IMG/VR virus record: IMGVR_UViG_3300044630_000533
Location: 1 to 32,387 of that record
Source of the DNA: a virus
Length of the DNA: 32,387 nucleotides
Strand: one strand, 5' to 3'
How positions within the stretch are numbered: the stretch's first letter is position 1; each line of letters opens with the position of its first letter. Below, piece after piece: positions 1 to 32,387 of the stretch. The notes beneath the pieces were generated by a model. It was not told the DNA's origin and ran no database searches. It was given only the letters and a program-made list of their open reading frames with translations. The position numbers were made by a program, and so were the translations under genes.

Positions 1-3000
1 GAGAATACAATGACGATGGTTCGTCAGGCATCTCTTCATACCCTATTCAATATGAAGGAAGTGATGGGGAGGGTGGTTACCAAATAAATCCAGGTGCTAC
101 CGGTAATTTGTCTGCTGGTGGTGAATACGATAATCTAGATACTGCCGACTCCTTAAGCTATACAAATCTTGCGGCTCAAAGTGCTGGTGAGGCGGCTTTA
201 AGTGCAGCTCAAGCGGCAACTTCAGTAACTCAAGCGGCATCTTCTGCGGCAAGTGCTGTGATTTCTGCGGCTAATGCGGCTACTAGCGCAACTAATGCGG
301 CCAACAGTGCAACAGCTGCAGGAATCTCCGCTACAAATTCGGCTAATAGCGCAACATCTGCAAGTGCGTCTGCGGCTACCGCAACAACTAAAGCAGCAGA
401 AGCGTCTACTAGCGCAACTAATGCGGCTAACAGTGCTACAAGCTCTGCCGCAAGTGCTGCAACAGCAACTACACAAGCAACTAATGCAGCTGCAAGCGCA
501 ACTATCGCAACAACTAAAGCTAGTGAAGCCGCAACAAGCGCAACCAACTCAGCTGATAGCGCAACTGCTTCTGCAAACTCTGCGACATCCTCAGCTAACA
601 GCGCTACAACAGCAACAACCAAGGCGGCTGAAGCAGTAGTAAGCGCAAACTCTGCAGCATCAAGCGCAACATCTGCTGGTGTGTCTGCTACAAGTGCTTC
701 TAACTCAGCATCTGCCGCAAGTACTTCAGAAACTAATGCTGCAACATCTGCCGCTAACTCTTTAAGCAGTGCTACAAGTGCTTCTAATAGCGCAACATCT
801 GCTAATACTTCTGCAGTTAACTCAGCAGCATCTGCCGCAACTGCAACAACACAGGCGGCTAGTGCGGCTACTAGTGCTACAACAGCTACAACTAAAGCAG
901 CTGAGGCTTCTGCGAGTGCATCCTCAGCTTCAAGCTCTGCTGCAACAGCAACAACTAAAGCGGCTGAGGCAAGTGTATCTGCTTCTAATGCCGCTACATC
1001 AGCTACATCGGCTAGTACATCTGCCTCTAACGCAGCTACGTCAGCTACTAGTTCAGCTAACTCAGCAACTGCTGCTGGTAACTCTGCTACTAATGCCGCT
1101 TTGTCTGCGAGTAACGCATCTACTAGTGCAACAAATGCTAACACATCTGCAAATTCCGCTATATCAGCTCAAGCTGCAGCAGAAGCTGCTCGTGACCAGG
1201 CATTAGCCGCCTTTGATAATTTTGATGATAAATATCTTGGTGAGAAAACTTCTGACCCAACAACAGATAACGATGGCAACCCTCTTGTAGCTGGTGCTTT
1301 GTATTTTAACTCTGTAATTCAGGGTATGAAAGTATACACAGGTACAGCTTGGGTTGCCGCCTATATGTCAGGTGCTGGCTATATGTTGGCCAGTAATAAC
1401 CTTTCAGAATTAACTAATCTTGTTACTGCTCGGTCTAACTTAGGCTTAGGCTCTTCAGCTTTAGCTAATGGATATACATTAGACGAACTTAATGACGTAG
1501 TAGTTACAAGCGTAACTGATGGACAAGTATTAGAGTATGACTCCGCTACTAATACATGGAGAAACACAACAATTAATGCGTTGCCTTCACAAGCAACACA
1601 TACAGGGCAATTCCTAACTACTGACGGTACAAATGCTGCATGGGCTTCTATTACTGGTTTGCCTTCACAAGCAACTCACGCAGGTCAATACCTTAAGACA
1701 GACGGTACAACCGCTTCTTGGTCAGCATTTGAATTACCTACAAGTACATATACACGTACAAGCTTTAATGCTACTGCTGGACAAACTACATTTAGTGTAA
1801 CTTATACTTTAAATTCAATTCAAGTATATGTTAACGGTGTTTTGTTGAGTACATCTGACTACACTGCAACTAATGGAACTTCTTTTGTTCTTGCTTCTGC
1901 CGCTAACTTAGGTGACTTTGTTGAAGCAGTTGTATACAACACTTACGGTCTTGGTGAAGTACTTGCTGAAAATATTATTGGTACTGTTGCTATTGGCTCA
2001 GGTGGTACAGGTGCTACTACAGCGTCTGGTGCAAGGACTAGTCTTGGATTAGGTACTGCCGCTACTACAGACAGTACTGCATACGCTACTTCTGCTCAAG
2101 GTACTAAGGCTGATAGCGCATTACAACCAGCTAATATTGGTGTGTCGGTACAAGGCTACAATGCTAACACAGTTATTGACTCTGCTTATGTACATACAGA
2201 CAACAACTATACTACAACTGAGAAGTCTAAGCTGGCAGGTATCGAGGCTGGTGCTGAAGTAAACGTTAATGCAGACTGGAACGCAACTACTGGTGATGCG
2301 GCTATTCTTAATAAGCCTACGCTAGGTACTATGTCTTCGCAGAATGCTGACAATGTTAATATTACTGGAGGTAGTATTACTAGTGGTATGGTTACCAGTG
2401 CTTTAGGATATACACCTTATAACAGTACTAATCCAAGCAGTTATATTACTACAGCAGGTGCTCGTTCAGCTATCTCGGTAACAGGTGCAGGGTCTTATGA
2501 CTCAGCTACTGGTGTAATTAATATTGTGGGTGGTGTGACTAGTTTTAATACTAGAACAGGCGCTATTAGTTTAACATCGGGTGATGTTACAGGTGCTCTT
2601 GGTTTTACACCTTATAACAGTACTAATCCTAATGGGTATATTACTAGCGCTGCATTGAGTCCTTATTTGACTTCAGCTACTGCGGCTAGTACTTATTTAC
2701 CTTTAACTGGTGGAACCATATCTGGTCTTGTACGTATTAACAATCAATTGCGAGTTGGGCAAAATACTAACGGCACAGCGTATATTGATGCATATGATGG
2801 TTATGCGTGGTTTGGGCGTGATAGCAATTCGACTGGTATCCGGATTGATGGCTCTGGTAATGTTAACATAACAGGCGCTCTTACTCAAGGCAGTAACCAA
2901 GTTCTCCACGCAGGTAATTATACAAGTTATTCACCATCGTTAACAGGATCTGGGGCCTCTGGAACTTGGGGTATCTCAATTAGTGGTAATGCGGCTACGG

Positions 3001-4895
3001 CTACATCTGCAACAGATAGCACTAAGCTACCACTTGCTGGCGGCACACTAACAGGAAATACACAATTGTATGCAAACGATGGAGGTAATAGCCCTCGTTT
3101 AATTTTTGGACCAGAAGCTGGTAGTCCATTTTCTTACAAAGCTATTTACACTGACGCTTATTGGCTTACTTTTCAAGGGCATGTTAATGAAGGTATGCGA
3201 TTTAGGCTTGTAAACGGGTCAGCAATAACAACATACGCCACTCTCACAAGTAGTTACTTAGATCATGGTTCAAGTCTTCGTGCTCCAATATTTTATGATT
3301 TGGATAACACTGGTTACTACGTAGACCCTGCAAGTACATCAAATTTAAATGCTCTTACACTTCAAGGTACTTTTAGCAATGGTTCTGTTTGGATCAATAA
3401 CGGCACAAACTCTGGCAATTATAACGAAAACATTCGCTTGTTTAATGCGCCAAATGGCGTTTCTGTTATTTCGTTTAGCGCATCAGGCACATCAGGAGTG
3501 CCTACGACTTCATTACTGGGGTATTCGGATCGCTTTGAGATTCGCTATAACAACGATTGGCAACAAAGAACTTACAACGGATATGTAGAAGCATTGGGAA
3601 GTTTTCGCGCACCAATTTTCTACGACAGTAATGATACTGGATACTATACAGACCCACGTAGCACATCAAACCTTTTTGATTTAACTATTACTGGATCTTC
3701 GCACAAATATTTGTTTATCAATCCCGGCAACGGCTACGAAGCTATGGTGCGCTACAACGGAGGTTCTGGTAACACTTGGTATGTTGGTAAACGAACAGCT
3801 AACGTAATAGTTGGTTCGGCAGATTTTCATTTTTACTCTGAGGCTGTTGGTGCTAGTGTTTGTGGAATTGATACTAGTGGTAATGTGTTTGCTAGTGGTT
3901 CTTCAAGAGCACCGATCTTTTACGACAGCAACAACACTGCGTATTACTGCGACCCAAATAGCGTATCCCGTTTAGACGTTGTTCGTTCAAATGTTTTGCA
4001 ATTTATTGGTAGTGACCAATTTGCGTTTGGCAGTTATTGGGCGGGTGGTGCGGGTTATCCGGGTTATCAATACATAGGTGGCAATAATCGCTTTGGATTT
4101 AGCGGCACTAGTGGTTATATTGATGTTTACACAGATGGCAATTACTATGGCGGCATAGATTTATACGGTGCAAATCGATTAGTTCCATTGTTTGATGCCA
4201 ATCAAGGCGGTGGTGCGTTGTATTCGAGTATTATTTACGACAGCAACAGTACTGGTTTTTATTTAGATCCTTCTGCAAACACTAAATCAATGATTGTTAA
4301 CGGCAATATTGAATTAACCGCACGAAGTGAGTCTTGGGGTGAAGGTATTCGAATTAATGTACCAACAGCAGGTACATGGGGTGGTATTCGTTGGAATCGA
4401 AGTGGTGCGTCTGGTCCTGGAAACTGGGCACTTGGTTATACAGGTATAAACTCTACAGATGATTTAACATTTTGGAGTGGTACAGTAAATTTAATTAATT
4501 TAAATTTAGATCACTCTGGAAACTTAATTGCTCGTGGAAACATTACAGCGTATGGCTCCCCTTCTGACCGTAGATTAAAAGAAAATATTCAGCCGCTAAC
4601 AGGTGCTTTAAATAAAGTACTTCAGCTTCAAGGTTGTACATTTAACTGGAAAAAAGATTCTAGAGAACATCAATATGTTGGGTTAGATGAAGATATTGGT
4701 TTTATTGCTGATGACGTTAAAGATATTATTCCAGAAATGGTTCGTAAAGGTGATGAAGGTTATTTATCACTACGGGATCGTGGATTTTCAGCGTTGTTAG
4801 TTGAAGCCTTTAAAGAACAAAACCAAGAAATTGTAAATCTAAAGAAACAATTAACCGAATTAAAATCTCTTATTAACAAATTGATTAAGGATTAA
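1..4895 (+). CDS. Giant tail fibre with C-terminal S74 chaperone domain (5' end outside window)
   Basis: Tail fibre or tailspike, inferred to bind the host surface. The frame is open from base 3, and nothing marks the TTG at 108 as a start, so the gene begins upstream. In order: a Gly/Ser-rich stretch; an Ala/Ser/Thr-rich repeat stalk (about 180-1200); a beta-rich module with YVNGVLLSTSDYTATNGT (about 1740-1960); SGGTGATT and YTPYNSTNP modules (1990-2700); and four APIFYD-type repeats (3282-4290). The end matches the peptidase S74 intramolecular chaperone: SDRRLKENI starts at 4563, followed by GFIADDV and a coiled-coil tail. In this family the chaperone trimerises the fibre and cuts itself off at the Ser of the SD dyad, which would release about 110 residues here. 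The next gene is a second fibre of the same design. Sure of fibre and S74; receptor unknown. Confidence 0.9.
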   Translation, partial: EYNDDGSSGISSYPIQYEGSDGEGGYQINPGATGNLSAGGEYDNLDTADSLSYTNLAAQSAGEAALSAAQAATSVTQAASSAASAVISAANAATSATNAANSATAAGISATNSANSATSASASAATATTKAAEASTSATNAANSATSSAASAATATTQATNAAASATIATTKASEAATSATNSADSATASANSATSSANSATTATTKAAEAVVSANSAASSATSAGVSATSASNSASAASTSETNAATSAANSLSSATSASNSATSANTSAVNSAASAATATTQAASAATSATTATTKAAEASASASSASSSAATATTKAAEASVSASNAATSATSASTSASNAATSATSSANSATAAGNSATNAALSASNASTSATNANTSANSAISAQAAAEAARDQALAAFDNFDDKYLGEKTSDPTTDNDGNPLVAGALYFNSVIQGMKVYTGTAWVAAYMSGAGYMLASNNLSELTNLVTARSNLGLGSSALANGYTLDELNDVVVTSVTDGQVLEYDSATNTWRNTTINALPSQATHTGQFLTTDGTNAAWASITGLPSQATHAGQYLKTDGTTASWSAFELPTSTYTRTSFNATAGQTTFSVTYTLNSIQVYVNGVLLSTSDYTATNGTSFVLASAANLGDFVEAVVYNTYGLGEVLAENIIGTVAIGSGGTGATTASGARTSLGLGTAATTDSTAYATSAQGTKADSALQPANIGVSVQGYNANTVIDSAYVHTDNNYTTTEKSKLAGIEAGAEVNVNADWNATTGDAAILNKPTLGTMSSQNADNVNITGGSITSGMVTSALGYTPYNSTNPSSYITTAGARSAISVTGAGSYDSATGVINIVGGVTSFNTRTGAISLTSGDVTGALGFTPYNSTNPNGYITSAALSPYLTSATAASTYLPLTGGTISGLVRINNQLRVGQNTNGTAYIDAYDGYAWFGRDSNSTGIRIDGSGNVNITGALTQGSNQVLHAGNYTSYSPSLTGSGASGTWGISISGNAATATSATDSTKLPLAGGTLTGNTQLYANDGGNSPRLIFGPEAGSPFSYKAIYTDAYWLTFQGHVNEGMRFRLVNGSAITTYATLTSSYLDHGSSLRAPIFYDLDNTGYYVDPASTSNLNALTLQGTFSNGSVWINNGTNSGNYNENIRLFNAPNGVSVISFSASGTSGVPTTSLLGYSDRFEIRYNNDWQQRTYNGYVEALGSFRAPIFYDSNDTGYYTDPRSTSNLFDLTITGSSHKYLFINPGNGYEAMVRYNGGSGNTWYVGKRTANVIVGSADFHFYSEAVGASVCGIDTSGNVFASGSSRAPIFYDSNNTAYYCDPNSVSRLDVVRSNVLQFIGSDQFAFGSYWAGGAGYPGYQYIGGNNRFGFSGTSGYIDVYTDGNYYGGIDLYGANRLVPLFDANQGGGALYSSIIYDSNSTGFYLDPSANTKSMIVNGNIELTARSESWGEGIRINVPTAGTWGGIRWNRSGASGPGNWALGYTGINSTDDLTFWSGTVNLINLNLDHSGNLIARGNITAYGSPSDRRLKENIQPLTGALNKVLQLQGCTFNWKKDSREHQYVGLDEDIGFIADDVKDIIPEMVRKGDEGYLSLRDRGFSALLVEAFKEQNQEIVNLKKQLTELKSLINKLIKD
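180..1200 (+). repeat. Ala/Ser/Thr-rich coding repeats of fibre stalk
   Basis: About 340 codons made almost only of Ala, Ser, Thr and Asn, in degenerate units such as ATSATNAANSAT and ATATTKAAEAS. At DNA level they are runs of gcn/agc/aca codons. The heptad-like pattern suggests a long trimeric coiled-coil shaft. The low complexity also creates long open frames on the other strand (for example 230-1144), which are artefacts. Confidence 0.85.
2394..2665 (+). repeat. Module shared with second fibre (copy 1)
   Basis: Encodes ALGYTPYNSTNPSSYI, then VTGAGSYDSATGVINIVGG, then TSFNTRTGAI, then a second YTPYN-like unit (GFTPYNSTNP). The same order recurs in the next gene at about 5787-6130 with nearly the same protein sequence but many synonymous changes. 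Confidence 0.85.
3282..4290 (+). repeat. Four APIFYD-type repeats in fibre 1
   Basis: Units of about 22 residues start near 3282, 3609, 3909 and 4228. The pattern is APIFYDxxNTGYYxDPxSTSNL. The fourth is degenerate (SIIYDSNSTGFYLDPS). Spacing is about 100-110 codons, so each probably marks the start of one structural domain. Four more lie in the second fibre. Confidence 0.85.
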
Positions 4896-4948
4896 TTCAA
4901 ACATGATCCATAAACAATTTAATAAACTTATTACTAAAGGGGTTACAT

Positions 4949-7900
4949 ATGAGTATACCACGTAATTTATCAAAACTAGCAGATGGTGCAGATTCCAGTG
5001 GTGTCTTAAAAGTTGACTCTGGAGGTACAGGAGCTACTACTGCGGCTGATGCTTTAACTAACCTTGGTGCTATCGGCAACATTACGTCTAATGATGGTAG
5101 TGTTGTTGTTAGCACAACAGGAACAACTAAAGACCTTAGTGTAGGTATTGCAGGTAGTACTGCTACATTGATTAGCCAAGTACGTAATGAAACAGGAGCT
5201 ACACTTACTAAAGGTACTGTAGTGTACATTAGTGGAGCTGCTGGTAACAAGGCTCTTGTTTCAAAAGCTATTGCTACAAGTGACGCTACTTCAGCACAAA
5301 CCTATGGTATGGTTCAGGCTGACATTGCTAATAACAACAATGGTTATGTTGTTGTTATCGGGGTTGTTAGTGATTTGAATACATCTGCTTTTGCTGAAGG
5401 TGTTCAATTATACCTTAGCCCAACTACAGCAGGAACATACACAAGCACAAAACCTTATGCACCCTTGCATTTAGTTTATGTTGGTGTTGTTACTCGTAGT
5501 CACGCTAATCAAGGTACTATTGAAGTTAAGACTCAAAACGGTTATGAGATGGATGAGCTTCACGATGTGTCTGCTCAGTCACCTTCAAACGGTGATACAC
5601 TAGTTTATGTAAGCTCAACAGACTTATGGACTAAGACTCCTCAGTCAAGCTTATCTGTAGCTAGTGCTGCAGCTGTTCCATTTAGTGGTGTTACGGGTAA
5701 GCCTACAACATTGTCTGGTTATGGCATAACAGATGCGTATAGCTCAAGTAATCCTGCAGGGTATATCTCGGGTATTACATCGGGTAATGTAACAACAGCC
5801 CTTGGTTATACACCTTATAACGCTACTAACCCAAGTAGCTATATTAACACATCTCAAGCTCGTTCTGCGATATCAGTTACAGGAGCAGGATCTTACGATT
5901 CTGCTACTGGTGTAATTAATATCGTTGGTGGTGTTACAAGTTTTAATACACGTACAGGAGCTATTACTCTTGGATCGTCTGATGTGACTGGTGCTCTTGG
6001 ATTTACTCCATATAATGCTACTAATCCTAGCGGTTATATTTCAGGTATTACCTCTGGAATGGTTACTACTGCATTAGGTTATACGCCCTATAACTCTAGT
6101 AACCCTAGTGGGTATATTACTAGCGCTGCCTTGTCAAGCTATTTACCTTTAAGTGGTGGAACGTTAACAGGTCTTTTAACTATTAACAGCACTAATGATA
6201 ACCAAATTCTTTTAACATCTTCGGATGCATGGACAGGAATTGGATTCGATGATGCTGCTGCTTCTGCGGCTGATTTTATTTGGCATAATGGAACAAATAG
6301 TACTTTTGCTATTGGTGGCGGTGGCTCAAGCATCTCTGGTAAAAAGCTTCACATTCATGGAGGCACCACCATTGGTAGCGGGCTAGCAAGTACTTCTGTA
6401 TCAACAAATGGTTTACTAGTAGAAACACGAATTGATGCTCCAATTTTTTATGATAGTAACAACACAGGCTATTATGTAGACCCAGCAGGTACAAGTCGTA
6501 TGAGTAACATCAACTACGACAATTTGTATTTTGCATCGGACACTACATACGGTTTAATAGGGCGCAACGGGTACCTTGATACCGTAAACGGTCGTGGGTC
6601 AGATCCGCTTGAATTAAATTATTACGATGGTGGTACTGTAATTATTGGAGCTGCCGCTAGCAAAAATTTGTTAGCTAACGGATTGTACGCTAACATTTTT
6701 TATGAAAAAGACAACACGGCATATTATGGTGATTTTGCGAGTACATCAAACTTAAATGCAGCAATGTTTGCAGGTCCAATCGGTAGATCTACTTCTGTTG
6801 CTGGATGGTTCCAAGGCACTTACAACAATGTAGGTGACAACAGTACAAAGTCGAATCCAATCTATACAATTGGTTCTTCATACAACCCTTCTGACGCAGG
6901 TACAGGCAACATGTATGGTGTTGGTTATTCACATCCAAACTTCTTTTCAAGTGGTCGTGGCTCTGGGTGGGGCTTATACACTGCTGCAGCAGGAACTATT
7001 ACTGGTGTCTTTGGCGCAGAAAGTGGTTTTAATACTTGGATTAATGGCTATGGAGTTTCTACATCATCATGGAGAGCACCAATCTTTTATGATTACGACA
7101 ACACTGCTTTTTATTTAGATCCTGCAAGTTCTTCTATTTTTAATTCTCTTAATTTGACTAGTGGTGGATTGTCCCTATCTGGGGTTGGTGTTATTTCTAG
7201 GGGCGCTACTTGGACTGAATTTAGAGATCCATCAGGAGCAACCAAATTTTGGTTGGGTAACGATGCGTCCATTTACATGAATGCATCAAACTATTTTTTG
7301 CGCAGTAATGATTCTGGTGCTACTTGGGTAGATATTAATAGTTCTTTGTTACAGCATTCAAGTAGTTTAAGAGCGCCAATTTTTTACGATCGTGATGACA
7401 CAGGTTATTACGTAAATCCAAATGGTGTTTCATATTTGTATCAGTTAACATTAGCCGGAGGTGGTTATTTCCGTCCACAAAACTGGATTCAAATGGATGG
7501 TACATATGGAATTTATTGGCCGGGAGCAACGGGTACTCCACATTGGAATCCAAACAGCAGTACATACGGCCCAATGGAATTGTCTGGTATAAGGAATAGT
7601 TATTCTGGTATTAGGCTACCAAGTTCTAACAACGTAACTATTGGTATGTTTGATAGTAGTGGTAACGGTGGTTTGTACAATTACTCATACTGGATTTATT
7701 ACTGGCTTGTAGGTAATGCTTGCCTTGGTGTAAGAACATCATCAACAAGTTCCTCATATGCTATGTATGTAGATGGTGGTATTTATTCAACAGGTAACGT
7801 AGTTGCTTATTCAGACGCTCGTAAGAAAAAAGAAATTGTAACCGTTGACAACGCTCTTGCTACTGTTAACAAATTACGTGGTGTATTTTATAAACGTATT

Positions 7901-8131
7901 GAAACAAATGACGAAAAGGTTGATCCTAACAAACGTCAGATTGGTGTAATTGCTCAAGAAGTAAATGAGGTTTTACCCGAAGCAGTTACTTATGCAAAAG
8001 ATGTAGATGAGTATGGTGTTCAATATGGTAACATGGCTGGTCTATTTATTGAGGCTATTAAAGAGTTAACTTCTACAGTTGAAAAGTTAAACTCTAAAAT
8101 AGAAGAATTAGAAAAGAAAGTTAACTCATGA
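4949..8131 (+). CDS. Second tail fibre with C-terminal S74 chaperone domain
   Basis: A 1060-residue fibre, paralogous in part to the gene before it. The start at 4949 has a good ribosome site (aaagggg). The N-terminus carries DSGGTGATTAADALTNLGA, a motif common in phage fibres. Next come YTPYN/VTGAGSYDSATG modules (about 5790-6130) and four APIFYD-type repeats from about 6436. The C-terminal S74 domain begins near Ser955 (codon at 7811, in YSDARKKKEIV), followed by IGVIAQEVNEVLPEAV and a coiled coil. Self-cleavage there would release about 106 residues, by family knowledge. It lacks the long Ala/Ser/Thr stalk of fibre 1, so it is probably shorter or attached differently. The stop overlaps the next start (ATGA). 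Confidence 0.9.
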   Translation: MSIPRNLSKLADGADSSGVLKVDSGGTGATTAADALTNLGAIGNITSNDGSVVVSTTGTTKDLSVGIAGSTATLISQVRNETGATLTKGTVVYISGAAGNKALVSKAIATSDATSAQTYGMVQADIANNNNGYVVVIGVVSDLNTSAFAEGVQLYLSPTTAGTYTSTKPYAPLHLVYVGVVTRSHANQGTIEVKTQNGYEMDELHDVSAQSPSNGDTLVYVSSTDLWTKTPQSSLSVASAAAVPFSGVTGKPTTLSGYGITDAYSSSNPAGYISGITSGNVTTALGYTPYNATNPSSYINTSQARSAISVTGAGSYDSATGVINIVGGVTSFNTRTGAITLGSSDVTGALGFTPYNATNPSGYISGITSGMVTTALGYTPYNSSNPSGYITSAALSSYLPLSGGTLTGLLTINSTNDNQILLTSSDAWTGIGFDDAAASAADFIWHNGTNSTFAIGGGGSSISGKKLHIHGGTTIGSGLASTSVSTNGLLVETRIDAPIFYDSNNTGYYVDPAGTSRMSNINYDNLYFASDTTYGLIGRNGYLDTVNGRGSDPLELNYYDGGTVIIGAAASKNLLANGLYANIFYEKDNTAYYGDFASTSNLNAAMFAGPIGRSTSVAGWFQGTYNNVGDNSTKSNPIYTIGSSYNPSDAGTGNMYGVGYSHPNFFSSGRGSGWGLYTAAAGTITGVFGAESGFNTWINGYGVSTSSWRAPIFYDYDNTAFYLDPASSSIFNSLNLTSGGLSLSGVGVISRGATWTEFRDPSGATKFWLGNDASIYMNASNYFLRSNDSGATWVDINSSLLQHSSSLRAPIFYDRDDTGYYVNPNGVSYLYQLTLAGGGYFRPQNWIQMDGTYGIYWPGATGTPHWNPNSSTYGPMELSGIRNSYSGIRLPSSNNVTIGMFDSSGNGGLYNYSYWIYYWLVGNACLGVRTSSTSSSYAMYVDGGIYSTGNVVAYSDARKKKEIVTVDNALATVNKLRGVFYKRIETNDEKVDPNKRQIGVIAQEVNEVLPEAVTYAKDVDEYGVQYGNMAGLFIEAIKELTSTVEKLNSKIEELEKKVNS
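5787..6130 (+). repeat. Module shared with first fibre (copy 2)
   Basis: Same protein order as the block near 2394-2665: YTPYNATNPSSYI, VTGAGSYDSATGVINIVGG, TSFNTRTGAI, GFTPYNATNPSGYI. One extra YTPYN unit follows (about 6060-6120). Codons differ at many third positions from copy 1. Confidence 0.85.
6436..7440 (+). repeat. Four APIFYD-type repeats in fibre 2
   Basis: Units start near 6436, 6688, 7075 and 7373, with the pattern APIFYDxxNTGYYVDPxxTS. The second is the most diverged (ANIFYEKDNTAYYGDFASTS). The first and last keep the GYY core seen in fibre 1. Confidence 0.85.
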
Positions 8132-8475
8132 ATATTATATACACATTTAATATCCGACAATTAAGTCGTACTAAAGTATATGGAATACCTGATATTGTTT
8201 CTCACATTCATTATGATTATGTAGGTACAGATGAATCAGGTAATTCCTCGTTCTGTCAGGGAGTTGTTCCTTTTGAATTAAAACCAATTGAAACAACTAA
8301 CCCTTCTACAGGTGAAGTTACTGTAACACCTTCAGTATTTGATCAAAACAATTATATACCGTATGATCAAATTACAAATGAAATTATTTTGGAATGGCTT
8401 AATGATTCAGTACCTGAAGAATTAATACAAATTTTTAAAAACATTATAAGTCAAAAGTTGACTGAGCAGGAGTAA
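8128..8475 (+). CDS. Small fibre-associated protein, paralogue of the next gene
   Basis: 115 residues, starting in an ATGA overlap with fibre 2, so its translation is probably coupled to it. It shares a layout with the following gene: an N-terminal beta segment, then a YVGTDESGNSSFCQGVVPF block, then YIPYDQITNEIILEWL near the C-terminus. The pattern (TDE.G...G..PF, then F/YIPYDQ.T.EI.L.W) resembles a small domain of unknown function often found beside fibre genes in marine and freshwater phages; I recall it as the DUF7936 type, but this was not checked. No signal peptide or membrane segment. Function unknown; position suggests a fibre accessory or virion decoration protein. Confidence 0.75.
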   Translation: MNIIYTFNIRQLSRTKVYGIPDIVSHIHYDYVGTDESGNSSFCQGVVPFELKPIETTNPSTGEVTVTPSVFDQNNYIPYDQITNEIILEWLNDSVPEELIQIFKNIISQKLTEQE

Positions 8476-8477
8476 AT

Positions 8478-8843
8478 ATGGCAATCACATATACATGGGC
8501 CGTAACAGGCATGAAAGTTACACGAGTTGGTAATGAAACTGACTATGTAGTCCAGACTTATTGGACAAAAACAGGTACGGATGAGAACGGTAACACAGGA
8601 ACATTTAGCGGTGCAACACCACTAGACCCTAATCCTGAGCAATCTGACTTCATTCCTTACGACCAACTTACACAAGAGATTGTGTTGAGCTGGATTCAAC
8701 CAGTAGTTACAGGTTCTTATGAAGAACATGTTAACGCACAAATTGCAAAACAAATTGCAGATAAAATTGATCCGGTGACAGAGCCAGCCCTACCATGGGC
8801 ACCTCCAACACCTGAAGAAGAGTCTGCTCCAACAACCCCTTAA
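8478..8843 (+). CDS. Small fibre-associated protein, tandem paralogue
   Basis: 121 residues with a clear ribosome site (aggag) and 2 bases between the previous stop and this start. It carries TYWTKTGTDENGNTGTFSGA and FIPYDQLTQEIVLSWI, which line up with the previous protein over about 90 residues, so the pair arose by tandem duplication. The C-terminus is a Pro/Glu-rich tail (PWAPPTPEEE) absent from the first copy. Probably a virion accessory protein; the biochemical role is not recognisable. Confidence 0.75.
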   Translation: MAITYTWAVTGMKVTRVGNETDYVVQTYWTKTGTDENGNTGTFSGATPLDPNPEQSDFIPYDQLTQEIVLSWIQPVVTGSYEEHVNAQIAKQIADKIDPVTEPALPWAPPTPEEESAPTTP

Positions 8844-8859
8844 ATAAAAGAAGAGATAT

Positions 8860-9042
8860 ATGAACGATAAAATTAATATTGGCGAAGTAACAGTAGCGGA
8901 ATTCAACGTCATTATGAAGCAGTTGTCTGTTGGACAACTTGGTGAGTGCATTGATTTGTTTATGAAGTTAAGCAAGTTAGGTCAAGACTTTCAGTCAGCT
9001 CAACAGAGTGGTATTCGACCACCACCTCCCTCGGCTAATTAA
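8860..9042 (+). CDS. Small protein of unknown function
   Basis: 60 residues, preceded by aagaagag. Predominantly helical and amphipathic (VTVAEFNVIMKQLSVGQLGE), ending in a short proline-rich tail (RPPPPSAN). No membrane segment. It sits in the run of small late genes between the fibres and the lysis genes and is probably a real gene, given its ribosome site and snug spacing. Function not recognised. Confidence 0.6.
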   Translation: MNDKINIGEVTVAEFNVIMKQLSVGQLGECIDLFMKLSKLGQDFQSAQQSGIRPPPPSAN

Positions 9043-9058
9043 AATTAAGGAGTAAATC

Positions 9059-9634
9059 ATGACGATGCCATCATCGGGGCCTATATCATTAAATCAAGCA
9101 AACACTGAGTTAGGCCGTTCTGCAACTGCTACTTTAGAAATGAATGACTCCGCACTTCGTGCTCTTGCAGGTGTTGGTGGTAGTGGTACAACTTGGGGTA
9201 TGAACTCGTTGTATGGTAAATCTGCTGTAACAATTTCTCTAGCACCTTTAGTGGGTGTATACGGTCTTGCATATCCGGGTAATACTGCTTACGCTGAATA
9301 CATTTTCAACAGTAACGGAACCATACAAACTGGCACTAGCGATGGGGGTATACAAGGTTCGGGTAACTGGGCAACGCCAACCACTACTAGCATTGGTTCA
9401 AGTTATTGGATAAGATTTACGCAAACTGGTTCTTCTGGTGGCCCTATAACCGATACGGGTAACGCAAGAGGAGTTTGGATTCAAATAACACCGGTTTTAT
9501 CTTTTGGCATTTCAGTAACAGCAAATGGCGCATTTTACAAACAATACACTGTTCAAATTGCAACTGATAGTGGTGGCTCCAACATTGTTGCAACAAAAAC
9601 TGGCGTTGAAATAGGCGCTGAAATTATATTTTAA
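9059..9634 (+). CDS. Virion surface or tail-associated beta protein
   Basis: 191 residues behind a strong ribosome site (taaggag). The N-terminus, PSSGPISLNQANTELGRSAT followed by MNDSALRALAG and MNSLYGKS, is a recurrent leader of phage structural proteins and fibre tips, where it serves as an attachment segment. The rest is Gly/Ser/Thr-rich and beta-predicted, without cysteines or membrane segments. Together with the fibres upstream it probably belongs to the adsorption apparatus or capsid decoration. The exact role is not recognisable. Confidence 0.7.
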   Translation: MTMPSSGPISLNQANTELGRSATATLEMNDSALRALAGVGGSGTTWGMNSLYGKSAVTISLAPLVGVYGLAYPGNTAYAEYIFNSNGTIQTGTSDGGIQGSGNWATPTTTSIGSSYWIRFTQTGSSGGPITDTGNARGVWIQITPVLSFGISVTANGAFYKQYTVQIATDSGGSNIVATKTGVEIGAEIIF

Positions 9635-9642
9635 AATAGGAA

Positions 9643-9664
9643 GTCACTACCTAACTTTAGTGAC
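9643..9664 (+). promoter_or_regulatory. Intergenic hairpin
   Basis: A perfect 7-bp stem (GTCACTA/TAGTGAC) with an 8-base loop lies in the 49-base gap between two late genes. No U-run follows, so it is not a classic terminator. It could be an RNA processing or stabilising element separating the fibre part of the operon from the lysis part. Confidence 0.45.
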
Positions 9665-9683
9665 AATTTAAAGGAAAATAATA

Positions 9684-9923
9684 ATGGGAAAAAATGAAAA
9701 GACACCCGTAACTATTGATGGTGTAGAATATAAATACGAAGACATGACTCAAGAACAACAGATGTTTCTTAACCATGTTTCAGACTTAGATCGTAAACTT
9801 GATTCAGCACGATTCAATGTAGACCAATTACAAGTAGGTAGAAATGCTTTCTTCGCTTTGTTGAAGCAAGCCCTTGAAGTTAAACAAGAACCTGACATCC
9901 AAGACGTAGAAGTAAAGGCATAA
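9684..9923 (+). CDS. Small coiled-coil protein (DUF6447-like)
   Basis: 79 residues after aaaggaaa. It begins with a short beta motif, VTIDGVEYKYEDMTQEQQ, and continues as one long helix with heptad character (about residues 28-70), ending in an acidic tail. The pattern 'VTIDGxEYxYEDxTxE', then a helix with a conserved R before the end, resembles small phage proteins I recall as DUF6447; not verified. It follows the hairpin at 9643 and directly precedes the membrane proteins of the lysis cassette. Function unknown. Confidence 0.65.
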   Translation: MGKNEKTPVTIDGVEYKYEDMTQEQQMFLNHVSDLDRKLDSARFNVDQLQVGRNAFFALLKQALEVKQEPDIQDVEVKA

Positions 9924-9926
9924 TAG

Positions 9927-10169
9927 ATGAACATCATTCAAGAACAAGAAGTAAGCCACTCACAGATATATGAACGACTTCTTTTGTTAGAAGCCAAAGT
10001 AGATAAACTAGATAAAAGTACAGAGGAAGTTGTTAAAGCTTTTAATGCTGCTCAAGGTGCATTCATTGTTCTTGAATGGTTTGCCAAAGCAGTTAAACCA
10101 GTGATTATCGTTGGTGCTTTCTTTGGTGCTATATGGCTAGCTATTGATAACAAGTTACATTTAAAATGA
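9927..10169 (+). CDS. Small membrane protein, holin or antiholin candidate
   Basis: 80 residues. An N-terminal amphipathic helix (SQIYERLLLLEAKVDKLDKS, about 11-40) is followed by one membrane segment near residues 56-74 (AKPVIIVG to WLAI type) and a short basic tail. This layout, heptad helix then a single C-terminal membrane helix, is common among small phage lysis proteins. The stop overlaps the next start (ATGA). It opens a cassette that ends in an endolysin, which supports a lysis role; a holin is inference. Confidence 0.6.
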   Translation: MNIIQEQEVSHSQIYERLLLLEAKVDKLDKSTEEVVKAFNAAQGAFIVLEWFAKAVKPVIIVGAFFGAIWLAIDNKLHLK

Positions 10170-10459
10170 AGTGGCTTTTAGCTGCAGTATTATTGATGGT
10201 ATCAGTAGCATCTTCTCAAACGATTAGATGCTCTACAGTAGAGTTCTATGGATTAGGTATGACAATATTTAATCCATCAGAACGACACGTTAGCCTTAGC
10301 AGGTGGCTAGACTTTAATGGTCCTAAATGTAGTAAGGAAGATTTGGTATTAATCTGGAATAACCTACCCGAATGGGCTGGCACTGCTGATAGTGCCGAAC
10401 TAAGAAGTAAGGTAGCTATTCTTTATCAACAACTCATTGAGAAGGAAACAAAGAAATGA
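10166..10459 (+). CDS. Small exported protein in the lysis cassette
   Basis: 97 residues with a classic signal peptide: MK, then a hydrophobic core (WLLAAVLLMVSVA) and a likely cut near residue 18. The mature part has two cysteines (22 and 55), which could form a disulfide in the periplasm, and a helical C-terminus. No lipobox is seen, so it is not an obvious outer spanin. Overlaps both neighbours by ATGA. Being exported and embedded in the lysis genes, it may act on the envelope or block superinfection, but no family is recognised. Confidence 0.6.
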   Translation: MKWLLAAVLLMVSVASSQTIRCSTVEFYGLGMTIFNPSERHVSLSRWLDFNGPKCSKEDLVLIWNNLPEWAGTADSAELRSKVAILYQQLIEKETKK

Positions 10460-10695
10460 AACTATACAGCTATGATAAGTATTATCCTTTAGTACATCCT
10501 TCGTACCACAATGCAAGTCTTCAACTCTATAACAAAAAACTGGAGCTATTAAATGTTGAAAGAGAAATTCTTAGAGAAATTAAAAGGGTTACTAAAGCCT
10601 ATCACGACATGGAATATGAACTTTATCTTCTCAAAAATAAAGAGCTTCTTATCGAAAGACAAATCAACGATCCAACCCTCGACATCTACGCATAA
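10456..10695 (+). CDS. Small coiled-coil protein of the lysis region
   Basis: 79 residues, starting in an ATGA overlap. Nearly all helical, with charged heptads (KKLELLNVEREILREIKRVT) across residues 25-70. No membrane segment or signal is visible, so it lacks the anchor expected of an inner spanin although the coiled coil would fit one. Function unknown; its position suggests a lysis or late structural accessory role. Confidence 0.55.
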   Translation: MKLYSYDKYYPLVHPSYHNASLQLYNKKLELLNVEREILREIKRVTKAYHDMEYELYLLKNKELLIERQINDPTLDIYA

Positions 10696-10705
10696 GGAGA
10701 AAACC

Positions 10706-10942
10706 GTGGAAGATCTAAAAGGAAAACTAACTTATAATGTTACTTTTATGGTTAGTGCAACATTATGTTTATCTGTGTTAGCTATGATCTCTGCTTTTTG
10801 TTTTGGTTTATATTCCAGACAAGTAGAGGATGGTGAGATATTTAAACTATTGTCACCTGCATTTCAAACTATTATTGGTGGATTTATTGGTTTGCTTGCT
10901 GGTATTAAACTTTCTCATGACGAGCATAGGAACACAAAATGA
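10706..10942 (+). CDS. Two-helix membrane protein, holin candidate (GTG start)
   Basis: 78 residues from a GTG at 10706, chosen because aaggag lies 8 bases upstream and just after the previous stop. An ATG further upstream (10553) would lie entirely inside the coiled-coil gene. Two membrane helices are visible, about residues 12-36 and 48-68, joined by a short acidic loop, with a charged C-terminus (HDEHRNTK). This is the size and shape of a class II holin. Overlaps the next gene (ATGA), itself a holin-family protein, so the two may act as holin and antiholin. Confidence 0.6.
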   Translation: MEDLKGKLTYNVTFMVSATLCLSVLAMISAFCFGLYSRQVEDGEIFKLLSPAFQTIIGGFIGLLAGIKLSHDEHRNTK

Positions 10943-11355
10943 GCTTACTGGATAATTTAAACCCCCTATTATCTATCGGTGGAAAGATCCTCGATAGGGT
11001 ATTACCAGACCCAGCGCAAGCATCTGCTGCTAAAGCTGAACTACAAAAGTTAGAACAGACGGGTGAGTTAGCTAAGATGGCTAATGAAACTAAACTGTAT
11101 GAAACTGAACAGAACAATTTAACTCAGCGCATGCAAGCTGATATGGCTAGTGACTCATGGATGTCTAAGAATATAAGACCCTTGACTCTAGTTTTCCTTT
11201 TAATAGCCTATTCTGGATTTGCTATTGCATCTATATTTGATTATGAAACCCGTGGAGCCTATGTAGAACTACTAGGTCAATGGGGTATGCTAGTTATGTC
11301 CTTTTATTTTGGTGGACGTACAATGGAAAAGATTGCAGACAGGGTTAAGAAATGA
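10939..11355 (+). CDS. Holin of the 3TM / gene-transfer-release family
   Basis: 138 residues. An N-terminal amphipathic part with a helical heptad region (about 30-65) precedes a conserved block SWMSKNIRPLTLVFLLIAYS, with membrane helices at about 81-100 and 108-126, and ends with FGGRTMEKIADRVKK. The 'S.W..R.IRP......F....YFG.R..EK' pattern matches the family known as GTA_holin_3TM. Holins open the inner membrane at the end of infection so that the endolysin reaches the wall. It sits directly before the endolysin gene and overlaps it by ATGA, as expected for a lysis pair. Confidence 0.8.
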   Translation: MSLLDNLNPLLSIGGKILDRVLPDPAQASAAKAELQKLEQTGELAKMANETKLYETEQNNLTQRMQADMASDSWMSKNIRPLTLVFLLIAYSGFAIASIFDYETRGAYVELLGQWGMLVMSFYFGGRTMEKIADRVKK

Positions 11356-11810
11356 CAAAGCTAAGCGAAAACTTTACACTCGAAGAAGCTACACATTCAG
11401 ACACGGCTGTTCGGATGGGTATTAACAATCAACCAGATGAGCGTCAACTTGAAAACATGAAGAAGGCGGCTGAAGGTATGCAACAGATACGTGCTGTACT
11501 AGGTAAACCTATCAGCGTAAACTCTTGGCTAAGGCTACCTGAAGTAAACGTAGCCGTTGGTGGATCACGAGTATCCTCCCACATGGATGGTTGGGCTATT
11601 GACTTCACATCACCCTACGGTAATCCGTTAGCAGTATGTAAAGCTATTGAAGCTGCTGGAATTAAATTTGATCAGATGATTCACGAGTATGGTCGTTGGA
11701 CTCATATTTCTTTTGCACCTGAAATGCGGGGTCAGAAGCTAACTATTTTCCGACCTGCAAATAAATACAAGTCAGGTCTATTAACCGAAGAAGAATATAA
11801 TAAAACTTAA
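11352..11810 (+). CDS. Endolysin, M15-type zinc peptidase
   Basis: 152 residues, a single catalytic domain without signal peptide, so it should depend on the holin for release. Family M15 (D-Ala-D-Ala carboxypeptidase type) is shown by SSHMDGWAIDF, with zinc ligands His77 and Asp84, and by WTHIS with His118; Glu112 is a plausible catalytic base. N-terminal LSENFTLEEATHSDTA is typical of the phage M15 subfamily. It cuts the peptide stems or cross-links of peptidoglycan. Last gene of the lysis cassette; a 32-base gap with its own ribosome site (aaaagg) follows. Confidence 0.88.
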   Translation: MTKLSENFTLEEATHSDTAVRMGINNQPDERQLENMKKAAEGMQQIRAVLGKPISVNSWLRLPEVNVAVGGSRVSSHMDGWAIDFTSPYGNPLAVCKAIEAAGIKFDQMIHEYGRWTHISFAPEMRGQKLTIFRPANKYKSGLLTEEEYNKT

Positions 11811-11842
11811 TCGGTACCTATTAGTAATAAAAAGGATATCTT

Positions 11843-13366
11843 ATGGCAACACCAATTACAGACCTAGGTAAGGGAGGTCTCAACACAGACTTATCCCCTT
11901 TAATTGTTCCTCCTAATGTTTTTTCTGATGTACTCAATGTTCGGTTTGATGATAATGCAGTACAAACAATTACTGGAGAAGCAGCATACAGGACTGTAGC
12001 TATTGCTCCTAACTATGGTATTCATTGGAAAAGACCTGATCAAGGATATAATATCTTTGCTAAGAATGGAGCTATCGTTCGAGTAGATGCTGCTGGTAAT
12101 ACATCAAATATGTTTACTTCAGCAGACGTAGTGTATGACAATAGTGATTGGCAAGGTACACAATTTAACGGTGGCTTTGCTATTATTGTAAACAACGGTC
12201 AAACAACACCTTTGTACTGCCTGTATGGTAGTCCTTCAGCAGGATCAACCTTTCAACCTCTTCCGGGTTGGAATTATGTTGCGGGTCTTGCTGTAACAGC
12301 TCGAGTTATTAGATCATTTAATTATTCTCTGGTAGCCGCTAATTTAACATTAACACAAGACGGTATTATAACTTATGCCCCAGGCACAGTACGTGTGTCT
12401 GTTCAGGCTCCCACAGGTAATATCCCTCAAGTATGGCAACCCGGAACTACAACAGACACAGCTGATGAATTTGAACTAAGCTCTACTTCTCAAGTACTTG
12501 ATATGCTTGACCTTAGGGGTAACATGTTTATTTACTCTGAAGACAGTATTAACATATTGTCTATTGGAACAGTATCTAAAGTAACCCCATACTCAAAGTC
12601 TTATGGTATTCTTGGTGTAGATTGTGTATGTGAGTTTGATGGTAACCACTTTGTTGTAGATCGTAATGATATTTATATTCACAATGGTTCAGGTAATATT
12701 GAATCTATTGCTGACTTCAGAATTAAAAAGTATTTCTTTAATAATTTAAATAAAGCACAAATCAATAAGGTACACGTAGTACGTAATCCATTCTATAAAG
12801 AGATCTGGATTAATTATCCTAAAGGATCTTCTACAGTATGTAACGAAGCTCTTATCTTTAATTATAAAAATAATACATGGACAAAGAGACAATTAGCTAG
12901 CGTTACATATGCGTTTAATGCTCCACAGAATTTAAATAGTACTTTTGTGTATGCTAAACAAGAGTTGTTGTTTACAACTACCAGCACACAAACATTAATC
13001 ACTAATGATGCTTATCTTATGTACAATGGTACTACCTTTGTTCCATATAACTCTTATGTATCAAAGAAGATTAATACAGGAGACTTAACAGCTAGCTCCC
13101 TTATTAATTCAATATACCCTCTGTTTGATAAAGTATCTTCAACAGCAAGTATTAGTATTAAAGTACGTGGTCAAAATAATTATATTGATGAACCAACATA
13201 TACCGCAGAGGATGTATTTACATTCTTACCTAATAATCAAAAATCACAGGGCTACAAGGTAGACCCCAGAACTAATGGTCGTGTAATGAACTTATATATT
13301 ACATCAACAGATTATTGGAGACTACCAATGATATCGTTTGATGTTAGACCAGCAGACAGGAGGTAA
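11843..13366 (+). CDS. Probable tail nozzle or ring protein
   Basis: 507 residues, beta-rich throughout, without membrane segments. The start MATPITDLGKGGLNTDLSPL, followed by NVRFDDNAVQTITGE, resembles the N-terminal loop and beta start of T7 gp12-like nozzle proteins, which open with KGG.. and a line about ground values. Recurrent GNxFVVDRNDIYIHNGSG blocks (about 260-290) look like beta-propeller blades, another nozzle trait. T7 gp12 is larger (about 790 residues), so this would be a compact form. The gene lies between lysis genes and a fibre, then the ejection module, which fits tail hub assembly. Assignment is by pattern and position only. Confidence 0.5.
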   Translation: MATPITDLGKGGLNTDLSPLIVPPNVFSDVLNVRFDDNAVQTITGEAAYRTVAIAPNYGIHWKRPDQGYNIFAKNGAIVRVDAAGNTSNMFTSADVVYDNSDWQGTQFNGGFAIIVNNGQTTPLYCLYGSPSAGSTFQPLPGWNYVAGLAVTARVIRSFNYSLVAANLTLTQDGIITYAPGTVRVSVQAPTGNIPQVWQPGTTTDTADEFELSSTSQVLDMLDLRGNMFIYSEDSINILSIGTVSKVTPYSKSYGILGVDCVCEFDGNHFVVDRNDIYIHNGSGNIESIADFRIKKYFFNNLNKAQINKVHVVRNPFYKEIWINYPKGSSTVCNEALIFNYKNNTWTKRQLASVTYAFNAPQNLNSTFVYAKQELLFTTTSTQTLITNDAYLMYNGTTFVPYNSYVSKKINTGDLTASSLINSIYPLFDKVSSTASISIKVRGQNNYIDEPTYTAEDVFTFLPNNQKSQGYKVDPRTNGRVMNLYITSTDYWRLPMISFDVRPADRR

Positions 13367-13368
13367 TA

Positions 13369-15669
13369 ATGTTTAATCCACCTATTACAGGGGATAAAGA
13401 GCTTGATGCTTATTTGTTTGATCTAAGTTTAAATATTGATGGATTGTCTGGAGGTACTGAGTCTAACCCTAATCTTCCTGCTGGAGATCCGGGTTCTTAT
13501 ACTTACCAGTATATCCATGTTAAATATGCTGATGACAATGTAGGCACAGGTTTTTCTAACACACCTACTCTTAAGCTTTACTTTGGTATCTATAATAGTA
13601 GCACATCTACTGAGTCAACTAACCCAGCAGACTATACTTGGTACAAGTCTATCTTTCCATTTGGTACTATTAATTTTTTATATTACCTTATTCTTGGTGG
13701 TAGAAAGATTAAGTTTGCTGTTAATACTTCTGCTCCAGACTATCATTGGAAACAAGATGATGGTAACGCTATTGACTTAGATATTGTTGTTCCTCCATCT
13801 ACAATCTCTTTTAATGAGATTATGAATAATGCGGTTACTGAACTTAAGATTGCGGCTAATGCTGTAACTGCCACAAAAATTAATGTTGCGGCTCTTGATC
13901 AAGCCTTTGGAGACTTAAGACCTAACACAGTATCTGCGGCTCAAATTGCTACTAATGCAGTAACTAACTTAAAACTTCTTGACGGTGCAGTTACTGCGGC
14001 TAAGACTAACGTAGCTGCTCTTAGCCCACTTACTGGATTCCTTAATCCAGACACAGTAAACACAGCACAAATTGTTAACAATGCGGTAAGTAATTTAAAA
14101 GTACTTGATGGTGCTATTACTGCTAATAAAACAAGTCTTGCGGCATTAGATAATACTTTAGGTAATCTTAAAGCTGATACGGTAAATGCGGCTAACATTG
14201 TTGCTGGTGCAATAACTGAAGTTAAGATTGCTACGGCAGCTATCACAGAAACAAAGATTGCTTCTGATTCTATTACATCCCCTAAGATTGTTGCTAATGC
14301 AATTATTGCAGATAAAATTGCGGCTAATGCAGTTATAGCTGATAAGATTTCAGCCAATGCTATTACATCAGATAAGATCAGTGCTAATGCAGTTGTAGCA
14401 GGTAAGATTGCCGCAGACGCAGTAACAACAAATACTATTGCGGCTGGAGCTATTGTTGCTAATAAGCTTGCGGCTAATTCAGTTACATCAAACGCTATTG
14501 CGGCTAACTCTATTGTTGCAGGTAAGATTGCAGCTGGAGCTATTGTTGCAGCAGACATTGCAGCAGGTACAATTACAGGCGACAAGATCTTTGCCAACAC
14601 TATTACAGGCGCTAACATTGCGGCATTTACTATTGGTGCTCAAGCTATTGCGGCACAGGCTATTACGTCTGTTAAGATTGAGGCTGGTGCTATTATTGCA
14701 GATAAGATTGCGGCTGGCTCTGTTACTTCAGATAAGATTACTGTAGCAAACCTTGCGGCTCTTTCTGCTAACATGGGTACACTTACCTCAGGTGAAATTA
14801 TTGTTGGATCTGCCCCTAATCTTAGCGGCACAACAATGACTGGTTCGGGTACTCACTTGTATTCTAATGGTACATTTGTTCTTGGTAACCCAACAACTAA
14901 CGTTACATTTAACGGTTCAGTATTAAGTCTTAATGGTAATATCGTTGCTAATGGTAACATTATTGATGGTGCTGTTAGCGGTGTTAAAATTGCAGCAGGA
15001 ACAATTACTGCTAATAATATTGCGGCTAATACTATTACCGCTAATAACATTGCCGCAGGAACAATTACTGCTGATAAAATAGCTGCAGGTGTCCTTGGCG
15101 TTGCAACTTCTTTGACTGTAGGAACAAGTCCAGCATTATCTGGAACTTCAATGACAGGCTCTGGCGCTATTATGAATAGTGTTGGTACATTTGCCTTAGG
15201 TAATTCAACTACTAATATCGCTTTTAACGGTAGTGCTATCTATTTTAACGGTAACTTAGTTGCTACAGGTAATATTAATAGCAATGCTGTAACACTTTCT
15301 ACAAGTGCGTTTACTGCGGGAGAAGCCCGAAACACAGCAGTAGATGTTTGGCAAGATATTCAATCAGTAGTAATCACAACCTCAGGACAAAGAGTTTATA
15401 TCTCGAGTTGTGCTAATAGACTTGTTGGTATTTATGACACAGGCGAATCAGGTAATGCTGCTATTCTGCCCTTATTTAGACTTGTCAGAGATTCAACTGA
15501 ATTACTACGAACAGATCAAGGGGCAATGTCTTATAGCGAAACACCCGGTGCTGGTACTTATACATACAGACTTCAATGTTTTACCCCAAATCCAGGATTT
15601 GTTTACACCGTTGATCCCTTTGCTGGTGGTTCAAACAGATCTTTATTTGTAATAGAAACTAAACGATGA
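13369..15669 (+). CDS. Repeat-rich tail fibre or tail tip protein
   Basis: 766 residues behind a very strong ribosome site (aggaggt). Residues 1-150 form a unique beta-rich head, probably the attachment domain. Then come three 42-residue units (LDGAVTAAKTNVAALS type), about twenty decapeptides of the form ITADKIAANA (14215-14750), and two copies of a module with GSGTHLYSNGTFVLGNPTTN (about 14800-14960 and 15120-15260). The C-terminal 120 residues are a unique beta domain, the likely receptor-binding tip. Such ITADKIAAG and NGTFxLGN repeats are known from central tail fibres and J-like tip proteins. The stop overlaps the next start. Function inferred as adsorption. Confidence 0.75.
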   Translation: MFNPPITGDKELDAYLFDLSLNIDGLSGGTESNPNLPAGDPGSYTYQYIHVKYADDNVGTGFSNTPTLKLYFGIYNSSTSTESTNPADYTWYKSIFPFGTINFLYYLILGGRKIKFAVNTSAPDYHWKQDDGNAIDLDIVVPPSTISFNEIMNNAVTELKIAANAVTATKINVAALDQAFGDLRPNTVSAAQIATNAVTNLKLLDGAVTAAKTNVAALSPLTGFLNPDTVNTAQIVNNAVSNLKVLDGAITANKTSLAALDNTLGNLKADTVNAANIVAGAITEVKIATAAITETKIASDSITSPKIVANAIIADKIAANAVIADKISANAITSDKISANAVVAGKIAADAVTTNTIAAGAIVANKLAANSVTSNAIAANSIVAGKIAAGAIVAADIAAGTITGDKIFANTITGANIAAFTIGAQAIAAQAITSVKIEAGAIIADKIAAGSVTSDKITVANLAALSANMGTLTSGEIIVGSAPNLSGTTMTGSGTHLYSNGTFVLGNPTTNVTFNGSVLSLNGNIVANGNIIDGAVSGVKIAAGTITANNIAANTITANNIAAGTITADKIAAGVLGVATSLTVGTSPALSGTSMTGSGAIMNSVGTFALGNSTTNIAFNGSAIYFNGNLVATGNINSNAVTLSTSAFTAGEARNTAVDVWQDIQSVVITTSGQRVYISSCANRLVGIYDTGESGNAAILPLFRLVRDSTELLRTDQGAMSYSETPGAGTYTYRLQCFTPNPGFVYTVDPFAGGSNRSLFVIETKR
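13828..15090 (+). repeat. Decapeptide and 42-residue coding repeats in fibre
   Basis: Repeats of about 30 bases encode [IV]T.DKI[AS]ANA-like decapeptides, preceded by about three 126-base units that each hold one NAVTxLK block. Codon use differs between units, so this is an old, selected array rather than a recent expansion. It creates an antisense open frame at 13941-14618 with no support as a gene. Confidence 0.8.
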
Positions 15670-16070
15670 AATACTCAATATACATAAACAACGGTAAAAT
15701 AGTTAAACTTATTGATTGTAATAACATTGAACAACAGCTTTCTGATGGAGAGCTTTATATTGATGGTTGGTTTAATGATTCTGAATACTATATAGAAGAT
15801 AATCAAGCAATACAAATGCCTCCTAAACCAGATCAATATTCTGTTTTTAATTACACAACAAAGCAATGGGTTGAAAATGAAAGAATGGCAATTATAAATG
15901 TTTCTGATAAGAGACAAAAATTGCTTTATTCAACTGACTGGACTCAAATCCCTAACGGACCTTTAACTCAACAACAACAAGAAGCTTGGGCAGTGTATCG
16001 CCAACAACTTCGTGATATACCTGAGCAGTCTGGATATCCATTTAACGTAGTGTGGCCAACACCACCATAA
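15666..16070 (+). CDS. Tail assembly chaperone-like protein
   Basis: 134 residues; starts in an ATGA overlap with the fibre gene. The C-terminal 55 residues match the family of phage tail assembly chaperones: RQKLLYSTDWTQIPNGPLT, then WAVYRQQLRDIPEQ, ending FNVVWPTPP. Such proteins accompany fibre genes and are thought to help fold or attach the fibre; some act as virion tip proteins. The N-terminal half (MKYSIYINNGKIVKLIDC) is an unrelated small beta domain. Coupling to the fibre gene suggests that the fibre at 13369-15669 is its client. Confidence 0.8.
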   Translation: MKYSIYINNGKIVKLIDCNNIEQQLSDGELYIDGWFNDSEYYIEDNQAIQMPPKPDQYSVFNYTTKQWVENERMAIINVSDKRQKLLYSTDWTQIPNGPLTQQQQEAWAVYRQQLRDIPEQSGYPFNVVWPTPP

Positions 16071-16075
16071 ATAAT

Positions 16076-16495
16076 ATGAAAATAATTTTACTAACCCCCG
16101 AACAAACAGTTCAACACTGGCCTACAATTTCAGGTTACTTAACTAAAGTAATTGAGCATAGCCAAGGAGAATCATCACTTACAGACTATCTTAAGAAGAT
16201 CCTCAATGAATATGTTCAATGTTGGGCGGTAGTAGATGATGGTTTAAATATTATTGGTGTTGGTCTCACTCAATACTTACAATACTCTCAACACAAAACA
16301 CTTCACATCATTGCTTTTTCTGGTAGTGACTTTGAAGAACAATCTAAGGTGTTCCCTACAGTGGAACAATTTGCCCGTGATTCTGGCTGTAAAGCTATTG
16401 AACAATGGGGTCGTCCAGGATGGGCAAAGGTACTACCAAAGTATGTATCTGGATTTAAAGAAGCTTACGTAGTAATGCGAAAGGATTTAGAATGA
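16076..16495 (+). CDS. GNAT-fold protein, T7 gp13-like position
   Basis: 139 residues from ATG at 16076, six bases after the previous stop; an alternative GTG at 16052 would overlap the previous gene and lacks a better ribosome site. The pattern of an N-terminal beta strand (KIILLTPEQTVQHW), a central strand block CWAVVDDGLNIIGVGLTQY, and the end W-GRPGWAKVLPKYVSGFKE looks like the N-acetyltransferase fold found in many phage structural modules. No clear acetyl-CoA loop (RxxGxG) is seen, so catalysis is doubtful. T7 places a similar GNAT-shaped protein, gp13, ahead of its ejection proteins, as here. It may be an assembly factor. Confidence 0.6.
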   Translation: MKIILLTPEQTVQHWPTISGYLTKVIEHSQGESSLTDYLKKILNEYVQCWAVVDDGLNIIGVGLTQYLQYSQHKTLHIIAFSGSDFEEQSKVFPTVEQFARDSGCKAIEQWGRPGWAKVLPKYVSGFKEAYVVMRKDLE

Positions 16496-17373
16496 AATAT
16501 AAAATTAATGGTTCTATAAAAAAGAACTACGGTGGTGGTGGAGGTACTAGTACAGTAAGTAGTATTCCTGATTGGGCGCAACCCTACCTACAAAATGTTG
16601 GTAATGCTGCTGAAGCTGGTTATAGGTCAGGTGATCTAGGCAAAGTAGCTGGTGCATCAAGACTTCAATCAGACGCTTTTGGTGGTGGCGCTAATCTTAT
16701 TGGTGCAACAACTACAGGTGCTGCTGGTGCTTTGAGTGATCAATCAGGTCGCTTAGCTAACCTTGCTTCTACTGGTGTTGATACATCTGGCTCTGAAGCC
16801 TTGATTAGTAGTGCCACAGGCTCTATGGCTGACCAAGCTAAACGACTCACTGGTATGGCTATGGCTCCTAGTGCTGAGACTCTTGCGGCTCAAAAGTCAG
16901 GTATCTTACTTGACGCACAAAAGAAAGTCTCAGGATTGAATACTGGTTTTGGTCAAGCAGGTACATTAGGTTCTGCACGACAAGCTGTTATGCAAGGTGC
17001 TCAGAACGCTGAGACTACAGGTCAGCTTGCTAAGGTTGATGCTGAATATGAAAACAATATGTTTAGAAACCGACTTGCCGCTGAACAAGCTTTGGCAGGT
17101 ACTCAGACAGGTACTCTTAATGCCGCTACTAACTTGGCTAATCTTAGGTCAGGTGATGTTAGCACACGTCTTGCAGCTGAACAAGCTCTTCAGGGCGGTG
17201 CATCAGCAGGTGCTAACATTGTTAACACAGGTGTTGGTAATATTGCTAAACTTGGTGGTGAACAACGTGGTATTGATCAACAAGGTCTTGACGCAGGTTG
17301 GCAAGGTCTTCAGCGTTATGCTTCAACTATCTATGGTAACCCTGCAAGACAACAAGCGACTGGAGGTAAATAA
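16492..17373 (+). CDS. Ejection (internal virion) protein, gp14-like
   Basis: 293 residues; starts in an ATGA overlap. A basic N-terminus and a Gly run precede SSIPDWAQPYLQNVGNAAEA, a segment seen at the start of podovirus internal virion proteins. The remainder is Ala/Gly/Gln-rich, helical and without cysteine, with a repeated RLAAEQAL motif (about 197 and 224), suggesting a stacked helical hairpin. In T7, gp14 forms the outer-membrane part of the DNA ejection channel. This gene opens the run of five ejection-type genes ending at the RNA polymerase. Identity by pattern and position; no catalytic motif. Confidence 0.65.
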   Translation: MKYKINGSIKKNYGGGGGTSTVSSIPDWAQPYLQNVGNAAEAGYRSGDLGKVAGASRLQSDAFGGGANLIGATTTGAAGALSDQSGRLANLASTGVDTSGSEALISSATGSMADQAKRLTGMAMAPSAETLAAQKSGILLDAQKKVSGLNTGFGQAGTLGSARQAVMQGAQNAETTGQLAKVDAEYENNMFRNRLAAEQALAGTQTGTLNAATNLANLRSGDVSTRLAAEQALQGGASAGANIVNTGVGNIAKLGGEQRGIDQQGLDAGWQGLQRYASTIYGNPARQQATGGK

Positions 17374-18371
17374 TGGCTGGATCACAAGGTATGCCAACTT
17401 CAGTGGCTCCTCAACAAGGACAACCACAATCTACCCCCTCGGTGTTTAATATGGCAAATCAGCCAAGCGCTGATATGATGAGTCCTGCTGTTATGCCCAC
17501 TCAACCCTCTATGGGCGGTGGTAAAGGTGCTGGACCAATGCAACCCCAAAAGACTGCTATGGGTACTCCTATTGTTTATGGTAATGTTTATTCTAATTCG
17601 AATCAACCATTTAATCCATCACCAAACTCACCCTCAATAACTAATCCAACAGTAACTGAAAAACCATATGATGTACTTCAAGACCCAAGCTTTTATATGG
17701 CTGCTGACGGTACAACAAGTGTTCCTGGTTATGCTATGGGTACTACTGGTGTAGATGATCCATGGGATTGGTCTAATAAAGCCCCAGTAGCTCCATTAGC
17801 TGTGACTATTAAACCTTCTGAAGCAGTAATACCACAAGTTGTTCCTGATCAAACAGAACAACAACTAGGTCAGATGGCTATGGGTATGGGTACTAATGCA
17901 GCCGCAAAGGGTATTGATGCCGCATACAAAGCTTATAATGCACCATTGACAACTCAAGCAGTAGGTTCTATGGGAACTACCGCTAGTGGCGCTCCAGTGG
18001 CATTAACTAACATAGGAGCTTTGTCTGCACCTGCCGCATCTTCTATGCCAACAGCTATAGGCGCTATGTCAACCCCTATGAGTGGTGCTCTTCTTCCTGC
18101 TAGCGGTTTGGGAAGTGTCGCTGGTGCTGGAACAGGTATTGCCGCAGGATCTGCTGCACCTATTGGTGCTACTATTGGTTCAAGCCTAGGCACTGGTCTT
18201 GCAGCTGCTGAAGGTGCTACATTAGCTGGAGCTGGAACTGCAGCCGCTGGAACTGGTGCTGCTGGGCTCGGCAGTGCTTTAGGTGCTGGTGGTAGTGCTG
18301 CTTTGGCGGCTCTTGGCCCTGTGGGAGCTACTATCGCAGCAGGGTTAGTTTTAAAGAAAATACTTGGATAA
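17373..18371 (+). CDS. Ejection protein with Gly/Ala-zipper membrane segment
   Basis: 332 residues; TAATG overlap with the previous gene. The N-terminal half is Met/Pro/Gln-rich and disordered. A motif ADGTTSVPGYAMGTTGVDDP followed by TIKPSEAVIP (about 109-155) echoes the VPAMLTPGEAVIP motif of the next protein. The C-terminal 100 residues are a low-complexity Gly/Ala run (AGTGIAAGSAAPIGATIGSS), closing with AALGPVGATIAAGLVLKKIL, a glycine-zipper hydrophobic helix able to insert in membranes. This suits an ejection channel component. No enzymatic motif is visible. Confidence 0.6.
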   Translation: MAGSQGMPTSVAPQQGQPQSTPSVFNMANQPSADMMSPAVMPTQPSMGGGKGAGPMQPQKTAMGTPIVYGNVYSNSNQPFNPSPNSPSITNPTVTEKPYDVLQDPSFYMAADGTTSVPGYAMGTTGVDDPWDWSNKAPVAPLAVTIKPSEAVIPQVVPDQTEQQLGQMAMGMGTNAAAKGIDAAYKAYNAPLTTQAVGSMGTTASGAPVALTNIGALSAPAASSMPTAIGAMSTPMSGALLPASGLGSVAGAGTGIAAGSAAPIGATIGSSLGTGLAAAEGATLAGAGTAAAGTGAAGLGSALGAGGSAALAALGPVGATIAAGLVLKKILG

Positions 18372-18380
18372 GGAAATACT

Positions 18381-20882
18381 ATGGCACCATTATCAGGTAA
18401 ACAACATAGAGAGTACCTCAAGTTCCAAAATAAAGAAGCTCGTGAAGCTTCTAAGATGGGACTTGACGAAATGCGTAAACAACAATTACATCAGATCAAA
18501 CTCCAAGAAGCAGCCGCAAAAGCTAATCAAGGTTTAGGTCATAGACAACAAGTTAATAATGCTAGGCTTAAAGATATGGGTATTCCCTTACCTAAAGGTG
18601 CAAGTATTAACAAACAAAAATTAGGTATTCCTTCAACAAATCCTCTGGCTGGTACAGAGATGTTTAAGCAAGGACAACACAAGTTACCTCAATCTCCTAT
18701 ATTTAAAGCACAAGGCACTGATACAGTTCCTGCTATGCTTACTCCCGGAGAAGCTGTTATCCCAGCACCTGCCGCACAGAATCCTAAGAACAAAAAAGCT
18801 ATTAAGCGTATGGTCCAAGAAGGTCGTAAGGCTAATAGGCTTCGTGACGGTGCTGTTAATATAGTTAATTCTGACGCACCAGCCCAAGCACGTTATCATG
18901 CAGACGGTACTAGTGATGTACCATCGTTAGCTTATCGTCATCCAGACGTACCCGGATCTTCATTTAATGACGGTACTGAGCGTGTGTTTAGCCGTGGTTC
19001 CGCTGATATGCAACATTATAATGATGGTACATATGGTGTAGTGCCACAGCAAGTACAGTCTGCTGTTGGCTACCAATATGGTACTGTTGATGCAGACATT
19101 GATGAAGAAAGAAAACGTCAGGGTGTAGTACCAATGGTTATTCAACCAGCTAGCACAGAGACAATCCCTATTTGGGATGAAAGAAGAGCCGAAGAAGGTG
19201 ATCGGTTTGCTAATATGGTTGCTGTTGATAACAGACCTATGCGGGATATTCCTATGGTTTCTGCAGTAACAACTCCTGTTATGGATCAAACACCATCTAA
19301 TGCAGTTATAACATCGAAAGAAGTCCCACCAGTAGTATTAGATACTTCGATTCCAATTAAATCAGTACCTGCTCCTAATGTTTCAGTTATTCCTGCAATT
19401 CCTGATAGGTTAAGAAAAGTTCCATTAGGATCACCTGATTCAGATGTAGTTTCTGTTACTAATAATCCCACAGTTGTTACTAGCCCTCTCGCAGTTGCTC
19501 CAGATCAATTAAATAAAGAAGAATTAGCTGGTCTTGATGTGGTTAACACACAGAATACACCTGCAACAGTTACTTCGGCTGTACCTACTACTACTACTAC
19601 TCCGACTGTACCTTCTAAGGTAGACCCTTACGCTGGTATAGAGCCTACTCTCAGAAAAGATTTTGAGACAGACCCTGTTAAAGCAGCTAGAAAGATTCGT
19701 AGTGTATCTGAAATTGTTGAAGAGTTAGCTGGAAAACAAAAGACAGAAAAGTCTTTTACAGACTCGTTAGCTAACTTGTTTACTGCCAGTGGCTTTAAAG
19801 AAGAACTTGGTTTAAATAATCAAGATATTATTCGTATGGCTATTTCTACTGCTGTTGGTGCTAAGAAGTTTGGTGTAAATCGTGCGCTTGCTTATGCAGG
19901 TAAACAGGCTTTTGAAGACTCTAACAAGCGAAATGCACAAGCACAAGCTGAAGCTAAAGCGATTCGTACAGCCGCTGTTCAAATTCGTGGTCAAGAAATT
20001 CGTGATGTTCGTAACGCAGAAGATGCTGCTGCTCGAGAACAACGTGATATAATTCGTGAAAATGCTCGTGCTGCACATGAAAGATTTAAAGCAGAGCAAG
20101 CAGTTCGTATGCAAGAGATCAAAGAGAGGTTTGAACGTGACAGGGATATTTTAAGGTATCAGCAGGATATGCAAAAAGAAGCAATGCGATTAACAGCCCA
20201 AGACAATCGTATGAATAAAATGTTTGGTTTCCAACAGGCTTTAATAGATTATAGAGAGGATAAGAAACAGAATTCTCCTAACGCTATAGTTGAACGTCTT
20301 TCCGCAAATATTCAGAAAGCATCTAGTGCTGTTGGAGAAATTTTAGATCGATCGTTTGGTGCTGATAACATCCAAGGTAAGGCTAACCCAAATAGGGAAG
20401 GTTTCCCAACTAAAACACAAGCAACTCAGCAAGTTGTATCTGCCCTTGCTAATGCGGGTTATGATATGTCTAACCCTGATGTGTATATGCAAGCCACATC
20501 AGTTATTAACTCGGGAATTGAAAAAGCAATTGCAGATAAAAAGTCTGGTAGAGTAGATATTCCTAACGTTACTCCTTATATAATGAGTAGCATAATGCAA
20601 CAACGTTTAAAGATTCCATCTGAATTACTTAATGTTGGTAAAGATAATAAACCAATGCCAGCTGAAAAGTTAACGTCTTTGTTTAAAGAAGTTAGATCTT
20701 TAGCTTTAGACCCAGAGACAGGTAAAGTTAACACAACAAAAGAAGCTGAAATTGCAAATGGTATTTTTGCTGAATGGAATGGTCCTAACGGTAAAAAGCA
20801 TCGTGCACAATTTAAAGGTACAGAGAACGAATCAGCCTTTGCACAATTTATGCAAGCAAGTTTAACTAAACTTAAACAGTAA
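18381..20882 (+). CDS. Long helical ejection protein with VPAMLTPGEAVIP motif
   Basis: 833 residues, ribosome site aaggaa. Near residue 110 lies GTDTVPAMLTPGEAVIPAPA, with KKAIKRMVQEGRKANRLRDG after it; this motif recurs in phage internal virion and tape-measure proteins. Several degenerate (H/Y)xDGTxxVP units follow (about 170-225). A Pro/Val/Thr-rich linker covers 260-420, then a long charged helix without breaks at about 510-630 (RNAEDAAAREQRDIIRENAR), and a helical C-terminus. By position (between the gp14-like and SNase/RNA polymerase genes) it matches T7 gp15 in the ejection stack; a tape measure is less likely for a short-tailed phage. No enzymatic residues recognised. Confidence 0.6.
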   Translation: MAPLSGKQHREYLKFQNKEAREASKMGLDEMRKQQLHQIKLQEAAAKANQGLGHRQQVNNARLKDMGIPLPKGASINKQKLGIPSTNPLAGTEMFKQGQHKLPQSPIFKAQGTDTVPAMLTPGEAVIPAPAAQNPKNKKAIKRMVQEGRKANRLRDGAVNIVNSDAPAQARYHADGTSDVPSLAYRHPDVPGSSFNDGTERVFSRGSADMQHYNDGTYGVVPQQVQSAVGYQYGTVDADIDEERKRQGVVPMVIQPASTETIPIWDERRAEEGDRFANMVAVDNRPMRDIPMVSAVTTPVMDQTPSNAVITSKEVPPVVLDTSIPIKSVPAPNVSVIPAIPDRLRKVPLGSPDSDVVSVTNNPTVVTSPLAVAPDQLNKEELAGLDVVNTQNTPATVTSAVPTTTTTPTVPSKVDPYAGIEPTLRKDFETDPVKAARKIRSVSEIVEELAGKQKTEKSFTDSLANLFTASGFKEELGLNNQDIIRMAISTAVGAKKFGVNRALAYAGKQAFEDSNKRNAQAQAEAKAIRTAAVQIRGQEIRDVRNAEDAAAREQRDIIRENARAAHERFKAEQAVRMQEIKERFERDRDILRYQQDMQKEAMRLTAQDNRMNKMFGFQQALIDYREDKKQNSPNAIVERLSANIQKASSAVGEILDRSFGADNIQGKANPNREGFPTKTQATQQVVSALANAGYDMSNPDVYMQATSVINSGIEKAIADKKSGRVDIPNVTPYIMSSIMQQRLKIPSELLNVGKDNKPMPAEKLTSLFKEVRSLALDPETGKVNTTKEAEIANGIFAEWNGPNGKKHRAQFKGTENESAFAQFMQASLTKLKQ

Positions 20883-20896
20883 ATAAAGGAAAATAA

Positions 20897-23800
20897 ATGG
20901 ATGGATATTTAGACAACCTAAGAAAGATAATATCAAGGAAATCAGATTTACCAGGAGGTATCTCATTAACGGATGCTGATACCGTGGTAACCCCTTCGGG
21001 GGAATCCATCCGTCTTCAAGGCATTAGTGCAAGAGAGACTGCTAAACTTCCTGATGATTTAAGTAAAAGTAAAGGCGCTCAAGCGGGTGCCTATACCCAA
21101 AGTAGATTGATGGAAGACGTTATTCGTGAGGGTAACTTTACTACACCAGTACTTACACAAGATAAATCTTATAAACGTACTCTTGGTGATTTAGTAGACC
21201 CTAGTGGAAGACGTCTTACTAACAAAGCATTAGAAATGGGTATTGTTGATCCAACAGCCGATACAACTAGAGATCAATACAACTCTATGTACATGGGTAA
21301 TCTTGACCGTGCTCAACGTAGAGTAGATAAGCAACCTACAATAGCTGACAGTTTACTTTTTGAGCTTAACAAAGAGCGTAACCCTAATGGGTTTATGATG
21401 TCTAAGCTTCAAACAGATACTGCTGGTATGTATGGTCAAGCAAAAGAACAAGGTCTTGACGAGTATTTTTCTGGTCCATCTATTATCAGAAAAGGTGAAG
21501 ATCGGTATGGTAAAGCTATTTCTAATTTAAGCAGTGGTTGGGATCAAGGTAAACTTCAAGCCGCTAAAAGCGTGTATGGTATGTTTGATCTTATTGCGGA
21601 TAAAACAGGTAGCGAATCATTTAAAAACTTTGCACAATCAGGTATTAATGAAAATACCTCTTTGTTAAGAGACATACCTGAATTAAGAAGTGCAGAGGCA
21701 TTTAATGATAAAGGTGAGTGGAAATTAGATACACTAGGTAAGTTCTTTGATTGGACTGTAGGTAGTGCAGCTGCTTCTGCTCCTCAAATGTTGACTAGTA
21801 TTGTTGCTGTTATGGCTTCACCAGCAACCTATGGTGCTTCTTTATCAATTCCATTTAGTATGTACACAGGTCAGGTATACAACGATCAGAAGAATAAGAA
21901 TGCAACTGCCGCTGTTGCTGCTGGTTTTACTATGACAGTGCTTGATAAGTTATCATTGCCATTTATTCTTGGTAAAGGTAAAGACATTACTAAACAGGCT
22001 ACTCAAGATTTAGTATTGAGAGAGCTACAAAAGACAATGACTAAAGAAGCGGCTGAAGAGTTGCTACGTAAGTCTATGACTGAGTCTGTTAAGGAAGTTA
22101 GTACTGCTTTCAAAACAATTTCTGGTGGTACGCTTAATAAGATAAAAGGTATTGGAGGAGCTACTGCTTCTGGTGCTTTGGTTGAGAGTGGTGTAGAAAC
22201 ACTACAAGAATTAGCTGGTTATTTTGGTGAGCAAGGTAGTTTTGATTTACCTTCTTCACCAGAAGAAATGACAAAGCTAAAATCTAGATTGGCAAATGCG
22301 GCTGTTGGTGGTGCTGTATTAGGTGGTGGATTGTCTGGTGGTCTTAAGACTTATTCAGTATTAACTGCACCAAGCGATGTTGTTCCTAGATCATCAACTG
22401 ATGTTGAGTTTAGAGAAAAATATATTAATGATATTAATGAACAACGTGTAGCTTCAGGAGATACTCCTATTGTTACAATGCCTTCTACTACAGACGTTAT
22501 TGATAAGACATTAGAATTACAAGAGAAAAATCCTATTGAAACATCGTTAAATGCTTTAGCTTCTGCTGAGACTGCTAAAAGACAGACTGAAGGTGTTTAT
22601 GCTAAAACAATGTCTGCTATAAAAGATAAAGGTATTAGTGGTTTATTTGGTAAATTTTCTAACATTATAACTAGTGATACTAAACATAAGAGCATTTACT
22701 CAGCTACATTATCTACATTGTTAGGTAGTTCTACTGCTGTTAATGGGGCTTCTATTGAAAACCACCAAGCTATTTTAGAGTCAAACATCTTTAAAAACTT
22801 TGGTAACATTGAAAATTTTATTTCTGCTTTTGGTGGTGTATCTGCTACAGAAGCTTCTCGTATTATATCTAACCCTACTGTTGTTAATGCAATATCAGAG
22901 TTAGCTCGTATTAAAAGAGATTTATTTGCTACTTCTACCAGAGATATCGCTGATAAGATGGATATTGATTACGGTAACTTTGGTAATTTTAAAGATTCTA
23001 TTATTGATTATGCTGATAGAATAAGTAATTTAACTAAAGCATACAATCAAGCTACAGGTAAAGATTTGTCTGTTAGACAATTCTTAGAGTTTAAACCATT
23101 AGATAAAACAATTGTGTCAAAGAACTCTGGTCAGTTTGTCAGAGACTTACAACAACACTTAGGTATGAACTATGCAGATGCAACTGAATTAACTAATGCA
23201 ATACTAGATAACAAACAAGTTAATAGTTTTGAGGATTCACTTGATGAATTGCTTAATGGTAATGCAGAAAAGATTAAAGATAAGCAAGGGTTAGAAGCTA
23301 AACTAGCTCAACCCGGAGTCAAAAGTTTCTTTAATCAGTATATGTCTCATAACATTATAGATAACGCTTATTCATTAGCCGCATCGGGTGCTGCTTTTAA
23401 TACTAATAAAGAGTTAATTGGTAAAGATGGTTCTAAGCTTGCCGCATTAGTTCAGCAAATGAAAGACAATGGTGACATTGATGATGTACAAGCTAGTTTT
23501 ATAGCTAAAGAAATTCAAGATGTGTTAGCAATGCGTAATGGTGAATTCAAAGCCATTACTAATCCTTATTTAAAAGGTGCATTGAACACTCTTAATTTCT
23601 TATCTACTATTACTGCACTACCATTAGCCGCTGTTAGTTCTACAGTAGAGTTTGCTCAGATATATCGTAACCTAAATAGACCACAAGCCGCTAAAGCTAC
23701 ATTGGCTTTACTTAAAAGTACAGGCAGTGAAATAGGTGCTTTGTACAGAGAGATTGGTAACAAGCTTACTGATAGAGTTCTTATTAAAAATGCTAAGATT

Positions 23801-24700
23801 AGAACAGACTTGTCTGAAGCAGGATACCTAAGAGAAGGTGGTGTTGGTCATCGTAATGACATTCTAACGTCATATTATTCTAAATGGACTGACGGGTTCT
23901 TTAAGTTAACTGGTTTAACTTCTGTAACAGCTATTACCCGTAATGCTCGATTAGCTATTGCAGCTGATGCTATACAAAATTGGTTGAATGTTGTTTCTGA
24001 AGGTACAGGTACTGAACAAGAAATAGCAGATGCTAAAGACCATTTAAGACGTATTAACGTTGACTATGAATACATGATGGCTATTAATGCTGATACTAAA
24101 TCTACAGAAAAATATGTTATAAACAATTTACAACAGGCTACATATAACTTTGTTAATGAAGCAGTTATTATACCTACTATTCTTAATAGACCTAAGTTTT
24201 ATAGTGATCCTTATCTAAAACTGTTTACTCAATTTACGGGTTATACATCAGCATTCACAGCAAATATTCTCCCAAGATTAGTAACTGATATCCGTAAGTC
24301 AGGATCAGATGATCAAAAGAATACTGCAGCTGTTATTGCTATGATGCTTGCTTTGGCTATGCTTTCTTTGTATATTAAAGATATGATTAAGTATGGTGAA
24401 CATCCACCTGAGTGGGTCAAAGAAAATAAAGAGTTTTTAAGAGTTATTAATGCAATGGGTATCTTAGGTTCAGGACAACGGATCTTTGATCAGATATTCC
24501 CATTGATAGAAGACAACAGAAAGAAATCTATCACAGATAAGATTGCCGAACAATCCGCACAGCTCTCATACATCAAGAAGGTTGAAAGAGCTTTAGAGGC
24601 ACCAGAAGGTAAACGGATTGAACAGGGTGCGAAGCTGCTTCCCATAGTTGGAACAAGTCCCGCTTTCGCTAAATACTTACAGAAAGAGCTAGGAGAATAA
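20897..24700 (+). CDS. Large ejection protein with N-terminal SNase-like nuclease domain
   Basis: 1267 residues, ribosome site aaagga. Residues 22-118 fit the staphylococcal nuclease fold: TDADTV (Asp26, Asp28), then SIRLQGISARE with Arg39 and Glu47, then DKSYKRTLGDLVDPSGRRL with Arg94, and NKALEMGIV. Spacing Arg39-Glu47 (8) and Glu47-Arg94 (47) is close to SNase Arg35-Glu43-Arg87 (8 and 44), but the calcium ligand Asp40 is replaced by Ser44, so activity may be altered. Hydrophobic, membrane-capable segments follow near 286-322, 338-358, 467-485 and 1140-1164. T7 gp16, in the same gene position, has a lytic transglycosylase at its N-terminus; here a nuclease-like domain takes its place. Stop and next start are adjacent. 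Confidence 0.72.
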   Translation: MDGYLDNLRKIISRKSDLPGGISLTDADTVVTPSGESIRLQGISARETAKLPDDLSKSKGAQAGAYTQSRLMEDVIREGNFTTPVLTQDKSYKRTLGDLVDPSGRRLTNKALEMGIVDPTADTTRDQYNSMYMGNLDRAQRRVDKQPTIADSLLFELNKERNPNGFMMSKLQTDTAGMYGQAKEQGLDEYFSGPSIIRKGEDRYGKAISNLSSGWDQGKLQAAKSVYGMFDLIADKTGSESFKNFAQSGINENTSLLRDIPELRSAEAFNDKGEWKLDTLGKFFDWTVGSAAASAPQMLTSIVAVMASPATYGASLSIPFSMYTGQVYNDQKNKNATAAVAAGFTMTVLDKLSLPFILGKGKDITKQATQDLVLRELQKTMTKEAAEELLRKSMTESVKEVSTAFKTISGGTLNKIKGIGGATASGALVESGVETLQELAGYFGEQGSFDLPSSPEEMTKLKSRLANAAVGGAVLGGGLSGGLKTYSVLTAPSDVVPRSSTDVEFREKYINDINEQRVASGDTPIVTMPSTTDVIDKTLELQEKNPIETSLNALASAETAKRQTEGVYAKTMSAIKDKGISGLFGKFSNIITSDTKHKSIYSATLSTLLGSSTAVNGASIENHQAILESNIFKNFGNIENFISAFGGVSATEASRIISNPTVVNAISELARIKRDLFATSTRDIADKMDIDYGNFGNFKDSIIDYADRISNLTKAYNQATGKDLSVRQFLEFKPLDKTIVSKNSGQFVRDLQQHLGMNYADATELTNAILDNKQVNSFEDSLDELLNGNAEKIKDKQGLEAKLAQPGVKSFFNQYMSHNIIDNAYSLAASGAAFNTNKELIGKDGSKLAALVQQMKDNGDIDDVQASFIAKEIQDVLAMRNGEFKAITNPYLKGALNTLNFLSTITALPLAAVSSTVEFAQIYRNLNRPQAAKATLALLKSTGSEIGALYREIGNKLTDRVLIKNAKIRTDLSEAGYLREGGVGHRNDILTSYYSKWTDGFFKLTGLTSVTAITRNARLAIAADAIQNWLNVVSEGTGTEQEIADAKDHLRRINVDYEYMMAINADTKSTEKYVINNLQQATYNFVNEAVIIPTILNRPKFYSDPYLKLFTQFTGYTSAFTANILPRLVTDIRKSGSDDQKNTAAVIAMMLALAMLSLYIKDMIKYGEHPPEWVKENKEFLRVINAMGILGSGQRIFDQIFPLIEDNRKKSITDKIAEQSAQLSYIKKVERALEAPEGKRIEQGAKLLPIVGTSPAFAKYLQKELGE

Positions 24701-27700
24701 ATGGCAGTTAATATTAACACAAGCAAAAACGTACCTACAATACCACGTATTGCAGATGATTTGCTTCAACAACAGATCAACGAAGCTAATGCTCGTATGG
24801 CGGCTCAACCCCCTCGGCAAGAAGCAATACCTAACCCTTCAGCAATCTTTGGTGAAGAGGAAGAGTTTGTTCTTCCATATAAAAAGTCTCCATATGTTAT
24901 TCCAAGAAGACTTTCTGGTCTACCTCCTGATGCAAAGTTACTTGCAGGTACAGATGTTCGTATGCCTTCAGAACAAGAGGCTATACCTACGGACCAAGAG
25001 ATTATACCTACAGAGCAATTATCTGAGGATGTCCAACCTGAAATGATAGAAGAAACACCACAAGAAGATGGTGGGTTTGGTATGGATAGCTTTGCTATTG
25101 AAAGTACTGATCAAGACTATTACAGTAAACTTCAAGAAGAACGTAACAGGCAAATGGAAGTAAGGAAAATCCTTGATCCTTCTCGTTTTGAAAATGAAAA
25201 TGATATCAGAACTGCTTACGGTGAAGGGGCAGTTAAAGCTACAGAAGCAGGTGCTATTATTCGTACTGCTATGAATATTACTAATGGTCTTAATGATCTT
25301 GATGTAGGCTTATATAAAGAGGGTACAACATCTAATGCACAGCTTAACGGTCTTACTTATCTTAAACAGGGTACTGGATTAGATACTAAACAGATTGGTA
25401 ATGCCGCTACTACTTCTTTTATTTTGTATGCTCCTATGTTATCAGGTGCAGCATCTCAAAAAGACGGTGAGATCATGTCTGCTGAGGACAATGCTGATAT
25501 TGATAGCTTAGACCAACTGATAATGGATGACGGTGATGGTGCCTTAGATAAGGTAGCCGTTAATGGTGGTCTTAAACGTGACATGGTCCAAAAGGGTTTA
25601 GGTCGTTTGTTTAAAAAGCTTTCAAAAAGTGTCGGTGATACTTATTGGGGTAATACAGAACGTATTAATCAAAACATTTCTAATGAGGCTGCTGGTGCAA
25701 CCATTGTTCAAGCTTTAGTTGATAAGGGTTATTTGGTTGAAGATGTTAACCCAGATGGTGTTGAGATTCTTAGACTAAGTCCAGGCTTAGGTGCTGACTT
25801 AAGATACAAGAGTAAAGGTATGCAACGTAGTGTTACTGGTGCATTGTCAGGTAAAGCTCAAAAGGCTCCTCCTACTGAAACAGGTGCTTATCAAGGTGCA
25901 TTACAAGATGTCCGTGAAATGGATAAAAAGAAACAAGAGTACACTGTTACACAACAAATGGCTGAAGCCAAAGGTGCTGTAGCTAAAGTACCACTCTTTA
26001 TTTCACCCGTTAAAGCTTACTTTGCAGCTCTGTTTAATGAAGCTATTCTTGGTCATGTTAAAAACCCAATGAACCCAGCACAATTAGATGTTATGGGATT
26101 GTTAAAGGTATCCGAAGAAGATATTCAAGATGCTTCTGCTAATGGAAACAAAACATCTGCAGAAATTATTGATCAAAAAGTAAGCAATCTTCAAACTGAA
26201 TTAGGTGACATGGCAGCACACGTAGCCTATGGTGGTCCACAGTTCTCTACTTATTGGGAAGACTATGCTACCCATCGTATGTATCAAGATGCAACTGACT
26301 TTAACCCACAACGTAATAAGTGGACTCGTGCATTAACTGTAGGTAAGTCTTCTCCTATTATGCTTAATAGTAACTTCCATAATACAGGTGTTAACAAAGC
26401 AACTGCTGAAGGATTCTTTAGCAGGATTGCAGGTAAAGCTCGAAATGGTAATTTTACTTTGTCAGCAGATGAAAAAGAATTAAGTTTCCTTACAACACTT
26501 GGTCGTGTACTTGATTCAAGTAGGTCTGTTGGTATGTCATCTGAATCTATATTGTTGCCTGACCTGTTACAAACAGTAACACCAATGTTTATTGCTGAAG
26601 CAGCTGCAAAAGGTAGATTGTTACGTAGTATTGTACCTAATAACACTCGTGAAGTTGTTAATGCTCTTGGTAAACCAGAAGGTCTTATTGATAAGCTTAC
26701 TCCTGCTCAGAAAGGTGCTTTAGATAACTTCCTTAAAGAAGCAGATAGAGACGACTGGGGTTATAAGCTTCAGGCGTATCTTGATGCAGCTAACTATTTA
26801 GATGCAAAAATGAATGGTACACCTTTCACACCACGAGTTACTGTAGCTCTTGATATGAACTCTGCTGGTCGTTCGTTCTTAGCCGCTGACGTTGGTAACA
26901 TGGATATCTTAAGTCGTGTTGGATTAGTATGGGATAAGTTTGTTGATAGAGTAGACGATTTCTTTACTGATACATTACCTAATGAAAAGGGTGATCCACG
27001 ATACTACTTTACAACTGTAGCTTTAGATACAGGTATCTCTGCTGCTTTTGGTGATGCTAAACAAGAGAAGATTGATAAATTTAAAATGTTGCTTGCTAAA
27101 TATGGTGGTGCAGGAGTTGCTGGTAATAAGCAGTTCAACAAAGACTTTTCAAAGAAAGTCTTGATGACCACTGACTATGGTAAGCCAGCTAACTTTCACA
27201 TTGCAGAAGCTAAAGCCTTTTTAAAGAGTCACCCTGAATTTAGAGATGAAGCAGTAAAGTTTTATAATGGTGATGTAGATGCTTTAGCCAAAGACATCAA
27301 TGAGATTTATAAAGCAACTTTAAAACAAACAACAGACGCTTGGCAGTATGTGTTGCCTAAGAAGATGGTTAAGTTCTTACAGATGTTTGGTCGAGTACCT
27401 AAACCAATTGGTTACTACAATGAAAACATTTCTATTGGTAGATTTGGTACTGAGCCTACAGGTAATATTGTTCAAATCAAAGGTGCAGAAGGTAAACGCA
27501 GACGTATTATGGAGACTATGAGGATGTTTGATCCTTTAGCTCCTGCTAAGGCTAAAGGTTTAAGGCTAGACGATGGTTCATTGTTCATACCTGAAGAAGG
27601 TTCTGGAGCAGTTAACCAAGTTGGTCCTACATTCGGTCAATATCGTGAGTCAATTATTGTTGCTGAGACAGCAAGGTTACTTAATGGTAATAAAACACCA

Positions 27701-28252
27701 GCGAATTCTAACTTTATTATTCCTGTATTTGATAACTTTATTGTTGACTCTATGAGCTACCCATTTGTTCATTACGTAGCTAATAATATTGTAGCCCCTA
27801 ATGTGTTTAGTTGGAATATGGCTAAGGGTTTTTCTCTTGATTTCCGTAAACAACTTAGAGAAGCTTTACCTGAGATGATGAGTTCTAATGAGATTATTGT
27901 TGGTCCAGGATCACCTTACAAAGGTATCTTTACTACTATTGATCGTGAATATAAGTGGTTAAAAGATAAACAGCCTAATGAATTAGCAGAATATCAAAAG
28001 ACTTTAAAGCAATTTCTTGAAAGTAAATCTTCTGGTTATATACCTCCAGGTCCTAATAGACCCGAGTCTACACGTTTAACATCTCAACAAGCAAGAGCTT
28101 TAGTAAAAGCTATTAGTGATTTTTATAACTTTAATGATAAGCTCCAAGGCGTTGATGCTTGGGATAATTTAAAATATAAAGGTATGCGTGATTCATTCTT
28201 AAAAGAACTTGTATCACGAGGTAAAAAAGGATTAATTTACTTCTTTACTTGA
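24701..28252 (+). CDS. Single-subunit RNA polymerase of the T7/N4 family, probably packaged in the virion
   Basis: 1183 residues, starting right after the previous stop with aggag upstream. Residues 1-145 are a Pro/Glu-rich linker. The polymerase core carries, in order: DYATHRMY with Asp521 and Arg526 (T7 DWRGR region) running into FNPQRN (534-539; FNPQGN in T7); motif A VALDMNSAGRSF with Asp718; motif B KKVLMTTDYG, Lys818 to Tyr826-Gly827, with Lys814 at T7 Arg627; motif C PVFDNFIVDS with Asp1011. Spacing Asp718-Lys818 (100) and Tyr826-Asp1011 (185) compare with 94 and 173 in T7. The gene is last in the late operon, not early as in T7, so delivery with the DNA, as for N4 gp50 (about 3500 residues), is inferred. 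It probably transcribes early genes. Confidence 0.85.
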   Translation: MAVNINTSKNVPTIPRIADDLLQQQINEANARMAAQPPRQEAIPNPSAIFGEEEEFVLPYKKSPYVIPRRLSGLPPDAKLLAGTDVRMPSEQEAIPTDQEIIPTEQLSEDVQPEMIEETPQEDGGFGMDSFAIESTDQDYYSKLQEERNRQMEVRKILDPSRFENENDIRTAYGEGAVKATEAGAIIRTAMNITNGLNDLDVGLYKEGTTSNAQLNGLTYLKQGTGLDTKQIGNAATTSFILYAPMLSGAASQKDGEIMSAEDNADIDSLDQLIMDDGDGALDKVAVNGGLKRDMVQKGLGRLFKKLSKSVGDTYWGNTERINQNISNEAAGATIVQALVDKGYLVEDVNPDGVEILRLSPGLGADLRYKSKGMQRSVTGALSGKAQKAPPTETGAYQGALQDVREMDKKKQEYTVTQQMAEAKGAVAKVPLFISPVKAYFAALFNEAILGHVKNPMNPAQLDVMGLLKVSEEDIQDASANGNKTSAEIIDQKVSNLQTELGDMAAHVAYGGPQFSTYWEDYATHRMYQDATDFNPQRNKWTRALTVGKSSPIMLNSNFHNTGVNKATAEGFFSRIAGKARNGNFTLSADEKELSFLTTLGRVLDSSRSVGMSSESILLPDLLQTVTPMFIAEAAAKGRLLRSIVPNNTREVVNALGKPEGLIDKLTPAQKGALDNFLKEADRDDWGYKLQAYLDAANYLDAKMNGTPFTPRVTVALDMNSAGRSFLAADVGNMDILSRVGLVWDKFVDRVDDFFTDTLPNEKGDPRYYFTTVALDTGISAAFGDAKQEKIDKFKMLLAKYGGAGVAGNKQFNKDFSKKVLMTTDYGKPANFHIAEAKAFLKSHPEFRDEAVKFYNGDVDALAKDINEIYKATLKQTTDAWQYVLPKKMVKFLQMFGRVPKPIGYYNENISIGRFGTEPTGNIVQIKGAEGKRRRIMETMRMFDPLAPAKAKGLRLDDGSLFIPEEGSGAVNQVGPTFGQYRESIIVAETARLLNGNKTPANSNFIIPVFDNFIVDSMSYPFVHYVANNIVAPNVFSWNMAKGFSLDFRKQLREALPEMMSSNEIIVGPGSPYKGIFTTIDREYKWLKDKQPNELAEYQKTLKQFLESKSSGYIPPGPNRPESTRLTSQQARALVKAISDFYNFNDKLQGVDAWDNLKYKGMRDSFLKELVSRGKKGLIYFFT

Positions 28253-28261
28253 CAAATAAAA

Positions 28262-28308
28262 AACCCCTACTAGGATAATTCCTAATAGGGGTTATTTTTT
28301 TTTTTTTT
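28262..28308. terminator. Two-way intrinsic terminator between converging operons
   Basis: A 13-bp stem (AACCCCTACTAGG with CCTAATAGGGGTT, one C/A mismatch) and a 6-base loop is followed by 14 T on the + strand. On the other strand the same hairpin is followed by TTTTTTATTTG-like bases from 28261 back. It ends the late operon (stop 28252) and the leftward operon, whose last stop codon lies inside the T-run. Confidence 0.92.
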
Positions 28309-28588
28309 ATTTCAATAGTTGATTATACATGTCTAATGCTTGCTTACGATTATTACTAGCAAGCTCTTGAGCTTCTGTCTTGGTGTAAGGCATACCCGTT
28401 TTATCGTTAAGAACATCAGTTAAACCTGTTGAACTTTGTTTATATACTTCATTAATTACATAAGGACCAAGGTCTTTAGTATAAAGAACATTGTCAGGAA
28501 TATTAATACCTACATCCCGCATATCAATTTGGAAGTCATGGTCATCATAATCATGACCTCTTAAGGCTTGTACGTTATAACTTTTCAT
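28307..28588 (-). CDS. Small protein of unknown function, last gene of leftward operon
   Basis: 93 residues; starts in an ATGA overlap with the Dps-like gene, so its translation is probably coupled to it. Acidic and His/Asp-rich near the start (RGHDYDDHDFQIDMRDVGI), then mixed alpha/beta, with a helical C-terminus (TEAQELASNNRKQALDMYNQ). No signal peptide or membrane helix. The clustered His and Asp could bind metal, which would suit a partner of the ferritin-like protein, but this is speculation. No family recognised. Confidence 0.7.
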   Translation of the reverse strand: MKSYNVQALRGHDYDDHDFQIDMRDVGINIPDNVLYTKDLGPYVINEVYKQSSTGLTDVLNDKTGMPYTKTEAQELASNNRKQALDMYNQLLK

Positions 28589-29061
28589 TTAAAACTCTTT
28601 CCAAGTGTTGCTTTGACTTTCCAGTTAAGCTTGGACAAGTCTTTAATATAGTCACCAACAAGTGTAGCTAAGCCACCATAGCATTGTATATCAGCTTCAT
28701 CATACAGTTTTTGAGCATGATCAACTAAATCATCAAAGTCTTGATTTAGCCATGTAAACATTTCTTTACTTGGCTTTCTAGCATTATCACACTCTGCAAT
28801 ATCAGTCATACTAAGAACTTCTTTAAGAGAGCATGGTACTCCCTTGTCCATCTGACGGATCTGTTCACCAAGCATATCATGTTGTGCCCACAAGAAGTCA
28901 TAGATCTCTTCTAAAAGAGCATGATCTTGAGCAAACATAGGGCCTTCCACATTGAAGTGATACCCATGAGACTTGTAGTATGTCACAAAGTTATCAGCAT
29001 AAAGCTGTGTAAGCATTGTAATCAAATTATTACTTTTGGGTTGAGGTGGTGTCATTGCCAT
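28585..29061 (-). CDS. Dps-like ferritin
   Basis: 158 residues, ribosome site aaagga. The ferroxidase signature of Dps proteins is complete: His35 (in YHFNVEG), His47, Glu51, Asp62 and Glu66. Their spacing (12, 4, 11, 4) equals that of E. coli Dps His51, His63, Asp67, Asp78 and Glu82, with Glu in place of Asp67. Dps proteins oxidise and store iron as a 12-subunit cage and can shield DNA from peroxide. The short N-terminus (MAMTPPQPKSNN) has no lysine-rich DNA-binding tail, so iron chemistry is more likely than DNA coating. Its 5' end overlaps the previous gene by 32 bases. The gene shows that the phage may protect the host during infection. Confidence 0.85.
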   Translation of the reverse strand: MAMTPPQPKSNNLITMLTQLYADNFVTYYKSHGYHFNVEGPMFAQDHALLEEIYDFLWAQHDMLGEQIRQMDKGVPCSLKEVLSMTDIAECDNARKPSKEMFTWLNQDFDDLVDHAQKLYDEADIQCYGGLATLVGDYIKDLSKLNWKVKATLGKSFK

Positions 29062-29233
29062 ATTTATTTCCTTTAATTAGTTTCTTTTCAATATCTGACT
29101 GATATGCTCTTACTTTATCATTCCAGATATGTTCCTGTAGAGTCTCAGGGTTCTTTTTAATACCAAATATAGCATCCCAGTTGTCTCTTACCAGCTGTTC
29201 ATTCTCTCTACGTCTACTACTACCCTTACCCAT
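29030..29233 (-). CDS. Small conserved phage protein (MGKGS...NWDAIFG type)
   Basis: 67 residues from the ATG at 29233; a longer start at 29278 would overlap the upstream gene by 53 bases instead of 8. The opening MGKGSSRRRENEQLVRDNWD with AIFG is typical of a widespread family of short phage proteins whose function is not known. The rest is basic and helical. Overlaps Dps by 32 bases at its 3' end. Confidence 0.75.
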   Translation of the reverse strand: MGKGSSRRRENEQLVRDNWDAIFGIKKNPETLQEHIWNDKVRAYQSDIEKKLIKGNKYGNDTTSTQK

Positions 29234-29426
29234 AATAGCCTTTACTAAGATTAAACTCGTAGGACTTAACGTTTTCACCTAGGATATACTTACCCCATAC
29301 TTCAGGTAATTTTAAGCCTTGTAGCTCAATATCGTACCAATAGGCTCTGTCGTCATATAAGGTTTCTTCAGGAGTTTTATAATAATCAGGACACAAGTCC
29401 TCAATATCGTGTTTATTAATCATCAT
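29226..29426 (-). CDS. Small acidic protein of unknown function
   Basis: 66 residues from ATGATG at 29426. Acidic N-terminal half rich in Asp, Glu and Tyr (HDIEDLCPDYYKTPEETLYD), then a Trp/Tyr-containing segment and a short Gly-ended tail. No membrane segment. It overlaps its upstream neighbour by 11 bases and the next gene by 8 bases, the close packing of real genes. Function not recognised. Confidence 0.6.
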   Translation of the reverse strand: MMINKHDIEDLCPDYYKTPEETLYDDRAYWYDIELQGLKLPEVWGKYILGENVKSYEFNLSKGYYG

Positions 29427-29748
29427 CTTCCTCGCTTAATAATGCGGCTAGACTAGTTGGTTTATTATTTTTCTTTAATTCAAAATAATAGTCTGCATTA
29501 TTATCAATAAAGTCTTTAAATAAAGTTAATTCTTTAATTAGTAATTCCAATTTATCATACTTTTCTTTTAAAGATTTCTTATCATATATGTGCATATCAA
29601 GCTCTACCTTACGATAGCAGTCAGATATACAGATAGTACCGTCCATAGAGTATGGGCTGATATCTACGCTTGATTCTATTAACGCTGTACCCTTGCTTTT
29701 ATTAAGGAATTTCCTTGAATAATATCTGGGGTGTTTTTGTTTAGCCAT
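29416..29748 (-). CDS. Protein of unknown function, first after the tRNAs
   Basis: 110 residues; aagga 7 bases before the ATG. A basic N-terminus (MAKQKHPRYYSRKFLNKSKG), a beta-like middle (SMDGTICISDCYRKVELDMHI), a Lys/Leu-rich heptad helix (about 55-90), and a very acidic tail (SEEDDD). The helix could pair with itself. No family recognised. It is the first protein gene downstream of the two tRNA-like genes in the leftward operon. Confidence 0.65.
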   Translation of the reverse strand: MAKQKHPRYYSRKFLNKSKGTALIESSVDISPYSMDGTICISDCYRKVELDMHIYDKKSLKEKYDKLELLIKELTLFKDFIDNNADYYFELKKNNKPTSLAALLSEEDDD

Positions 29749-29767
29749 GTTGTGTCCTTGATTAGAG

Positions 29768-29840
29768 AGTGGTAGTGGGATTCGAACGCCACATTCCGAG
29801 GCTTATATATCCTCGATTCTACCAGTTGAATTATACCACT
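29768..29840 (-). tRNA. tRNA-like gene, atypical (nominal anticodon UAU)
   Basis: Read on the minus strand, 73 bases fold into a cloverleaf: a perfect 7-bp acceptor stem (AGTGGTA/TACCACT), a D arm (ATTC/GAAT, loop with GG), and a T loop TTCGAAT. Two arms are odd. The anticodon stem is closed by four or five GC-rich pairs around a 9-base loop (ATATATAAG), with A in place of U33 at strict numbering, giving nominal UAU. The T stem needs one bulged C. No CCA is encoded. It may be a decaying tRNA, or a real tRNA-Ile for AUA codons. Confidence 0.5.
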
Positions 29841-29854
29841 GTCATTATGTCTGT

Positions 29855-29874
29855 GACTCCGTAACGGTAGAGTC
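29855..29874. other. Small hairpin between the two tRNA genes
   Basis: GACT/AGTC with an inner CCG/CGG pair around a TAA loop and a 3-base bulge; 20 bases in all, inside the 41-base spacer. It might guide processing of the tRNA transcript. Weak, and possibly chance. Confidence 0.35.
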
Positions 29875-29881
29875 GGACCGA

Positions 29882-29956
29882 TGGTTGCGGGGAAGGGAGT
29901 CGCACCCCTGACCTATGGATTATGAGTCCATCGCTCTTCTACTGAGCTACCCCGCT
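29882..29956 (-). tRNA. tRNA with CAU anticodon (Met elongator or Ile2), CCA encoded
   Basis: 75 bases on the minus strand. Acceptor stem with six GC pairs and an A1/A72 mismatch; D stem GCTC/GAGC with a 7-base loop lacking the usual GG; anticodon stem ATGGA/TCCAT with loop CTCATAA (anticodon CAU); T stem AGGGG/CCCTT with loop TGCGACT; then A73 and an encoded CCA. The anticodon stem lacks the three GC pairs of an initiator. CAU is shared by elongator tRNA-Met and lysidine-modified tRNA-Ile2; the sequence does not decide between them. It precedes the tRNA-like gene in the same transcript, after thioredoxin. Confidence 0.85.
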
Positions 29957-29963
29957 TTATCTA

Positions 29964-30218
29964 TTAGGTACCTGCTAAGAAAGGTCTTACCTTATTAGCG
30001 TCAAAACCTACTGATGTACGTAATACCTGATCATTACTATCTACAATAATCATTGTAGGCACTGAACGAATACCGTAGTATGATACTGAATCTTTATTAT
30101 CTTCGATAGGCATATTAATTAATTCAATCTCAGGGTATTCAGGTAAAGCTTCTTTAAGAACTTTGTCTAGTTGCTTACATGGTTGGCACCATGCTGCAGA
30201 GAATTTAAGTAGTTTCAT
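29964..30218 (-). CDS. Thioredoxin-like protein
   Basis: 84 residues, a short thioredoxin fold. Active site WCQPC (Trp10, Cys11, Cys14), with the cis-proline in SVPT (Pro54). It lacks the N-terminal strand of full-length thioredoxins, as is common for phage forms, which resemble glutaredoxin or NrdH in size. Thioredoxins pass electrons to ribonucleotide reductase. The class II enzyme encoded upstream in the same operon has a C-terminal cysteine pair that needs such a donor, so the two probably work together. Starts in a TAATG overlap with the Gp49-type gene. Confidence 0.9.
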   Translation of the reverse strand: MKLLKFSAAWCQPCKQLDKVLKEALPEYPEIELINMPIEDNKDSVSYYGIRSVPTMIIVDSNDQVLRTSVGFDANKVRPFLAGT

Positions 30219-30496
30219 TAGTTACCTTTAAACAGTTCTTCTTTAAGCAGATATCCTTCAAGAGACCAGAGCTGGTCAATAGCATTTTCAAACGAATACT
30301 TTTCTCCAAGGGCTTGGTTGTACCTTGACTTATCCACACAGGCACTTGTGCCAATGACTACGTAACCGTTCTTCATGAACACTTGGCAGATAGTTGTTGT
30401 GGTTTCTGGTAGCAGAGTATACACTGACTTCTCAATCTTAGACATGATATGGTCAATAGTTACTGATGTACGTGGTTTTTCTTTGGTATCGTTCAT
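30218..30496 (-). CDS. Gp49-type phage protein of unknown function
   Basis: 92 residues. Matches a small family named after phage Gp49/Gp66: SVTIDHIMSKIEKSVYTLLP, then TTTICQVFMKNGYVVIGTSA and CVDKSRYNQALGEKYSFENA, ending with IDQLWSLEGYLLKEEL. The family is widespread in phages and prophages and has no known activity; the conserved NGYxVxGxSACVD block suggests a small alpha/beta domain. It is coupled to the endonuclease VII-like gene before it (ATGA) and to thioredoxin after it. Confidence 0.8.
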   Translation of the reverse strand: MNDTKEKPRTSVTIDHIMSKIEKSVYTLLPETTTTICQVFMKNGYVVIGTSACVDKSRYNQALGEKYSFENAIDQLWSLEGYLLKEELFKGN

Positions 30497-30867
30497 TGTT
30501 TACTTTCTAAATATTTAACTGCCTTGTTTAAACCTTCAAGAGTATCCCCAAAAATACCAAGACCTTTGTTACATTGACCACAGAGAATACCTCTTATTTT
30601 ACCTGTAATATGATCATGGTCTACTACAGCACTTTGTTTAGTTGCTTTGCCATCTAATTCTACTGGTGTATTACAAATAGCACAGCAACCATCTTGATCT
30701 TCAATAAGCCTATCTCTTTCTGGAGAAGTAATATTGTATTTAGATCTTAGGTGTCTGCAGGTATTACATTCTTTGTAGCGAGCACTATATTCTTTTCCTG
30801 TTCTATTAGGGTTATTAATAGAATAAGCTGTAGTTTCGTTATGACATCCTATATTTTTGCATTTCAT
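30493..30867 (-). CDS. Endonuclease VII-like HNH nuclease
   Basis: 124 residues. Zinc-binding cysteines Cys62-Cys65 and Cys96-Cys99 frame the catalytic block VVDHDHITGKIRGILCGQCN (His84, Asp85, His86) and NKGLGIFGD. This is the pattern of T4 endonuclease VII-like and free-standing HNH nucleases. Such enzymes resolve branched DNA during packaging or act as homing endonucleases. A second pair of cysteine clusters (Cys3, Cys8, Cys34, Cys37) may bind another zinc. The start abuts the nrdJ stop, with a ribosome site (ggagg) inside the end of nrdJ. Its place beside a ribonucleotide reductase gene, a common homing site, favours a mobile origin. Confidence 0.85.
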   Translation of the reverse strand: MKCKNIGCHNETTAYSINNPNRTGKEYSARYKECNTCRHLRSKYNITSPERDRLIEDQDGCCAICNTPVELDGKATKQSAVVDHDHITGKIRGILCGQCNKGLGIFGDTLEGLNKAVKYLESKQ

Positions 30868-32387
30868 TTAAATCTCGCATCCTCCTGCGGTGCAACTTAA
30901 AGTCTGCACACCTTCCACATTGTCACGGTCTTCATAAAACAAATCCCAGTTAATAACAGGTAATGTATCTTTGAGGCGATGATAAACTGACAAATCAATA
31001 TTTTCATATGGAGCTTGTCGATATGTTCCACCGTCATCAGGGAGGAAAGAAATACCTGTGCATTCATTGAAGTGTTCATATACCCATGCTCCTACTTCCA
31101 TCCACTCGTGGTCTTTAACTGAGATAGTTACTGAGGGCTTATGCTCACACCAGTAACGCTGATATGTCAACCAGATATTGAGGTGTTCAATAGCTGTAAG
31201 ATCTTCACGAGTAAATCCTGGTGAGTGTTGTGGAAAGCTAAACACAGTAGTCTGATCAGGCTTCATAACGCAGTCTTCGTTAGGGATACCTTGAGAGATC
31301 AAGAACTGAGTCAATGGATCTTTCTTATCCTGACGAATACGTCTGATATAATACTTAGCATGTCCAGCATGGATACCGCTGGATGTCTGTGTAAGTTGTG
31401 ACACAGTACCTTCAGGCTTAACACAGGTAATAGCGGCTGACTCAGGTACACCTAAGATAGCTGCCCACTCTTTGTTAGTTTCACGGGCTACATCACGAAG
31501 CTCTTCAAGAAGGTCTCTTAGTGGATAGTGAGTACTACCACGGAGATAAGGGTTGTCAAGGATACCAGTCATAGACACACCCAAGAGACGTTCTTGGTTG
31601 GTGTTAGTACGCCATACATCACGAAGATAAGGGAAATCAGTCAGTGTAGACTGCATAGTACCCATGATAGTAGCCAAGCGAACTTTAGTTTTGAGTGACT
31701 CAACAGTATCTTCAGGAGACACTACTATGGTAGACAAATTACAAAACTGATATGGCTTTAGGATAATCTCTGAGCAAGGGTTAGTACCATAGTCAACCTT
31801 AGGATCTCTGCGACCCCACTTAGCGGCTTGTACTTGAGAAGCTTCACGGTTGAAAATACCACGTTCACCTGAGTGGCTGTTATAAATGTCTAACCATTCT
31901 TTCATGAACTCACCGATAGAAGGTTTGCTGTTGTATACTGCTGAGTTGTTAGCTAATGCACGTTCACCATGGTTTTCCCACCATGCACCTGCTTTAGCCG
32001 TGGCATGATCATAGTCACCCAAGTCACCAAGAGAAATCATGGCTGACCTACGTACACCACCTACCACAACTACTTCACCGATTTTACACATAATATCATG
32101 GGCTTCAATAGACTTAAGCTTACGACCTTGAGCAGCTTTAAACTTATCTACTGTATACTGGAACAAGTCAATCAGTGGACCCGGACCTGAGGCACGACCA
32201 CCGAATGTTTTAAGTGGCGCACCTGCTGGACGAACGAGCGACACATCCCATTTAGGAATAATACCCTCATACAACATTCCAATAAGCATTTTATAAGCTT
32301 CACACCAACCTTCTTTAGAGTCAGCTACTACAATAGTGTAGCCAGTAGCCTCAACCATTGTAGGAACAACGGGTAACTGGTTAACAT
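30868..32387 (-). CDS. nrdJ: Ribonucleotide reductase, class II (B12-dependent, monomeric type), N-terminus beyond window
   Basis: The last 505 residues are present; the frame is open through the window edge, so the ATG at 32358 is internal. Reduces ribonucleotide triphosphates or diphosphates to deoxy forms using adenosylcobalamin. NPCSEI near 31774 holds the thiyl-radical cysteine and the catalytic Glu two residues on; FCNLS supplies the paired redox cysteine exactly 11 residues after it, as Cys408, Glu410 and Cys419 in the Lactobacillus enzyme. The C-terminus SCTAGGCEI has the swinging Cys-x4-Cys pair. VVGGVRRSAMISLGD and VTCVKPEGTVSQL-like segments also fit. Phages carry it to make dNTPs without oxygen or a second subunit. 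Thioredoxin three genes on is a likely electron donor. Confidence 0.93.
   Translation of the reverse strand, partial: VNQLPVVPTMVEATGYTIVVADSKEGWCEAYKMLIGMLYEGIIPKWDVSLVRPAGAPLKTFGGRASGPGPLIDLFQYTVDKFKAAQGRKLKSIEAHDIMCKIGEVVVVGGVRRSAMISLGDLGDYDHATAKAGAWWENHGERALANNSAVYNSKPSIGEFMKEWLDIYNSHSGERGIFNREASQVQAAKWGRRDPKVDYGTNPCSEIILKPYQFCNLSTIVVSPEDTVESLKTKVRLATIMGTMQSTLTDFPYLRDVWRTNTNQERLLGVSMTGILDNPYLRGSTHYPLRDLLEELRDVARETNKEWAAILGVPESAAITCVKPEGTVSQLTQTSSGIHAGHAKYYIRRIRQDKKDPLTQFLISQGIPNEDCVMKPDQTTVFSFPQHSPGFTREDLTAIEHLNIWLTYQRYWCEHKPSVTISVKDHEWMEVGAWVYEHFNECTGISFLPDDGGTYRQAPYENIDLSVYHRLKDTLPVINWDLFYEDRDNVEGVQTLSCTAGGCEI

What the first reader, a model, noticed from the sequence alone, without database searches (positions are those of the whole stretch)
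20963..21251. SNase-like nuclease domain at the N-terminus of the large ejection protein
Residues 22-118 follow the staphylococcal nuclease pattern with Arg39, Glu47 and Arg94 at family spacing and Asp28 in the DxDT turn, but the metal ligand Asp40 is Ser. T7 gp16 carries a lytic transglycosylase at this point; a nuclease-like domain would be a different cargo. It could cut host nucleic acid on entry, bind the leading phage DNA end, or be a dead fold used for DNA binding.
Basis: partly seen in the sequence, partly recalled or inferred. Interest (0 to 1): 0.75.

Follow-up and report, generated by a model that had tools for sequence, protein, structure and literature searches.

The report
Nuclease-fold module on phage ejection protein
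A marine virus of bacteria carries, at the front of a giant protein that is probably shot into the host with its DNA, a module of the staphylococcal-nuclease family, and relatives carry it next to a wall-cutting lysozyme, which hints that these viruses inject a nuclease.

Summary
Residues ~22-118 of the 1267-aa ORF 20897-24700 are an SNase-family OB-fold. The predicted model matches SNases (all 50 Foldseek rows). The family profile matches phage SNases (hhalign 97%). A 38%-identical homologue (L193) passes Pfam SNase.

Three further groups of large phage proteins, sharing this protein's body or its C-terminal part, carry the same module: Roseobacter phage CRP-7 gp34, L174-type contigs and Aeromonas phage phiA008 gene66. 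D28, R39, E47 and R94 are invariant in 13 of 13 sequences.

The Asp40 position is Ser in the window, Asn in some of its nearest kin, and Asp in CRP-7, L174 and phiA008. Asn there also occurs in 11 of 33 Bacillota SNase loci (one read by eye), so Asp40 loss alone does not show a dead enzyme.

The nuclease does not simply replace the wall hydrolase: L174 carries lysozyme and SNase in tandem; CRP-7 carries a lysozyme-like domain on the protein just upstream.

Best reading: a virion-packaged module co-delivered with the ejection machinery, probably a Ca2+-dependent nuclease, perhaps weakened in the window clade. Delivery and activity are inferred; a DNA-binding dead fold is the main rival.

The parts
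20897..24700 (+). Large probable ejection (internal virion) protein, 1267 aa, carrying the module
   Evidence: ORF; C-terminal match to phrog_6958 virion structural protein E 4.5e-19 and to particle/structural proteins of KPP25- and LUZ24-type podophages
20960..21250 (+). SNase-family OB-fold module, residues 22-118
20978..20980 (+). Asp28 codon (SNase Asp21 position, in DADT)
   Evidence: invariant in 13 of 13
21011..21013 (+). Arg39 codon (SNase Arg35 position)
   Evidence: invariant in 13 of 13
21026..21028 (+). Ser44 codon (SNase Asp40 metal-ligand position; S, N or D in the family)
21035..21037 (+). Glu47 codon (SNase Glu43 position)
   Evidence: invariant in 13 of 13
21176..21178 (+). 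Arg94 codon (SNase Arg87 position), in YKR; other groups have YGR
   Evidence: invariant in 13 of 13
23333..24496 (+). C-terminal region, about residues 813-1200, shared with podophage virion structural proteins
16492..17373 (+). Upstream probable DNA ejection protein, orthologue of CRP-7 gp37
   Evidence: phrog_4287 E 4.7e-4; blastp to CRP-7 gp37 E 5e-16
18381..20882 (+). Upstream large protein, 833 aa, same position as CRP-7 gp35; no lysozyme-like domain found
24701..28252 (+). Downstream large protein, 1183 aa, same position as CRP-7 gp33 (weak similarity E 0.004)

Best explanation
The first ~120 residues are an SNase-family nuclease module fused to a giant ejection protein of a CRP-7-like marine podovirus. 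The protein is packaged with the genome and expelled at infection. Its C-terminal body, shared with PaP3/LUZ24/KPP25-type virion proteins, would help form or follow the conduit across the envelope, while the N-terminal cargo is delivered with it. In relatives a lysozyme module opens the wall and the SNase module is delivered in the same act. The module is probably a Ca2+-dependent, largely sequence-independent nuclease, quiet inside the capsid and active once exposed to Ca2+ in the periplasm or at cell entry. There it could cut host or rival nucleic acid, or clear nucleic acid from the entry path. In the window clade the second acidic metal ligand is Ser or Asn, which would weaken metal binding but need not abolish cleavage. 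Shown here: fold, family, conserved active-site residues, domain order, gene order. Inferred: packaging, ejection, catalysis, target.
For: SNase fold and family. D28, R39, E47, R94 (plus D26, T29, G64, G104) are the only 8 invariant of 84 ungapped columns in 13 sequences from five groups; chance that all four catalytic positions fall among them is 3.6e-5, not corrected for kinship. Same fusion: CRP-7 gp34, L193, L174/L170/L177 (the L177 piece starts downstream of most of the lysozyme), phiA008 gene66 with Pfam SNase 29.9 bits at residues 28-112. Lysozyme and SNase in tandem: L174 residues 34-130 and about 196-286. N at the Asp40 position in 11 of 33 Bacillota SNase loci (10 by regex plus L145 by eye) and in phage A403 nuclease. 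Virion identity of the C-terminus.
Against: No experiment shows the protein in a virion, ejection, or nuclease activity. In the window clade the Asp40 position is S/N and YGR is YKR or FKR; Ser at Asp40 was seen in 0 of 33 and in none of the 75 regex-matched of 80 YokF-like loci. A free nuclease packaged with DNA would endanger the phage genome. Four related podophage proteins with a similar C-terminus (KIT05, JB8, Lyrsu01, Vibrio 1.262.O) show no SNase domain by profile search, and the phiR18 N-terminus, read by eye, shows none, so the module is dispensable in the wider family. Models are of modest confidence (mean pLDDT 61.8 and 57.0).
Confidence: 0.5

Rival explanations
1. A catalytically dead SNase fold used to bind nucleic acid, for example holding the leading DNA end to the ejection proteins.
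For: Ser/Asn at the Asp40 position and YKR instead of YGR in the window clade; the listed Tudor-SN/extended Tudor structures of the same fold belong to proteins known (recalled) as binding rather than cutting domains.
Against: Asp28, Arg39, Glu47 and Arg94 stay invariant while most of the domain changes (8 of 84 columns invariant). A pure binding domain would have little reason to keep Glu43 and both arginines. CRP-7, L174 and phiA008 keep the full set.
Confidence: 0.27
2. A nuclease that acts on the phage's own DNA during packaging or at the end of ejection, for example trimming or releasing the DNA end.
For: The module sits on a probable internal virion protein that would touch the packaged DNA (inference).
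Against: SNases are largely unspecific (recalled), so own-DNA use needs tight control; relatives of the C-terminal family do without the module.
Confidence: 0.1
3. A Tudor-like or structural OB module that binds protein or cell wall, with the SNase residues kept for folding.
For: Extended Tudor domains are among the VIA rows (ranks 1, 9, 31 of 50).
Against: The invariant residues are those of the catalytic site, not only of the core.
Confidence: 0.08
4. Chance resemblance; not an SNase domain.
For: No Pfam, NCBIfam or PDB sequence hit for the window sequence itself.
Against: L193, 38% identical over 469 aa including the domain, passes Pfam SNase; profile and fold comparisons agree.
Confidence: 0.02

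Closest known systems
Roseobacter phage CRP-7 gp34 (MK613349.1, annotated hypothetical protein)
   Same: SNase module at the N-terminus, same body and gene order; 35% identity over the aligned N-terminal region, 23-24% over the full alignment
   Different: Asp present at the Asp40 position and YGR motif; a Pesticin/lysozyme-like domain on the upstream protein gp35
L174-type viral contigs (IMG/VR 3300006919_000317)
   Same: 24% identity over 1324 columns; same order of three large ORFs
   Different: An N-terminal phage lysozyme domain precedes the SNase; Asp at the Asp40 position
Aeromonas phage phiA008 gene66 (OL774570.1, annotated hypothetical protein)
   Same: Pfam SNase at residues 28-112 of a 2050-aa protein whose C-terminus is homologous (E 3e-9)
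   Different: Canonical site; longer middle region; no match to the CRP-7 RNA polymerase in its genome
Staphylococcal nuclease / thermonuclease family PF00565 (B. subtilis phage YokF, cyanophage endonucleases)
   Same: OB-fold and Asp21/Arg35/Glu43/Arg87 positions
   Different: Those compared here are mostly small stand-alone or secreted proteins; the window lacks the Asp40 residue and falls below the Pfam model
Phage T7 gp16 (recalled)
   Same: Very large internal protein with an N-terminal enzyme domain
   Different: T7 carries a lytic transglycosylase; no SLT match here; no T7 gp16 sequence was compared
PaP3 orf19 / LUZ24-type and KPP25 virion structural proteins
   Same: C-terminal region homologous
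   Different: KIT05, JB8, Lyrsu01 and Vibrio 1.262.O, of the wider family, show no SNase module by profile search

Membership tests
SNase family (PF00565) | SNase OB-fold | tested here: met
   all 50 Foldseek rows shown are SNase; second model from the CRP-7-like clade best E 1.3e-4, all 50 rows shown SNase
SNase family (PF00565) | Score over the Pfam cut-off | tested here: not met
   No hit for the window; close homologue L193 36.7 bits and phiA008 29.9 bits exceed the cut-off of 21
SNase family (PF00565) | Asp21, Arg35, Glu43, Arg87 positions | tested here: met
   D28, R39, E47, R94 invariant in 13 of 13
SNase family (PF00565) | Asp40 metal ligand | tested here: not met
   Ser44 in the window; S/N in its clade. 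N also in 11 of 33 Bacillota SNase loci (one read by eye)
SNase family (PF00565) | Ca2+-dependent nuclease activity | not testable with these tools
   Needs an assay
Podophage ejection (internal virion) proteins | Homology to virion proteins and position after tail genes | tested here: met
Podophage ejection (internal virion) proteins | Presence in the virion and transfer into the host | not testable with these tools
   Needs proteomics
T7 gp16-type protein with lytic transglycosylase | N-terminal SLT domain | tested here: not met
   SLT matches 0 of 7 records, window included

The most novel reading that the evidence does not exclude
A group of podoviruses, several of them marine, packages an active unspecific Ca2+-dependent nuclease inside the capsid beside its own genome and injects it, together with a lysozyme, as modular cargo on the ejection protein. 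The window clade has retuned its metal site (Asp to Asn/Ser) so that the enzyme works only in Ca2+-rich surroundings such as the marine periplasm, sparing the packaged genome.
Probability: 0.3. Interest if true: 0.82.

Novelty: new variant of a known kind. Interest (0 to 1): 0.62.

Why it matters
Known enzymatic cargo of podophage ejection proteins is wall hydrolases and, in N4, an RNA polymerase (recalled). A packaged nuclease would add a third kind of cargo and raises a clear, testable question: how a nuclease is kept harmless beside the packaged genome. CRP-7 is a cultured phage with a canonical site, so the question can be tested. The L174-type proteins, with lysozyme then SNase then body, show that the cargo is modular.

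Tried and rejected
Direct sequence searches of the window N-terminus found nothing firm: Pfam, PDB by phmmer and by profile A3 (only unrelated weak hits), GenBank phages by tblastn (the CRP-7 N-terminus found only itself). PF00565 by the genome search gave 0 of 6 records. Genome contigs gave no relative of the protein. A phiA008 query found no IMG/VR relative; L193 found only itself. SLT was absent in 7 of 7 records; Pesticin was found in CRP-7 and G155 over the cut-off and weakly in G156, not in the window or its nearest relatives. Separate phage lysozymes exist in G001, G002 and G157.

Considered and rejected: that Asp40 to Ser alone shows a dead enzyme; that the nuclease replaces the wall hydrolase.

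Literature: I looked for prior description and saw none in the listings; this covers only the open-access library. For PMC6918029 (CRP-7) and PMC12629253 I saw passages from term searches only; 'nuclease' gave no word-start match in either, which would miss 'endonuclease'. Effects of Asp40 mutation in SNase are recalled, and one search gave nothing I read.

The Bacillota sample (33 loci, L118-L150: 4 and 29 new ones) is biased to high-scoring hits. Its count of 11 Asn is 10 by regular expression plus one (L145) read by eye from the printed miss. In the YokF-like set, 75 of 80 matched the regular expression (74 D, 1 G) and 5 did not. Rows left out of the final 13-sequence table: L001 (identical to the window over this protein), L013 and L014 (same matched part as L012), L177 (same stretch as L174).

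Full report
What is there. The window is a 32,387-base IMG/VR virus fragment. ORF 20897-24700 + encodes 1267 aa, starting with ATG after AAAGGA.

Is it an SNase domain? The sequence alone is below the Pfam model, matches PHROG 452 'endonuclease' only weakly (E 0.017), and matches no PDB sequence. Three lines say it is one. First, profile comparison: the window clade (5 sequences) against 7 phage and virus SNases (YokF, A403, ApPV1, three cyanophages, yong2) scores 29.0 where 100 column-shuffled controls reach at most 18.6; joined with the CRP-7 clade it scores 44.9, controls at most 17.3; the full 13-sequence family reaches 97.1% probability, and 96.5% without phiA008. Second, structure: the AlphaFold model (8 sequences; mean pLDDT 61.8, core blocks about 75-84) has the SNase topology. 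All 50 Foldseek rows shown, of 247 with E <= 10, are SNases (best E 0.010, TM about 0.4, none at E <= 0.001). All 50 VIA rows are SNase or Tudor-SN/extended Tudor at Z 7.5-8.7, with 4 of 868 chains at Z >= 8. A second model from the CRP-7-like clade (mean pLDDT 57.0) gives E 1.3e-4 and again only SNases in the 50 rows shown. Third, an intermediate: contig L193 encodes a protein 38% identical to the window over 469 aa (E 3e-81), and its N-terminus passes Pfam SNase at 36.7 bits (cut-off 21); over the domain alone the identity is 37% over 114 aa.

The family. Close relatives are L001 (100%), L002 and L003 (79%), L005 (84%) and L006 (75%), best-segment identities. The Roseobacter phage CRP-7 gp34 and its IMG/VR kin L010-L014 align at about 23-24% over the full length. 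L174/L170/L177 form another group, L174 being 1517 aa and 24% identical over 1324 columns (E 2.5e-63). Aeromonas phage phiA008 gene66 (2050 aa) shares the C-terminus (E 3e-9) and has a Pfam SNase at residues 28-112. Among viral model structures the best match is A0A646QXC0 (1368 aa, the length of CRP-7 gp34), and another large protein, A0A6J5NQ80 (1342 aa), is already labelled SNase-like. Other relatives of the C-terminus (KIT05, JB8, Lyrsu01, Vibrio 1.262.O) gave no SNase domain, and the phiR18 N-terminus, read by eye, shows none. The module is therefore an add-on restricted to some lineages.

Is the protein an ejection protein? By inference. Its C-terminal region matches phrog_6958 'virion structural protein' (E 4.5e-19) and structural or particle proteins of KPP25, KIT05 and PaP3-type podophages (the PaP3-type match was seen with the L174 protein as query). 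The gene at 16492-17373 matches a 'DNA ejection protein' PHROG (E 4.7e-4) and CRP-7 gp37 (E 5e-16). The three-large-ORF order followed by convergent genes is the same in CRP-7 and L174. Relatives G001 and G002 also carry a T7-like RNA polymerase related to that of CRP-7 (35%). The neighbours at 18381 and 24701 show little or no sequence similarity to CRP-7 gp35 and gp33.

The active site. In 13 sequences from five groups (5 window clade, L193, 4 CRP-7 clade, L170, L174, phiA008), 8 of 84 ungapped columns are invariant: D26, D28, T29, R39, E47, G64, R94, G104. All four catalytic positions are among them (chance 3.6e-5, not corrected for kinship). Within the window clade alone the conservation is not informative (52 of 95 columns invariant, p 0.085). 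The Asp40 position reads S,S,N,N,N in the window clade (window, L002, L003, L005, L006), N in L193, and D in the seven others. To weigh this, I read SNase loci from Bacillota genomes: 22 D and 11 N of 33 (10 N by regular expression, one by eye). In 80 YokF-like loci, 74 were D, 1 G, 5 unmatched. Asn is thus a common natural variant, while Ser was not seen in these two samples. The window clade also has YKR (FKR in L005) where the other groups have YGR. A weakened rather than dead site is my reading; neither was tested.

Cargo context. L174 carries a phage lysozyme domain (residues 34-130, 24.6 bits for the isolated domain, cut-off 22.3) directly before the SNase domain (SNase Pfam 16.1 and 19.3 bits in L174 and L170, below the cut-off). 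That lysozyme region is 39-47% identical to stretches of Vibrio phage proteins in the rows shown, among them the virion RNA polymerase of pVa5, where the match begins 9 bases after the start of the gene. CRP-7 has a Pesticin (lysozyme-like) domain at the start of gp35, the protein just upstream. The window and its nearest relatives have no SLT or Pesticin match; G001, G002 and G157 have a separate small lysozyme. So the nuclease module is extra cargo beside, not instead of, the wall hydrolase in at least two groups.

How it most likely works. The protein is packaged, expelled and traverses or lines the envelope; the N-terminal modules act on the way. With Ca2+ plentiful in a marine periplasm (recalled general knowledge) and scarce in the capsid interior (inference), an SNase module could be switched on by delivery. 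Target and timing are unknown. The main alternative is a dead fold that grips DNA.

Novelty. Fusions of this kind are present in databases, in the annotated records I saw as hypothetical proteins; I saw no description in the listings, which cover open-access papers only. I class it as a new variant of a known kind: ejection-protein cargo, with a nuclease-family module.

Noticed in passing
L174:2119-2610: N-terminal lysozyme module of the L174 protein is 39-47% identical to stretches of Vibrio phage proteins, including the N-terminus of the virion RNA polymerase of phage pVa5: the same lysozyme cargo rides on otherwise different ejected proteins.
   Followed up: partly
L007:2736-6407: CRP-7 gp35 starts with a Pesticin (lysozyme-like) domain.
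   Followed up: partly
window 28585-29061 (-): Ferritin/Dps-like protein (Pfam Ferritin E 4.3e-10, phrog_3636 DNA binding protein).
   Followed up: no
window 30868-32358 and 30493-30867 (-): Matches to ribonucleotide reductase domains (Ribonuc_red_lgC and the B12-dependent insertion domain) at the window edge, next to a recombination endonuclease VII.
   Followed up: no
window 108-4895 and 4949-8131: Two very large tail fibre proteins, each ending in a Peptidase_S74 chaperone domain.
   Followed up: no
window 29882-29956 (-): tRNA-Met gene.
   Followed up: no
L154-L196: Motif scan found many small SNase-like ORFs (about 110-280 aa) in viral contigs besides the four large proteins.
   Followed up: no
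L118-L150: Asn replaces Asp at the Asp40 position in 11 of 33 Bacillota SNase loci (one of them read by eye).
   Followed up: partly

Follow-up and report, generated by a model that had tools for sequence, protein, structure and literature searches.

A compact, probable virion RNA polymerase of the N4 branch encoded at the end of a phage late operon

Introduction

Single-subunit virion RNA polymerases (vRNAPs) have so far been described, in the literature that we searched, only as proteins of about 3400 to 3500 residues from N4-like phages. In N4 transcription, the vRNAP acts first and is followed by RNAP II (PMC4496689). A 2025 structural preprint describes a lipid-binding N-terminal domain and an autoinhibitory C-terminal domain in the N4 enzyme (PMC12633501). 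Still, the size of the N4 protein (gp50) remains largely unexplained; its polymerase core, the mini-vRNAP, spans residues 998-2103. In StenR_269, a putative vRNAP was proposed from size, secondary structure and absence of cysteine (PMC10747016). The T7-like RNA polymerases (Autographiviridae gene 1; PF00940) belong to the same superfamily and share the right-hand fold and motifs A, B and C. The enzyme of T7 itself is early, cytoplasmic and contains 12 cysteines. Phage Y3 (Poorviridae) reportedly has an N4-like vRNAP. We considered it as a compact case and rejected it: its late module has a 10.3-kb gene, so that the Y3 vRNAP does not look compact.

Here we analyse a 32,387-nucleotide fragment of an uncultured virus (the whole stretch is referred to as the window) that encodes a protein of 1183 residues, best described as a compact, previously undescribed version of the N4-type virion RNA polymerase. 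We consider it very probable that this protein is a virion-packaged single-subunit polymerase of the N4 branch, a natural "mini-vRNAP" for early genes, with packaging, ejection and activity inferred. The support for this reading comes from homology, catalytic residues, gene position, the end of the operon, the absence of cysteine and the second polymerase of the relatives.

Results

Gene and relatives

The compact RNAP gene occupies positions 24701-28252 (+ strand) as an intact, single frame of 1183 codons. Its ATG abuts the stop codon of the preceding 1267-codon gene (TAA-ATG) and is preceded by an AGGAG sequence at 24691-24695. The stop codon lies at 28250-28252, followed after nine bases by a strong intrinsic terminator (28262-28309, unstranded) with a 14-bp stem and a long T run, which ends the late operon between two convergent modules; its hairpin and T run were placed at 28262-28293. 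The frame is under purifying selection (dN 0.079, dS 0.595, dN/dS about 0.13, window versus L005). Its close relatives show 77-87% identity, apart from one in a near-identical contig whose protein is 99.9% identical to that of the window. More distant relatives are L063 (57%), L074 (33%) and L071 (below 25%), the last being a bridging homologue of 1363 residues. Among the close relatives, residues 225-1183 are 85-88% identical and nearly gap-free. Residues 1-224 (24701-25372, +) form a variable, Pro/Gln/Glu-rich region outside the polymerase core, where identity is 72-82% and indels occur.

Homology to the N4 virion polymerases

Single-sequence searches of Pfam, PHROGs and PDB with the compact RNAP gave no match, and neither did a tblastn search of 50,697 phage genomes. 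Nor did the family alignment find a match when used as a profile against PDB, or a relative when used to scan genome contigs. When a viral collection was scanned with a degenerate motif B pattern at the DNA level, 13 stretches came up. Five came from relatives already known, three were large ORFs not seen before (L063, L074 and L071), and the remaining five were short ORFs resembling ordinary T7-like polymerases. In 257 Gb of cellular genomes, this pattern hit 11 sites by chance, none of them within an RNA polymerase.

The window family alone (effective depth 1.2), compared with a profile of the catalytic region of 25 Schitoviridae vRNAPs, matched at P 6e-4 with the catalytic residues in register. 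With L063 and L074 added, the match to this region reached an hhalign score of 69.9 (probability 92%, E 5.3e-7). The TxxGR, motif A and motif B residues were in register; the pairwise match stopped short of motif C. Control scores were 24.0 for the reversed profile, 28.5 for the best of 120 block-shuffled profiles and 24.0 for the neighbouring ejection protein. Against T7-like polymerases, the family profile scored a non-significant 27.7. The Schitoviridae and T7-like profiles score 70.8 against each other. By this yardstick, the compact RNAP is about as close to the N4 vRNAPs as those are to T7 RNA polymerase, and lies on the N4 side.

The bridging homologue provided further links. L071 alone aligns with the Schitoviridae profile over four collinear segments; independently, it also matches PHROG 414 "RNA polymerase" (E 2.9e-5). 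When it was included in MAFFT alignments, R526, D718, K818, Y826 and D1011 of the compact RNAP aligned to R424, D559, K670, Y678 and D951 of N4 in all three modes (default, local and generalized-affine). With the CRP-7 group also added, two of the three modes kept the register and the third shifted R526 by 12 columns. Taken together, these comparisons support a homology specifically to the N4 (Schitoviridae) vRNAP branch, as far as can be judged from sequence.

Could the motifs be coincidental and the product an unrelated structural protein? The empty single-sequence searches of Pfam, PHROGs and PDB, and the modest confidence of the structural model (see below), leave some room for this. The profile statistics speak strongly against it, however, and the shuffled, reversed, unrelated-neighbour and 257-Gb motif B scan controls all remained at background, so that we find this explanation barely credible.

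Catalytic motifs

The compact RNAP contains the superfamily residues in order: the TxxGR/DxxGR-type Arg, the motif A Asp, the motif B Lys and Tyr, and the motif C Asp. The equivalent of the TxxGR motif (residues 526-543; 26276-26329, +) consists of R526 and an NPQ..K..R signature. Motif A (TVALDMNSAGRSFLA, residues 714-728; 26840-26884, +) carries D718 and motif C (IIPVFDNFIVD, residues 1006-1016; 27716-27748, +) carries D1011, both presumed catalytic with the activity itself inferred. Motif B (KDFSKKVLMTTDYGK, residues 814-828; 27140-27184, +) includes K818 and Y826. All the motif residues named by the sequence-only reading (FNPQRN at 534-539, D718, G723, K814, K818, Y826, G827 and D1011) were found at their places, and they are unchanged in the close relatives (77-100% identity). 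R526, D718, G723, K818, Y826, G827 and D1011 are invariant also at 57% and 33% identity. K814 is absent from the 33% relative (L074), and only Q537 of the FNPQRN segment is kept throughout the relatives at 57% and 33%.

The FNPQRN segment is part of a signature of the Schitoviridae enzymes, R[ML]...NPQ..K..R, which reads RM...NPQ..K..R in the compact RNAP. The lack of a His in motif C had been taken earlier as a sign of divergence. This does not hold: Schitoviridae vRNAPs mostly have FDG, with HDA in some, so that the Phe-Asp pair is N4-type and the missing His no oddity. The spacing of 192 residues between R526 and D718 does exceed the 112 of T7, as had been pointed out, but that comparison omitted N4, in which the spacing is 135. 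Two N4-type details, the NPQ..K..R after the TxxGR Arg and the Phe-Asp of motif C, favour the N4 branch.

Conservation at these positions also bears on whether the protein might be a decayed polymerase, one that has lost RNA synthesis and persists solely in an ejection or internal head role. Large ejection proteins do occupy the same position in other podoviruses, and in the CRP-7 group an Arg has taken over from the motif B Lys. Yet that Lys is kept in every member of the window family. Moreover, an alignment of 22 sequences including the N4-type vRNAPs, many of them only 15-20% identical to the window protein, retains just 11 fully invariant columns. R526, D718, Y826, G827 and D1011 are among them, and five of the 11 are catalytic or immediately adjacent to a catalytic residue. 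Preservation of the catalytic Asp, Arg and Tyr within so few columns makes decay improbable in our view.

Predicted structure

AlphaFold with the close family alignment only gave a pLDDT of 36. When rows from L071, the CRP-7 group and N4-type enzymes were part of the alignment, a model of residues 230-1183 reached a pLDDT of 61 (pTM 0.53). In this model, D718 is predicted to lie between a strand and a helix, a helix leads to K818 and Y826, and D1011 sits in a strand-turn-strand arrangement. A Foldseek search with the model returned 50 listed PDB matches, all of them single-subunit RNA polymerases (mitochondrial, N4 and T7), with N4 vRNAP (2po4) at E 1.2e-7 and TM-scores around 0.35. Matches in a viral fold library below E 1e-3 with an informative name were again single-subunit polymerases, save two annotated merely as coil-containing proteins. 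Because N4 rows were present in the model alignment, the fold match is partly circular and counts as supporting evidence rather than as an independent test. For the fold check proposed earlier, the listed PDB matches were uniform, but with a pLDDT of 61, TM-scores of about 0.35 and N4 rows in the alignment, a right-hand fold with palm and fingers is no more than a prediction.

A branch of compact polymerases

In a maximum-likelihood tree of 24 polymerases, the compact forms, representing three lineages, separated from all Schitoviridae forms with support of 100/99. The tree is unrooted, has long branches and rests on an alignment of about 15% identity. On this evidence, the compact polymerases form one previously unrecognised clade beside the giant vRNAPs, which gives a place to what had been called a diverged branch.

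The catalytic residues of the compact RNAP are in register with those of the homologous core of N4 gp50 and the other Schitoviridae vRNAPs. The two also share the NPQ..K..R signature, the FD of motif C, the absence of cysteine, the adjoining ejection proteins and the presence of a second phage polymerase. They differ in size (1183 against about 3500 residues), with an identity of about 16%, and the compact RNAP has no counterpart of the N-terminal part of about 1000 residues and the C-terminal part of about 1400 residues of the N4 protein. It may thus represent a possible minimum, a natural vRNAP without the terminal parts. No similarity to the N4 N-terminal domain, C-terminal domain, gp51 or gp52 was detected in the two large ejection-type proteins encoded upstream.

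The nearest isolate is CRP-7, a roseophage grown on Roseobacter strain FZCC0042 that belongs to a widespread marine group (portal 52%, T7-like polymerase 31.5% identity). Judged by the absence of the giant vRNAP, without a gene-by-gene check of the other N4 hallmarks, the phage falls outside the Schitoviridae. The phages with compact polymerases group, by these sequences, with CRP-7 rather than with the Schitoviridae. The positional counterpart of the compact RNAP is CRP-7 gp33 (QBQ72826.1, a "hypothetical protein" of 1235 residues), which lies between gp34 and a convergent module that includes the T7-like polymerase, gp30. Like the compact RNAP, gp33 lacks cysteine; it has AIHD in motif C and a motif B-like KDYxRG.....YGK. 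It differs by an identity of only about 19%, by the Arg for the motif B Lys and by HD for FD in motif C. The CRP-7 paper names only ORF30 as a polymerase and does not so annotate gp33 (PMC6918029). Our analysis assigns a function, with activity inferred, to this unannotated protein. Since the compact branch includes a gene of a cultured phage, the proposed role is testable.

Genomic setting

The gene immediately upstream (20897-24700, +) encodes a large ejection-type protein of 1267 residues with an SNase-like N-terminus and a single hydrophobic segment (residues 1142-1164). Its homologues are CRP-7 gp34 and a protein in L077 (E about 1e-23 and below); the polymerases encoded downstream are at or beyond the range of BLAST. 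The SNase-like region stands out most in L077 (PF00565, E 0.026, which does not pass the cut-off), and it can be made out in gp34 too. Vibrio phage KIT05 was examined and set aside: part of the ejection protein is common to it, but no compact RNAP gene follows. Further upstream lie genes for a probable second ejection or internal virion protein (833 residues; 18381-20882, +) and for two probable internal virion or tail proteins (332 residues, 17373-18371, +; 293 residues, 16492-17373, +), all three functions being inferred from position. The compact RNAP gene thus adjoins ejection protein genes in the late operon, as the gene of an N4-type vRNAP does. With the terminator in place at 28262, the earlier description of it as the last gene of the late structural operon, after a large ejection protein, was borne out. 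The window also contains two successive genes for large tail fibre proteins with S74 chaperone (endosialidase-type) C-terminal domains (3-4895 and 4949-8131, +) and, within the tail gene cluster, one for a Peptidase M15 family protein (PF08291; 11352-11810, +), probably an endolysin.

Beyond the terminator, a convergent module encodes a ferritin-like protein, tRNAs, endonuclease VII and a class II ribonucleotide reductase (RNR) that is cut by the window end (30868-32385, −). In the near-identical contig, the RNR is followed by a T7-like polymerase gene on the opposite strand (PF00940, E 1.5e-56), which indicates that the window ends just short of the separate T7-like polymerase gene of this phage. 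A related 59-kb genome is laid out like that of a podovirus, with genes for portal, scaffold, major head protein, TerL, tail fibres, DNA polymerase, primase-helicase, exonuclease, RNR and a T7-like polymerase, the gene of the last spanning the record ends. The order ejection protein, compact RNAP and convergent module with T7-like polymerase recurs in CRP-7 and L077. In L076, the compact RNAP is followed by RNR and T7-like polymerase genes on the opposite strand.

Other genes of the convergent module were noted in passing, all on the − strand. The ferritin-like protein (158 residues; 28585-29061; PF00210, E 4e-10), beside the late-operon terminator, is an unusual auxiliary gene for a podovirus. 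A second tRNA-like gene (29767-29840) next to tRNA-Met(CAT) scores 38.3 bits with Rfam, over the cut-off; it is not called by ARAGORN, and its anticodon loop looks atypical and varies between relatives. The module further includes a member of the N4 gp49/Sf6 gene 66 family (30218-30496; PF13876, E 4e-23); the endonuclease VII homologue (30493-30867; PF02945, E 6e-23) has 9 cysteines in 124 residues.

Cysteine content and the site of action

None of the 1183 residues of the compact RNAP is a cysteine, which at the genome-wide frequency of 1.07% has a chance of about 3e-6. The products of the four genes upstream (2725 residues) are cysteine-free as well, as are CRP-7 gp33, L071 and the full-length N4 vRNAP (0 of 3501). 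By contrast, T7 RNA polymerase and the T7-like enzymes of the phages studied here contain 10-14 cysteines. L074, however, has two, and some other late proteins (scaffold and tail fibre) likewise lack cysteine, so that its absence is a trend rather than a rule and is not specific. Presumably, ejected proteins avoid cysteine because of the oxidising periplasm that they cross; this is an inference. With these qualifications, the absence of cysteine lends support to a virion protein.

An active N4-branch enzyme might instead be made late and remain unpackaged in the cytoplasm, for example as a late-gene transcriptase. The cytoplasm is the usual place of single-subunit RNA polymerases, and virion data are absent. 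Such an enzyme would nevertheless be an odd occupant of the end of a structural operon, with a start codon that immediately follows the stop codon of a gene for an ejection-type protein, and would lack cysteine where the T7-like polymerase of the same phage group has 10. Its nearest kin are the virion polymerases and not the T7 branch, and later transcription is already served by the separate T7-like enzyme. We therefore give this alternative little weight, though somewhat more than decay. The sequence-only reading, a T7/N4-family polymerase that is probably carried in the virion, is thus upheld, with packaging and activity inferred. It is supported by profile homology to the N4 branch, the residue register and the partly circular fold search, together with the gene position, which in three deep lineages is behind ejection-type proteins that are homologous to one another, the lack of cysteine and the second, T7-like polymerase.

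Proposed mode of action and origin

We postulate that the compact RNAP is a late product that enters the capsid together with the separate ejection proteins from the genes just upstream. On infection, it would leave through the tail along with the DNA and cross the periplasm, a possible reason for its lack of cysteine. As a small single-chain enzyme, it presumably regains its fold once ejected. Once in the cytoplasm, it would transcribe the early genes, including that of the phage's own T7-like polymerase; this choice of transcribed genes is inferred. The T7-like enzyme would then run middle and late transcription, comparable to the succession from vRNAP to RNAP II in N4. The role of the N- and C-terminal domains of the N4 protein may have been taken by other proteins, or may be unneeded. 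Absence of cysteine combined with a position in the ejection operon is suggested as a guide to hidden virion enzymes.

More speculatively, and with the odds in our judgement rather against it, compact vRNAPs could be a major lineage in their own right and the ancestral type, a free-standing enzyme packaged alongside separate ejection proteins, with the N4 giant as a later form that acquired its N- and C-terminal domains. The phages with compact enzymes would then be independent of the host RNA polymerase throughout. If this were true, an injected compact vRNAP would serve the early genes and the phage's own T7-like polymerase would take over afterwards, the host enzyme never being needed.

Candidate promoters

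No conserved N4-type hairpin with a 3-nt loop was found in the early leader of G002 and G005, two close genomes whose start sites are unknown. A recurrent element, which reads AGTCGGTACCTAATAG on the transcribed orientation, precedes several genes, with sites in G005 (L017 337, L018 522, L019 1765 and others), in G002 and G001, and at 11809 and 29962 of the window. It may be a promoter of the T7-like polymerase. Separately, a leader of about 550 bp between the late and early modules (L019:1737-2281 and L020:4740-5320) is 93% conserved between two genomes. It is probably non-coding, contains GGGGTACCCC and repeated ATGTCG..GGG units, and is a candidate for the early promoter region.
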